A stretch of DNA of 55,203 nucleotides, from NCBI GenBank assembly GCA_002162955.1, contig MABD01000026.1:97768-152970 (forward strand), in the 5' to 3' direction. The position numbers were made by a program, and so were the translations under genes. The notes beneath the pieces are model-generated. The model saw only the letters and a program-made list of their open reading frames with translations. It was not told where the DNA came from and made no database searches. Shown here one piece after another: positions 1 through 55,203 of the stretch. Source of the stretch: Gammaproteobacteria bacterium 45_16_T64. Lineage in GTDB: Bacteria; Pseudomonadota; Gammaproteobacteria; Pseudomonadales; Ketobacteraceae. Each line of letters starts with the position of its first letter. The stretch's first letter is position 1.

Positions 1-3000
1 GCATTTTGCACGCAGTCGGAATTGTTGATGCCGATGAAGATGGCTGTTGAAAATACGCCAGATGTGAAAGGAACCCCTTGTTTAGCGACGGATACGTTTA
101 CAGATCCATTAGTGGGTGATTGGAAATGGCCGCAAACTACTGCTGACACCATTATGTTTCTGCAGTTTACGTCGGGTTCTACTGGGGATCCGAAAGGGGT
201 TATGGTATCCCATGCTAATATCCTGCATAACGAAGAAACCAGCCTTGTTACGGGGGAGCATGAGTCTCCGCTAGTTGTGGTTAATTGGATGCCGCAATAT
301 CACGACATGGGGCTAATTGGCAGCATATTATTGGTGCTTTATAGCGGTTGTAAGTTGGTTTCGTTATCCCCCATCGCCTTTTTACAAAAACCCATTCGAT
401 GGCTACGTGCCATATCGAAATATCATGCATGTGCCTCGGGTGGGCCCAATTTCGCCTATGAGCTGTGTTTACGAAAGATCAAAGATACGGATATTGAAGG
501 TTTAGACCTTAGTCATTGGCGTTATGCTTATAACGGCGCTGAAGCGATACGCGCCTCAACGATGGATCGTTTTTACGAAAAATTTAAGAATTCTGGTTTT
601 GAAATAAGGGCAATAAGCGCAATCTATGGATTAGCTGAAGGCACGTTGATGGTGACTAATACACCCCATCATACGTTTTATGAGCAGTGTTATTTGGATA
701 AGGAGGCATTACATACCCACAAAGCGGTTGTACTTCCTGAGGGTTCCGAAGGAGGGCGCTGGCTGGTGGGGTGTGGTAAGGCTGCTAACCAGGAAGTTCA
801 TATCGTCAACCCAGATACACTAAAAACCTGTAGTGAATTAGATGTGGGTGAAATATGGATTAAAGGGGAAAGTGTGTGCCAAGGGTATTGGGGACGCCCC
901 GACGCTTCGAAGGAAACTTTTCAGGCTTACACAAGTGATACGAACAGCGGACCATTTCTCCGAACCGGGGATTTGGGATTTCTAAAAAAAGGAGAGCTCT
1001 ATGTTACTGGTCGCCACAAAGAAGTGGTGATTATTGATGGTCGAAATCTATATCCTCAGGATATCGAAGATATCATACAGCCAGAAAGACCGATGTTAAG
1101 AAAAGGTTGCGGTGCAGCATTTGCGATTGATCTAGAGGATAAAGAATGCCTTGTTATGGTCCAGGAAATGGCTCGTGGTGTTGATATAGATAGTATTAAT
1201 TTCGAAAGGTTATCTGGGGATATTAGAAAGGATGTTTCTGAATCTTTTGGTGTAGGGCTACACACTATTGTCTATATCGAAACAGGTACATTTCTCAAAA
1301 CCTCCAGCGGCAAAATTCGCCGGCGAAGTATGCGAGAAAAATTCCTTAAAGGTAAACTTAAGGAGGTCCATAAAAGCACACAATTGGCTGTGACAAAGAG
1401 TGCTGCGTCTATTGTCGCGGAAGCGAATTTAGATAGAGTAAAAAAACTCGCCAGCGTAACGCGATTACCCATACAGACTAAACACCCTCATAAACGTAAG
1501 AGTGCAGAGCGTAAAACCGCAGAACATTTATTGCTTTCGTTGTTAGAGGCTCACCTTGGCATTGCTGCGAAAAATATCGATATTACCCAACCTTTCAGTG
1601 ATTTTGGCTTAGACTCAAAATCATTGGTCGGCTTATCTGGGGAGTTAAGTGAGGCTTTAGGGCGTTCGTTGCCCCCTAGGTTATTGTATGACTACCCGAG
1701 TGTAGATGCGTTGGCGCAGAATCTCGCAGGTGAAGATAGCGCTGAAGAAGGACTTAATTATAAACCTGAGCAAGCCTTGGGTGAGCCCATCGCCATCATT
1801 GGAATGAGTTGTCGATTACCAGGACAGGTCAGTACGCCAGAAGACTTCTGGAGACTATTGATGTCCGATGGTGATGCGATAGAGGTTGTACCGTCGACGC
1901 GCTGGGATGTTGAATCTTTGTATGATAAGGACCCCGGTGTTCCAGGTAAGGCAAGTACAAAGTGGGGTGGCTTTATCTCTCAGGTCTCTGCATTTGATGC
2001 AGATTTCTTTAATATTTCTCCAAGAGAAGCTAACTGTATGGACCCACAGCAGCGATTGTTGATGGAGACGTGTTGGGAGGCATTGGAGAACTCGAAAATT
2101 GCACCTTCGAGTCTATCGGGCACAGCCACAGGGATTTTTGTCGGCATTAGCAATTCTGATTATGAGCGTTTACGGCCAAATAGTGAAAACCCAAACGAAC
2201 CCTATAACGGTACGGGGAATGCGTTATGTATTTCGGCGAATCGTTTGTCTTACTTTCTCAATACTCACGGCCCGAGTCACGCAATAGATACTGCCTGTTC
2301 TTCCTCGTTGGTTGCGATTCATCAAGCTTGCCAAAGTCTGCGTATGGGGGAATCTTCATTGGCGTTGGTAGGAGGGGTAAATCTTATTCTCACCCCTGAT
2401 ATAAACATTACCTTTAGCAAAGCACGGATGATGGCCGCTGATGGTCGTTGTAAAACTTTCGACGATAGTGCTGATGGCTATGTACGGGGGGAAGGCGTTG
2501 GCATGTTTGTGCTAAAGCGCTTGTCAGAAGCGGAGCGCGACGGTGATCCGATTCTGGCGTTAATACGCGGTACGGGAGTCAGTCAAGACGGAAGGAGCAA
2601 CGGGTTAACTGCACCTCATGGGCCTTCGCAAGAGCTTGCTATCTCCAACGCTTTACGTGACGCAGGGTTGTCGCCACGTGATGTGCAATATGTAGAAGCC
2701 CATGGTACGGGAACTCCTTTGGGGGACCCTATTGAGATTGGTGCGTTAGGGCATGTCTATGGAGATGCTCGTGATCAGAATACACCCCTTTACGTAGGGT
2801 CAGCAAAAACTAATATAGGACACCTGGAAGCCGCAGCAGGGGTTGCTGGGTTATTAAAGACTGTGCTTTCATTGCGCCATGGCCGGGTGCCTGCCCATAG
2901 AAACTTTAATTGCCCAAATCGATATATACCTTGGGATTCTACAAATATTAAAATCCCCACTCATACAACAGACTGGCCAATAGCCGAAGGTGAAGTCGCT

Positions 3001-6000
3001 AGAGCAGGCGTGAGTTCCTTTGGTTTTGGAGGGACAAATGCCCATGTCATTGTGGAGAAATATAGCCCCCCCGATCCTGCCACCAGTACATCTAATGTTG
3101 TTGAAGACCTAATCGAGACGAAAGGAAATGATAGAAATAAGACATCAAATATATTAGCGCTATCGGCAAAGACGGAGTTGGGTCTGATTGACTTGGCGGA
3201 AAGTCATATTATTTCTTTATCCGGTGTAAAAGTCGACGACCTGGATAGCTATTGTTATTCGAATAATATTAGTCGAGATCATTTTTCTTACCGTGTGGCT
3301 TTTTCCACTGATTCAAAATCACAGTTGACTTCCATGTTACGTGATTTCTGTGAGATACGGCGATCAACTACAAAGCAGAAGCGCGATTATTCACTTGGTA
3401 CTTTTGTGTCGGCAAAAAAAGAAATCGGAAAAACGAAAACAGCATTTCTGTTTACCGGTCAAGGCTCACAATATGCCTGTATGGGAAAAGAACTTTATCG
3501 AGAACATTCGGTGTTTGCTGAATCTATAGATAGATGCCAAGCGATACTCAATAATGACGTTGATATTATTGATATCCTATTTCAAGCGGATTCCTCACGA
3601 ATACATCAAACTGAATATACACAACCGGCATTGTTTAGTTACGAATATGCACTGGCGAAGCTCTGGATGAGCTGGGGCGCGATACCTGATGTTGTGATTG
3701 GCCATAGTGTCGGGGAATTTGTTGCTGCGTGCGTAGCGGGTGTGTTTTCCCTGGAAGACGCATTGGCATTAATCTCCGTGAGGGGAAGGCTAATGGCTGG
3801 ATTGAGTGAGACAGGCAGCATGATGGCTGTGTTTGCTCATTCAGATGATGTGCAAGAGGAACTCAATCGATTTGAGGGAAGAGTGTCTATTGGCGCTATT
3901 AATGGGCCTGGTCAAGTGGTTCTATCAGGGGGAGAAAAAGAACTTGCGATTATCGCAGGCTTGCTCCAGAGCAAAAATATCGATACAAAGCCGCTTTCGG
4001 TATCTCATGGGTTTCATTCGCCTCTTATGGAGCCTGTGATAGAAGAATTTAGATTAGTGGCTGAGAAAGTTGAGTATTTTGAGCCAACGATCGATATCAT
4101 TTCCAATCTTGATGGTGAGTTGGCGAATTCTATTGTGGTTGAGGCAGATTATTGGTGCCAACATATTTTGGCACCTGTGCTATTCGAGGATGGAATGGCG
4201 ACGTTGAAGTCGCAAGATATTAATGTTTTCATCGAAATAGGGCCCAAAGCGACATTAACAGGGATGGGAAAGCGTTGCCTGGGTAATGGTGATATATTTT
4301 GGATAGCATCAGCTCAAGAGGGAATAGAAAACCAAAAATTACAATCGGCACTGGCTGAGTATTACTCCCACGGGGGACGAGTGAGTTGGTCAGCAGTTAA
4401 TTCTGTGCAGATCAACACTGATAGTAAACTTCCTAATTATCCTTTTCAACGTCAACATTATTGGTATAAAACGAAAACGTCACGAGGCACAACGATCGAG
4501 ACGGTTAGCTATGCTAACGATAACCGAGCGTATCATCCACTGTTAGGTCAGCGACTGAACTCACCGCGTCTGGCGAAAGGAGAGATGCACTTTGAGACAT
4601 TTATTAATTTGGACACCCCTCAGTTAGTTAAGGCTTTCTTTAACGAGGGAGCTGCGCTTATCGGTATACCGCTTTATTTTGAGATGATCCTAGAAAGCGG
4701 CGCAGAAGCTTTTCACACCACGGCAATCAACGTGATGGATTTGGAAGTATTCTCTGATCTTGTTGTGAGAGAAGGCGATAATATCAATATTCAAACCTTT
4801 GTTGAGCCGCTTGCAACCAATGAGCTACGAGTGAAGTGTTACGCTTTCACACCCGTTGAAGAAGGAGAAGATGCGTGGAGATTAGTCGCCAGTGCTGCAG
4901 TGGCACGTGTTGATCTTAGTCGAAGGCCAGGAACCAATTTGTTATCTGGGCTGCGTGAAAGAATAACCCACCGTATTGATGCCCAAGAGTACTTTGAGAA
5001 CTGTAGTGATCGCGGATTATTTTATTGTGCTGAAACGACGAAAATGATGACTCAGTTGTTCGGCAGCGAGAATGAGGTTCTAGGTGAGGTAGATTTATCA
5101 AAGGCTGAAAAGCGCGATATTGCGGGTGTGCGGTTACCCCATAATTTTATCGAGGCTTGCTTTCAAGTACTTGGCGCGCTCTGTTATACCGAAAGTGATT
5201 CGACTTTCATCCCTTATCGAGTGGCGCGACTTGATATTTATGAAGAGCCAAGGGAAAGAGGGTGGCTGTACGTATCACGGCTATCTTCATGGGAAGAAGA
5301 AAACAGGCATATTGACGTCAACGTGATGTGGATGAATGAATCCGGGGAGCCCTCGCTTAAAATCAGTTGTATGCGGATGAGCGCAAGTAATATGCCTCAG
5401 CAAGGGTTGGTGGAGCGTCTGAGTACATTGGGAAGAGAAGATCGGCTTAGAGAGATATCAGAGTTCCTGGTAAGGCTGGTGAGTAAAGGGTTGGGCATTG
5501 TTGCAGAAGACTTAGATAGAAACCGTTCGTTACTGGAGTTGGGGCTCGATTCCCTCGTCGCGATGGAAGTGTTAGGCAGAGTGAGATATACCCTAGAAGT
5601 CGATGTAAATATTGCGACACTGCAACAGGGCATGAGTATTAAATCGTTAACAAACAACCTTGACGATAAACTGTATGGATCGGAATTTACCGACAATAGC
5701 AGCGGTAGAGATGATACGTTTGGTGCATTGGTGTGTATTCAACAAGGAGATCCGGGACGCATTCCGTTAATATTGACCCATCCGATTGGGGGCAGCATTT
5801 TTTGTTATGCGGATTTGGCTCAGGCTCTAGGTACTGATCAGCCCATTTATGCGTTGCAAGCTCATGCCGTCATTGATGAGGAGTGTGCATTGCAGTCGGT
5901 TGATGAAATGACCTCAGAGTACGTCCGTGAAATTATTGGTATGCAACCGAGAGGTCCTTACCTTCTTGGGGGATGGTCTTCCGGCGGCATTTTTGCGTTA

Positions 6001-7446
6001 GAAATTGCCAACCGTCTACAGCGCCTAGGTGAAAAGGTCAGTATGTTGGTATTGATCGATAGCTCCCCCAAAATGGTACGGGACTTTACTACTGAGGAAG
6101 GAAAAGAGTCGACATTAATTAGATTAATGGCAATGGATGCAGGTATCGATATTGAATCGATACCTAATTATCAGAATTTATCCAGTGAGGATCTTCTTGC
6201 TGCTGTATTTGAGCAAGGAAAGAATGCCGGTGCATTGCCTGAACTGATGAATATATCCGCTTTAAAAAGGCGGCTTGCCGTCATGCATAAGATTTTAAAT
6301 ACAACCCTCAATCATGAGATATCCAGTTATGATGGATACGTCACGTTATTCAGAGCAGCTGACCCGTTACCTGAATTCTCGTCGTTGTCGCCAACCTATG
6401 ATTGGGAAAAATACGTCTTCAATATTCAGCATATACAGACGGTACCGGGCAATCATTTTAGTTTGTTACATGGATCCAATATAGGAACTTTGGCGTCCTA
6501 TCTTCGTAAAGATATTGCGACTCAAGTGCACACGGTAGATCGATATCTTCTAGAGGAGACTAGCAAAGGTCATTTTTCTTCCCTCAATACTGCTATTTAC
6601 AATTTGATTGTATCAACGAATCGTTCTGAGTTTTGCGCTAGTTTAACTGTTGATGAAAGTCATCCGTTTTTCTTTGATCACCCGTTAGATCACATCCCAG
6701 GAACGCTGTTGATTGAGGGGATACTGCAATTAGTGCAGCGTTCAACCGCTGAAGTTGACCCTGATGATGACCGGCTACATCCCTATGTGAAAAGTATGAA
6801 TGTATCGTTTCGACGTTGGGTTGAGAAAGGAGATACCGTTGATATCACGATAAAGGTGACCGGGGGAGGTCCAAACTCCCTTGATTTCTCGGGAGTGGTG
6901 ACGCAGCAGGACAACGTTGTGTGTGATGTGGAGTTGACCGTTGAATATCAGCGTCTGCCAGAACAGAAAGAGACCTGGGATACAAGCTCAGAATTGGCAG
7001 AGGACGACCTGTTACATAAGTTAAATCAGGACAATGTGCTAATTCATCCGGTGGAAAAAATATCCAATCGAGGCTTTGAAGCGAAATTACGGGTACCTCT
7101 AGAGTCCCACATATTCAGTGATGGTGGGGGTAGCGTCGCACCTCCACTCTATTTGTTGGAAGCGTCAAGGCAAATCGCAACACACCTTTCCCATTCGCTG
7201 TATGACGTGCCTTTGGGAACATCGATGAATCTTATATCCATTGCGATAATGCTACATTCGCCAGTGCTTCGACGAGATAGTTTGTCCCTATCATACCTTC
7301 CTTGGGAGGATGACGAGAAAGAAATAGATGAGGAGATCAAGGTGATTCATCTCGATCTTCTTGATTCTGATCGCGCGGTAGGTCATATCGATATAACCGC
7401 ACAAGCTGTTGCTAAAGAAACTTATCAAAAACAAAGAGGAATTTAA
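1..7446 (+). CDS. FAAL-ACP-KS-AT-DH*-ACP-TE-AfsA hybrid polyketide synthase (5' partial)
   Basis: The frame is open from base 1, so the N-terminus (roughly 100-150 residues of the ligase) lies upstream. Domains by nucleotide position: fatty-acyl-AMP ligase about 1-1370 (TSGSTGDPKG, YHDMGLIG, SGGPNFAY); ACP1 about 1510-1730 (GLDS, Ser codon 1615-1617); ketosynthase about 1780-3060 (DTACSSS, Cys 2296-2298; EAHGTGT; NIGHL); acyltransferase about 3440-4420 (GHSVGE; GFHS typical of malonyl specificity); DH-like double hotdog about 4530-5390 without the catalytic His; ACP2 about 5430-5680 (GLDS, Ser 5551-5553); thioesterase about 5740-6510 (GWSSG, Ser 5977-5979; GNHFS); AfsA-type hotdog pair about 6630-7430 (DHPLDHIPG; EASRQ). 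No KR, ER or MT domain is visible. Likely role (inference): activate a fatty acid, extend it with malonyl-CoA to a beta-ketoacyl thioester, and transfer it to an alcohol acceptor. It is the first visible gene of an operon continuing to 15183. Confidence 0.93.
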   Translation, partial: AFCTQSELLMPMKMAVENTPDVKGTPCLATDTFTDPLVGDWKWPQTTADTIMFLQFTSGSTGDPKGVMVSHANILHNEETSLVTGEHESPLVVVNWMPQYHDMGLIGSILLVLYSGCKLVSLSPIAFLQKPIRWLRAISKYHACASGGPNFAYELCLRKIKDTDIEGLDLSHWRYAYNGAEAIRASTMDRFYEKFKNSGFEIRAISAIYGLAEGTLMVTNTPHHTFYEQCYLDKEALHTHKAVVLPEGSEGGRWLVGCGKAANQEVHIVNPDTLKTCSELDVGEIWIKGESVCQGYWGRPDASKETFQAYTSDTNSGPFLRTGDLGFLKKGELYVTGRHKEVVIIDGRNLYPQDIEDIIQPERPMLRKGCGAAFAIDLEDKECLVMVQEMARGVDIDSINFERLSGDIRKDVSESFGVGLHTIVYIETGTFLKTSSGKIRRRSMREKFLKGKLKEVHKSTQLAVTKSAASIVAEANLDRVKKLASVTRLPIQTKHPHKRKSAERKTAEHLLLSLLEAHLGIAAKNIDITQPFSDFGLDSKSLVGLSGELSEALGRSLPPRLLYDYPSVDALAQNLAGEDSAEEGLNYKPEQALGEPIAIIGMSCRLPGQVSTPEDFWRLLMSDGDAIEVVPSTRWDVESLYDKDPGVPGKASTKWGGFISQVSAFDADFFNISPREANCMDPQQRLLMETCWEALENSKIAPSSLSGTATGIFVGISNSDYERLRPNSENPNEPYNGTGNALCISANRLSYFLNTHGPSHAIDTACSSSLVAIHQACQSLRMGESSLALVGGVNLILTPDINITFSKARMMAADGRCKTFDDSADGYVRGEGVGMFVLKRLSEAERDGDPILALIRGTGVSQDGRSNGLTAPHGPSQELAISNALRDAGLSPRDVQYVEAHGTGTPLGDPIEIGALGHVYGDARDQNTPLYVGSAKTNIGHLEAAAGVAGLLKTVLSLRHGRVPAHRNFNCPNRYIPWDSTNIKIPTHTTDWPIAEGEVARAGVSSFGFGGTNAHVIVEKYSPPDPATSTSNVVEDLIETKGNDRNKTSNILALSAKTELGLIDLAESHIISLSGVKVDDLDSYCYSNNISRDHFSYRVAFSTDSKSQLTSMLRDFCEIRRSTTKQKRDYSLGTFVSAKKEIGKTKTAFLFTGQGSQYACMGKELYREHSVFAESIDRCQAILNNDVDIIDILFQADSSRIHQTEYTQPALFSYEYALAKLWMSWGAIPDVVIGHSVGEFVAACVAGVFSLEDALALISVRGRLMAGLSETGSMMAVFAHSDDVQEELNRFEGRVSIGAINGPGQVVLSGGEKELAIIAGLLQSKNIDTKPLSVSHGFHSPLMEPVIEEFRLVAEKVEYFEPTIDIISNLDGELANSIVVEADYWCQHILAPVLFEDGMATLKSQDINVFIEIGPKATLTGMGKRCLGNGDIFWIASAQEGIENQKLQSALAEYYSHGGRVSWSAVNSVQINTDSKLPNYPFQRQHYWYKTKTSRGTTIETVSYANDNRAYHPLLGQRLNSPRLAKGEMHFETFINLDTPQLVKAFFNEGAALIGIPLYFEMILESGAEAFHTTAINVMDLEVFSDLVVREGDNINIQTFVEPLATNELRVKCYAFTPVEEGEDAWRLVASAAVARVDLSRRPGTNLLSGLRERITHRIDAQEYFENCSDRGLFYCAETTKMMTQLFGSENEVLGEVDLSKAEKRDIAGVRLPHNFIEACFQVLGALCYTESDSTFIPYRVARLDIYEEPRERGWLYVSRLSSWEEENRHIDVNVMWMNESGEPSLKISCMRMSASNMPQQGLVERLSTLGREDRLREISEFLVRLVSKGLGIVAEDLDRNRSLLELGLDSLVAMEVLGRVRYTLEVDVNIATLQQGMSIKSLTNNLDDKLYGSEFTDNSSGRDDTFGALVCIQQGDPGRIPLILTHPIGGSIFCYADLAQALGTDQPIYALQAHAVIDEECALQSVDEMTSEYVREIIGMQPRGPYLLGGWSSGGIFALEIANRLQRLGEKVSMLVLIDSSPKMVRDFTTEEGKESTLIRLMAMDAGIDIESIPNYQNLSSEDLLAAVFEQGKNAGALPELMNISALKRRLAVMHKILNTTLNHEISSYDGYVTLFRAADPLPEFSSLSPTYDWEKYVFNIQHIQTVPGNHFSLLHGSNIGTLASYLRKDIATQVHTVDRYLLEETSKGHFSSLNTAIYNLIVSTNRSEFCASLTVDESHPFFFDHPLDHIPGTLLIEGILQLVQRSTAEVDPDDDRLHPYVKSMNVSFRRWVEKGDTVDITIKVTGGGPNSLDFSGVVTQQDNVVCDVELTVEYQRLPEQKETWDTSSELAEDDLLHKLNQDNVLIHPVEKISNRGFEAKLRVPLESHIFSDGGGSVAPPLYLLEASRQIATHLSHSLYDVPLGTSMNLISIAIMLHSPVLRRDSLSLSYLPWEDDEKEIDEEIKVIHLDLLDSDRAVGHIDITAQAVAKETYQKQRGI

Positions 7447-7448
7447 CT

Positions 7449-8096
7449 ATGAGCGATATGAGAAATAACGTCCCGCTGTTTCTAATGCACTCGTCTGTGG
7501 TGTTGTTTACAGTGCTAGCTACACTAAAATTGCAGCACTGGGAAGGAATAATGTTTGGGTTAGGCGTTCTGACGGTAGGAGGCTATTTAAGCTGGTTGGT
7601 ATCAGAGTCCAGCGTATCGTTAACGGAATCCGATAAAGGTGAAACAAGTAAAGATAAAGGGACCTGTGAACTCTATGCATTTGGTCGAGCGCTTACAGTC
7701 GCGACAGCTCTATGGGCTCCGACATTATGGGTGTCGTTTAATTGGGTGATGGGTCTTGGATTGGTAATTTTCGTTTTTGGCGTATTGTTTCGACTCAATG
7801 GTATCAAAACATTGGGAGAATTCTATTCACATCGTGTTCGACTTGTAGGGGATCACAAGGTGATTGATACGGGACCGTACCAGTTTGTTCGTCATCCTGC
7901 GTATACCGGTATGCTCGCATCTCACTTTGGATTCGTACTGTTCTTCTATAGTCCTTGGGCAATGGCTGCGTTTCTATTCGTACTCGTACCTGCGGTGATT
8001 ACACGTATCAGGATCGAAGAGAGGGCATTGTTTGAACTCGACGGTTATCCGGAATACGCAGCGACCCATAAACGTTTAGTGCCGTTGGTTTGGTAG
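7449..8096 (+). CDS. Isoprenylcysteine carboxyl methyltransferase (ICMT)/PEMT-family membrane methyltransferase
   Basis: A 215-residue polytopic membrane protein with about five hydrophobic segments. The C-terminal half carries the ICMT/phospholipid-methyltransferase signature: GPYQFVRHPAYTG near residues 140-152, then RIEERAL and a GYPEYA tail near 190-205. Family members transfer a methyl group from S-adenosylmethionine to membrane-associated carboxylates, amines or thiols. It begins 2 nt after the PKS stop with an AGAGGA ribosome site about 9 nt upstream, so it is translationally coupled to the PKS. Most likely it O- or C-methylates the lipid-like PKS product at the membrane; the substrate is not visible from sequence. 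The closely spaced operon argues against a role in protein isoprenyl modification, which bacteria lack. Confidence 0.85.
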   Translation: MSDMRNNVPLFLMHSSVVLFTVLATLKLQHWEGIMFGLGVLTVGGYLSWLVSESSVSLTESDKGETSKDKGTCELYAFGRALTVATALWAPTLWVSFNWVMGLGLVIFVFGVLFRLNGIKTLGEFYSHRVRLVGDHKVIDTGPYQFVRHPAYTGMLASHFGFVLFFYSPWAMAAFLFVLVPAVITRIRIEERALFELDGYPEYAATHKRLVPLVW

Positions 8097-8106
8097 ATAG
8101 AATTCA

Positions 8107-9087
8107 ATGAAAATTGTATTAACTGGTGCAACAGGGTTTGTTGGGCGGGCGTTGGTGTCCAATCTGTCTATCCTGACAGGCAGTCGGGAGCCCATTGAGA
8201 TTCGAGCGTTAGTACGGACGCCAGCGCAGTTTGTTGCTCCTGAAAATGTAACGGTATTTCCTGGATCTGTGACAGATATACCTGAGGGGCTATTTTTTGA
8301 TGAACCGCATGTGCTCATACACTTGGGGGTTAAGCAGATAGATCATGATGGTACCGGGTTTGATGAAGATAATGTGTTTGGCACCAAAAATTTGTTATCG
8401 AATACCAACCAACATACTTTAGGGGTGATCTATGGAAGTACGTTGTCTGTTCTGGGGCAAGGAGCGCAAAGCAATACGAGTGAACGTGATGTAATCAACC
8501 CCCAGACCCCCCTTGCGAGATCGAGGGCAGAAGCTGAGCGATTAATACTGACTAAGATGAAGCAAGATAAGCACTGGGGTTTTTGCTTGCGACCTCGTTT
8601 TATTCTTGATGTCAGTGATAAATTTGTTCTTCCTGGTATTCAAGGGTTAGCGAAGAAAGGTCTCTATATTGGCAATGGCCAGCAGCGATTTTCCATCATA
8701 TCAGTTCAAGACTACGCAAAAATCATCATCGAGCTTGTTGAATACATATTACTTGATAATGGCCAGAAGCCTGTTCAGCAGACCCCATTGAATGTAGGTT
8801 ATCGCAGGCCGGTAACCTTTGATTCGATATTTTCTGGATTTAGATTGGAAATGTCTTATCGATCAAAAGTAAAGCGATTGAGAATGCCTGGCTGGCTTCC
8901 ATTGCTTCTTAAGGGAGCTAAGAATCGAAAATTAACGGCCAAGGCAGTGCAGCTAGAATTGATAGGTTTTGATCATTATGGTGACGTGAATAAATTGGAA
9001 ACATTTATAGGCGATGAAATAACTAAAAAGGACGGTGAAGATATTCTTTACCAAATGATCAAAGATATTACGACAACGTCGTGTTAA
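8107..9087 (+). CDS. NAD-dependent epimerase/dehydratase-type SDR lacking the catalytic Tyr/Lys
   Basis: A 326-residue extended short-chain dehydrogenase/reductase. The N-terminal Rossmann motif TGATGFVG (residues 6-13) binds NAD(P). The conserved Ser region (YGSTLSVLG, around residue 111) and the following helix RAEAERL (140-146) are recognisable. At the usual YxxxK site the sequence reads LARSR: Tyr is Leu136 and Lys is Arg140, so classical SDR proton relay should not work. It starts 10 nt after the methyltransferase and sits in the middle of the PKS operon, where a reductase or epimerase acting on the polyketide or its acceptor would be expected. It may use another mechanism, bind ligand only, or be on its way to inactivity. 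Confidence 0.85.
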   Translation: MKIVLTGATGFVGRALVSNLSILTGSREPIEIRALVRTPAQFVAPENVTVFPGSVTDIPEGLFFDEPHVLIHLGVKQIDHDGTGFDEDNVFGTKNLLSNTNQHTLGVIYGSTLSVLGQGAQSNTSERDVINPQTPLARSRAEAERLILTKMKQDKHWGFCLRPRFILDVSDKFVLPGIQGLAKKGLYIGNGQQRFSIISVQDYAKIIIELVEYILLDNGQKPVQQTPLNVGYRRPVTFDSIFSGFRLEMSYRSKVKRLRMPGWLPLLLKGAKNRKLTAKAVQLELIGFDHYGDVNKLETFIGDEITKKDGEDILYQMIKDITTTSC

Positions 9088-9114
9088 CACGTAATTATTG
9101 ACGAGGAATCTTTC

Positions 9115-11877
9115 GTGAAAAAGATTATTACTTGCACCGAACCTGCCAGTGGAAGTTCTATAGGCGGCAAATTCTCAAAACAAAGCGAGATGATTACCGC
9201 GGGCATTGCTGTCCCCGAATTCTTTTGTTTGACAATCGCGTTCTATGAAGAGGTCTTCGACAGTATACGCTCGGAAGTAGAAGCAATTCTCGATGCGATA
9301 GACTTTGATGATGGTAAAGACATTAGAGAGGCAGCGGACAGTATCCAACAGGTATTTCATGGGGTGGAATTATCCGTGGCCCAAAAAGATGAAATCCTGT
9401 TCGCTTTTGATGGCCAGTTTTCTTCGGATGTTATGGTGTCAGTCAGGGCCTCAACTGTTGGGCACAAGATTGAAGAAAGTGAGGACTCCGTCGATAATCC
9501 CTTTGCAGGAATGAGCGAGAGCTTCCTCTATGTTAAGCGAGATGAAATATGCGATAAAATAAAACAGTGCTGGGGCTCGGGGTTTTCTCAGGAATCGCTA
9601 ATCTATCGTCAAGTACAAGGAATGAACTTACTTGGTTTTGGTGTGGCGGTAGGCGTTCAGAAAATGGTCTTCGGTGAGCGTTCTTTTGTGCTTTTTACCG
9701 CAGACCCTAAAACCGCAGCTAAAGACCAAGTCATAGTCGCGGGTTACGGTATTGGTGAGGGTGTGGTGCAAGAGAGGGTGCCAGTTGATCATTATTTTGT
9801 TGCAGGTAAAACGTCGGAAATCACTCAAGATATTGCTGATAAAGATTGTATGCTGACGCTGGATAAAGACGCCGGGTCTGGTTTATGTGAATTACCTGTT
9901 GAAGAGAATTTGTGGAGGCAAGCTTGCCTCACTGACGCTGAGATCAAGCAACTAGTTGATATTGGAATACAAATCGAGTCACTTTTTGGATGTCCACAGG
10001 ATATCGAAGGTACGTTTACTGCAGAGGGAAGTCTGCATATCCTGCAATCTCGCCCAATAGCATTAGACTATTCGCGACAATTGATATGGACGAATACCAA
10101 TGTGACAGAGAGTTTCCCGGGAATATCCTCTCCGTTAACCTATACGTTTGCAAAGTACTTTTATAGAGTCATATTTTACGATAGTTATCGTCGATTAGGT
10201 GTGAGCCCACGAATGATTAATGATAATTTCGAGCCATTGGATAAGATGATTGGCTATCTTGATGGCCGCGTATATTACTGTTTGTCTCATTTCTATTTAC
10301 TGCACAAACAAAGTCCATTGTATCCATTGTTTGGAACGCATTGGGAAAATATGATTGGACTTACATCGTCCTTTCAATCTCATCAAGAAAGTAGCGATTT
10401 GTTCGCTATGTGGGGGAAAGTGAAGAAGTGGGCGCGGGTTGGTTCTAATCTTGTCGAGACGTTTTACCATTATCTAAATCATGATCGGTATATGTTTCAT
10501 TATCACAAATGGTGGGAAGATCTTATTTCTCCTATGCGCGGCAAGTCTTTTGAAGGGGATGATCCGTTAACCTTAGTCAAGCTTTTCCATAAGGTGTGGG
10601 GGGAGGTCGGTAACAATTGGGGGCTGACGCTGACCACCGATGGGTACTTGATACCGATGTATGGATTGTTAGAAACCCTGTTTAAGAAGTGGGGCCTTGA
10701 TGACGATCCCGGATTGCTGAGCGATTTACTTTGCGGTAATGATGAGACTTTATTGAGCGTCGAGATTATTTTGTCGTCTGTGAATATCGCAGAATTTGCC
10801 CGTGGAAATAGCGAGCTTAAACAAAAATTCAAAGATCTTTCAGAACATGAACTTTGGGAGGAAGTGAAGGCCAAAAAGGTCAATGCTGAATTTACTGAAA
10901 TGGTTGAGAAACACCTTCACTATTATGGTGACCGGGGGTTGCAAGAGCTAAAACTAGAGCAACCTATGTTGAGAGATACCCCCTGGGTATTAATCAAAAT
11001 GGTTAAGCAATATGTTTTTGCCGATGTCACCGTAGAGAGTATACGTAATCACGAACAGGGTGTTCGTGATAAAGCAGAAGTAGAGTTGGCTAGGTTGTTA
11101 GCCGGTAAAACTCAGAAACAGAGGATTCTAAATGTCCTGTTACCGCGTTTGCGACGATTGATTAGGCATCGCGAAAATTCCCGTTATTGTCGCAGTGAAT
11201 TGTACGGTTTTAGTAAGAATATATTTAAGGGACTTGCGCGATATTTTGTTCAGAGAGATATTTTAAATGAAATGACAGATATCTATTATCTGACTCAAGA
11301 TGAAGTGTTTGGCTATATTGATGGCACTGGGGTGACGGAGAACCTGCAAGTTATTGCTGACCTTCGGCGTAAGGAGCATGCTGAGAACCTAACGAAAGAT
11401 GTTGCGACCAATGTGACGACCTTGGGGGCCATTCGGGAAAATGTGCTTGCTCCTGTGGAAACAGGGCCTATCACCTACGATGAAGATGTATTGCAAGGGC
11501 TGGGTTCTAGTGCGGGCAAAGTAACTGGTATTGCAAAAGTGGTAGATGACCCCAATGACGCGGGGGATATCACCGAGGATATGATACTTATTGCCCGTGA
11601 GACGGACCCTGGTTGGTTGTTTCTCATGTTAGCATCAAAAGGGATGGTGGTGGAGAGAGGCAGTATGTTATCCCACACTGCGATTACTGGGCGAAAATTT
11701 GGTATTCCAACGATCGTCGCATTACCTGGGGCTACTACTCGTATACCTGATGGCGCGAGAATCGAAATGGATGGGTCATCAGGTATTGTTGTTCTCGTTG
11801 AAGAGCAGAGTACTTCCAGTGTCGAGGATAATAACGTTCAACAAACCCAAGACAACAAGGAATCCTTAAGTGACTAG
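9115..11877 (+). CDS. PEP-synthase/rifampin-phosphotransferase-like dikinase
   Basis: A 920-residue protein starting at GTG with GAGGA 7 nt upstream. The N-terminus (about 1-320) is the pyruvate-phosphate-dikinase ATP-grasp domain: IGGKFSKQSEM near residue 18, SVRAST near 110, and FTADPKT near 200. A middle region of about 450 residues (320-800) has no motif I recognise. The C-terminus (about 805-905) is the swivelling phosphohistidine domain, with GSMLSHTAITGRKFGIPT holding the likely phosphorylated His854. The order ATP-grasp / substrate region / His domain at the end matches rifampin phosphotransferase. Phosphoenolpyruvate synthase instead ends in a TIM barrel. By family mechanism it would transfer the beta-phosphate of ATP to a hydroxyl or carboxyl. 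In this operon the substrate is probably a biosynthetic intermediate or the finished product (self-protection), which is inference. Confidence 0.88.
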   Translation: MKKIITCTEPASGSSIGGKFSKQSEMITAGIAVPEFFCLTIAFYEEVFDSIRSEVEAILDAIDFDDGKDIREAADSIQQVFHGVELSVAQKDEILFAFDGQFSSDVMVSVRASTVGHKIEESEDSVDNPFAGMSESFLYVKRDEICDKIKQCWGSGFSQESLIYRQVQGMNLLGFGVAVGVQKMVFGERSFVLFTADPKTAAKDQVIVAGYGIGEGVVQERVPVDHYFVAGKTSEITQDIADKDCMLTLDKDAGSGLCELPVEENLWRQACLTDAEIKQLVDIGIQIESLFGCPQDIEGTFTAEGSLHILQSRPIALDYSRQLIWTNTNVTESFPGISSPLTYTFAKYFYRVIFYDSYRRLGVSPRMINDNFEPLDKMIGYLDGRVYYCLSHFYLLHKQSPLYPLFGTHWENMIGLTSSFQSHQESSDLFAMWGKVKKWARVGSNLVETFYHYLNHDRYMFHYHKWWEDLISPMRGKSFEGDDPLTLVKLFHKVWGEVGNNWGLTLTTDGYLIPMYGLLETLFKKWGLDDDPGLLSDLLCGNDETLLSVEIILSSVNIAEFARGNSELKQKFKDLSEHELWEEVKAKKVNAEFTEMVEKHLHYYGDRGLQELKLEQPMLRDTPWVLIKMVKQYVFADVTVESIRNHEQGVRDKAEVELARLLAGKTQKQRILNVLLPRLRRLIRHRENSRYCRSELYGFSKNIFKGLARYFVQRDILNEMTDIYYLTQDEVFGYIDGTGVTENLQVIADLRRKEHAENLTKDVATNVTTLGAIRENVLAPVETGPITYDEDVLQGLGSSAGKVTGIAKVVDDPNDAGDITEDMILIARETDPGWLFLMLASKGMVVERGSMLSHTAITGRKFGIPTIVALPGATTRIPDGARIEMDGSSGIVVLVEEQSTSSVEDNNVQQTQDNKESLSD

Positions 11878-12817
11878 TGACCATAAGGGTTTTGTCGATC
11901 GATTGCTGGCTTTTATGGATATAATTTATCAGCCAGGATTACATCTGGGTTTTGCCGCTTTCTGGTTTCTATCGTTACAGGGTGGTTTTGTTTTACTAAG
12001 TCAGGCCGAAGAAGCGTGGGTGCTTTCCCTATCCACTCTTCTCGGTATAGTGACGATGTTCTTGATTTTATTCTATCTTCGGGCGGTAGATGAGGTTAAA
12101 GACTTTGAATATGACAAGCAATACAATCCAGACCGTCCCCTGGTTTCTGGGGTGGTGACTTTTAGAGACGTCTATATATATTGGGTGTTAGCGTTTCTTT
12201 TTATCCCTGTTGCTAATTGGGTGTTTGAGCCCTGGTTAGCGATTTTTGTAATCATAGATATGCTATATGCATTGTTGCTTATTCTTCTTGAAAAATGGCT
12301 ACCTCTTATGGATAAGAACATGTTCTTTAATTTGGTGATCACCTATCCAGTGAGTATTGCGCTGAGTTTCTATACGCTGTTGCTCAGTGTGTCAATCGGG
12401 AATGTACAGTTCGATAGCAACGCCTTTTTACTTATCATGACCTACATATTGGCTTTTTTGCATTTTGAGATCGTACGTAAGAACCTTTGGCCAGTGATGG
12501 CTGATCCTGGGGAGAAATTCTATTCTTTTGATGTTGGTCCTTTACCTGCCGCGTTCTTTGGTTTTGGTTGCGGAGTCTTTGCGGTTGTTGGGGTTGTTTG
12601 CTTATATTCTCCTTGGTCCACTGAAGGTGCTGGGGCAGTGAGTGGCTGGTTACCGTTGTTAGCATTGGTTCCCGCAGTTAGCGCATTAATGTTGTTTCTT
12701 CGCAATCGTGAAGAACGCTATAACCCACGAAAATTTGCTGTGCTATTTCTTGTGGTTTTCTATGCAGCAAATTTCGTAAATGCGATTGTTACTAATTCAT
12801 TAACTGTGGGAATTTAG
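11870..12817 (+). CDS. UbiA-family membrane prenyltransferase
   Basis: A 315-residue integral membrane protein with about eight to nine hydrophobic segments. The first Asp-rich motif characteristic of the UbiA superfamily is seen as RAVDEVKDFEYD with PDRPLVSG directly after (nt about 12080-12150). A second acidic stretch, DPGEKFYSFD, lies in the later half (nt about 12505-12534). Family members attach a prenyl or related diphosphate-activated chain to an aromatic or other acceptor inside the membrane. The GTG start overlaps the end of the preceding gene by 8 nt, with AAGGA upstream, so translation is coupled. In context it probably prenylates, or otherwise joins a polar group to, the PKS-derived product. 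The donor and acceptor cannot be read from sequence. Confidence 0.85.
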   Translation: MTSDHKGFVDRLLAFMDIIYQPGLHLGFAAFWFLSLQGGFVLLSQAEEAWVLSLSTLLGIVTMFLILFYLRAVDEVKDFEYDKQYNPDRPLVSGVVTFRDVYIYWVLAFLFIPVANWVFEPWLAIFVIIDMLYALLLILLEKWLPLMDKNMFFNLVITYPVSIALSFYTLLLSVSIGNVQFDSNAFLLIMTYILAFLHFEIVRKNLWPVMADPGEKFYSFDVGPLPAAFFGFGCGVFAVVGVVCLYSPWSTEGAGAVSGWLPLLALVPAVSALMLFLRNREERYNPRKFAVLFLVVFYAANFVNAIVTNSLTVGI

Positions 12818-12825
12818 GGAAATAA

Positions 12826-15183
12826 TTGAAAATGAATAGAGAAAGCAGCGCTACATTGGTGCGTCGGGTTTCACAATTGGCGTTAAAAAAACCGATAGTA
12901 TCGGTTGTATTAAGCCTATGTCTATTTTTGTTTTCTGGCTATGGCGCGCAGTTCTTTCGTAACACACTGGATTATCACTTCTTCTTTAGTGCAGATAATC
13001 CTCAATTGGCGGCATTTGATCGTTTGCAAAACGAATATTCGAAAACAGAGGCTGTCTTTGTCGCAATTTCCCCGGCGAACAACGATGTGTTTTCACCATC
13101 AAATCTTACCATGATAGAAGACTTTACTCGTGACGCATGGACGACACCGTATTCACAACGCGTAGACTCGTTGACGAATTTCCAATATACCGTTGCGACA
13201 GACGATCTACTTGATACTTCTGACCTCTTTGAAAATAGCATGACAATGGATTTGTCTGAACTTGATAAACGAAAACAATTTTCGCTTTCTGAACCCCTGC
13301 TGTTGAATTCATTGGTGGCTAACGATGGCTCGGTTGCTGGGGTTCGGATTACCATGAATATGCCGGGGATTGACCATGAGGCAGAAACTCCCGAAGTAGT
13401 ATTCTATATTCGTGACCTTGCCAAAAAGTATGAAGCAAAATACCCTGGACTCAAACTATATTTGACGGGCCAGATTGTTGTTGATCAAGCATTCCCTGAA
13501 TCCACGGCCGCAGACTTTAATTTCGTGTGGCCTGCATTCTTTTTGGTAATGATGTTACTGCTAATGTTCATCTATCGCAGCTTCTCGTATATGTTAGTGA
13601 CGATGGTGACCGGTGTGTTATCTATCGGAGCGGGTATGGGGATTATCGGCTGGACTCATATCAAAGTGAATGCCGCTATTTCCGCTGCACCAGTAATGAT
13701 TTTAACGCTAGCGGTGGCAGATTGTATTCATATTTTAAGCAGTTATACCCATGAACTGACCTTAGGCAAATCTAAGAAAGACGCGATGATTGAGAGCTTA
13801 CGTATTAACTTTATTGCGGTCTTGCTTACATCGCTGTTAACGGGGCTAGGATTCTTGACGCTACATTTTAACGATTCGCCGCCTTATCGTGCGCTTGGTT
13901 ATATTGTCGCGGCAGGTGTTGGCTTTGCATTCCTTTTTTCGGTAACATTTTTAGCGCCACTAGTGACATTGATTCCTCATAGAGCACCCACGCGAGATGG
14001 TGCTGGCGTTGAGCGAGTATCAAGGGCAATGGGTAAACTTGCAGCTTTTATTATTCGAAAAGATCGCAGTGTTTTTGTGGCGGTTACCCTAATAGCGACA
14101 GGATTATGTGTGTCTGTGGGGTTAAATCAAATCAATGATGATGCAGTGAAATATTTTGGAAAAAATCAGACGATGCGGCAACACTTGGAATTTGTAAATA
14201 CACGAATCACCGGTATCGGCACGCTGAATTACTCACTGAATTCTGGTATTAGCCAGGGTATAACGTCCCCCGCATATTTACGCCATGTGGAAGAATTTTC
14301 GGATTGGTTAAAGACTCAACCAGGAGTGTTACAAGTTGATACTTTTGTCGACGTAATTAAACGTATCAATAGAACCTTGCATGCGGATGACGAGGCTTTT
14401 TATCGAATACCCAATAGCAAAGAAGAAGTATCTCAATACATTCTATTATATGAACTATCGTTACCAGCGGGTATGGATGTGGGGAATGTAGTAACGATCG
14501 ATAAATCCGCGAGTCGTGTGAGAGTGTCAATGACTGATACGTCAGGCCCGGGGCATATTGGATTGGATGAAAAAGCTAAACAGTGGCTACGGAATAATGC
14601 ACCCAGCAGTATGTGGTCTGAAGGGGCATCGGTACCATTAATGTTCTCCCATATTAGTGCTCGTAGTATTGATGGCATGCTGTGGGGGTTGGTAGGGGCG
14701 CTGGTTATTATGTCCGGTTTATTGGTATTTATTCTTAGATCGCTAACGCTTGGCCTAATCAGCTTAGCGAGTAACATTGTACCTGTGGCTATGGGATTTG
14801 GTGTTTGGGGCTGGGTAAGCGGAGATGTTGATCTTGGGATCACTGTAACCTTGGGGATGGCGTTTGGTATTGTTGTGGATGATACCATTCATTTTCTAAG
14901 CAAGTATCAACGTGCCAGGAGGGAGTTAGGTTATTCCACCGAGCATGCAATTACCTATGCATTTAAAACGGTCGGTGTGGCGTTGTTAGTAACTACTATC
15001 GTTCTGATGGCCGGTTTTTCAATGCTTGGCTTCTCTGATATGAACATTACATCTAATATGGCGATATTAACAACGGTGACCATTGGCTGTGCGTTTTTTA
15101 TCGATTTTTTCTTTCTGCCTGGCTTATTGCTACGACTAGACAAGGCGAACAATAGTAGTGCTAAATCGGTAAATGTTCCTTAA
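12826..15183 (+). CDS. MMPL/RND-superfamily exporter (HAE3-like)
   Basis: A 785-residue protein of the compact RND type: an N-terminal TM helix, a periplasmic loop of about 170 residues, a TM bundle with VADCIHI (around 298), a second TM and loop, and a C-terminal bundle with VVDDTIHF (around 685). The charged residues in the two bundles match the proton-relay sites of the family. MMPL proteins export lipids and polyketide-lipids across the inner membrane. The gene follows the prenyltransferase by 8 nt. The start is ambiguous: TTG at 12826 (AGGGA 5 nt upstream) or ATG at 12832. It is almost certainly the exporter for the operon's product. No adaptor or outer-membrane channel gene is in the window. 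Confidence 0.92.
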   Translation: MKMNRESSATLVRRVSQLALKKPIVSVVLSLCLFLFSGYGAQFFRNTLDYHFFFSADNPQLAAFDRLQNEYSKTEAVFVAISPANNDVFSPSNLTMIEDFTRDAWTTPYSQRVDSLTNFQYTVATDDLLDTSDLFENSMTMDLSELDKRKQFSLSEPLLLNSLVANDGSVAGVRITMNMPGIDHEAETPEVVFYIRDLAKKYEAKYPGLKLYLTGQIVVDQAFPESTAADFNFVWPAFFLVMMLLLMFIYRSFSYMLVTMVTGVLSIGAGMGIIGWTHIKVNAAISAAPVMILTLAVADCIHILSSYTHELTLGKSKKDAMIESLRINFIAVLLTSLLTGLGFLTLHFNDSPPYRALGYIVAAGVGFAFLFSVTFLAPLVTLIPHRAPTRDGAGVERVSRAMGKLAAFIIRKDRSVFVAVTLIATGLCVSVGLNQINDDAVKYFGKNQTMRQHLEFVNTRITGIGTLNYSLNSGISQGITSPAYLRHVEEFSDWLKTQPGVLQVDTFVDVIKRINRTLHADDEAFYRIPNSKEEVSQYILLYELSLPAGMDVGNVVTIDKSASRVRVSMTDTSGPGHIGLDEKAKQWLRNNAPSSMWSEGASVPLMFSHISARSIDGMLWGLVGALVIMSGLLVFILRSLTLGLISLASNIVPVAMGFGVWGWVSGDVDLGITVTLGMAFGIVVDDTIHFLSKYQRARRELGYSTEHAITYAFKTVGVALLVTTIVLMAGFSMLGFSDMNITSNMAILTTVTIGCAFFIDFFFLPGLLLRLDKANNSSAKSVNVP

Positions 15184-15257
15184 TGGTGCAAGGTCACAAT
15201 ACGAAGTAAAGTCATAACAAAAGCATACACTATGTTCATAGTAAAGCCCTTAGCCCT

Positions 15258-16199
15258 ATGGGAAGATGGCGTTCCTTATCGATCTGCCGTGTTAATCCAG
15301 AGGTTGTGTTGAAAAATTCTGATTACAAAAACTTGTCTCGCTACGTCTCCAGCTACCTAGGTAGTTTGAAGAGTCATAGTGTCGAGATTAATGATCAGGA
15401 GTGGAATTATCTCGATGGAGGCCAAGGAGAAACTATTTTGTTTCTGCATGGTTTAGCCGGGTCAAAGGTATTGTGGCGCAGCTTAATGCAGAGCTATATA
15501 AATGACTATCGTGTTATTGCTGTCGATATTCCAGGGCTGTTTGTTGAGCAGCGATTTATTGGTCGCAAACATACCTACCGAGAACTAGCCAACTGGCTTG
15601 AGCTATTCCTAGAGCACCTTCAAATAGATAAATTACATATTGTTGGTCACTCCTCAGGGAGTTGTGTATCCAGCTGTTTCGCAAGTACTCGCCCGTCTAT
15701 GGTTGAGAGTGTCACTCTACTAAATCATCATGACGTATTGTCTGATGATGCTGTCGGCCACCCATCAACTGTGTTAAACACGGTGCTGGATGCTACGAAT
15801 GAAGAGGGGTGGGAAGACTTCCAGAAAAAACTGTTCTATTCCCCCCCAGCAATGCCTAAATTTGTTCAGCGCTACCGGTTGCGCTCAATGTTGAAGCATA
15901 AAGAAGGGTTCGTGCAAGTGGTACAAGATTTGGCAGAACTACGGCCTATGGCTATGTCTTATTTACGCAAGATCAAATGCCCTGTACTCACCGTTAATGG
16001 TAGCCATGATATATTCTCTCCACTGGAATTTCATCGTAGCTTAAAAAGTCAGATACCTTGGGGTGAGCATGTATTGATAGAACGTTGTGGTCATGCGAGC
16101 TTTTTAGAAAAGCCCGATGACATTCTAGCAATACACAAAAGCTTTCTAGACTCAGTTAAAGAAGGTGCTGAAAGCCTAGAGTATGGAGCAGGAATATAA
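15258..16199 (+). CDS. Alpha/beta hydrolase
   Basis: A 313-residue single-domain alpha/beta hydrolase. The oxyanion-hole motif LFLHGLAGS (residues about 60-68), the nucleophile elbow GHSSGSC (about 131-137), an Asp in NGSHDIFSP (about 250) and a His in CGHASF (about 275) give a full catalytic triad. It could be an esterase, thioesterase or lactonase. There is no ribosome site before the first ATG (15258). AGAGG at 15299-15303 sits 5 nt before TTG 15309, so the real protein may begin 17 codons later. It lies 74 nt after the exporter on the same strand and may be the last gene of the PKS operon, but the gap leaves this open. Confidence 0.85.
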   Translation: MGRWRSLSICRVNPEVVLKNSDYKNLSRYVSSYLGSLKSHSVEINDQEWNYLDGGQGETILFLHGLAGSKVLWRSLMQSYINDYRVIAVDIPGLFVEQRFIGRKHTYRELANWLELFLEHLQIDKLHIVGHSSGSCVSSCFASTRPSMVESVTLLNHHDVLSDDAVGHPSTVLNTVLDATNEEGWEDFQKKLFYSPPAMPKFVQRYRLRSMLKHKEGFVQVVQDLAELRPMAMSYLRKIKCPVLTVNGSHDIFSPLEFHRSLKSQIPWGEHVLIERCGHASFLEKPDDILAIHKSFLDSVKEGAESLEYGAGI

Positions 16200-16220
16200 C
16201 ACATTCTATTCGCTGAGTAT

Positions 16221-16970
16221 TTATTGCGGCTTCTGTCCAAAATAAAGGGTAAGTGGCCAAAAGACCGCTCGAGATTTTTCAGCTCCCCATAAATCGTTAA
16301 GCTCTTCTACGATGAGATCTATTGGGTTGCTGCCCTTAATTTCTTCATATTTCTTAACCGCAGACCACGTATTGAGATATCCAATTAGGTGGTTTAGTGA
16401 CCAGGCTGCCTCCATCGAAAAATCAGGAACCTCTAACCTAGGGTAGGGGAACGAGATATCAGTATACCCATCGTTCAGTAGCTTCCGTTCAGGTGGCCAA
16501 TAGGGGCCAATAATAGTGGAGTGAAATTCTGAGATAAGCGTATCAATTTCCGTACCCGTATTAATAAATTGATAACCCCAGGTGGCCAGGTGGCCGCCTG
16601 GTTTTAGTCCTTTGTCTACAGTACTGAAGAACTGTGGTAGATCAAACCAGTGGATAGCTTGTGCAACCGTAATGAGGTCAAAATTGCTTTGGCCACCAGG
16701 AAGCGTTTCTGCCGGATTGACGAGGTAGGTGATGTTCTTCTTTGATTGGGCTTGTTCGATTTGAGCGGCACTCGCATCGGACGCTATAACTTGGTCAAAA
16801 TAGCGACTATGCTCGACCGCTGCTTGCCCAGATCCTGTTCCACAATCCCAAACACGTTGCTTTTGCTGGCATTGATCGGCCAACCACCGGAATAGCTCTG
16901 TAGGGTAATTGGGGCGGTAGGTTTTGTAGTTATCTGAAGCGGATGAAAAGTGATCTTTGAAACCTGACAT
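16221..16970 (-). CDS. Class I SAM-dependent methyltransferase
   Basis: A 249-residue methyltransferase. Motif I WDCGTGSGQAA (residues about 40-50) and the acidic end of beta-strand 2 (VIASDAS, about 61-67) form the SAM pocket. QAIHWFDL (about 107-114) is typical of the methyltransferase-11/trans-aconitate methyltransferase-like group. The AGGAG ribosome site 7 nt before the ATG supports the start. It converges with the hydrolase gene upstream (21 nt between stops) and is transcribed away from the peroxiredoxin gene. The substrate is unknown; small carboxylic acids are used by the nearest family I can name. Confidence 0.85.
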   Translation of the reverse strand: MSGFKDHFSSASDNYKTYRPNYPTELFRWLADQCQQKQRVWDCGTGSGQAAVEHSRYFDQVIASDASAAQIEQAQSKKNITYLVNPAETLPGGQSNFDLITVAQAIHWFDLPQFFSTVDKGLKPGGHLATWGYQFINTGTEIDTLISEFHSTIIGPYWPPERKLLNDGYTDISFPYPRLEVPDFSMEAAWSLNHLIGYLNTWSAVKKYEEIKGSNPIDLIVEELNDLWGAEKSRAVFWPLTLYFGQKPQ

Positions 16971-17192
16971 GCTAACTCCTGGGTAGGTTTGCTCATAAAA
17001 TGCACAACATTTGTGGTGGGGTTGGACTGAAGTTGATGTAATAGTAAATAAATTTTAGTGCCGAGTGTTAATAAACAGAATCTATTACCAAGATAGCTTT
17101 TATAAAGTGGCAGTCTTATGTTCTTGGTGTATGATTATTGCTTTCTTTCGATAATCGAATGTAATTGATAACCTTATTTAGGAGATACCCGC

Positions 17193-17795
17193 ATGGGCGT
17201 ATTAGTTGGCAAACCTGCTCCAGATTTCACTGTTTCTGCTGTTTTGGGCGATGGATCTATCGTAGATAGCTTTTCTTTGTCAGAAACCATCAAGGGCAAA
17301 TACGGCCTTGTATTTTTCTACCCACTAGATTTCACTTTTGTTTGCCCTTCTGAGCTAATTGCACTTGATCACCGTATGGATCAATTCAGTGAGCGTGGCG
17401 TAGAAGTTATCGGTGTTTCTATCGATTCACACTTCACTCACAATGCATGGCGTAATACTCCAATCAATGATGGCGGTATTGGCCAAGTTAAGTACACGCT
17501 AGCAGCGGATATGAACCATGAGATTTGTAAAGCTTATGACGTTGAATCTGATGGTGGTGTTGCATTTCGTGGCGCTTTCTTAATCGACACTAACGGTGTT
17601 GTACGTTCTCAAATCGTTAATGACCTACCATTAGGTCGTAACATGGATGAGCTTATCCGTTTGGTTGATGCGCTTCAGTTCCACGAAGAGCACGGTGAAG
17701 TTTGCCCAGCAGGATGGAACAAGGGTGATAAGGGTATGAATGCTTCTCCAGACGGTGTTGCAGAGTACCTAGCAGGTAATGCTGACAACCTGTAA
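17193..17795 (+). CDS. Typical 2-Cys peroxiredoxin (AhpC/Prx1 type)
   Basis: A 200-residue thiol peroxidase. The peroxidatic Cys51 is in FTFVCPSE and the resolving Cys171 in EVCPAGW; catalytic Thr48 and an Arg (RSQ, about 138) are in the expected places. A GGIG motif (around 94-97) is present, close to the GGLG motif linked to peroxide sensitivity in eukaryotic enzymes. It reduces H2O2 and alkyl hydroperoxides in the cytoplasm using thioredoxin or AhpF-type donors; no reductase is adjacent. AGGAG lies 8 nt before the ATG. The gene is monocistronic, with a 222-bp upstream region and a strong terminator downstream. Codon choice differs somewhat from the PKS operon, as expected for a highly expressed gene. 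Confidence 0.96.
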   Translation: MGVLVGKPAPDFTVSAVLGDGSIVDSFSLSETIKGKYGLVFFYPLDFTFVCPSELIALDHRMDQFSERGVEVIGVSIDSHFTHNAWRNTPINDGGIGQVKYTLAADMNHEICKAYDVESDGGVAFRGAFLIDTNGVVRSQIVNDLPLGRNMDELIRLVDALQFHEEHGEVCPAGWNKGDKGMNASPDGVAEYLAGNADNL

Positions 17796-17810
17796 TAACA
17801 ATATGTCTTT

Positions 17811-17836
17811 AACGCTACTTCTATTGGGGTAGCGTT
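17811..17836 (+). other. Hairpin downstream of the peroxiredoxin gene
   Basis: An 8-bp perfect stem (AACGCTAC / GTAGCGTT) with a 10-nt loop lies just after the peroxiredoxin stop. There is no T-tract, so it is more likely an mRNA 3'-end stabiliser or part of a double hairpin with the terminator that follows than a terminator itself. Confidence 0.45.
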
Positions 17837-17854
17837 AGCCTAGATAGTATTGAT

Positions 17855-17895
17855 ACAAAAAAGCCGAATTCATCAATGATGGATTCGGCTTTTTT
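17855..17895. terminator. Bidirectional Rho-independent terminator
   Basis: A-tract, stem AAGCCGAATTCATC, 3-nt loop, then GATGGATTCGGCTT and a T-tract, with one G-T type mismatch in a stem of about 14-18 bp. A-tract and T-tract flank it symmetrically, so it can stop transcription from both the peroxiredoxin gene (+) and the DUF547 gene (-), which converge here. Confidence 0.85.
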
Positions 17896-17915
17896 AATGG
17901 GTATTGTTTATCCTG

Positions 17916-18794
17916 TTACGGTTGGTTCAAGCTCCAGTTATATTCGTTGTCAATATCACCGGTATACATTGCTAAGCGTTGGGCTAGTGCAGGCTTAGAG
18001 TAGGCGATGAGGTGTTGTAGCAAGGCTGCATCGGTGGTCCCAAAATCGACCTTGTACCAGTGGTAGATACTTGAGACAACCAACTGATTATTCTCAAACC
18101 GTACCCCTCGCTGATGATTTACGTAATATTGTGCCGCATTATTTAACAGAAATTCGGTATTGTCTGCAGTAAAAGCGGTACCGCTGAGGTTAGGGCAGCC
18201 AAAGCTCGCACAATTTACCGCGTAGTGTATGCGATTGTCATTATAGATAGGTCGCAGTATTCCATGCTCAATATTATTTAAGGTTAACGATTGACCTTGA
18301 ATAGTGGTGATTGCGTCGTCCCAGGGTCCAAACGAGAAAAAGCCTTTTCCCAGATCTGTGATGGTTTTGACGGGATAGTTTTTTACAATCAAGTTGACCG
18401 TGAGTGCATTGTACAAATTGATCCAATAGGCTTTTTGTTCTGTTCTTGAGTACTTGCGGGGATCCAGTGCTTCCAATTCGCCAATATAGCGGGTTAATTC
18501 AGACTTGTCGTTGCTATCCATTTTTGCGTAGTCAAACCGATTGACGCCGCTCTTGTGGTCGTCGATAAGGCGTTTTCCTAGTACGTTCTGCCACAAACTA
18601 TGGTCAATGGTTGTCTGGTTCGTTTCATTATGGGGCTCCCAAAACGGGAGCAGTTTTGATGCTGGCGCTGCGCTGCTTGTTAGGGGCAGAGCAAGGCTGA
18701 TAACGAACAACAATAATGTTGTTGTGTATCGAGCGGCTCGATGCATACTCGAGCTCAGTGTTATGGGTGAATATTGAGTTATCGTGGGTGTCAT
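17916..18794 (-). CDS. Exported DUF547-domain protein
   Basis: A 292-residue protein with an N-terminal region leading to a hydrophobic signal segment (TTLLLFVISLALPLTSSAA), so probably periplasmic. The DUF547 core is recognisable: KAYWINLYNALT, then ITTIQGQ, LNNIEHGILR and NCASFGCPNL in the second half. DUF547 proteins have no settled enzymatic role. ATG 18794 is preferred because AAGGAA lies 7 nt upstream; the longer frame would need a TTG at 18815. It is downstream of the GT2 and TVP38-oxidoreductase genes on the same strand, an association I recall from other proteobacteria. Confidence 0.85.
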   Translation of the reverse strand: MTPTITQYSPITLSSSMHRAARYTTTLLLFVISLALPLTSSAAPASKLLPFWEPHNETNQTTIDHSLWQNVLGKRLIDDHKSGVNRFDYAKMDSNDKSELTRYIGELEALDPRKYSRTEQKAYWINLYNALTVNLIVKNYPVKTITDLGKGFFSFGPWDDAITTIQGQSLTLNNIEHGILRPIYNDNRIHYAVNCASFGCPNLSGTAFTADNTEFLLNNAAQYYVNHQRGVRFENNQLVVSSIYHWYKVDFGTTDAALLQHLIAYSKPALAQRLAMYTGDIDNEYNWSLNQP

Positions 18795-18837
18795 TGCTAA
18801 TTCCTTAAGGGGCAAAATTCTTTAGAGATTAAAATTG

Positions 18838-19608
18838 TCAGAGACTATGCTCTTTAGAGTGATGTGATGGAGAAATCGTTCGATGCTTTTTGCGGGATTG
18901 TTGTAACCACAGGTTAACAATGGTGCCTACGATTCCATGGGCCGCGCCGATGGTTCCGCGAATGGTGCCGCTAATTTTAGAAACCCCGATGCGGCGACGG
19001 GTATCAACAGCGTATTCCTCAACGCGCATCTGATGTTGAGCCGCTTTTACTTGCATCTCAACGGTCCATCCAAAGCGTTCATCTTGCATGTTAATCTTTG
19101 TTAAGGCTGTAAATGATATCGCTCGAAATGGCCCAAGATCAGTGACAGGGACATTCCAGAGGCCGCGAATAAGCAGACTCGCCAGAAAATTCCCAAAGAT
19201 CTGCGGCGGAGTTAGCGCCCCTCGTTCCTGTTTGCCCAGGGTACGGGAACCAATCGCCAAATCAGCACCTTCACTGATAGCATTCAGCAGCGGTATTGCC
19301 TGCTGCGCATAAAAGGAATGATCGCCATCGATAAACAATACGATGTCGGTTTTTGGCAAGTGTTGCATCGCGGTTAAACAGGCAATGCCATACCCAGGTA
19401 TTGCTTGTGAAACAACCGTAGCCCCGGCTTCTTTGGCAACGTCACGTGTTTTATCTTGTGAGCCATTGTCACAGACAATGATGTTATCGATAAGCGGGGC
19501 AGTGGCATGATCTACTGTAAGTTTCAGTAGATCATTTACCACTAAGCCAATCGCTTTCTCTTCATCTTTGGCGGGAATAATGACCGAAACGTGTTGATGG
19601 TTAATCAT
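18838..19608 (-). CDS. Family 2 glycosyltransferase (dolichyl-phosphate-mannose-synthase-like)
   Basis: A 256-residue GT-A fold glycosyltransferase. It shows VSVIIPAKDEE (residues 8-18), CDNGSQDKT (about 46-54), the metal/nucleotide-binding LFIDGDHS (about 92-99, DxD) and IGSR (about 119). This pattern is typical of enzymes that transfer a sugar from a nucleotide sugar to a polyprenyl phosphate. No C-terminal TM pair is evident beyond a weakly hydrophobic stretch around residues 215-235. Its ATG overlaps the stop of the upstream TVP38-oxidoreductase gene by 4 nt, so the two are translationally coupled. It might supply a polyprenyl-phosphate sugar to the GT87-like enzyme at 23364-24692, which is inference. 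Confidence 0.88.
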   Translation of the reverse strand: MINHQHVSVIIPAKDEEKAIGLVVNDLLKLTVDHATAPLIDNIIVCDNGSQDKTRDVAKEAGATVVSQAIPGYGIACLTAMQHLPKTDIVLFIDGDHSFYAQQAIPLLNAISEGADLAIGSRTLGKQERGALTPPQIFGNFLASLLIRGLWNVPVTDLGPFRAISFTALTKINMQDERFGWTVEMQVKAAQHQMRVEEYAVDTRRRIGVSKISGTIRGTIGAAHGIVGTIVNLWLQQSRKKHRTISPSHHSKEHSL

Positions 19609-21785
19609 GTATCACCTCGTTGAGGGGTAATCGCAGTAGTATAAGCTGACTCCTTTCTGCGCCAGCGATGATATTTCTCCACCCATGTGAGTATATTCTC
19701 TGGTGCGTTGGCTCGCTTCCAGTTGCCTGCTGCAAATTTATTAGCTTCAGAGTAGGTTGGGTATATATGGATTGTACCGAGAATTTTGTTAAGACCAAGG
19801 CCATGTTTCATGGCTTGCACAAATTCAGTCAGTAGCTCAGCAGCACTGTGGCCGACGATAGTGACGCCAAGGATCTTATCGGTTTTTCCTTGTGTGATTA
19901 CCCTTACAAAACCTTGATCTTCGCTATCGGTTATTGCTCGGTCCAAATCGTCCAGTCCGTATTCAGTCAGTTGATAATCGATACCCTGCTCAATCGCTTC
20001 CTGTTCATTTATGCCGACTCTTGCTACCTCGGGGTCAACAAACGTAGCCCAGGGAATTACCCGATAATCCACCTTAAACTTTTTAATATGACCAAAGAGG
20101 CTGTTAACGGTGGCATACCATGCTTGATGAGATGCGGTGTGGGTAAATTGGTAGGGCCCTGCAACGTCACCACAGGCATACACGTTAGGAATAGAGGTTT
20201 GTAAATTATCATTCACAGCGATGGTTTTTCTCTGTGTGAGTTCGATGCCAATATTGTCGAGGCCAAACCCTGAGGTATTGGCTACACGACCGACGGCAAC
20301 AAGGATTTCATCAAATTCGATATTTATCCACTTTTCTCCATTTCTGCATAACAAGGTCTTTTGCCCATTGCGCACTTCCACTTTAGTGGCTTGATGCTGT
20401 GTGCGCACCGTTACACCGTCTTCAGCGAGTCGTTGTTCAACGAACGCGGATACTTTGGAATCTTCACGAACCATAAGCCTAGGGGCCTGTTCGATTTGTA
20501 TCACATTAGAACCAAGTCTTGCAAACGCTTGGCTGAGTTCACATCCAATAGGGCCGCCACCAAGTACCACGAGCCGTTTAGGTTGCTGCCGTAAATTCCA
20601 CAGGTTGTCAGAGGTTAAATAGCTAACTTGATCTAACCCGTCGATGGGGGGAACAAAAGGTCGAGCTCCGGTGGCGATGATGATGTTGCGGGTGGTAATT
20701 TTCTTGCCATTTACCTGAACAACATAAGGGGACAATATTGTTGCATCTCCCTCAATACAATCTACGCCTAGGCTGGTGAAACGTTCAACGGAATCGTGGG
20801 GTTCAATTTTCCTAATAACATGTTGTATGCGCTCCATGACGTTGGCGAAATTCACCGAAGATTCTAGGGATTTAATACCAAATTCTGAGGATTTTTTAAT
20901 GGTGGAGGCTACTTTAGCCGATCGAATCAAGGCCTTACTAGGGATACAGCCTGTGTTTAGGCAGTCGCCTCCCATTTTATGTTTCTCTATCAGCGTCACT
21001 TTCGATTTTACCGCGCCAGCGATAAGCCCGCTGACAAGTCCTGCTGAACCGCCACCGATGACAATCAAATTAGTATCAAACGATTTAGGTTTGTCGAACT
21101 TTCTCAGTTCACGGTTGTTTTTGATAGAGGAGAGCAGTTTTTTTGCAATCAGGGGGAATATACCCAATAGGCAAAAGGAAAAGATGATAGAAGGCGATAA
21201 GATACCCGATAGACTGTCAAGTTTTGATAGCTGGGTACCTGCGTTAACATACACTATGGTGCCCGCCAACATGCCTATTTGACTCATTAAGTAGAAAGTA
21301 CGGGCTTTAATTGTGGTAAGTCCCATCAGTGTATTGATCATAAAGAAGGGCATAATGGGTACAAGACGCAGGGTGAATAAATAGAATCCCCCGTCCTTCT
21401 CAATACCTTCATTAAAGGGTTTAAGTTGTTGGGAAAAGCGCCTTTGTACGCTGTCTCTGAGTAAATATCGGCTAATAAGGAACGAGCAGGTAGCTCCAAT
21501 GGTACTTGCGAAAGAAACAATAAGGGTGCCCCACGCAAGTCCAAATAATGCGCCGGCGAATAACGTTAATAATGCGGCTCCAGGAAAGGATAATGCGGTT
21601 GCGACGACATATGTTACGAAAAACACAGAGACAGCCGCTAATGGCGAATTACTGACAAACTCTTGGGCGGCAGATTGCTGCTCTTTCAGCGACGCTAAAT
21701 TGAGGTACTGTTGCAGATCAAAATAAAAAAATGAGGCGGCGACTACGATCACCGTTGAGACGACCAAGATTTTACTGAGTTTCAT
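19605..21785 (-). CDS. TVP38/TMEM64 membrane domain fused to a FAD disulfide oxidoreductase
   Basis: A 726-residue two-part protein. Residues about 1-230 are a TVP38/DedA-type (SNARE-associated) membrane domain with about five to six hydrophobic segments. Residues about 238-710 are a class I pyridine-nucleotide-disulfide oxidoreductase: FAD Rossmann VIGGGSAGLVSG, redox pair in GGDCLNTGCIPSKAL, NAD Rossmann VVLGGGPIGCE, FAD-binding YACGDVAG, and a C-terminal dimer domain ending near HIYPTYSEANKF. It resembles mercuric reductase/dihydrolipoamide dehydrogenase, but HIYP replaces the usual HxHPT. There is no C-terminal Cys pair as in MerA. The fusion is a recurring bacterial architecture of unknown substrate. 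A GGAG ribosome site precedes the ATG, just inside a complex hairpin region. Confidence 0.92.
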   Translation of the reverse strand: MKLSKILVVSTVIVVAASFFYFDLQQYLNLASLKEQQSAAQEFVSNSPLAAVSVFFVTYVVATALSFPGAALLTLFAGALFGLAWGTLIVSFASTIGATCSFLISRYLLRDSVQRRFSQQLKPFNEGIEKDGGFYLFTLRLVPIMPFFMINTLMGLTTIKARTFYLMSQIGMLAGTIVYVNAGTQLSKLDSLSGILSPSIIFSFCLLGIFPLIAKKLLSSIKNNRELRKFDKPKSFDTNLIVIGGGSAGLVSGLIAGAVKSKVTLIEKHKMGGDCLNTGCIPSKALIRSAKVASTIKKSSEFGIKSLESSVNFANVMERIQHVIRKIEPHDSVERFTSLGVDCIEGDATILSPYVVQVNGKKITTRNIIIATGARPFVPPIDGLDQVSYLTSDNLWNLRQQPKRLVVLGGGPIGCELSQAFARLGSNVIQIEQAPRLMVREDSKVSAFVEQRLAEDGVTVRTQHQATKVEVRNGQKTLLCRNGEKWINIEFDEILVAVGRVANTSGFGLDNIGIELTQRKTIAVNDNLQTSIPNVYACGDVAGPYQFTHTASHQAWYATVNSLFGHIKKFKVDYRVIPWATFVDPEVARVGINEQEAIEQGIDYQLTEYGLDDLDRAITDSEDQGFVRVITQGKTDKILGVTIVGHSAAELLTEFVQAMKHGLGLNKILGTIHIYPTYSEANKFAAGNWKRANAPENILTWVEKYHRWRRKESAYTTAITPQRGDT

Positions 21786-21804
21786 CGAAACTTACTCCAA
21801 TAGC

Positions 21805-21860
21805 CCACTCAGCTATTACTCAACCACCACAATGAGTAATAGCTGAATAATAGTTGAGTG
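21805..21860 (-). repeat. Nested alternative hairpins between barrel and oxidoreductase genes
   Basis: A perfect 13-bp inverted repeat (21810-21822 with 21833-21845, 10-nt loop) overlaps a larger one (21805-21817 with 21848-21860, one mismatch). The shared arm means the two stems cannot form completely at once. It lies between the stop of the barrel gene and the start of the oxidoreductase gene, both on the minus strand. No T-tract follows, so an attenuator or RNA-processing element fits better than a simple terminator. Confidence 0.6.
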
Positions 21861-21868
21861 GTATGATG

Positions 21869-22687
21869 TTAGAAAGTGTACCCAACGCTTAACGCTGAAA
21901 TATCACTTTTGGCCGTGTTTCTTCCATCCAATACACTTGCACGTGTTAGCGTGATGCTCAGTCTATTGTCGAATTCATAGCTAACGTTAATATCTGCTAG
22001 CGTATTGTCTTCAGCGAGCTCGGTGAAGTCGCCGGTGAATTCGCTGTCGTTAAGGTCAAGGTCACCTTGGGCATCGACAATGTGATATCCGGCGCTAACA
22101 CTGAGACCGTCTGTCAGTTGGAAGTAGGAATTAACGTTGACAAAGGCATCGTTATCCACGCCAGAATCGCGGTAGCGATAACCGATCTCTGTGGATAATG
22201 CGATGACATTATTAAACACTTTGCCTACGATGATGGATGCTTCAGCACCAGAAGCCCCGTCACCAATGGAGGTCACTTCCCCTTCGTCATAGTTGCCTGC
22301 AACGTTGATGGCACCTCGAATCGCGATACTTGGCAACCAAGAGTCAGATAAGAACTCATCACGCACCCTCCAGGTCGCACCAATGGTGCTATCGGTAGTC
22401 CCTGTGTCACCGGCAGAGTCGACGAAATCGGACTCTGCAAAGCCAAATTTTGCATCAACGGAAAGGTTGTCAGAGACCACTTTTGATACGGAGTACCATT
22501 GTGTTGTTTGTGTCAGGTCGTCGGGCAAATCCATGTCGTCATCGCCAACGTAGAGTTTGTCGGCGGTTTGAAATATTTGGGTGGTGCTAATGGTTGCATT
22601 TCCTGGTGACCCTAGCCATGGTGAACCATCGGCAAGTGCGCTGCCTGCGGCAAATAGGGCAACGCTTCCTAATAGTATTCTTTTCAT
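21869..22687 (-). CDS. Outer-membrane beta-barrel protein of unknown function
   Basis: A 272-residue protein with a clear signal peptide (MKRILLGSVALFAAGSALA). The remainder is rich in alternating polar/hydrophobic strands, Asp, Gly and Tyr, and ends in LSVGYTF with a terminal Phe, the usual outer-membrane insertion signal. No family-specific motif is recognised. Length and strand pattern suggest a 10-14-strand barrel. The small exported CxxC protein lies immediately upstream (55 nt) on the same strand, so the two probably share an mRNA. Downstream is the hairpin pair. It could be a porin-like or transporter-like barrel. Confidence 0.75.
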   Translation of the reverse strand: MKRILLGSVALFAAGSALADGSPWLGSPGNATISTTQIFQTADKLYVGDDDMDLPDDLTQTTQWYSVSKVVSDNLSVDAKFGFAESDFVDSAGDTGTTDSTIGATWRVRDEFLSDSWLPSIAIRGAINVAGNYDEGEVTSIGDGASGAEASIIVGKVFNNVIALSTEIGYRYRDSGVDNDAFVNVNSYFQLTDGLSVSAGYHIVDAQGDLDLNDSEFTGDFTELAEDNTLADINVSYEFDNRLSITLTRASVLDGRNTAKSDISALSVGYTF

Positions 22688-22742
22688 AATTGTCTCAAAG
22701 GAGTGTGTAATAGAATGAACAAATTCGGGTAACTAGCAAAGG

Positions 22743-23057
22743 CTACTGAATGTCGAAACGCTTATTGATATAAAAGGCGACGGCTTTTCTTTCTTTATGG
22801 CTGAGTACTTGAATATCTTTGGTGTTGTTCTTGACCTTCTCTACCACCATCATCGCATCACTCTTGTTAAACGAATTGCTTGCCATCGTGCAGCTGCTAC
22901 ACAGTAATTTTTTATGGAGCGTGATTTTTCCGAAGTTATAGGGGTCTTGAGCTCCCGATGCGCCACGGCTGCTAAACGACCCTGAAGCCATGCTTGATGC
23001 GCTAGCGGTAATAAGACCAAAGGCGACGGCTGCCAATGTTAATTTTTTATAATTCAT
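22743..23057 (-). CDS. Small exported protein with CSSC motif (cytochrome-c-like but no haem His)
   Basis: 104 residues with a signal peptide (MNYKKLTLAAVAFGLITASASSMA). The mature part has KLLCSSCTMASNSF and ends LSHKERKAVAFYINKRF, which looks like the final helix of a small class I cytochrome c. The haem motif CxxCH is CSSCT here, so covalent haem c attachment in the standard way is not expected. The start at 23057 is chosen because GGAAA lies upstream and the signal peptide begins there; a longer frame to 23189 lacks this. It is probably co-transcribed with the barrel gene. Function is unknown. Confidence 0.7.
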   Translation of the reverse strand: MNYKKLTLAAVAFGLITASASSMASGSFSSRGASGAQDPYNFGKITLHKKLLCSSCTMASNSFNKSDAMMVVEKVKNNTKDIQVLSHKERKAVAFYINKRFDIQ

Positions 23058-23280
23058 AGGATGATTTCCAAGTTGATAGGGAAAAGTACATAGATTCCGT
23101 AACGTTCTGTTCAATATAAACGTTATAACTCGATCTACTGGGGAGCATATTAGGTAGGCAATTTCACGATTAGATAACGTAAATATCACAATTTTGTAAA
23201 CTTAAAGGAAAGTTGTTTTTTTATGTGCTGGGGCTGAACTTTTTGATTTTTTGGGTATCACAAAAAATCGTGGTTGTGTC

Positions 23281-23320
23281 GTTGTACGTAGTTACGTGTA
23301 GTTACGTGTAGCTGCGTGTT
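23281..23320 (+). repeat. 10-bp tandem repeat in a 306-bp intergenic region
   Basis: GTTACGTGTA occurs twice exactly (23291-23310), flanked by degenerate copies (GTACGTA before, GCTGCGTGTT after), giving about four units at near-helical-turn spacing. It lies in the gap 23058-23363 between divergent genes, some 45 nt upstream of the glycosyltransferase start. The rest of this gap is AT-rich with no gene visible. Confidence 0.6.
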
Positions 23321-23363
23321 GATACAAGGCTATACTAGGAAGAACATCATAAGGGGACGTTAC

Positions 23364-24692
23364 ATGCAGTGGCCTAGTACCATCTCGCAGGGGAGAGCAG
23401 GCGTACATATCGCGGGTTTATGCTCGTTGGTGGCTTATTCATATTTGGCTTGGTTATCGCAGGATATTAGTCGGTTAACGTTGTCTTGGTTTTTTGTTGT
23501 AATCATTCCTGTTTTTGGACTGATGGGATGGGTGTTCTTACAGACTCGCCGTGGTGGGTGGTCATTATCATTTGCTGATGTTTTGTTATGGGCCGCCGCT
23601 TTTCGGATAGCGGGTGTCTGGGGTGCCCCCATATTTGAGGATGATTTTTTTCGTTATCTTTGGGATGGTTATCGACTGTATGAGTCTGGCGATCCATATT
23701 CATTAGCTCCGAGTGTTTTTTTTGGCGATACCTCTGTGCCCACTACCTATCAGAGAATATTGGATGGGATAAATTATCCCGATATCCCCACAATATATGC
23801 ACCAACGCTACAGCTAAGTTTCTTGTTGGGTCATTGGCTGACACCTGGAGATTTATTAGGGTTAAAACTGGTGTATGTCAGTGTCGATTTGTTGCTGATT
23901 GTTGTGCTGCATAAAATGGTAGCGTCGACACAATGGGTCTTGCTTTACGCCTGGAATCCTTTGGTGATAAAAGAAATCGCATTTACAGCCCATCCTGATG
24001 GTTTCGGTGTGTTTTTCTTAGTATTGACATGTTTTTATGAATTACGAGGAAAGCCGTGGTTAACTATGTTGTGTTTGGGGTTGAGTGTCTGTGCTAAACC
24101 TTTTGCGTGGTTTGTTGCCCCTTTTATACTATGGAATGTTCCCAAACGTTTTATTCCGGTTTTTGTCATCACTGTGCTAGTGCTATACCTTCCTTTCATT
24201 TTACAGTCTAGTCAGGTGTTGACGGGGTTGTTCGCATTTGGGCGGGACTGGCAGTTTAATGCAGCAATATTCTCATTGCTATCGGCGTGGTTACCTATTG
24301 CGATAGCGAAGCCTCTTTGTATTTCTATATTTTTAGGGGCTTTTGCCGCATACTTTTTACGTTTTATTAAAAACCCTACCGCCCCTGTTCGTTATGATTG
24401 GATATTGGCTGGATTATTGTTTTTTTCACCCGTGTTGAATGCATGGTACTGGGTCTGGGTACTGCCTTTTGCGGTACTGTACCCTAGTCGATGGGTATGG
24501 GTCGCGTCATGTACGCTGCTTTTGTCGTATGTTACGGGAATTAATATGGACGACTCTGAATTGTCTGCCTATCAAATACCCGTTTGGATATTGGCTCTAG
24601 AGTATGGCGTAATTGCGTTGGTCATGCTGGAGGATGGTAGAGTTTATCGACGCAAGCGTACTTATCAACAGGTCAACTTAGGTACAGACTAA
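23364..24692 (+). CDS. GT87-like polytopic membrane glycosyltransferase
   Basis: A 442-residue protein with about ten to twelve hydrophobic segments. The first periplasmic loop carries FEDDFFRYLWDGYRLYESGDPY, the acidic-loop pattern of polyprenyl-phosphate-sugar-dependent GT-C enzymes (GT87/mannosyltransferase group). These enzymes use lipid-linked sugars on the periplasmic side to glycosylate lipids, polymers or proteins. ATG 23364 is preferred because AAGGGG lies 7 nt upstream; the frame extends to 23316 without a ribosome site. Its end overlaps the end of the convergent kinase gene by 20 nt. The nearby GT2 enzyme could provide the lipid-linked donor. Confidence 0.82.
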   Translation: MQWPSTISQGRAGVHIAGLCSLVAYSYLAWLSQDISRLTLSWFFVVIIPVFGLMGWVFLQTRRGGWSLSFADVLLWAAAFRIAGVWGAPIFEDDFFRYLWDGYRLYESGDPYSLAPSVFFGDTSVPTTYQRILDGINYPDIPTIYAPTLQLSFLLGHWLTPGDLLGLKLVYVSVDLLLIVVLHKMVASTQWVLLYAWNPLVIKEIAFTAHPDGFGVFFLVLTCFYELRGKPWLTMLCLGLSVCAKPFAWFVAPFILWNVPKRFIPVFVITVLVLYLPFILQSSQVLTGLFAFGRDWQFNAAIFSLLSAWLPIAIAKPLCISIFLGAFAAYFLRFIKNPTAPVRYDWILAGLLFFSPVLNAWYWVWVLPFAVLYPSRWVWVASCTLLLSYVTGINMDDSELSAYQIPVWILALEYGVIALVMLEDGRVYRRKRTYQQVNLGTD

Positions 24693-27450
24693 GGGTTTTT
24701 CGTAAATCGTCAAATATCACCGGTTTGGCGACGAAATCATCCATGCCGGCTTCGGTACAGGCACTCTTGTGGCTTTCCATTGCATGGGCGCTAAGGGCGA
24801 TAATTGGAAGTGTCGATTTGTGTTGTTTGATTTCCCATTCACGGATCATACGCGTGGCTTGGAACCCGTCAACAACAGGCATTTCACAGTCCATTAAGAT
24901 AAAGTCTATCGGGTTTTCTTCTTTGCTGATGCAATCAAAGGCTTCTTGGCCACTCGAAACAGCGATAGCATTAACGCCGAGCTTATTGAGAAAGGCCAGC
25001 GCAACCTGGCGATTAACGGCGTTATCGTCTACTACTAAGCCGTGTCGATGGCTAAATGGTCGATTAACATCGATCATCGAAACTTTCTCTGTGTGTTGGA
25101 TCAGAGAATTGAATACCAAATAAAATAAACGATTAATACTAAAGGGATGCTCAATTAGCCAGGGTGCTTTTCCTATGGACAGGTTTCCGATGTTGGAATC
25201 GGATGAACCCGCTGGGGCTGAAATAATTAGCTGTGCATCTTGTAGAAGGTCATTGCTATTGATGATCGCTGCGACATCTTGGTAATTAGATAGCCGATGG
25301 TTAACCTCAACTAATACAAAATCAACAGCCTTGTCGCAGTCCGAAATCACAAAAGGCACTTCTTCTATCGTTGATGCGTGAAATAATTGCATCTGCCAAA
25401 TATCGGTATGTTGTCGAATCGAATTCACAAACCTATCGGTGTTGGATACTACCAGTGCACTCAATGCTGACAGTGAGTTGGCTAGAGTTTCGTCGTTGGG
25501 GAGTTGGTAATTTGTACTGTTGGTAATCGGTAGGCTAAACCAAAACGTAGAGCCTTTGTCTATTTCGCTGCTAACACCAATGGCACCGCCCATCATCTCG
25601 ACCAGACGTTTGGATATGGAAAGCCCTAATCCTGTTCCACCATATATGCGGGAGGTGGAGGTGTCGGCTTGAGAGAAGTGCTCAAACAGATGCTGTTGTT
25701 TAATGGCTGGAATTCCAATGCCTTGATCGATTACCTCGATCAATAGCTCAGCCCGTTCCCCTTTTATATTATGTTGGATGCTAACATTGACAATGATGCT
25801 GCCTTTATCGGTAAACTTGAACGCGTTACTCAATAGGTTGGTTAATACTTGTTTTACGCGCGTTGGGTCGCTTTCTAGTGTTAAAGGAATGTCGGGTTCC
25901 ATATAGATATTAAAGTACAGCATTTTGTCTGCTGCACGTGTCGCAAATATTGCGGCTGTATCGTCGATTGCTTGGCGAATGTTAAAAGAAATAGACTCAA
26001 CATCAAGTCTCCCTGCTTCGATTTTTGAATGATCGAGAATGTCATTTAATACGGTTAACAAGGTTTGGCCAGACCCCAGTATTGTTTTGATATAGTGCTT
26101 TTGTTGTGAGGTCAGCGTGGTGTCTTTGAGTAATTGTGCCATACCAAGAATACCGTTCATTGGAGTTCGGATTTCATGACTCATGGTGGCGAGCAGATCA
26201 CTTTTAGCTTTTACCGATGTATACGCTTTTTGTTTTTCATAGTTGAGCGTGTTGATGCGATAGGCAAGACCTAGAGATAGCAGGGCTGCTTCTAGAATAT
26301 TGGAGGCTTGAATGAAATCATCCAGTAATGGAGAGTAGGGTATCAGGCCCAAACTACTGGCTGAATAGGCGACAACCGCGTGCACGAGTGTGATCCAAGC
26401 AATGGTATAAAAAGACGCTTCAGGTAGCCCTTGGCGCCACATATAAATGCCGCATAAAAGTAACGCGGCTCCGCCGGGTAATAGCAATAGAAAGCAGAGT
26501 ACCAATACGATAGAGCTGCTGGAGAGAAGTGAAGTGACAAGAAGGCTAAGCCAGCATAAGCTAAGGATTTGTAAGCCAGAATTTAATCTAGGTGCATTTT
26601 GCTTCAGGGATAAAAAACTGGTGGTAAAGCGGACAGAGGATAGGGCCCCCATAGCGAGGATAGTAGTATAAAAACGCTGGCTTGTTTCTGGGTTGTTTTG
26701 CCAAAGGTAATCGATAGCAATGCCTTTGTCGATAACGATAAAGGTTGCCAATAATACAATAAAGATAACGTAGTTTGCGTAGCTTCTATCTTTGACAAAG
26801 AAAAATAGGCAAAGGTTATATAGCGCCATAATAAGTACAGAGCCAAAATAGATGCCATTAAACATTGTGCGATGTATTTGTTCCTGGGTAAACGTTTGCT
26901 CGTCCCAAAGGTAAATGGGAAGCTTCATTGGATAGCTATTGGTGATTTTTGCGTACACGGTTAGTTGTTGTTCTGGTTTGATAGGGATGGGGAAAACAAA
27001 CTGACTGACAGGTAAGTAGCGTTGACTGAGGGGCTTTTCCTCCATTAACTGCATAAAGATAGGTTTAAACGGAATGCTAGTCGAGGGGAGGGTAGAATCG
27101 TCTTCGGTAATATATAGATCTATTTGGGATATTTTTGTGTTGGCAAACTCGATCAGAAATGTGTCAGGGATAGGAGAGCTAGGTACTGAAAATCGTATCC
27201 AGATAGGGTGCTCGACAAATCCCATATTAATATGGGTGTCGGGGTACACTTTCCACCCTAATCCTGTCCGAAGAATATCCTGTAATTCAGTGGGGGGTTG
27301 GTCACTGTCTAGTACTTCTACGACAGGAGGGGCATTAAGTAAAACCGGGCGAACAGATGACTCTGCATTAGCCGCGTTGCTAATACACCCAAGCAGGCAA
27401 AGTACTACAAGGAGCAAGTACTGCGGCAAACTGAAGGGAGGAGACGTCAA
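24673..27450 (-). CDS. Hybrid sensor histidine kinase (7TMR-DISM, HisKA, HATPase, REC)
   Basis: A 925-residue membrane kinase. A signal segment (about 1-29) is followed by a periplasmic 7TMR-DISMED2-type sensor domain (about 35-185), seven TM helices (about 195-400), HisKA with [13 protein letters not shown] (His intact), HATPase (N box [18 protein letters not shown]), a degenerate receiver-like stretch (about 660-790) and a C-terminal receiver with VVDDN and [17 protein letters not shown]2 domains commonly bind carbohydrates or other small ligands. The kinase would autophosphorylate and pass phosphate to its own receiver; no output regulator or HPt protein is adjacent. The start is TTG (GGAAAG upstream). 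Confidence 0.92.
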
Positions 27451-27518
27451 ATTTCATGCTTTCCAGTCAGGAGATTCAGACTATTAAGTCTAGCATGAAA
27501 AAGTTGAGAAAAAGGCGT

Positions 27519-28157
27519 TTATCCTAGCTCAATACCCTCTAATCCCCCTAACATTTGCCAGCGGTTAACAATATAACAGAATAATTCAGCTGTGCGTTTG
27601 GCATCATAGATTGCTGAATGCGCTTCTCTGTTATCAAACGGAATGTTAGCAGCACGGCAGGCTTTGGCCAATACGGTCTGGCCAACTGCGAGCCCTGCTA
27701 GTGTGGCGGTATCAAAACATGAAAAAGGGTGAAAAGGATTGCGTTTTATACCTTGTCGACTGGTTGCTGCTTTGACAAAGTCATGGTCAAACACGGCGTT
27801 ATGCCCCACCAGAATCGCGCGATTACAACCCTCACTTTTTATCTGTTGGCGAATAGGGTTGAATATATCCGTCAATGCTTGTTTTTCATCTACCGCGTTG
27901 CGAAAAGGGTGATAGGGATCAATTCCGGTAAATTCCAGTGCCTCTTTTTCCATATTCGCCCCTTCGAAGGGTTCGACATGGTAGTGAAAGCTTTCTCCTA
28001 AGGAGAGGATACCCTCATCGTCCATTTTTACTGTGACGGCGGCTATTTCTAATAATGCGTCGGTTTTTGCGTTAAACCCTCCGGTTTCGACGTCAATTAC
28101 GACAGGTAAAAAACCACGAAATCGTGCCGCCAGTGGAGACTTTCCATCACTACTCAT
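27519..28157 (-). CDS. rnt: Ribonuclease T
   Basis: A 212-residue DEDDh 3'-5' exonuclease that trims tRNA CCA ends and stable-RNA 3' ends. All catalytic blocks are visible: [10 protein letters not shown] (ExoI), [10 protein letters not shown] (ExoII), and [14 protein letters not shown] (ExoIII, with His and Asp). Length matches the family (about 215). It is divergent from motY across 186 bp. The rnt-motY-argG neighbourhood is one I recall from pseudomonads, where pyrC sits between rnt and motY; pyrC is absent here. Confidence 0.96.
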
Positions 28158-28352
28158 TAAGCAGAGCCCTTATTGTGTTTTATACCGCTGAAAGACAGGC
28201 ATGCTACTGAACTCAACGGCAGAATTCAACACATGGATTATTTAGTAGACGATAAGGGTACAATGAGTGCCGCCCCCTTTTTATCTTAAAGATCTGAATA
28301 CTATGCCGATATAGTGAATAGAGAGTCAGTCCCCTTAACATGAGTGTCTGTG

Positions 28353-29267
28353 ATGAATACAAGCCGCCAAAAATCTATGGTTAACCGATATTTGGGCTTC
28401 TACTCCTTGTTTTTCATAGGGTTACTGAGTTTGCCGGGCCAAGTTTTTGCCTATGATTTTGGTGCTCGGCTTGATGTGGCTCAGTGGCAGCTTGACCCTT
28501 CTCCCTTAGAATGTCGCTTGTGGCAATCGGTCCCGCACTATGGCGAAGTCGTTTTTAGCGTCCAGTCTGGTGGTAATCTTCAGTTCCATTTGCAGTCTGA
28601 AAGGGCCGCCCATGCAAAAGGTAACGCCGAACTTAAGGTTGTCGCTCCGTCTTGGCGACCAGGTTTGCGTGATAAATCACTAGGCACGGTTGCCTTGAAA
28701 AAAGGTAACCGCCCCGTAGTGTTGAAGGATAAATGGGCAAATTGGTTTCTAGACGAACTGCAAGAAGGTATGAATCCCGCCATTGTCCTAGGGGGATGGC
28801 ATAAGAAACAGCGGATCCAAGTCGATGTGTCGGCTGTTAATTTTCAAGATGCCTATATAGGCTACTTATCCTGTGTTGCGGGCTTGTTTCCTGCGAACTT
28901 TGAACAATTGCGCACGTCCATGCTGAATTTTAAGACAGATAGGTGGCGGGTGAGAGGAAGACTCAAGGAACGTTTGGATTTAGTGATTCGTTATATAGAG
29001 TTAGACCCTGAAATCGATAAGGTATATATCGACGGGCATACCGACAATGTTGGGCGTCGCGGGCACAACTGGGAGCTGTCTCGGTTACGTTCTACCGCGG
29101 TTCAGCGCTACCTCGAACATAATGGCGTAGATCCCGAATTGATCACCATGCGGTTTCATGGAGAGTCACGACCGATCGTCAAAAACTCAACAAAAGGCAA
29201 TAAATCTAAGAATAGAAGGGTATTTGTGCGATTGGTTAAGCTAGAAGAATGGAATCAAAAGACCTAG
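28353..29267 (+). CDS. motY: Sodium-type flagellar stator accessory protein MotY
   Basis: 304 residues. A signal segment (about 10-34, ending VFAYDFG) leads to the MotY N-terminal domain that anchors the stator to the T ring (FGARLDVAQWQL, ECRLWQSVPHYG). The C-terminal OmpA-like peptidoglycan-binding domain follows, with IDGHTDNVGRRGHNWELSRLR. MotY forms the T ring of Na+-driven polar flagella and is found in Vibrio and Pseudomonas. The rest of the stator and motor is not in the window. The start is ambiguous: GTG 28344, ATG 28353 or ATG 28377; none has a good ribosome site. Confidence 0.92.
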   Translation: MNTSRQKSMVNRYLGFYSLFFIGLLSLPGQVFAYDFGARLDVAQWQLDPSPLECRLWQSVPHYGEVVFSVQSGGNLQFHLQSERAAHAKGNAELKVVAPSWRPGLRDKSLGTVALKKGNRPVVLKDKWANWFLDELQEGMNPAIVLGGWHKKQRIQVDVSAVNFQDAYIGYLSCVAGLFPANFEQLRTSMLNFKTDRWRVRGRLKERLDLVIRYIELDPEIDKVYIDGHTDNVGRRGHNWELSRLRSTAVQRYLEHNGVDPELITMRFHGESRPIVKNSTKGNKSKNRRVFVRLVKLEEWNQKT

Positions 29268-29392
29268 AGGTCTAGAGTCCATCGGCGGTTCGTTGTAGAA
29301 TATCGGCCCCTTGGCGTGCTTGTATAGATGAAGAGCCCCAATTTGAGGCCGTATTGGCCTTTCGAATCGTTATTAAGATAGGTTTCTAGCCC

Positions 29393-30607
29393 ATGTCCGA
29401 CATCAAAAAAGTAGTATTAGCCTATTCTGGCGGCTTAGACACGTCAGTTATTGTGAAATGGTTACAAGATGAATATCAATGTGAGGTGGTGACATTCACC
29501 GCTGATCTTGGCCAAGGCGAGGAAGTTGAACCCGCACGCGCCAAAGCGGAAGCGATGGGCGTAAAAGAGATTTATATTGAAGATCTACGGGAAGAGTTTG
29601 TTGCTAACTACGTATTCCCTATGTTTCGCGCCAATACCATCTATGAAGGTGAGTATCTGCTAGGTACTTCGATTGCGCGTCCTCTTATTGCGCGCCGTTT
29701 GGTAGAAATTGCTGAAGCTACCGGTGCTGATGCGATATCTCATGGTGCTACGGGTAAAGGAAACGACCAGGTACGTTTTGAACTCGGAGCCTATGCGCTG
29801 ACTCCTGGTATTCAGGTTATTGCTCCTTGGAGAGATTGGGATCTGAACTCTCGAGAGTCTTTGTTAGCGTATGCTGAAAAGCACGGTATAGCAGTAGAGA
29901 TGAAGCGTGGTAAGAAGTCTCCTTACTCAATGGACGCCAACTTGCTGCATATTTCCTACGAAGGTGGTCCGCTAGAAGATCCGTGGACTGAAGCTGAAGA
30001 AGATATGTGGCGTTGGAGTGTGTCTCCAGAGAAGGCTCCTGAAGAGCCTACCTATATTGAATTGAGCTATGAGAAAGGTGATATCGTCGCTATCGATGGT
30101 AAGCCAACGTCACCTGCTGACGTGCTTGAATACCTTAATAAGGTGGGTGGAGCAAACGGAGTAGGGCGTCTTGATATTGTTGAGAATCGATATGTAGGTA
30201 TGAAGGCTCGTGGCTGTTACGAGACACCGGGAGGCACTATCATGTTGCGTGCCCACCGAGCGATAGAATCTATCACTCTTGACCGTGAGTCTGCGCACCT
30301 TAAAGATGAGATTATGCCTCGTTATGCAACGTTGATTTACAATGGTTACTGGTGGTCTCCAGAGCGTGAAGCACTTCAAGCGCTTATTGATAACACGCAA
30401 AAGTATGTTAATGGTGATGTGCGTGTGAAGCTATACAAAGGTAACGTGACTGTTGTTGGTCGCCGTTCAGAGCAAACGTTGTTTGATGAAAGCATCGCAA
30501 CCTTTGAGGATGATGAAGGCGCATACAACCAGAAGGATGCAGAAGGCTTTATTAAGCTTAATGCACTTAGGTTGAGGATTGCTGCAGGAAAAGGCCGTAA
30601 GTTATAA
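29393..30607 (+). CDS. argG: Argininosuccinate synthase
   Basis: 404 residues, the usual length. It joins citrulline and aspartate using ATP in arginine biosynthesis. The N-type ATP pyrophosphatase P-loop is AYSGGLDTS (residues 9-17); [13 protein letters not shown] (about 118-130) and the substrate-binding SPYSMDANL are both intact. No obvious arginine-repressor box was found in the 125-bp gap after motY. It ends at a strong terminator, so it is probably monocistronic or co-transcribed with motY only. Codon usage is biased, as expected for a well-expressed core gene. Confidence 0.98.
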
Positions 30608-30640
30608 AACAACAACGCCTTAATCCGCGCTAACTGATTG

Positions 30641-30686
30641 AAAATAAAGGCCCGTATCGCAAGTCGTGATACGGGCCTTTATTTTT
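30641..30686 (+). terminator. Rho-independent terminator after argG
   Basis: Near-perfect 18-bp stem (30641-30658 with 30668-30685) around the core GGCCCGTATC / GATACGGGCC, 9-nt loop, ending in a run of five T. The A-rich left arm makes it potentially bidirectional. Confidence 0.92.
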
Positions 30687-30733
30687 GAGCGACTTACCCA
30701 AGGCCATCTATACTCAAAAAAGAGGGGGCAAAA

Positions 30734-32740
30734 TTGGAGATGGGTAAGGCAATGTCTGATAACGATCAATCGAATGGAAATACACAGATATCAAGGACGA
30801 AAAATGAGAGCGCTTGCGATGGTTTTGTCGATAAACTTGCGATGCCAGCCATATTGTTTGATCCATCTGGACGCATACTTGTCGTAAATGCTATTGCCAT
30901 CGAATTATTTGGGTTGGGGAGTAGCTCCTTGGTTGGGGAATTCTTCGATCATTTTGTGCCTTGCCCTCGAGAGTATCAAGGTAATGTACCTACCTATTTG
31001 AAAGATCACCTTCATGCAAATCCAGATCAGTGGCTGCAGCCGGTGATGGCATCGAAAAAAAGCGGTGAACGCTTTGCGCTTCATTTTAGCATTTCTCCAC
31101 TGGAGTCAGACCTTCTGGTGATCTTTAGTAACGTTGATGCGCATCTCTCAGACGTTAATGATTTACGTAATCAAGTCAAAGAATACCAGAGTACTTCAAA
31201 AGCAAAGAGCCACTTCCTACACCATATGAGCCAAGAGCTACGGCTTTCCATTAATCTATTGATGAATGTTGTGGGTGAAACAATCGATCGAGAAGGTATC
31301 CCTCTCAAAATTGAAGAGGACTTGGAGCGAGCATTTACCGCAGGACGTGATTTGCAGAAAGCCATCGGGGAAATGATGGATTATACGCAAATGGAGAGCG
31401 ATAAATTTGAATTCAGAGAAATAACCTTCAACTTTAGGATGGTATTAGAGGATATTGTTGATCGTTATCAGTCCACTGCGCATAAGAGTAATCTAGAGTT
31501 GGCCACGCTTGTTTCGCCCTACGTACCTGAAACGGTGGTGGGTGATCCGGATCGGTTTCACCAGATATTACAGAGTTTACTGAACAATGCATTTAAACAC
31601 ACCACAGAAGGCGGAGTCACTGTTAGGGCTAGCTGCGATGTGGAAACCGACGAAACGGCAACCATACAAATCGAGGTGATGGATACGGGTAGCGGTATTT
31701 CGGATTCCCGCTGTCAACAGATCGGACGAGGCTTCGCCGAGCCAGGAGCTCATATGACGGATCGCTTCGGTGGTATGGGGATCGGTTTGGCGATATGCAA
31801 AGAGCTTATTGATAGAATGGGGGGGAAGATTTCTCTACGTTCCAGCGCAAATGTGGGTTCTACTTTTATTGTGACGCTGATCATGCAAAAAGGCGAAGCC
31901 TATGAGTCAGAGCATTGTAATCTAGCCAACAAGAAAATGTTACTGGTAAACGATTCGGTTGAAGATCGCAATAAGCTACAAGCCTATGCTGCAGAGTGGA
32001 ATATTAATACCGACATAGCAGGTAGTGGAAATCATGCGCTTGGCATGTTGCAAACATCAAGCCGTGAAGATTGTAATTTTGATTTCGTCGTCATCGATCT
32101 TCATAAAACCTACGGTGCCAGCTTGGAGTTAGCGCGAAAGATTAATGAGTCTTCAGAGTTGAATCAGCTGAAGGTTGTACTTATGGCGGCAGATCCTGGT
32201 GGGCTTTCTACTGCCTCTGCATCCGATCAAGGTATTGATGTGTTCATTATTAAACCGATGAGAAAGCACTTGGTATATGATGCGTTGACGATTGCATTGG
32301 GGCGGCGTTCTAATGTACATCACCAAATAGTGACGAACAACACAGTAAGGGAAGCAAAAGAAAAGCAAGCTTACCGAGCGCTCCTAGTGGAAGATAACGA
32401 AGTTAATCAGATTATAGCGAAAGGTGCATTGAAGCGGTTGGGCATAAGTACTGACGTGACGAACAATGGTGAAGAAGCCATCGATGCCATTCAAGACAAA
32501 CATTATGATGTGGTGCTAATGGATTGTGAAATGCCGATCATGGATGGGTTTGAAGCAACGCGATTGATTCGCCAATGGGAAAAGCAAGAAAGTCGGCATA
32601 TTCCTATCATTGCGTTAACGGCGAACGAAAGTACAGAGTGCCAAAAAAGCTGCTTAGAAGCAGGGATGGATGACTTTATGCAGAAGCCATTTCGTGCCGA
32701 TGAGCTAGAAATTATTTTGTCCCGATTTGTTAGAGATTAA
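30734..32740 (+). CDS. Hybrid kinase-like protein without the phospho-acceptor His (PAS-HisKA*-HATPase-REC-REC)
   Basis: A 668-residue soluble protein. It has a PAS-like segment (about 35-135), a short coiled linker, a HisKA-like helix pair (about 155-225), an HATPase domain (NNAFKH; MDTGSGIS; FGGMGIGLAI; about 265-390) and two receivers (about 395-525 with VIDLHK; about 545-665 with VEDNEVN and LMDCEMPIMDG). At the position of the acceptor His in MSHEIR it reads MSQELR: Gln167. It therefore cannot autophosphorylate in the normal way and may act as a scaffold, or phosphorylate in trans. The TTG start has GAGGGGG 5 nt upstream; ATG 30740 and 30752 are alternatives. A REC-GGDEF-EAL gene follows after 42 nt. 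Confidence 0.88.
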   Translation: MEMGKAMSDNDQSNGNTQISRTKNESACDGFVDKLAMPAILFDPSGRILVVNAIAIELFGLGSSSLVGEFFDHFVPCPREYQGNVPTYLKDHLHANPDQWLQPVMASKKSGERFALHFSISPLESDLLVIFSNVDAHLSDVNDLRNQVKEYQSTSKAKSHFLHHMSQELRLSINLLMNVVGETIDREGIPLKIEEDLERAFTAGRDLQKAIGEMMDYTQMESDKFEFREITFNFRMVLEDIVDRYQSTAHKSNLELATLVSPYVPETVVGDPDRFHQILQSLLNNAFKHTTEGGVTVRASCDVETDETATIQIEVMDTGSGISDSRCQQIGRGFAEPGAHMTDRFGGMGIGLAICKELIDRMGGKISLRSSANVGSTFIVTLIMQKGEAYESEHCNLANKKMLLVNDSVEDRNKLQAYAAEWNINTDIAGSGNHALGMLQTSSREDCNFDFVVIDLHKTYGASLELARKINESSELNQLKVVLMAADPGGLSTASASDQGIDVFIIKPMRKHLVYDALTIALGRRSNVHHQIVTNNTVREAKEKQAYRALLVEDNEVNQIIAKGALKRLGISTDVTNNGEEAIDAIQDKHYDVVLMDCEMPIMDGFEATRLIRQWEKQESRHIPIIALTANESTECQKSCLEAGMDDFMQKPFRADELEIILSRFVRD

Positions 32741-32782
32741 CGGCAAATACAACCCTATTAGCATCAGTAGTTAGGATAGTAA

Positions 32783-34864
32783 ATGACTTCAACTTTACCT
32801 GTTGTTCTTATTGTTGATCAAGAGAGTACGGAAATAGGCTTGGCAATGGAGTTGCTGGATGGTATCGAAGCAACCTTTAAGGCATGTTCAAATGCGGCAG
32901 AGGTGTTTCAACTGACCTTGGAAATACAGCCTGCTGTCGTGATCTTGAGCTCCCAACTTGAGTTGAAAGATGGATACCAAGTGTTAAACCATCTTAAGTC
33001 TCAGAATGAAACCGCCCATATCCCCGTTATTTTTGTCCCGGCTAATTTTGGCGAACGGCAAATGAAATTACATGCGGATATGATTCGGCGAGTCGAAGTG
33101 CTAGCAAAGCCGGTGGATGAAGTTCGCTACCGGGGTCTCGTGGAATTTTACCTTCAGTTATACCAATACCGTGTTGCCATTGAAGCCATTGGTGGTGAGA
33201 AAAAGAATCGTTCGTTAGTCGAGGGACGGGATGAGGGCGTGCTAGTGATCGATGAAGCAGGCAAGATATGTTTTGCCAATGGTGCGGCGGAGCGTCTGCT
33301 TGATACTCGCGTACATGCGCTGTGCGGTCAGTATATTGAAACGATTTTACAAGACAGTGCCGAGCGCTTGATGTCGAGCTGGAAAGATCACCCTATATCC
33401 AAAGTCACTAAGACAGAACAAATATTACAGGTTGAAAGCGCAAAAATATGGGGTGCCACTGGGGATGTGATCGACGTGAAGTTCGCCGCGATTCCGGTAT
33501 TTCATTTACCCGGTGCCAAGCTGTTATTTGCGTTTCGACGGCTTAAAAAATCTCGTGAAAAGAAAGGAAAATTATCCCGACTAGAAAGTACCGATCATCT
33601 GACGGGATTACCAACACGCATTCGAGTTGATGATTATATCTCCAGTGCGATTCAAAAAGCGAAATTGGAAAACAATCACTTTGCGCTATTGTTTATCGAT
33701 CTTGATCACTTTAAATACATTAACGAAACATTAGGACACGATCTTGGTGACGCGCTTATCAAATCGGTGGCTCAACGCGTTTCCCAATTGCTGCGTAAGG
33801 ATGATGCCGTTTGTCGTATGGAAGGTGATGAGTTTGTCGTCATTCTTGGCGAATTAGATCATCCAACCCATGCCGGCGCTGTGGCGAAGAAAGTGATCGA
33901 TCGATTGCACGAACCTTTTTTGGTGGATGGACACGAAATATTTACGGGCTGTTCCATCGGTGTAGCAATTTACCCAAGTTGCGGTGACGATACCGATATT
34001 CTTATTAAGAATGCAGAAGCTGCGGTTGCACGTGCGAAGAATTTGGGCCGCAATAACTATCAGTTTTATACCGTAGAAATGAATAAACAACGAGCAGATC
34101 GGATGGAGCTGGAGCTCGATTTACGGCGTGCTTTAGACAGTTCGCAGTTTAAATTGGAATATCATCCACTGATTAATCATGAAGAAAGCAGTATCGAAGC
34201 ATTTGAAGTAAGACTTGTCTGGGAGCATCCTAAGCGTGGCTTACTCGAGGTTGATGATTTCTTACCTGTCGCGGAGGATGCGGGTTTTGGCCCTGATCTT
34301 TATCGCTGGATGTGGAAGAGAGCCAGCGCTGAACTTAGTGAACATGGAAAATCACTGCCTGGTATGAAGTTATGTATGCCCATATCCCCATCATTGTTTG
34401 CGCAAGATAACATTGTTGAGTGGTTGTTACGGCAAGTGGAAAAAGCCGGACTTATTCCTGAAGATATATTGATTCAAATCCCTGAATCAACCTTGATGGC
34501 GAGAGGTTTGTCGTTTTCTGGTGTTATCACCGAGCTTCAAAAAGTAGGGTTTCAATTTGTATTGGATAATTTTGGTACTGGCCATGGCTCCCTTGAATTG
34601 ATACGGAGCATTCCTTATTCCATGATAAAAATCAGTGAACGTTTTATCGATAAGATGATGGAATCAAAAGCCGATGAGTTGATTGTTGATGGAATAATTT
34701 ATCTTGCTCACAACCTCGGATTTAAGGTCATCGCGACCGGCGTTAAACATGCCGAACAATTAAGTTTTCTGCAAAGTAAAGGCTGTGATTGGGTTGAAGG
34801 TGCAGGGGTTGACAAGGATATAGCTAAAGCGCTATTGGAAAAAGTACCGCAGCGGTTTCGCTAG
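32783..34864 (+). CDS. Receiver-PAS-GGDEF-EAL protein with degraded EAL and receiver
   Basis: 693 residues. REC (about 5-120) has Ser56 at the phospho-acceptor site but keeps the Lys (AKPVDE). A PAS-like domain follows (about 150-250), then GGDEF (about 270-425) with DHLTGLP and the active-site variant EGDEF (347-351). In EAL (about 440-690) the motif reads EVR, DDFGTG is DNFGTG, the metal-site Asn of VNLS is Pro (MPIS), KID is KIS, and AEGVE is ATGVK. The EAL domain is very unlikely to hydrolyse c-di-GMP; the GGDEF domain may still be a cyclase. AGGA lies 6 nt before the ATG. It is probably co-transcribed with the kinase-like gene upstream, suggesting a partner pair in c-di-GMP signalling. 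Confidence 0.9.
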   Translation: MTSTLPVVLIVDQESTEIGLAMELLDGIEATFKACSNAAEVFQLTLEIQPAVVILSSQLELKDGYQVLNHLKSQNETAHIPVIFVPANFGERQMKLHADMIRRVEVLAKPVDEVRYRGLVEFYLQLYQYRVAIEAIGGEKKNRSLVEGRDEGVLVIDEAGKICFANGAAERLLDTRVHALCGQYIETILQDSAERLMSSWKDHPISKVTKTEQILQVESAKIWGATGDVIDVKFAAIPVFHLPGAKLLFAFRRLKKSREKKGKLSRLESTDHLTGLPTRIRVDDYISSAIQKAKLENNHFALLFIDLDHFKYINETLGHDLGDALIKSVAQRVSQLLRKDDAVCRMEGDEFVVILGELDHPTHAGAVAKKVIDRLHEPFLVDGHEIFTGCSIGVAIYPSCGDDTDILIKNAEAAVARAKNLGRNNYQFYTVEMNKQRADRMELELDLRRALDSSQFKLEYHPLINHEESSIEAFEVRLVWEHPKRGLLEVDDFLPVAEDAGFGPDLYRWMWKRASAELSEHGKSLPGMKLCMPISPSLFAQDNIVEWLLRQVEKAGLIPEDILIQIPESTLMARGLSFSGVITELQKVGFQFVLDNFGTGHGSLELIRSIPYSMIKISERFIDKMMESKADELIVDGIIYLAHNLGFKVIATGVKHAEQLSFLQSKGCDWVEGAGVDKDIAKALLEKVPQRFR

Positions 34865-34903
34865 TCAGGCAAATCGCTGCGCACTTGCGTTTGATCTTGA
34901 ATT

Positions 34904-35563
34904 TTAGCTAAGAAGCTCTTCCATCCATCGGCCAATATCACGAATTTCCCGCAGACAGAGTTCATGTGCCATCGGGTAGTTATCCCACGTCACGCTATAC
35001 TTGTGTGCAATGAGATCATCAAAGGCTTTCTTCGATGCCCTAGGAGTCACCATGTCATCATGATCGCCATGTGCCATATGTATAATGATGTCTTTGTTCG
35101 CCGATGAGGCTTCAGCATCAATCGAGTCAACTCGGGGCATATACGTAGACAAGGCGAGTAATCCCGCGAGTTTATGGGGGTATCGTAATGCTGTGTGTAT
35201 GGCTACAGCGCCACCCTGTGAAAAGCCTACCAGGAGAATCTTGTCAGATGGAATGCCGCTTTTAATTTCTTGATCGATCAATTGATTGATCGTATGAGTA
35301 GTACCAATCAGGTCCTGTTCGTTGACCTTTCTAATCTCAGAAAGCTCTAGAATGTCATACCAAGAAGGCATGGCCATACCGCCGTTACAGGTAACAGGCT
35401 GGACAGGGGCATGGGGGAAAATAAAGCGAATCTGGAGGTGTTCCGCTAATTTTAGGTGTGGAATGACGGGCTCGAAATCGTGGCCATCGGCACCTAATCC
35501 ATGTAGCCAAATTACGGTGGCAGTGGCAGGTTGAGATGGCTCTACACGGACAGCTTCAAACAT
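34904..35563 (-). CDS. Carboxylesterase/phospholipase-type alpha/beta hydrolase
   Basis: 219 residues of the bacterial carboxylesterase II/acyl-protein thioesterase-like family. It shows VIWLHGLGADGHDF (residues 18-31), the nucleophile elbow VGFSQGGA (about 110-117), an Asp in GDHDDMV (about 170) and a His in PMAHELC (about 203). It hydrolyses short acyl esters in the cytoplasm, probably a housekeeping role. It converges with the EAL gene (39 nt) and lies just downstream of the Trm112-like gene on the same strand. Confidence 0.92.
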   Translation of the reverse strand: MFEAVRVEPSQPATATVIWLHGLGADGHDFEPVIPHLKLAEHLQIRFIFPHAPVQPVTCNGGMAMPSWYDILELSEIRKVNEQDLIGTTHTINQLIDQEIKSGIPSDKILLVGFSQGGAVAIHTALRYPHKLAGLLALSTYMPRVDSIDAEASSANKDIIIHMAHGDHDDMVTPRASKKAFDDLIAHKYSVTWDNYPMAHELCLREIRDIGRWMEELLS

Positions 35564-35599
35564 GGGAGTGGGTCTCTTGATGAGCGTAAAACGTGTCAG

Positions 35600-35797
35600 T
35601 TAGCGTTTTTTGCGGGCTTCTTTTTCTTCGACAGTAATCTGACGCGCTTCGTCCTCTAGCATTACCGGGATATCGTCGCGAATCGGGTAGGCGAGCCCAC
35701 TGGCGTAGCAAATAAGCTCATTCTTTTCAGCAACATAGTCCAATTTGGCTTTGCTGACTGGGCAAACAAGAATTTCTAATAATTTCTTATCAAACAT
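35600..35797 (-). CDS. Trm112-family small protein (YcaR-like)
   Basis: A 65-residue protein with the family's opening [15 protein letters not shown] and the [15 protein letters not shown] core. In gammaproteobacteria these UPF0434 proteins commonly retain only part of the zinc site; here Cys12 and Cys31 remain. They often sit near lpxK/kdsB, which is not the case here. Eukaryotic and archaeal homologues activate methyltransferases; the bacterial role is unsettled. It is followed by the esterase gene 36 nt downstream. Confidence 0.88.
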
Positions 35798-35968
35798 GGT
35801 TCAAAAATCACTCTGCGGTAGGTTTTTTGTGAGGGCTTGATTATGAACGGATCAACCTAGCCACACAAGCCGAAGTGAGGGATCGGTGAGTAAACCGCCT
35901 TTCCAGATGTCGAATTTCCGCTAAACTTACGGAGTATCGTTGCTAATTTGCTGAAGCTGGGAGGCGCA

Positions 35969-37099
35969 GTGGAGCTTTCGAGAATATTGATCGTTGATGA
36001 CTCTGAGTTAAACCAGAGTTTCATTAAAGGGTTATTAGAAGGAGGATATGAGGTTATCGCAGTCGATAGTGCTGAAGCGTGCCTTTCATTACTTTCCGAG
36101 TGGCAGCCAGATATATTTTTGTTGGATGTGAATATGCCTGGAATGGGGGGCATTGATTTATGTAAGGAACTCAAAGCGATGCCTGAGCTAGAGAGCTCTC
36201 CTGTCATTTTTGTTTCGTCATTGAATAATGCGGATGATCGATTAGACGGCTATGAGGCAGGTGGCGATGATTATATGGGGCGACCGTTCTCGAGCTGGGA
36301 GCTGCTAAAAAAGATCGAGTTAGCCATTACGCACAAAAAATCTATTGAAGCCTTTCAGAAAAAGTCAGAAGCTGCTGCGGGTGCGGCAATGACCGCGATG
36401 ACCGCTGCAGGAGAGATTGGTCATGTACTGCATTTCTTTCGCGAGAGTTTTTCAACAATAAGCTTTTCTGATTTGGCTGATAAGTTGATTGATGTAGTGA
36501 ATTATTATGGTGTTAACGCGATAGTCGAAATCAAAACGGACCTTGAGCGTGTTCAGCGCACCTTTCGTGGCAGTGAGCTGTCGGCTAACGAGCAGAAAGT
36601 GATGGATAGCTTGCGTGGCGTAAAGAATATTCACGATTTCGGTGGTCGAACGGCATTTAATTATCATTATATTTCGCTTATAGCGATGAATATGCCCTGC
36701 GATGATCCGGATAAAAAAGGCCGTGTGAGGGACCATGTTGCGATGTTAGTGGAAGGTGCCAATTCTCGTGCCGAGATGATTGTAATGGAGCAGCAGGCTG
36801 AATTTCAACGTAATATGGTGAGTGATGCCGTTAATATTGCTACTGTAAGTTTAGCGAATATTGAGTTACAGCAAAACGAAAATCAAGCAGAGCTGACGGC
36901 GATCATGAATAGCTTGGTGGAGGATGTCAGCAAGGCCTTCTTCACGATGGGGTTAACAGAAGATCAAGAAGAGGACGTGATGACGCTTATTAATACGGCT
37001 GAGTCTAAAACCAATGCACTGTTCGAAAAGAACGAAGGTCTGGGTAAAGACTTAAAAGCGGTTACCTTTATGCTCGGGGTCAATAAGACCAACATATAA
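35969..37099 (+). CDS. Response regulator with an uncharacterised helical output region
   Basis: 376 residues. The receiver occupies about 1-122: ILIVDDSE, phospho-acceptor in FLLDVNMPGMGG. The conserved Lys before Pro is Arg (GRPF). Residues about 125-370 are mostly helical with long heptad-like stretches and no domain I recognise; no DNA-binding or GGDEF motif is seen. GTG 35969 is chosen because GGGAGG lies 4 nt upstream; the frame is open to a TTG at 35948. It is a single gene converging with nth. Possible roles are a chemotaxis-like or phosphatase adaptor, but nothing in the sequence settles it. Confidence 0.85.
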   Translation: MELSRILIVDDSELNQSFIKGLLEGGYEVIAVDSAEACLSLLSEWQPDIFLLDVNMPGMGGIDLCKELKAMPELESSPVIFVSSLNNADDRLDGYEAGGDDYMGRPFSSWELLKKIELAITHKKSIEAFQKKSEAAAGAAMTAMTAAGEIGHVLHFFRESFSTISFSDLADKLIDVVNYYGVNAIVEIKTDLERVQRTFRGSELSANEQKVMDSLRGVKNIHDFGGRTAFNYHYISLIAMNMPCDDPDKKGRVRDHVAMLVEGANSRAEMIVMEQQAEFQRNMVSDAVNIATVSLANIELQQNENQAELTAIMNSLVEDVSKAFFTMGLTEDQEEDVMTLINTAESKTNALFEKNEGLGKDLKAVTFMLGVNKTNI

Positions 37100-37135
37100 C
37101 ACGAGTGCGCAGGTTGCGCCAATTTTGTGTTGTTG

Positions 37136-37771
37136 CTAAATCTCTGTCTTCTCTTTGAATTCACACAGATCTTCGATAGTGCATGCTCCGCAACGGGGTT
37201 TGCGCGCAGTGCATACATAACGCCCATGGAGGATTAGCCAATGGTGGGCATCCACTAAGAACTCTTTAGGCACGTGACGCATGAGCATTTTCTCAACGTC
37301 AAGAACGTTCTTGCCCTTGGCTATTTTTGTTCGGTTGGATACACGAAAAATATGCGTATCTACTGCCATTGCCGGTTGGCCAAATGCGGTGTTGAGAACG
37401 ACATTGGCAGTTTTTCTGCCAACTCCAGGCAGAGCCTCTAGGTCTTCACGATTATCGGGTACAACGGAGTCATGTTGTTCTATCAGTGCATGACATGTCT
37501 TAATCACATTGGCCGCTTTGGTGTTAAATAAGCCAATGGTTTTGATATACTTTTTTAGACCTTCTACACCGAGCTTTGCGATGGCCTTTGGTGTGTTGGC
37601 GATCGGGTATAGCTTTGCTGTTGCTTTGTTTACCGATACATCCGTTGCTTGCGCTGACAGAATTACGGCAATAAGCAGCTCAAAGGTGCTGCTGTATTCT
37701 AGCTCGGTTGTTGGGTTCGGATTAGCATCTCGTAATCGTGTAAATATCTGCAGGCGTTTGTCGGCGTTCAT
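37136..37771 (-). CDS. nth: Endonuclease III (DNA glycosylase/AP lyase)
   Basis: 211 residues, the normal length. It removes oxidised pyrimidines and nicks abasic sites. The helix-hairpin-helix and catalytic region is LPGVGRKTANVVL followed by VDTHIFR, with catalytic Lys and Asp intact. The C-terminal [4Fe-4S] motif C-x6-C-x2-C-x5-C is complete (CTARKPRCGACTIEDLC). It is the last gene of the rnf operon, 5 nt after rnfE, an order widely conserved in gammaproteobacteria. Confidence 0.98.
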   Translation of the reverse strand: MNADKRLQIFTRLRDANPNPTTELEYSSTFELLIAVILSAQATDVSVNKATAKLYPIANTPKAIAKLGVEGLKKYIKTIGLFNTKAANVIKTCHALIEQHDSVVPDNREDLEALPGVGRKTANVVLNTAFGQPAMAVDTHIFRVSNRTKIAKGKNVLDVEKMLMRHVPKEFLVDAHHWLILHGRYVCTARKPRCGACTIEDLCEFKEKTEI

Positions 37772-37776
37772 GTTGT

Positions 37777-38556
37777 TTAAGAGATATTCCCAGTAGTACG
37801 AACACGACGGCTGCCGCTGACAGGCTTGTCCGCAAGGGCGGTAGCGCGCTCTTTAAGTTTCTTGTCGACTATGTTTTTAAGTGCCAACAAGAAGCCCATG
37901 ATCACGAAGGCTCCAGGAGGCAATATTGCAAACAAGAATCCTTTGTAGTCATCAACAATATGAATGGTCCAGTTTTGGGCAATGTCGCCAAATAACAAAT
38001 GCATATTATCGAATAGTGTTGCTTGACCCAGTACTTCACGAATAGTGCCTAGGGCAACAATGACCAAGGTAAACCCTAGTCCTGTCATTAGACCATCAAG
38101 CGCTGATGCGAAGACGCCATTTTTACTGGCAAATGCATCTGCTCTACCCAATACAGCACAGTTAGTCACGATTAGGGGAATAAATATGCCAAGAACCAAG
38201 TAAAGCTCGTAGGTGAAGGCATTCATCAGAAATTCGATACAGGTAGTAAATGAGGCAATAATCATTACAAAGACGGGGAGTCGCACGGTATCTGTTGTGT
38301 AATTTCGAATCATTGAAACGGCAATGTTTGATGTTGTGATAACAAACATTGTGGCGAGGCCAAGCGCCAGAGAGTTTACAATAGAGCCGGATACGGCCAG
38401 CAGAGGGCACAATCCAAGTACTTGCACCAATACGGCATTGTTATTCCACAATCCATCACTAACAATTTTTTTCGTGTCTACAGACGATGTTTTTTTCGGT
38501 GTCGAAGGTAGGTCGAGTTCTGGGTTGTCCGTAGCGGTGCTCTCTACAGTGCTCAT
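37777..38556 (-). CDS. rnfE: Rnf/Rsx electron-transport complex subunit E
   Basis: 259 residues, about 30 longer than E. coli RsxE because of an N-terminal Ser/Thr-rich leader (about 1-27) before the family start around [21 protein letters not shown]. Six TM helices follow; RnfE and RnfA are paralogous halves of the membrane core. LGLCP and the central NCAVLG motif match the paired Cys that bind the intramembrane FeS centre with RnfA. The ATG overlaps the rnfG stop by 4 nt. Confidence 0.96.
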
Positions 38557-39209
38557 GGCTGACTACCTTGGCTAGAAAAAGTGGAAGACGTTTGTGTACC
38601 GAATAATGCAAGTTGCTGTTCGTTAAAATAGAGTAGGCTCTTATGTACACCATCAACAATAGCGCGAGGCGTGATGGTGGCGCCAGTAAATGCGTCGAAC
38701 TCACCGCCATCTTTTTTCACTTTCCAGCCAGCAGTGTTGGGTGAGGCCAGGTTTTTGTTATCAAAACTCTTAATCCAATCGGATTTAGCGAGTTCTATTT
38801 TGTCTCCTAACCCCGGTGTTTCAAAGTGGGGCGGTACTACGCGTACCCCGGTGACATCACCGTCGGCATTGATGCCTATTAGGAGGTTAATCGAGCCACC
38901 GTAACCTTCAGGAGCTGTGGTTTGAAAAATAGCCGCAGTGGGTATGCCGTCTTTCTTTGCAATATAGGCAACGCGGCTGTCTTTGTTTCCCAGCTGTTTA
39001 CTAGCGGCGACATCTACGGTGCTATCCAATAGGTTATTATCAAATAGGTTTGCCGGTACCACCTCTTTTAGTGCCGCTTCCAGTGCTTTTCTTTTAGCCG
39101 CTTCAATTTGGTCAGCAGTATTGATTTGGGTAAAAACAATAAGTCCCGTCGTTGCGATGGCAAAGAGCCCCATAATGACGCTGTTTTTACTGATCGATCC
39201 TAAAATCAT
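38553..39209 (-). CDS. rnfG: Rnf/Rsx complex subunit G (FMN-binding)
   Basis: 218 residues. One N-terminal TM helix (about 8-28) anchors a periplasmic FMN-binding domain. The flavinylation motif is FTGATITP (about 171-178); its Thr carries covalent FMN in the family. It passes electrons between RnfD and the rest of the complex on the periplasmic face. It follows rnfD by 11 nt and overlaps rnfE. Confidence 0.96.
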
Positions 39210-39220
39210 AGTTGTTCTCT

Positions 39221-40273
39221 TTAAGACTTGGCGATACCGCTGTTGGCTTTCTTATGCCCGTAAGCACGGGGCTGGGTATAGTATTCAATGGTGGGCGCAC
39301 ATAAGTTCAGTAGTAGAACTGCAAACGCCACGGCGTCAGGGTATCCACCCCATGCGCGAATGACGTAGATCAGTAACCCGATAAGCGCGCCGTAAATGAG
39401 TTTGCCTTTGTTACTGGTGGCAGCGGTGACAGGGTCTGTTGCAATAAAGAATGCACCGAGCATGGTGCCGCCACCGAGTACGTGGAATATGGGGTCAGCG
39501 TAGCTGTCGGGGTCAATGATGTAGAATAATCCGGCCAGTAAAAATAGGCTGGTTACCATGGCAACGGGAATATGCCAGGTGATAATCTTGCGTGCGACCA
39601 AATAGAGTCCACCGACTAAAAATGCAATGTTGACCCATTCCCAACCCACTCCAGCAATACTGCCCTGTAACACAGATGCAGAACGCAGCATGTCCAAATC
39701 ATTACCTGCGTAGGTCTTAAAGGTGTCTAACGGTGTGGCCATGGTGATGCCATCGATAACCGTGCGATCTACAGAGCCAAATATTAGCGCTAACGATTGA
39801 GAGAAGGAGGGGGAAGCAGCAACACCTTCGGTAAGGTTTGCGGGTATCCAAGTCGTCATTTCTAGGGGGAATGAAATCAGCAGCAATACGTAGCCAATCA
39901 TTGCGGGATTAAAGGGGTTTGATCCTAAGCCGCCATATAACTGTTTCGCGATGACAATCGCAAAGAGAATACCTACAACGGTTATCCACCATGGGGAGGT
40001 GGGCGGGATCGCGAGGGCAAGTAGCACAGCGGTTAAGATTGCGCTGCCATCTTTAATTGAAAACAGTATTGGGCGATTGCGTAATCGCAACACCAGTGCT
40101 TCTGCCGCCACCGCCACTAGCGAGCCAAATACGACGTTGATCAATGTACCCCAACCAAAGAGAAGGGTAAGTACAGCCAAACCCGGTATTGTGCCGTAGA
40201 TAACATGACGCATGACTGCGTTGGTTGTCATCGGTTTACGAACGTGAGGGGAGGTCACATGTAATACAGACAT
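39221..40273 (-). CDS. rnfD: Rnf/Rsx complex subunit D
   Basis: 350-residue polytopic subunit, homologous to NqrB. Motifs GSNPFNPAMIGYV and the flavin attachment region DGITMATPLDTFK are visible, with Thr in the expected position for covalent FMN. It is thought to form the ion path coupled to electron flow between ferredoxin and NAD+. It starts 3 nt after the rnfC stop. Confidence 0.97.
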   Translation of the reverse strand: MSVLHVTSPHVRKPMTTNAVMRHVIYGTIPGLAVLTLLFGWGTLINVVFGSLVAVAAEALVLRLRNRPILFSIKDGSAILTAVLLALAIPPTSPWWITVVGILFAIVIAKQLYGGLGSNPFNPAMIGYVLLLISFPLEMTTWIPANLTEGVAASPSFSQSLALIFGSVDRTVIDGITMATPLDTFKTYAGNDLDMLRSASVLQGSIAGVGWEWVNIAFLVGGLYLVARKIITWHIPVAMVTSLFLLAGLFYIIDPDSYADPIFHVLGGGTMLGAFFIATDPVTAATSNKGKLIYGALIGLLIYVIRAWGGYPDAVAFAVLLLNLCAPTIEYYTQPRAYGHKKANSGIAKS

Positions 40274-40276
40274 CAG

Positions 40277-42475
40277 TTACGCCTCTTCTGCTGCTTTGAG
40301 GGCCGCATCCGCGTTATCTGCGGTGGCCAGGGCTTTTTCATAGGCCGCTTTTAGGGCGGCATGGCTAGCGTGATCGTCGTCCAAGCTATTCAACGCTTTT
40401 AGCGCTTTTTTCGCTTTGGTACGGGCGATCGCAGCATCAAGTTTCAGTTGTTTGGTGGGGTCTTCAGTGGCTTTCTTTGCCTGCATCGCTTCTTTTTCTT
40501 TTGCTCTAGCTTCTTTCATTGCCGCTTTTGATGCGTCAGATTTAGCTTTTAGCGTCGCTTCTTCTTCTCGTAGGGCCTCAAGATTGTCGGCGCTATTGGC
40601 TTCTGCTTCTTGGGTTTTCTTTTGAGCATCTTTCCAGGCTTTAAAGTTGTCGGCGGAGGCCTGCTTTAGTTGCACCATCGGGTCATTAGAGACAGGTGCT
40701 ACGGCTGGAGAAGGTGATGCAGAGGGAGAAGAGGGGCTGGTAGACGCGGCGGAGGTTTTTGCGTCTTCGTACAATGCTTTGGTTTTTTCAGCTTTAGCCT
40801 TTAGCTGATCCACTTTCTTTTGGAACGCCTCCAACTGATCGCTACCATTTTTCTCAGCAATAGTGAGGGCTTTTTCGGCATCTTTCCAGCGTTTAGTGGC
40901 TGATGCCCAAGCAGATTTGAGTTTGGTTGCGTTGCTTGCAGTGTCCGCTACATCGTCGGTTCCAGGTGTTGTAGGCGAGCCACTCGCGTCCGATGGAGGG
41001 TTTGCAAGTGCCGCTGCTTTCTTAGCGGCCTGTTTTTTTGCAGCTGCTTCAGCCCTAGCTTTACGTTTCTGTTCTTTTTCACGCTCTTCTTTCTCCAGTC
41101 TGGCTTGACGAAATTCAAACCTTTCTCGAGCATGATCCGCTTTAATTGTTTCAGATTTATGTTTTCGTATCTGTCCTTTACCAAACCGGAAATATTGTAC
41201 CAAGGGAATGTTACTGGGGCAGACAAAGGAGCAGGCACCACATTCGATGCAATCCGCGAGGTTGAAGTGCTCGGCTTTTTCCAGCTCATTGGATTTGGAG
41301 AACCAATAGAGCTGCTGAGGTAGTAGGCCAGCGGGGCATACCTGCGCGCAGCTACCGCAGCGAATACAGGCTTGCTCTTGAGCAGGAACTGGAATTTCTT
41401 CGGTGGTCGGTGCTAACAGGCAATTGGTTACTTTCACCACAGGCACGGAGGCGTCATGAATGGAAAACCCCATCATTGGCCCGCCCATGATTAAACGACT
41501 GGCAGCGCTCATGTCTGCTCCTGCTTGTGCTAACAGCGCGTCAACAGGGGTGCCGAGTAGGACTTCATAGTTACCTTTGTGCTTTACTGCGTCACCCGTC
41601 ACGGTGGTAATACGGGATACTAAGGGCTCACCATGATGTATGGCTCGATTAATCGCGTAGGCTGTCCCCGTGTTCTGACAAATCACCCCCACATCGGAAG
41701 GTAGGCCGCCACTGCTGACTTCTTTACCCGTGAGCATATAGATGAGCTGTTTTTCTCCGCCAGACGGATACTTCGTGGGTACCACCACTACTTCTATATT
41801 GTTATTGGCGGTTGCCTTTTTGAACGCGGCAATGGCATCGGGTTTGTTATCTTCAATGCCGATCAGCGTTTCTTGTGGGTTGACTAACCACTGCATTATT
41901 TCGAGACCAGCGATTATTTCATCAGCTCGCTCTTGAATTAGTTTGTCGTCGGCGGTGATGTAGGGTTCACACTCCACAGAATTAAGAATGAGTTGTTCTA
42001 TTTTTGTGCCGGGTTTAATGCCCAGTTTTATCGCACTCGGAAAACCTGCTCCACCCATGCCGGCTATGCCTGCATTACGAATAGCATCGATAACGTCGTT
42101 ACGTTCTAGGGATTGATAGTTGTCTATCGGGTGGCGTGCTCCCCAGGTATCGTTGCTGTCAGGTTTAAGTACAATGCAGACGCCATCAATTTGTGATGGG
42201 TGTTGTATTGGACGAGATTCAATGGCTATCACTTCACCAGACGTTGGAGCATGTACGGGAAGGCTAACAAAGCCATTACCCTCAGCGATCACTTGCCCCT
42301 TTAGGACTTTGTCACCCACCTCGACGCAAGGCTTTGCTGGTGCGCCAATATGCTGCTGGGTGGGGATGACTAATTCCGCCGGAATATCCGCGCGAGTAAT
42401 CTCTGTTTGTAGCGACTGAATTTTGTTTTGTGCAGGGTGTATGCCACCAGGAATATCCCAAATTTGACGGCTCAT
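40277..42475 (-). CDS. rnfC: Rnf/Rsx complex subunit C with long Ala/Lys-rich C-terminal extension
   Basis: 732 residues. The conserved part (about 1-450) has an N-terminal sandwich/biotin-like domain, the NADH/FMN-binding region ([25 protein letters not shown]) and two [4Fe-4S] motifs ([24 protein letters not shown]). Residues about 455-732 are low-complexity Ala/Lys/Glu coiled coil with two related blocks ([15 protein letters not shown] and [15 protein letters not shown]). Long variable tails are common in gammaproteobacterial RnfC. It overlaps rnfB by 4 nt. Confidence 0.97.
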
Positions 42476-43062
42476 GCGATATTCCTTACTGGGATCAACT
42501 GCCCCGGTGTTATGCCCACGCCATCAGGCTGTGGCCAGGCCCAAGTGGTGTGTGTCACTTTCTCCGGGATGATATCAATACAGTCAACAGGGCAAGGCTC
42601 TACGCAGAGGTCACAGCCCGTGCATTCGTCGACAATAACGGTATGCATTTGTTTTGCGGCGCCTAAAATTGCATCCATCGGGCAGGCCTGAATGCATTTG
42701 GTACAGCCGATACATTCATCTTCGCGAATATAGGCCACCATAGGTACATCAACAACGTCGCTTTCTTCTGCATCCAACGGGATAAAATCTTTACCTAGCA
42801 GGTCAGCCATCGCGTGAATAGTATCTTCGCCACCGGGAATGCACTTATTGATTTCATCTTCATCATTGGCAACGGCTTCTGCATAAGGGCGGCAACCTGG
42901 ATGGCCACACTGACCACACTGTGTTTGTGGTAGCAACGCATCGACCTGGTCGGCGATAGGATCATCGTCGGTGGCGAACTTTACCGCCGCATAGCCCAGC
43001 GCTGAGCCGAATAGCACCGCCATTGATACCAGCGAAAATACTGCACTTAAATCATCAGTCAT
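42472..43062 (-). CDS. rnfB: Rnf/Rsx complex subunit B (ferredoxin-like)
   Basis: 196 residues. An N-terminal membrane helix, then the [15 protein letters not shown] cluster with the later Cys in NKCIPGG, and two bacterial ferredoxin motifs ([12 protein letters not shown] and [12 protein letters not shown]). It is the electron entry/exit subunit of Rnf. ATG 43062 is chosen; the frame continues to a GTG at 43071 that overlaps the rnfA stop, and neither has a strong ribosome site. Confidence 0.96.
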
Positions 43063-43070
43063 ACTAATCA

Positions 43071-43655
43071 CTACAGTTTGATGAGGCCGGAAAAGCCCAT
43101 GAATGCTAATGACATCAATCCGGCGGTAATCATACCAATGGACGGTCCTTTAAAGGGTTCTGGCACATCGGCCACCGCAATGCGTTCACGCATCGCGGCA
43201 AATAGAATCAATACGAGGGAGAACCCGACTGCTGCACCAAAGCCATACAGTAAAGCCTCAATAAAGCTATCAGTGCCCTTTTTAACAGTTAACAAGGCAA
43301 CACCCAATACGGCGCAGTTACTGGTGATCAGCGGTAAGAAGACCCCTAAAACGCGATAAAGTAATGGGCTGGTTTTTTTCACGACCATCTCGGTGAACTG
43401 AACGGTAACCGCGATCACCAAGATAAAGGAGATGGTACGTAAATACTCGACTCCTAAGGGCTCTAGGATATAGGCATAGGTGAGATAGCTGAGCACAGAG
43501 GATAAGGTAAGCACAAAGGTGGTGGCTAACGACATGCCCATGGCCGTTTCCAATTTGTTGGAAACCCCCATAAAGGGACATAACCCTAAAAATTGTACCA
43601 ATACGAAATTGTTTACCAATATCGTACTTACGAGAATAATCAGAAATTCAGACAT
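43071..43655 (-). CDS. rnfA: Rnf/Rsx complex subunit A
   Basis: 194-residue membrane subunit with six TM helices. [20 protein letters not shown] and the central NCAVLGVAL are near identical to the family and carry the Cys of the intramembrane FeS site shared with RnfE. The frame extends to 43724, but the family N-terminus begins at the ATG at 43655. It is the first gene of rnfABCDGE-nth. Confidence 0.97.
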
Positions 43656-43739
43656 TCGGCCAGAACCTTGCTCAATGTTGTAGGTGTGACGCCCCGAAAT
43701 CCGGCTAATTGCCGGTAGACTCACAAAAGGCGCCCGATT

Positions 43740-43767
43740 TTATCACAAAACCCCTTATATCTCGCAA
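43740..43767 (-). promoter_or_regulatory. Candidate sigma-70 promoter for the rnf operon
   Basis: On the minus strand TTGCGA (43762-43767) and TGATAA (43740-43745) are 16 nt apart, about 85 nt before rnfA. The match is moderate. It lies in the 318-bp gap 43656-43973, which otherwise shows only a 5-bp hairpin (CCGGC/GCCGG at 43701-43715) and no gene. Confidence 0.25.
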
Positions 43768-43973
43768 CTGAATTGCCAATAGGGCTAGTAACCAATTGTT
43801 ATAAAAATATGCACTATCTGTAAAGTGGATGTGTAGTCACATGTTGATGTTTGTCGGTCAATTGAGACGAATTTAGTGGGTTGTAGCGGGATTCTATCAG
43901 AATTATTATTCATAAAGGTGAATATAGTCTGAATATATTTGCGTGTTGAAGAGCCTTCGGCCCGCGTGAGTCG

Positions 43974-44756
43974 CTAGCCAAATAGAGTATCATGCTGAGC
44001 CAAGCTGGCTGTGTGAGTCAGGGGAGTTTCACAGGGGGAGCCATCATGGTAGTTAAAAGTGATCGGGTTATTATCGTCTTGAGGGACTTTACGCACCGCG
44101 ATATGGCTAAAACTCACGGTTTTTGCATCGCTTCTATGCATGCATACGGACTGATAATTTTTTCCATCTTGGTGGCTAGCATGTAGCTTTAAGTGGCGTG
44201 AGGTGAGCCCTTCGGTCTGAGGCCCAGCACTGATTACGTCGATAAATTTTTGTTGACGCATAGGGGAGACCTCATCGAATTTCACCGATGATGAGGTGAT
44301 TAAGGTGGCTGGAGCGAACATGTTAAGGTCCTGGCCGCTCCATTGAAATACCTGCTGATTTCCAGAAGGGCTGGCGGAGCTATTGGTCAAATCAAACGCA
44401 GCAAGGGTAAAAGGTGCGTAATCAGTGAGTTGCTCTGATATCAGCGATGCTTGGACCGCGTTAATATTTCGATGGTGAGCGAGAGAGCGTAATAACAGGC
44501 CGCGACTGATAAGCTCCGTGGTGTTTCTAGTGGGATGCGCAGCGCTGTGATAATAGTTCAGTAGATACAGGCTTAACCCATGTTCATTAACTGATATCCA
44601 GCTGCCACCGCCATTGGGGTCGGTGGGCATAAGCACACGAGTGCTATTAAGTGTAATTGGCTGGGGTGGAACGGCTTGTTGTCGGTTGCGTTGCTCATCT
44701 CGATTGAAAAACACCTGGTATTCTGTATCGGTTCGTAACCAGCTTAGCGTGCACAT
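43974..44756 (-). CDS. NRDE/TANGO2-family protein
   Basis: 260 residues. The family hallmark is at the N-terminus: MCTLSWLR then FFNRDEQRNR, with a free N-terminal Cys2 as in Ntn-hydrolase-like folds. The WISVNEHGLSLYLLNYY block is also typical. TANGO2 homologues are linked to haem or lipid handling, but the bacterial function is not established. The start overlaps the DinB-like gene by 13 nt, making this the last gene of a five-gene operon. Confidence 0.88.
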   Translation of the reverse strand: MCTLSWLRTDTEYQVFFNRDEQRNRQQAVPPQPITLNSTRVLMPTDPNGGGSWISVNEHGLSLYLLNYYHSAAHPTRNTTELISRGLLLRSLAHHRNINAVQASLISEQLTDYAPFTLAAFDLTNSSASPSGNQQVFQWSGQDLNMFAPATLITSSSVKFDEVSPMRQQKFIDVISAGPQTEGLTSRHLKLHASHQDGKNYQSVCMHRSDAKTVSFSHIAVRKVPQDDNNPITFNYHDGSPCETPLTHTASLAQHDTLFG

Positions 44757-45274
44757 GTTGTGGGTTCTTGTTCTCGTAAATGAGTTGCGGTGGCTGCGGC
44801 TAAACCCAGCGTAGGGTCAACATCTTTGCCGGTCATTTTAGCGATAACGGCCATTAGGGCAAGGTGATGGGTTAAGTGGCTGGATGCAAAGCACAGTTCG
44901 CGACCAAATGAGGATGCAAATTCAGCGGTTTGTTGAGAGGACATCGCGACCTCTGTGCTCACTGTCGTTTGCTGTTCTATCTCTTCGGATGTTATTTCGC
45001 TGACCCATTGTCTTATGCCATTGAGTTCCTGTAAACCGATGTTTCGAACGCTTTCTACGCCATGTCCACGACGGCGTACATCGTAATTAATAACATCGGC
45101 ATTGGCGCGATTTATCAGTGCCAAATAGAGGTCAATAATATGCCTGAGATGTTGTCCAATGGAACTATCAAACCAAGGTTTGGCGCAGAACTGATATTCA
45201 GCGTCACTCAACCCCTCGATGAATGTAATCATTTGGTCTATTGACTCAAGGCTACCGGCTACCGTTTTATTCAT
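44744..45274 (-). CDS. DinB-like four-helix metal-binding protein
   Basis: 176 residues, mainly helical. Three His in the DinB/YfiT positions are seen: IGQHLRHIIDLY (about 44-55) and SSHLTHHLAL (about 131-140). The fold binds a divalent metal and includes thiol-dependent transferases (mycothiol, bacillithiol), while many members are uncharacterised. It starts 6 nt after the MFS-like gene. Paired with the NRDE gene, it probably serves the same pathway as the ATP-grasp genes upstream or is simply co-transcribed. Confidence 0.82.
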   Translation of the reverse strand: MNKTVAGSLESIDQMITFIEGLSDAEYQFCAKPWFDSSIGQHLRHIIDLYLALINRANADVINYDVRRRGHGVESVRNIGLQELNGIRQWVSEITSEEIEQQTTVSTEVAMSSQQTAEFASSFGRELCFASSHLTHHLALMAVIAKMTGKDVDPTLGLAAATATHLREQEPTTCAR

Positions 45275-45280
45275 AATGCT

Positions 45281-46624
45281 TTACCGTTTATTCACTAACC
45301 GAGAGTGTCGGGTTGTGACGTATTGTTTAATTGATAAGAAGGGGTGCGTTAGGGATGACAACATTTGCGTGTGGCGACCGCTTATGTCGCTGTCGCCCGT
45401 TGTACTGCTGTATAAGATGCTATAAGCGCCATAAATTAACGCAAAAGGGCTGGCTATAAAGTAAACTACTGACATATCAATGTTGGTCTGATCGCCAGTC
45501 GAAAAAAGCAGTAGGGCAATTAGGCCGAAGGCGAGTGCAATACCGAATTGTGAGTAGTAACTTTTGCATAATAAGTAGCGATAGGGAGTATTATCTCGAG
45601 CAAGATCGAAAAAACGCTTGTTAAATACCAGGCGGAAAAAGGTGGTTAAGAAACCAATAATAAGAATGGTGGAATATAACGTTATATGATTGAACTCGGT
45701 ACTATTCACCACACTATTCCCCGCACTATTATTCGCACTCAGGTCACCGCGAAGCAACCAGCTTAAGGCGTAGAGTAAAATTGCAACGGTAAATACCTTT
45801 TGTTGATTGATGTTGTCTATTTTGTTTTTAATAAAATAGAAGGCAATGGATAATAGTAGGGTTAAGGATACGACCACGACGCCTAAGGTAAGGAAACTTT
45901 GTTGGGTCAAAAAGTATAAAGAGAGCACCCAGAAATAGCTTTCTAAGAATAAAAAGGGGCCGTCTAAAAGGAAGACAAGCTTAGAGCGGTGGTTATCTTT
46001 AAATCCGACAATCTCGCTAAGAGAAAGTGCGGGCTCATTTGTTGGCCTTATGTCGGAAGAGCTTTTCTGAGAGATTTCATGGGGGCTGTTGTTTCTTGTG
46101 AGCAGTTGCCAGGCTGCAATGGAGGCGATGACTAGCGACAGAACAAGGATAGGCGTTACCCCATTGTTTTCTAGTAAATATCCGCCAATCAGGATGCCAA
46201 CTTTAAGGAGCACGACGACAAGGATTTGAATGTTGCCAAAGGTTCTTCCTGTATTGCCTGCAGTGGTAATCTGATTGAACATCGCCCGCTGTGTTGACCA
46301 ATAAAAACAATTATATGCCCCGTTGATCAATGCTAACCCTACAAATACAACGCTGGTTGTGTCTATGGCTAACAATGCCACTAAACAAAGCTCAGCGATA
46401 AACGATAAAAGGATAATCGCTTTCCATTGGCGGTGTTCCCGTAGTCTATCCCAACCCCATAACGTGCCTATAAAACCCACTCCGGTGAGGGAAATAAAGG
46501 CTGCTATACCGGCAATGGAATAACCCCTATCCCAAAGTAGCACCGGCAGGAAGAAAGGCAATAGACCAATAATCAGAGAATGAAACCCTGAGAATTGATA
46601 AAAATGTCGAGAGGTTAGTTGCAT
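45281..46624 (-). CDS. MFS-type transporter
   Basis: A 447-residue membrane protein with about 11-12 hydrophobic segments. Major-facilitator organisation is suggested by two halves around a hydrophilic loop near residues 185-210. The family signature is weak and the substrate cannot be predicted. Its ATG overlaps the stop of the second ATP-grasp gene by 1 nt (TAATG arrangement). The position suggests export of the ATP-grasp product or import of its substrate. Confidence 0.78.
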   Translation of the reverse strand: MQLTSRHFYQFSGFHSLIIGLLPFFLPVLLWDRGYSIAGIAAFISLTGVGFIGTLWGWDRLREHRQWKAIILLSFIAELCLVALLAIDTTSVVFVGLALINGAYNCFYWSTQRAMFNQITTAGNTGRTFGNIQILVVVLLKVGILIGGYLLENNGVTPILVLSLVIASIAAWQLLTRNNSPHEISQKSSSDIRPTNEPALSLSEIVGFKDNHRSKLVFLLDGPFLFLESYFWVLSLYFLTQQSFLTLGVVVVSLTLLLSIAFYFIKNKIDNINQQKVFTVAILLYALSWLLRGDLSANNSAGNSVVNSTEFNHITLYSTILIIGFLTTFFRLVFNKRFFDLARDNTPYRYLLCKSYYSQFGIALAFGLIALLLFSTGDQTNIDMSVVYFIASPFALIYGAYSILYSSTTGDSDISGRHTQMLSSLTHPFLSIKQYVTTRHSRLVNKR

Positions 46625-47532
46625 TAGAATACGTCTGTCTGGCCAATGTTGAGTTGATCTAATTCGTCAAAATAGTGTGATAAATCTTCCTTTTTTCCAT
46701 ATCTCGGGTAGTCGTGCATTTTGAGATAAGGGCGAGAGTTCACTTCCAGGAATATACACTTCTGATCTCTATAATCCGTTTCGATGCCTTTTTCCAAGAT
46801 CACATCAATACCCAAGATATTGGCGTCAAACAAATCCAGTACTTTCTTAAACAGCGCTTCATTAACCGCAGGAAGCGTGTCTTTTTCAATGGTTCTTACA
46901 ACGCCACCGGGTGCTAAGGATATTCGATAAAACAGCGTGATGATTGCACCCTTGTCAGGAATACTTTCTAACCCCAGGCCTTGCTTTTTAAGAAAGCGTT
47001 GGGTGACAGAGCCTTTTTGAAGTGGATGAATGCAAGGGTATAGCCCCATGCTTTCTCGAACGGTATTTTCTGCATCAATTAGCGTGCTAATGGAATCGAC
47101 ACCATTGCCTTCTACAAAGGGAGAGTAGCGTTGCAATACCGACATGATTTTGCCTTGTGCAACGACCACTCGATAGTTATTACCTTCTAGGTATTGTTCG
47201 ACCACCGTGGCTGGCCACCATAGTTTGGCAAGAAAAATGGCCTTCCATAATTCTTTAGCATTTCGAATCGGGAAGTGGCTACCGCGTGAGAAACCACTGA
47301 CATTGGGTTTGATGACGAGTGGGTAGCCATAAGTTTTTGCAAAAGCGAAGGCCTTGAGTGGGTTAATAAAAATCATGCCATTAGCATGAGGAATGTCGCC
47401 TTGGGCAAATACTTCCCGCGCCTGTTTTTTGGATCGACAGCTCTTTCTGACTTCCAAGCTGTTGTAGCTGCTACATCCATCCATAAAGCGTTTACTAATC
47501 CAGAGATAGATATATTTTCTAAGCGCGTTCAT
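46624..47532 (-). CDS. ATP-grasp ligase, cyanophycin-synthetase/glutathione-synthase-like
   Basis: 302 residues spanning a complete ATP-grasp domain: YGYPLVIKPNVSGFSRG (ATP-binding Lys and Gly loop), VVEQYLEGNNYRVVV, GNGVDSISTLIDAEN, and the metal site FLEVNSRPYLKMHDYP. The pattern resembles the ATP-grasp part of cyanophycin synthetase without its Mur-ligase half. Such enzymes join a carboxylate to an amine through an acyl phosphate. It overlaps a second ATP-grasp-like gene by 14 nt upstream. The pair may make a dipeptide-like or amide compound (inference). Confidence 0.85.
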   Translation of the reverse strand: MNALRKYIYLWISKRFMDGCSSYNSLEVRKSCRSKKQAREVFAQGDIPHANGMIFINPLKAFAFAKTYGYPLVIKPNVSGFSRGSHFPIRNAKELWKAIFLAKLWWPATVVEQYLEGNNYRVVVAQGKIMSVLQRYSPFVEGNGVDSISTLIDAENTVRESMGLYPCIHPLQKGSVTQRFLKKQGLGLESIPDKGAIITLFYRISLAPGGVVRTIEKDTLPAVNEALFKKVLDLFDANILGIDVILEKGIETDYRDQKCIFLEVNSRPYLKMHDYPRYGKKEDLSHYFDELDQLNIGQTDVF

Positions 47533-48367
47533 TGTGCGGCCTCATTTTATTGCTCAGCTTCAATTGATGAGCAAGTTTTAATTTTTTGAAGAAGATGGAT
47601 TTACGAGGTTGAGAATTGGGGATCGTTTTTGTGATAGCCGCCAAATGCCACATCGCGCGAATACTGAAGCGGTGTTTTTCTCGCCAGGATTGATTGTCCG
47701 CCAACAGCATAAGTGGCATCGGGTATAACAGGTTGATCTCGATAATATGGAATTCACCGTTAATCATGGCGTCAATAGAGCTTGCACGAACCCCCACACG
47801 GGATAGGCGAAACTCTCCAATGTTATCGATGTGCTGCCATAGCTGAGCAATGTGCTCGCGGCTGAGGTGTGGCGTTAGGTCAACATAGCGAGTGTCTTGG
47901 TTATAAATACCGTTAATGGGGTAGCTATCGTCACTGACATTGACGGTTTCCGTGACGGATATCACTGCAGGGCGATCAGTATCTCGAGCTGATGGGATGA
48001 TAAATATCTCGAATTCCCGTGTGCCTGGAGCAGCATGTTGAATCAGGTAGTTATCGCTGCTTGATTTTCTGTTTGCGCGTATGGTTTTGAGTTGTTCGAT
48101 ATTATCGGCTCGCTGAATACCAAAGGAGTTTTGTCCCCACTCGGGTTTCACAAACACGGGGTAGTGGGAAGGTTGCGTGTCCCCAATATCCATGAATTGT
48201 TGTAGCCGCCACTGGTCTGGGATCAATTGATCTGTATCTAACTTGGAAAATATGCCCCGCTGCTCGTTAAAGTAGGGCGAATTTAGCCTGTAGTACTTCC
48301 ATGGTGCTACACGTTGTAGGGTGCAAAATACGATATACACGAGTACTTGATATATGCGAATAATCAT
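47519..48367 (-). CDS. ATP-grasp-like protein, first gene of the paired operon
   Basis: 282 residues. A hydrophobic N-terminus (about 1-18) precedes a divergent ATP-grasp core: YPVFVKPEWGQNSFGI (about 88-103), YLIQHAAPGTREFEIFII, and the metal-binding IIEINLLYPMPLML (about 222-235). It lacks the clear peptide-ligase markers of the partner downstream. It may be a tethered ligase or a substrate-presenting subunit. No strong ribosome site was found before the ATG. It is the first gene of the operon running to 43974. Confidence 0.75.
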   Translation of the reverse strand: MIIRIYQVLVYIVFCTLQRVAPWKYYRLNSPYFNEQRGIFSKLDTDQLIPDQWRLQQFMDIGDTQPSHYPVFVKPEWGQNSFGIQRADNIEQLKTIRANRKSSSDNYLIQHAAPGTREFEIFIIPSARDTDRPAVISVTETVNVSDDSYPINGIYNQDTRYVDLTPHLSREHIAQLWQHIDNIGEFRLSRVGVRASSIDAMINGEFHIIEINLLYPMPLMLLADNQSWREKHRFSIRAMWHLAAITKTIPNSQPRKSIFFKKLKLAHQLKLSNKMRPHNERA

Positions 48368-48478
48368 AATCGAGCCATGGTTAGTGGGTTAACGGCAACA
48401 GCACTCTTTAGTGTAGTTGCAGTGTTGTTGCTTATCGAGATTCGTTGTTGCTTGGGACATCGTGACGCTCAAACAGTT

Positions 48479-48982
48479 TCAAGATTTAGACGACTTCCAG
48501 ATGTACAGGTTTGTCGTAAACAGACAGCCACCCAATACTAAAATGGAAACAGCGGCATAGAATAGAGAGCCATTGTCGCTATTACCTTCATGAATGACTT
48601 CTATTCCCAATGGCGAAAATAGGTGGAAAAAGACTGCGCCAGCCATAACACCGGAGGCCATCAAGCCACCAAGGCCGTGTAAAAAGTACTGTGGCGGAGC
48701 TGTAGAGATGGCCCCCGCCTTTTTGAGTAGTAAAAATACTAGAGGCGAAAGTAGGACGATTGATGTAATCAGTTCCACTGTGCCGACAGCGTATGCACCG
48801 TAGTTTACAAACCACCCTCCAATACCATCACCCAGAAACCCTTTCATCCACTCACCGATGGTACCGAAAATATGTAAAGTATCGGGGTGATCGGTAAATT
48901 TGTAAGGCAGTGAGAACAAGAATACTTTTGCGGTCCAAAGAACGATTAACCAGCTAATAATATTTACAATACGGTCTTTCAT
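48479..48982 (-). CDS. Small four-helix membrane protein
   Basis: 167 residues with four hydrophobic segments (about 8-25, 62-85, 102-122, 142-160). The layout and the KFTDHPDTLHIFGTIGEW loop resemble DoxX-like/DUF417-type membrane proteins, but no diagnostic motif is certain. The YHS-domain gene lies 62 nt upstream on the same strand and may share its mRNA. Function unknown. Confidence 0.7.
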   Translation of the reverse strand: MKDRIVNIISWLIVLWTAKVFLFSLPYKFTDHPDTLHIFGTIGEWMKGFLGDGIGGWFVNYGAYAVGTVELITSIVLLSPLVFLLLKKAGAISTAPPQYFLHGLGGLMASGVMAGAVFFHLFSPLGIEVIHEGNSDNGSLFYAAVSILVLGGCLFTTNLYIWKSSKS

Positions 48983-49044
48983 AATTCGTGCTCAATGTTG
49001 TGCTAGGTAGTGAGTGGGGTTCATTAAACGTAGGGCTACGTGGC

Positions 49045-49506
49045 TCAATTCAAAACCGAAGGCCAGTTCTTGTCGGCTGTTACGATAAGTGCGTCCTTGT
49101 CAGCAAACCACTTACTGCGTATTTCGGCATTATAGTTAAGGTAGAGTTTGCCGTTATGGATTGCCCACTGCATAGGATCACCTTTGGCAGTGTTGTTCTT
49201 AGCCACAGCCCAAGCGCAATAGCCGCCGTATTGAGGGGCATATTTGGCCGGATCTGCCTTAAAAGCATCGAGGTTTTTTTGGCTGCTAAAGTGCCATTCT
49301 GCCCCTTGATATTCAGCTGAATACTTGGAATCACCCTCTACAGGCTTGTTTTCGGTGAAATAAGCGACCGTGTCATAGCCTGACACCGCGGTATCACTAA
49401 AGTAACTTGTGTATATCGGTGATTCAGCGAGTGCCTGCGAAGAGAAAATGGCAGAAAACATCAATAACGCTGTTGAAACGAGATGTCTTAACTTAAGAGT
49501 AATCAT
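49045..49506 (-). CDS. Exported YHS-domain protein
   Basis: 153 residues: a signal peptide (about 5-27, ending SQALA) and a YHS domain, AVSGYDTVAYFTENKP through YAPQYGGYCAWAVA. YHS domains are metal-related (copper/heavy-metal) and common as stand-alone periplasmic proteins in marine bacteria. The ATG at 49506 is preferred over the frame start at 49521 because AGGG lies 7 nt upstream. Between it and the acyltransferase gene (49507-49775) nothing is seen beyond AT-rich sequence. Confidence 0.88.
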   Translation of the reverse strand: MITLKLRHLVSTALLMFSAIFSSQALAESPIYTSYFSDTAVSGYDTVAYFTENKPVEGDSKYSAEYQGAEWHFSSQKNLDAFKADPAKYAPQYGGYCAWAVAKNNTAKGDPMQWAIHNGKLYLNYNAEIRSKWFADKDALIVTADKNWPSVLN

Positions 49507-49775
49507 GGCTGACCCTAACATGTTGATTTATATGTGAATTAGTGTGTGTCTAAAGAAGCGTCTGCGCGCTAAGTTGCTTAGATGAAGTTATTATAGTTGC
49601 TAAATCTCACGTCAATATTCCAAATTTATAACGGATTCATAAACTTGCTAAAGATTGTTCAGTATTTTTGGGGTTTATCTGTTTAGAAGGGGAAAAGAGG
49701 GGGATGTAGCCTTAAATACAGGCCCTACGTGTGAACATCGAAAATAGAGTTCCCTGATTAATGATGGCGTATCAG

Positions 49776-50783
49776 TTAACTCCCTATCAACACTCGGCTG
49801 TACTTTCCTGTTATTTTCTGGAAAGCGAACACCAGACATACGCAAGCAGTAAGCGTAGCGATGGAAAGTAGGATAAAGAAAATCATGTTACCAGCAGGCA
49901 ATTTTTCCAAAAATGATGTGTATATTAGTTTGTTTCCAGAGATAAAGTACGAATGTATGAAGAACACGCCAAAACTCACTTCGGCTGTATAGCCAATGAT
50001 TTTCGAATTGAGTTTGTCATTGATTCTAAAAAATAATCCGAGGAAAAAAACAGACATGAATATTTTTTGCAAATAATTCAACCAGGACATGGTTCCACCA
50101 ACACGAAAGAACTCGGTAGTAGCAAAAAATAGCACGATCAAAAATGAACCGACAATAAATGTGCAATTGCTCAATATAGGATTTATGGTGTCCTTATACT
50201 TGCTGCAGGCCATACCCAGTAAATACACGGAAAAGAAGTGGATAAAGCTCTGGTATGGTAATCCTCTCCCGACAAAGCAGGATATTACGATAAACAACGG
50301 TAAGAAATAATAAATTGTATTATTCTTATCCGCTTTTATGAGTAACGGTGACACTACATAAAAAATAGATATCATCGGAATAAACCAAAGAGGAGCGAGG
50401 TGTTTTCCCGTCATATAGAAGAGTCCAATTTGTACAAAAACCGGATTATCATAAAAACCCTGCCAGACAGTTTCCCTCTCCAGAAAAGTGGTAAAAATAA
50501 GCAATGCTGGAATTGATATCAATAGATAGGGAGCAATGACATGTTTGACCTTTGATTTGAAATACTTATTTGACCGGTATTGCGGAGACAGGTGTTGGAA
50601 CAGGTACCCACCGATGAATACAAATAAAGTGCTGCCATTGGATATAAATATCCTAAGGATACGCTCCAAAGCACTGCCTTCATCCCAGATAAAGGCATCG
50701 ATAACATGCCCAAAAACAATAAAGGTTATCGCAAGCGCCCTAAAGTAATGTATATAGCCCAAGAATAATGTTCTTTCTTGCAT
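49776..50783 (-). CDS. Acyltransferase family 3 membrane protein
   Basis: 335 residues with about ten TM helices. YFRALAITFIVFGHVID near the N-terminus is the catalytic RxxxH-type motif of acyltransferase 3 enzymes, which O-acetylate sugars, peptidoglycan or exported glycans. Start at ATG 50783 (GGATA about 9 nt upstream); the frame reaches a TTG at 50798. The gene is noticeably more AT-rich than its neighbours, which hints at separate acquisition. No glycan-synthesis genes are adjacent. Confidence 0.85.
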   Translation of the reverse strand: MQERTLFLGYIHYFRALAITFIVFGHVIDAFIWDEGSALERILRIFISNGSTLFVFIGGYLFQHLSPQYRSNKYFKSKVKHVIAPYLLISIPALLIFTTFLERETVWQGFYDNPVFVQIGLFYMTGKHLAPLWFIPMISIFYVVSPLLIKADKNNTIYYFLPLFIVISCFVGRGLPYQSFIHFFSVYLLGMACSKYKDTINPILSNCTFIVGSFLIVLFFATTEFFRVGGTMSWLNYLQKIFMSVFFLGLFFRINDKLNSKIIGYTAEVSFGVFFIHSYFISGNKLIYTSFLEKLPAGNMIFFILLSIATLTACVCLVFAFQKITGKYSRVLIGS

Positions 50784-51035
50784 AGCAACAATATCCAAAA
50801 ATGAAAGACACTAGCGTCATTATGTCGCAATCTAATTTGAAGGCAGGCTATCTCATGCTAAATGGGAAAGAAATTACATGACATTACAACTAAGTGATAA
50901 CGCGAGTGCGTTTGGTAGGAATATAGGCGTTTCGCTAATCGATGATTTAACGACTTGGTGTGATGGAGTAATGAGATGTAATAATTAATCCATCAATATT
51001 GTCTACGCTTAGATTTCAAAAACTCGCCAATACTG

Positions 51036-51066
51036 TTGCCAATTTAAGGCAAATCGCTAGATCTAG
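51036..51066 (+). promoter_or_regulatory. Two palindromes upstream of the flavin oxidase gene
   Basis: TTGCC-N7-GGCAA (51036-51052) and the perfect palindrome CTAGATCTAG (51057-51066) lie 31-61 nt before the start codon, in the 313-bp gap 50784-51096. They could be operator sites for a dimeric regulator. Nothing else is seen in this gap. Confidence 0.3.
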
Positions 51067-51096
51067 GGTTTGTCGCTATGAATAAAGGATATCACC

Positions 51097-53028
51097 ATGC
51101 CAAGAAATCACAGCCGTGCCAAATTTTTTCAGAAATTCCCCAAAGCCCGAGCCATGGCGGCGCTGGAAACCGCGACCAAACAGCAAAATGTTACCCCTGG
51201 AGCGCTAAAGATAAAGAAAGGACAATTCACAGGCAAGACCGCTGTAGTGATTGGTTCTGGTGTGGGTGGGCTAACCACTGCCTATGAATTGTTGGCGTCT
51301 GAGTCTGGTATGGAGGTGACTGTATTGGAGGCGCAAAACCGAACGGGTGGTCGTTGCCTTAGTTTGCGTACTGGCGATACTTTAACGGAAGACAAAAACA
51401 GTGAACTTTACGGCTCTTCTCCTGGCGAAACCCAGGTTGTTCGCTTTAAACAGCCAACTGGAGACGAGCAGCCATATCTCAATGCAGGGCCTGGTCGTAT
51501 TCCCAGCAGCCATAAGCGCCTACTGTCTTATTTGAAGAAGTTTTCGGTGGACGTTGAAGTTTACGTGATGAACAGCGAATCTAATTTAGTGCAAATGAAA
51601 GATGGCCCCTACGCCAGCCAACCTATTGCCTATCGCCGCCTGGATCATAATACGCGAGGTTGGTTAGCTGAAATGGTATACGATAATGCGACGGAGTTAT
51701 TACGTAAGGACAATCTATGTATTCCAAAAAAATCACTGGAAGAACGCACGGCACAGCTGGAAGAATTGATGATTTCCTTTGGTGAGCTGATTCCTACAGG
51801 CGATCATAAGGGCAAGTACCAAGTGACAGCGGGAGAAGATGGGTTAGAAAATGCACGTTCGCGAGCGGGTTATACGCAGTTACCGGGTGTGAGCGCGGGA
51901 GAAATTGCAGAAGCATTGAGTTTTGATAGCTTATTGGAATCGGAATTTTGGGATAAAACCAGTTTTTATCAACCGGCAGATTTTTTGTGGCAACCGACCC
52001 TGTTTCAACCCGTGGGCGGAATGGATCAAGTTCAGCACGCGTTCGCGCAACAAGTGGCAGCGTTGGGGGGAACCATTCACCTCAATAGCCCAGTGAAAAC
52101 CATCGACTGGAATGAGAAGAAACAAAAATACGTTATTTCCGCCAGTCAGATTGGTACTGAAGATTGTATTCAATACGAAGCTGATTATTGCTTTAGCAAT
52201 GTCGCAATGCCGTTTCTCAGCAAAATGCTATCAGACAACCTTCAGAGTAACGCTGATAAGCAAGGGTTTTGTTCTGAATTTAACGCATCCTTGCAGGCAA
52301 TATATTCTGCGCAGTTTTCACCAAAAACGGATGGTGAGTGCGATGATACTGGCTACGTTGATCGTTTTCTAGCGTGTACGACTAAAGTTGGGTGGCAGGC
52401 TGACCGATCACTATGGCAGGGTACGCCAGTGGGAGAAACCAAAGATAATGGCTGGAATTTAATAGGAGTACCCGATTCTGAAGTGGGGGTGGTGCCAATC
52501 TTTGGTGGCATCTCTTGGACTGATGATGAAATATTGCAAATCTGGTATCCCTCTACTGGATACCATGATGAAAAAGGTGTGCTCACAGGTGCATATAACT
52601 TCTCAGAAACAGCCTATGAATGGGGTGAATCAACGATTGATCAGAGGCTGGTAAAGGCGCGCAGTGGCGCGTCATTGTTTGGTAATGCGTTCGCGGAAGG
52701 TTTACATGACGGCATCGCAATTGCTTGGCAAAATATGCCCTATATAAAAGGGGGCTGGGCTCAATGGCATGCGGTGGGTGATACGGAGATTGAGGCAGTG
52801 GATCACTTTAATGTGATTGTGCAGGGTACAGGGGTCTATGATAACGATGGCGTACTCAGTGATCCAAACTTCTTTATTGTGGGTGATCAGATTTCTTCAT
52901 TACCGGGTTGGCAGGAAGGTGCGATTGCCGCCGCGTTGAATGCGGTAAACCGTGCTGCGAGACCTGATTTGGAGATTCCTAAGCTTGCGTGCTTACCGGA
53001 TACACGGGTAATGGTTGAAGGTATTTAG
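51097..53028 (+). CDS. Flavin-containing amine/L-amino-acid oxidase family protein
   Basis: 643 residues. AAGGA lies 7 nt before the ATG. The FAD Rossmann motif VVIGSGVGGLTTAYELLA (about 49-66) is followed by VLEAQNRTGGRC (about 76-87). LNAGPGRIP (about 128-136) matches the substrate/flavin region of L-amino-acid oxidases, and the C-terminal FAD block is FIVGDQISSLPGWQEGAIAA (about 588-607). Family enzymes oxidise amines or amino acids and release H2O2. An N-terminal basic segment (about 1-25) is not a standard Tat or Sec signal. The substrate is unknown. It is transcribed alone and ends at a terminator. Confidence 0.9.
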   Translation: MPRNHSRAKFFQKFPKARAMAALETATKQQNVTPGALKIKKGQFTGKTAVVIGSGVGGLTTAYELLASESGMEVTVLEAQNRTGGRCLSLRTGDTLTEDKNSELYGSSPGETQVVRFKQPTGDEQPYLNAGPGRIPSSHKRLLSYLKKFSVDVEVYVMNSESNLVQMKDGPYASQPIAYRRLDHNTRGWLAEMVYDNATELLRKDNLCIPKKSLEERTAQLEELMISFGELIPTGDHKGKYQVTAGEDGLENARSRAGYTQLPGVSAGEIAEALSFDSLLESEFWDKTSFYQPADFLWQPTLFQPVGGMDQVQHAFAQQVAALGGTIHLNSPVKTIDWNEKKQKYVISASQIGTEDCIQYEADYCFSNVAMPFLSKMLSDNLQSNADKQGFCSEFNASLQAIYSAQFSPKTDGECDDTGYVDRFLACTTKVGWQADRSLWQGTPVGETKDNGWNLIGVPDSEVGVVPIFGGISWTDDEILQIWYPSTGYHDEKGVLTGAYNFSETAYEWGESTIDQRLVKARSGASLFGNAFAEGLHDGIAIAWQNMPYIKGGWAQWHAVGDTEIEAVDHFNVIVQGTGVYDNDGVLSDPNFFIVGDQISSLPGWQEGAIAAALNAVNRAARPDLEIPKLACLPDTRVMVEGI

Positions 53029-53036
53029 TCTTAAGG

Positions 53037-53073
53037 CTCTTGTCGGGTGAACAATTGAGCCCGACAAGAGTTT
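53037..53073. terminator. Bidirectional terminator after the flavin oxidase
   Basis: Perfect 11-bp stem CTCTTGTCGGG (53037-53047) with CCCGACAAGAG (53060-53070), 12-nt loop, then a short TTTGTT. It separates the convergent oxidase and membrane-protein genes. Confidence 0.8.
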
Positions 53074-53074
53074 G

Positions 53075-53911
53075 TTAATTTTCAGAGCACAGGGCGAATT
53101 CCTTGTGCGCAGGGCGAATGATGCATTGTCGTTCATGTAGTTTTGCTTTGAATAACATCAAAAATCCAGGAAATAACAATAAATGGTAGAGATCGACACG
53201 GTTAAGGGAAATGCCAAAATTATGATAAAGCCAGTTGGTCAGTAGATAAGACGATAAGTTGAACGTCGCAAAAACGAAACAGCATATAGACAGTAGGGTG
53301 TAAATTTCAAAGCGATGGTCGAATTTGTCATCTGAGTTTATACCCTGATGGTTTGATGTCTTAACCTGCATGGCTACCAACACGTAGATAGAAATTGCGG
53401 CCATCATCACCAAGCTCGCACCATAGTCGACTACTGCATATAGAAAAATGGGTTTAACGCGCGAGAACCAATTGAATAGCTGAAATACGAAAAAAAATAG
53501 TAATACAAAGAACGTCACCCATCCAAAGGGGAAGCGCTCAAATGTAGAAAACCCCTCTAGCCTCAAAAATTTAACTCTTTGCAGAACAAAAAACTCAAAA
53601 AATAACGAGGCAAACCCCAATAAAGTGAAATTTATATAGGCTATATCTTTGGCGAGTAGGCTCAAGGATTGTGTCAGCTCTATTCCGTGAGTCGCCGCTG
53701 CGGCAAGATTTATTCCAAGCAATGCTGCAAAACCAAAGCTCATTGGGGAGAGTATGTTTTGCCTGATATCTATTTTTACTGAGGCAATGAATAATACTAG
53801 CAGTAACAGCTCCAACACCCAGTTTGACCATGAGTGCATAAAGGAATAATGGTTGACAAATTCAGCAAATGCACCTTGAGACCATTGTTGATAAATAACC
53901 GTGTTACGCAA
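53075..53911 (-). CDS. Polytopic membrane protein of unknown function
   Basis: 278 residues with six to seven hydrophobic segments spread through the protein (about 28-48, 52-75, 85-112, 125-150, 160-185, 205-230). The start is TTG at 53911 with AGGGAAA upstream; no earlier ATG fits. I do not recognise the family. It converges with the flavin oxidase and is divergent, across 239 bp, from the lipoprotein hydrolase. Confidence 0.65.
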   Translation of the reverse strand: MRNTVIYQQWSQGAFAEFVNHYSFMHSWSNWVLELLLLVLFIASVKIDIRQNILSPMSFGFAALLGINLAAAATHGIELTQSLSLLAKDIAYINFTLLGFASLFFEFFVLQRVKFLRLEGFSTFERFPFGWVTFFVLLFFFVFQLFNWFSRVKPIFLYAVVDYGASLVMMAAISIYVLVAMQVKTSNHQGINSDDKFDHRFEIYTLLSICCFVFATFNLSSYLLTNWLYHNFGISLNRVDLYHLLLFPGFLMLFKAKLHERQCIIRPAHKEFALCSEN

Positions 53912-54150
53912 AATTAGTTTCCCTAAATATGTCTATGGCGATTTTCTGTGAGCGTATAACAACATCCCTCTAGGTACTTGTACGAATACGACGAACTGGT
54001 TAGCCCGCATTAAGCTGAAGAGGGACAGATCGTGGAAGTCTCGGCGAGTTTTGTTTGTTACTGTTTTTTGCGAGATATCGATCATTCACGCTTTACGGTG
54101 AATGGCGATGCTTACAACTAAAACACTAATAATAAGAGAGGAAAGCCGTC

Positions 54151-55008
54151 ATGTTAAAACGTCCTATAGTGCAATCATTATCTATTTTACTGCCGCTCAT
54201 TACCCTTTATGGATGTGGGGGAGACTCCATCGCAGAAGGTCCATCCGCGCAAGGCGAATATGACGTGTGTGAATATACCCGTGGCTTGGGTAATAGCGGT
54301 TACGGAAGTGCGACGATTTCGTACCCTTGCGCTACAGAGGATGGCCCGTTTCCAGCGACCACGGTTATTGGTGGCTTTACCAATACGAAGAATCAAATGA
54401 CCTGGATTAGCGACAATATGACGAGCCATGGTTTTGTCGTGATTCGACTAACGCCAAACTTTCCTTTCGGCCTGCCATCGAGTTGGGTGTCTGCTCAGTT
54501 GGCGGGGTATGAGCAACTAATCATTGAAAACAACGAAGGTAGCCCTATCGAAGGTTTGATCGATGAGGAAGCCATAGGGATGGTGGGGTACTCTTTTGGA
54601 GGGCGCGGTGCGTTATTTGCCGCCGATGAGTTGGGTGACAGAATTAAAGCCGTGGTGGCATTTGCTCCCTTTAACGCAACCCCAAGCACATGGGCGTTAC
54701 CTGACATAGAAGCGGCTACCCTAATTGCCATTGGTAGCGAAGATACAGTCGCTTACCCGCGTAATGCCATGGGCCAATTTGATGGCCTGCCAGACATATT
54801 GTCGACCATATATGCAGAGGTTGCTGGTTCAAGCCATCTGGATTTTATAAACTCAGGGAATTATCACAACAAGTATAAAACCCTTGCGACATCTTGGTTG
54901 TCGATGCAGCTTGAAGGTGATGATAGCTATGCAACGTATTTGTATGGCGATAAACATCAAGAGCATGTAGACGATCGTTGGTTTAGCGATTACATCACAC
55001 GGAATTAA
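54151..55008 (+). CDS. Lipoprotein alpha/beta hydrolase, PETase/cutinase-like
   Basis: 285 residues. The lipobox LYGC (Cys22) follows a signal segment, so it is probably a surface or periplasmic lipoprotein. The hydrolase core shows GGFTNTK (oxyanion region, about 70), the nucleophile elbow VGYSFGGRGA (about 147-156), an Asp in GSEDTVAY (about 198) and a His in AGSSHLDF (about 229). The C-terminal pattern WLSMQLEGDDSYATYLYG resembles the dienelactone-hydrolase-like group containing bacterial cutinases and PET hydrolases. Likely an ester hydrolase; polyester activity is a guess. AGAGAGGA lies before the ATG. Confidence 0.85.
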   Translation: MLKRPIVQSLSILLPLITLYGCGGDSIAEGPSAQGEYDVCEYTRGLGNSGYGSATISYPCATEDGPFPATTVIGGFTNTKNQMTWISDNMTSHGFVVIRLTPNFPFGLPSSWVSAQLAGYEQLIIENNEGSPIEGLIDEEAIGMVGYSFGGRGALFAADELGDRIKAVVAFAPFNATPSTWALPDIEAATLIAIGSEDTVAYPRNAMGQFDGLPDILSTIYAEVAGSSHLDFINSGNYHNKYKTLATSWLSMQLEGDDSYATYLYGDKHQEHVDDRWFSDYITRN

Positions 55009-55043
55009 TTGTCGATAATATTGATCATAATGACGAGAAATAA

Positions 55044-55070
55044 TCCTCTGGTTTTTACCGGAGGGTTTTT
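55044..55070 (+). terminator. Rho-independent terminator after the lipoprotein hydrolase
   Basis: 7-bp stem CCTCTGG / CCGGAGG (one G-T pair), 6-nt loop, then GTTTTT, 36 nt after the stop. Confidence 0.8.
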
Positions 55071-55123
55071 GTGTGGGAGGAGCATAATACCTTTTATAGA
55101 ACATCAGTTGTAGAACATTGCGT

Positions 55124-55167
55124 ATTCCGGTGAAGATGATCACTCATTCCGGCCAAGATGATCACTC
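55124..55167 (+). repeat. Tandem 22-bp direct repeat, possible insertion-element end
   Basis: Two adjacent copies of ATTCCGG(TG/CC)AAGATGATCACTC differ at only two bases. Multiple TTCCGG..AAGATGATCA repeats are what I recall at the ends of some IS21-family elements. No transposase frame is visible before the window ends at 55203, so identity is tentative. Confidence 0.5.
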
Positions 55168-55203
55168 AGTTACCCCTTAAGCATTCTGTCTTTTATTTTT
55201 AGT

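What the first reader, a model, noticed from the sequence alone, without database searches (positions are those of the whole stretch)
6630..7446. A-factor synthase (AfsA-type) domain fused to the end of a fatty-acid-primed PKS
The last 270 residues carry two AfsA-type hotdog repeats: DHPLDHIPG with a following Glu, and LLEASRQ with downstream VPLG. AfsA joins a beta-ketoacyl-ACP to a hydroxylated C3 acceptor to start gamma-butyrolactone and furan signals, and is known as a stand-alone actinobacterial protein. Here one protein would activate a fatty acid, extend it once without reduction (no KR) and hand the beta-ketoacyl chain to AfsA. That predicts a butenolide/furan-like or acyl-ester signal made by a proteobacterium.
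Basis: partly seen in the sequence, partly recalled or inferred. Interest (0 to 1): 0.88.

Follow-up and report, generated by a model that had tools for sequence, protein, structure and literature searches.

The report
Lipid synthase ending in A-factor-synthase domain
A bacterium of the Ketobacter family carries one giant enzyme that appears to load a fatty acid, lengthen it once and pass it to a domain related to the A-factor hormone synthase, and its neighbouring genes suggest a phosphate-bearing lipid rather than a plain hormone.

Summary
The last ~270 residues of the PKS are two AfsA (PF03756) hotdogs (E 4.6e-24, far above FabA or thioesterase hotdogs). The protein reads FAAL-ACP-KS-AT-(DH without its His)-ACP-TE-AfsA, so one unreduced extension is a fair reading. 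Three corrections. AfsA is neither only stand-alone nor only actinobacterial: gladiofungin's PKS ends in one (PMC7756420, passages). A TE with its motifs intact precedes AfsA. The two hotdogs are in swapped order relative to ScbA. The main new point is the neighbourhood: an ICMT-like methyltransferase, an atypical SDR, a PEP-synthase-like phosphotransferase (PEPS), a UbiA-like protein and an MMPL exporter, shared by four relatives. In 80 named PEPS loci the flanks hold AfsA in 73, ICMT in 72 and UbiA in 71. AfsA, PEPS and UbiA also share an operon in a genome that I take, by recalled length, for Salinispora tropica, hence its salinipostin operon. Best reading: the DHAP phosphate is kept and built into a methyl-capped, lipid-tailed cyclic enol phosphate. 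Every reaction is inferred. PEPS and UbiA also pair without AfsA (10 of 12 loci), so a prenylated glycerol lipid or plain butenolide remains possible.

The parts
1..1395 (+). Fatty acyl-AMP ligase (FAAL) domain; about the first 120 residues are not in the window (upstream, partly in a run of Ns)
   Evidence: PF00501 E 1.2e-41 and DIP2-like C-terminal domain; FAAL-type NCBIfam models, below their cut-offs, e.g. FadD32; N-terminal part at L003:15355-15792
1531..1719 (+). ACP 1 (GLDSKS, Ser intact)
   Evidence: PF00550 residues 511-573; Ser in 6 of 6 aligned fusions
1783..2907 (+). Ketosynthase, Cys-His-His intact
   Evidence: PF00109 and PF02801; motifs in 6 of 6
3445..4284 (+). Acyltransferase, GHSVGE and HGFH motifs
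   Evidence: PF00698 E 1.8e-54; motifs
4534..5385 (+). Dehydratase-like double hotdog, catalytic His lost
   Evidence: PF21089 and PF14765; His absent at the aligned place in 6 of 6 fusions, by eye
5446..5673 (+). ACP 2 (GLDSLVA, Ser intact)
   Evidence: PF00550 second stretch and PF23297 residues 1816-1891; Ser in 6 of 6
5764..6507 (+). Type I thioesterase, putative Ser/Asp/His present
   Evidence: PF00975 E 9.6e-26; motifs in 6 of 6; Pks13 TE among PDB matches
6577..6939 (+). AfsA hotdog B (DHPLDHIPG; corresponds to the C-terminal hotdog of ScbA)
   Evidence: PF03756; order test
7012..7401 (+). AfsA hotdog A (EASRQ, VPLG; corresponds to the N-terminal hotdog of ScbA)
   Evidence: PF03756; E-x-x-R-Q conservation
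7449..8096 (+). ICMT-like integral-membrane methyltransferase
   Evidence: PF04140 E 9e-20; PDB ICMT 5vg9 E 2.2e-8; an ICMT-like gene in the flanks of 72 of 80 PEPS loci
8107..9087 (+). Atypical extended SDR (TGATGFVG present, YxxxK absent)
   Evidence: PF01370/PF01073; motif search; aligned family of 13
9115..11877 (+). PEP-synthase-like phosphotransferase (PEPS), swivel His854
   Evidence: PF01326 and PF00391; His conserved in 7 of 7 aligned rows; best PDB matches 5hv2/5fbs, deposited as PEP synthase
11870..12817 (+). UbiA-like membrane protein, DExxDxxxD motif
   Evidence: No Pfam match at E 0.1; NCBIfam prenyltransferase PRK13592 E 9.9e-13 but 48 bits against a cut-off of 443; aligns with the presumed S. 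tropica protein that matches PF01040; family profile hits DGGGP synthase 6m31 E 1.4e-7 over 82 positions
12826..15183 (+). MMPL/RND exporter
   Evidence: PF03176 E 9.5e-33; syntenic in 4 relatives
15258..16199 (+). Alpha/beta hydrolase; membership of the cluster uncertain
   Evidence: PF00561 E 3.8e-25; 74-base gap; no counterpart found in the fetched stretches of the syntenic relatives

Best explanation
One protein activates a fatty acid (FAAL), loads it on ACP1, extends it once with a malonyl-type unit on ACP2 and leaves the beta-keto group untouched (no KR, DH without its His). The C-terminal AfsA didomain then joins the beta-ketoacyl chain to a C3 phosphate acceptor, most likely DHAP, as in A-factor synthesis; the resulting ester closes to a butenolide phosphate. 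Shown: the domains, their motifs and the recurring gene set. Inferred: every reaction. The phosphate is then kept, not removed. The PEP-synthase-like enzyme activates it by phosphoryl transfer, the UbiA-like protein closes a ring between the enol and the phosphate, and the ICMT-like enzyme methylates the remaining phosphate oxygen. The product would be a lipid-tailed relative of cyclophostin or salinipostin (a bicyclic enol phosphotriester), trimmed by the neighbouring P450 and fatty-acid hydroxylase and exported by the MMPL pump. The SDR may reduce the butenolide, but it lacks YxxxK.
For: AfsA didomain. Motifs give an unreduced chain. Syntenic cassette in 4 relatives of another genus. In 80 named PEPS loci the fetched flanks hold AfsA in 73, ICMT in 72 and UbiA in 71; collinear AfsA-ICMT-PEPS-UbiA on one strand in 50 of 80. 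AfsA, PEPS and UbiA lie together with an AMP ligase in one operon of a 5,183,331-base genome that I take, by recalled length, for Salinispora tropica, whose nine-gene spt operon is recalled to make salinipostins. Two of the 80 loci (L067, L073) have AfsA, PEPS and UbiA without ICMT. A HAD phosphatase of the kind beside AfsA in G186 and fused to it in G407 was found by phmmer in 0 of 80 PEPS loci. Cyclophostin carries a methoxy ester and cyclipostins a lipophilic ester on the same core (PMC6681047, passages), which fits ICMT as the capping enzyme.
Against: No product or reaction is known. PEPS plus UbiA also occur without AfsA: of 12 weaker PEPS loci fetched from the order, 10 carry UbiA and none AfsA or ICMT; one of two of these scanned with Pfam has HMG-CoA reductase and an AMP ligase fused to a CDP-alcohol transferase, the other HMG-CoA reductase and DUF3419. 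So the pair is not specific to enol phosphates. The UbiA profile's best solved relative is a prenyltransferase acting on a glycerol phosphate lipid, and Pfam does not recognise the window protein as UbiA. The salinipostin gene papers could not be read, and the species name rests on recall. No ICMT match was found in the 19.9 kb of the spt operon searched, while the window cluster lacks its NDK and luciferase-like genes. The TE before AfsA is unexplained. In gladiofungin an AfsA-region point change (E10080A) left the metabolic profile as in wild type, though deletion of most of the domain abolished the product.
Confidence: 0.45

Rival explanations
1. One reading: AfsA makes a butenolide phosphate that is dephosphorylated to a butenolide, butyrolactone or furan signal; the other genes decorate it.
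For: AfsA family and an unreduced chain. In Streptomyces, and as proposed for gladiofungin, AfsA chemistry ends this way (PMC7756420, passages). A phosphatase could lie elsewhere in the genome.
Against: No phosphatase family among the cassette's Pfam matches. The HAD type that partners AfsA in G186 and G407 was found by phmmer in none of the 80 PEPS loci. No TetR/ScbR-type gene among the neighbours scanned.
Confidence: 0.2
2. A hybrid glycerol lipid: AfsA acylates DHAP with the beta-ketoacyl chain, the SDR reduces the glycerol ketone, and the UbiA-like enzyme adds a prenyl chain as DGGGP synthase does; ICMT methylates.
For: The UbiA profile's best PDB match is DGGGP synthase, E 1.4e-7 over 82 positions, with the first Asp-rich motif conserved in 15 of 15 aligned rows. 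In a sister cluster type without AfsA, two of two Pfam-scanned loci have HMG-CoA reductase and one a CDP-alcohol phosphotransferase.
Against: AfsA, PEPS and UbiA share an operon in the presumed Salinispora genome, and salinipostins carry no prenyl group (recalled; the review passages describe an alkyl ester). The second Asp motif usual in UbiA enzymes (recalled) was not recognisable by eye. The SDR lacks YxxxK.
Confidence: 0.18
3. The TE domain releases the chain as a free beta-keto acid or transfers it, as the Pks13 TE does, and the AfsA didomain only binds or proofreads, or uses another acceptor.
For: TE Ser/Asp/His present in 6 of 6 aligned fusions; Pks13 is among the matches of the KS-AT and TE regions. 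AfsA hotdog B has lost the ScbA-type Arg in 53 of 53 swapped proteins.
Against: Hotdog A keeps E-x-x-R-Q nearly everywhere in swapped proteins (E 49 of 53 with D in 4; R 52 of 53; Q 53 of 53), so an active site looks selected for. In other phyla AfsA is encoded alone, in frames too short for a TE, beside the same ICMT, PEPS and UbiA genes.
Confidence: 0.1

Closest known systems
AfsA/ScbA/BarX butyrolactone synthases (PF03756, NCBIfam NF041195)
   Same: Two PF03756 hotdogs, DHxxDHxPG and E-x-x-R-Q motifs; expected use of a beta-ketoacyl thioester.
   Different: Hotdogs in swapped order; hotdog B lacks the Arg (one of the two ScbA proteins compared lacks it too); 99.2 bits against the equivalog cut-off of 200; fused to a PKS.
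Gladiofungin PKS GlaE (Burkholderia gladioli), terminal AfsA domain
   Same: AfsA as the C-terminal domain of a PKS in a proteobacterium.
   Different: Gladiofungin comes from a trans-AT multimodular PKS with AfsA in lieu of a TE (passages). Here a single module with its own AT, FAAL-primed, has both TE and AfsA and a PEPS/UbiA/ICMT cassette. The hotdog order of GlaE was not examined.
   Same: AfsA, PEP-synthase-like enzyme and UbiA-like protein in one operon, plus an AMP ligase.
   Different: The presumed spt operon has NDK, luciferase-like and acyl-reductase-like genes, no ICMT match in the stretch searched, canonical hotdog order, and a separate AMP ligase.
FadD32/Pks13 of mycobacteria
   Same: FAAL feeding ACP-KS-AT-ACP-TE (recalled); Pks13 is the second-best NCBIfam model, 866 bits, below its cut-off of 2100.
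   Different: Here the FAAL is fused, a DH-like domain without its His is inserted and AfsA follows the TE.

Membership tests
AfsA family (PF03756) | Score above the curated cut-off | tested here: met
   85.4 bits for the tail, cut-off 24
AfsA family (PF03756) | Double hotdog fold | tested here: met
   AlphaFold model, mean pLDDT 80.5; fold hits are generic hotdogs
AfsA family (PF03756) | Acyl transfer from beta-ketoacyl thioester to DHAP | not testable with these tools
   Needs enzyme assay
ScbA/BarX equivalog (NF041195) | Score above the equivalog cut-off | tested here: not met
   99.2 bits against 200
ScbA/BarX equivalog (NF041195) | Hotdog order A then B | tested here: not met
   B then A
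Salinipostin (spt) type operon | AfsA, PEPS-like and UbiA-like genes together | tested here: met
Salinipostin (spt) type operon | NDK and luciferase-like genes in the operon | tested here: not met
   No such Pfam match among the cluster and flanking genes scanned; models of the presumed S. tropica NDK, DUF6001-like and luciferase-like genes matched none of the 80 PEPS loci
Salinipostin (spt) type operon | Cyclic enol phosphotriester product | not testable with these tools
   Needs metabolite analysis
AfsA-terminated PKS (gladiofungin type) | AfsA as terminal PKS domain | tested here: met
AfsA-terminated PKS (gladiofungin type) | AfsA in place of a TE | tested here: not met
   A TE with Ser/Asp/His precedes AfsA; [quoted passage not shown]

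The most novel reading that the evidence does not exclude
A fatty-acid-primed, Pks13-like megasynthase with a domain-swapped AfsA terminus starts a membrane-bound pathway, AfsA-ICMT-PEPS-UbiA, to lipid-tailed, O-methylated cyclic enol phosphates in Gram-negative bacteria; stand-alone versions of the same core run in Actinomycetota, Myxococcota, Cyanobacteriota, Bacteroidota and Burkholderia. PEPS and UbiA would form a new phosphate-ring-closing pair.
Probability: 0.3. Interest if true: 0.8.

Novelty: new variant of a known kind. Interest (0 to 1): 0.6.

Why it matters
Cyclic enol phosphates are rare natural products that phosphorylate the active-site serine of hydrolases (PMC6681047, passages). 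How the phosphate ring is closed is, to my knowledge, open. A compact AfsA-ICMT-PEPS-UbiA gene set that recurs in distant phyla makes that step testable gene by gene, and extends A-factor-type chemistry from signalling to lipids. The swapped hotdog order is a clear case of domain permutation in an enzyme family.

Tried and rejected
Ordinary PKS dehydratase or thioesterase hotdog for the tail: rejected, AfsA 85.4 bits against FabA 24.8 and 4HBT 15.0. Structure comparison as a discriminator: of no use here, since hotdog thioesterases and PKS DHs match alike; the top VIA-align rows, mitoribosomal entries, were not followed. No solved AfsA-family structure was found by sequence: the 4 hits of the single sequence are all 3-hydroxyacyl-ACP dehydratases, E 7e-4 to 0.14, and the profile had none at E 0.01. 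A broken FAAL gene: rejected; the apparent frame change is a run of Ns in the assembly, left as it is. PEPS and UbiA as AfsA-specific enzymes: rejected, they also pair without AfsA. Viral contigs: no relative confirmed. Whether ICMT and fatty-alcohol genes exclude each other could not be tested: none of the 80 loci held relatives of the presumed spt NDK, DUF6001-like or luciferase-like genes. The canonical-order model (mean pLDDT 68.7) was too weak to use. Literature: no paper in the listings appeared to describe this fusion or operon; the listings of 16, 26 and 101 were capped, and I judged most by title and start of abstract. Two salinipostin gene papers known from memory are not held.
Full report
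What is there. The window begins inside a gene for a large type I PKS (window 1-7446; the open frame is 2519 codons). Pfam gives, in order, AMP-binding (FAAL type), PP-binding, ketoacyl-synthase, acyltransferase, dehydratase-like domain, PP-binding, thioesterase and two AfsA hotdogs. About 120 N-terminal residues are missing from the window; they lie upstream, partly in a run of Ns. The tail alone scores 85.4 bits for PF03756, against 24.8 for FabA and 15.0 for 4HBT. An AlphaFold model built on 21 sequences is a double hotdog (mean pLDDT 80.5, pTM 0.82); hotdog thioesterases and PKS dehydratases match it about equally. So the fold fits, and the family call rests on sequence.

I aligned the window protein with five full-length fusions (four from the same family and one Myxococcales MAG, L031). 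KS Cys and both His, AT Ser, both ACP Ser and the putative TE Ser/Asp/His are present in 6 of 6. The DH lacks the catalytic His at the aligned place in 6 of 6, by eye. No KR is found by Pfam. The prediction of one extension without reduction is therefore sound.

Swapped hotdogs. The first hotdog of the window protein matches the C-terminal hotdog of ScbA-type proteins, and the second matches the N-terminal one. NCBIfam's ScbA model shows the first half of this (best stretch: profile 188-289 on tail residues 34-141). Single-sequence comparisons, which do not depend on my own profile, agree. The first hotdog hits the C-terminal half of 10 of 10 canonical-order references, best E 2.6e-10. The second hits 8 of 10, weakly (E 0.004 to 0.64), each time best in the N-terminal half; in two of the 8 a still weaker second hit lies on the other half. 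Of 85 AfsA proteins compared, 53 are B-A (swapped), 11 A-B (including two ScbA proteins and the presumed Spt9) and 21 show only hotdog A (four duplicate loci were dropped first). In a quick tree of 63 rows (the 21 A-only rows and one partial row dropped), swapped and canonical proteins fall on two sides of one branch, SH-aLRT 95. The 13-row clade that holds the window (support 100) consists of proteins fused to a KS. The profile was built from swapped proteins, so it leans to them. Canonical-order AfsA genes also occur beside ICMT, SDR, PEPS and UbiA genes (L032, L041, L062, L077), so both orders serve the same gene set. In swapped proteins hotdog A keeps Glu in 49 of 53 (Asp in 4), Arg in 52 of 53 and Gln in 53 of 53. 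Hotdog B keeps Glu in only 12 of 53 and Arg in 0 of 53, against 8 of 11 each in canonical ones. The window protein has the hotdog B Glu; its four relatives in the family do not.

The neighbourhood. Packed behind the PKS, with gaps of -8 to 27 bases, lie an ICMT-like methyltransferase, an extended SDR, a PEP-synthase-like enzyme, a UbiA-like protein and an MMPL exporter. The UbiA call is weak for the window protein alone: no Pfam match and 48 bits for an NCBIfam model with cut-off 443; it rests on the family alignment. Upstream are a P450 and a divergent fatty-acid hydroxylase. Four genomes of the same family but another genus (G404, G408, G409, G411) carry the same cassette. Among 57 relatives searched with the tail, 9 had a match: G000, these four (E 5.3e-33 or better) and four weak ones (E 4.8e-8 or weaker); 0 of 4 other genomes of the own genus had one. 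With the PEPS profile, 16 of 390 genomes of the order matched at E 1e-100, and 5 reached over 1600 bits, all in this family.

Spread. A scan of named genomes with the PEPS alignment returned 80 loci, the cap. Within the fetched flanks 73 hold AfsA, 72 ICMT, 71 UbiA, 41 an SDR, 16 a FAAL-like ligase and 14 a KS (open frames, iterated profiles, E up to 1e-3). The order AfsA-ICMT-PEPS-UbiA on one strand holds in 50 of 80; a number of the others are contig ends. Annotated S. clavuligerus pSCL4 has these four genes in this order, the UbiA-like one named hypothetical. S. durmitorensis has a variant with nitroreductase and P450. Loci with AfsA are assigned to Pseudomonadota, Myxococcota, Bdellovibrionota, Actinomycetota, Cyanobacteriota, Bacteroidota and Bacillota; several are MAG contigs.

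Link to salinipostins. In a draw of 250 genomes from the family of Micromonospora rosaria, 16 matched the PEPS profile. One, G627, is 5,183,331 bases long, which I recall as the length of Salinispora tropica CNB-440. Its operon reads PEPS, AMP ligase, a DUF6001-like gene (below cut-off), an acyl-reductase-type SDR, NDK, UbiA, luciferase-like, AfsA. I recall the salinipostin spt operon as nine genes with the butyrolactone synthase as spt9; the papers could not be read here. No ICMT match was found in the 19.9 kb searched. Cyclophostin carries a methoxy and cyclipostins a lipophilic ester on the same bicyclic enol phosphate (PMC6681047, passages). Hence the inference that ICMT is a methyl-capping alternative, and that AfsA, PEPS and UbiA are the ring-forming core.

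Against this. PEPS and UbiA also travel together without AfsA: of 12 further PEPS loci from the order, 10 have UbiA and none AfsA or ICMT. Two of these were scanned with Pfam: both have HMG-CoA reductase; L150 has an AMP ligase fused to a CDP-alcohol phosphotransferase; L146 has DUF3419. A Roseinatronobacter plasmid is similar: UbiA, PEPS, DUF3419, AMP-binding. The UbiA profile's nearest solved relative is DGGGP synthase. The SDR lacks YxxxK in 13 of 13 aligned rows, by eye, so its role as reductase is open. For contrast, an AfsA gene of the order (G186) sits beside a HAD phosphatase and one of the family (G407) is fused to one, and that HAD type was found by phmmer in 0 of 80 PEPS loci. This argues that the phosphate is kept in the cassette.

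Verdict. The premise that AfsA is known only as a stand-alone actinobacterial protein is wrong: gladiofungin's authors already name terminal AfsA domains in several taxa (PMC7756420, passages). What seems new, within the searches I could make, is the FAAL-primed, TE-containing, hotdog-swapped fusion and the AfsA-ICMT-PEPS-UbiA gene set around it; homologues of the butyrolactone gene cluster in 12 phyla were reported before (as cited in PMC12114271, passages). I rate the phosphate-retaining, salinipostin-like reading at 0.45.

Noticed in passing
L146-L155 (Pseudomonadales genomes, incl. two of the same genus, L149 and L151): A sister cluster type pairs PEPS-like and UbiA-like genes with an AMP ligase (10 of 10 loci) and often an MMPL pump (6 of 10), without AfsA; the two scanned with Pfam have HMG-CoA reductase, once fused to a kinase, and one has a CDP-alcohol phosphotransferase. 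Product unknown.
   Followed up: partly
L021:5818-8883 (G407, same family): A KS-AfsA-HAD phosphatase protein, with a single AfsA hotdog, beside a second KS protein and an MMPL pump.
   Followed up: partly
L033, L035, L036, L038, L049, L089, L103: KS and swapped AfsA fused in shorter proteins with a separate FAAL gene and two ICMT-like genes, in MAGs of several phyla (three of the seven also scanned with Pfam).
   Followed up: partly
window 19605-21785 (-): A VTT (DedA/TVP38-type) membrane domain fused to a pyridine nucleotide-disulphide oxidoreductase.
   Followed up: no
window 15258-16199 (+): Alpha/beta hydrolase 74 bases behind the exporter; could be unrelated or, if the product inhibits serine hydrolases, a self-protection gene.
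   Followed up: no
L003:15741-15767: A run of Ns in the assembly directly before the window splits the FAAL coding region into two frames.
   Followed up: yes
window 38553-43071 (-): FMN-binding, NQR2/RnfD-, RnfC- and FeS-cluster proteins in a row, an Rnf-type electron transport set.
   Followed up: no
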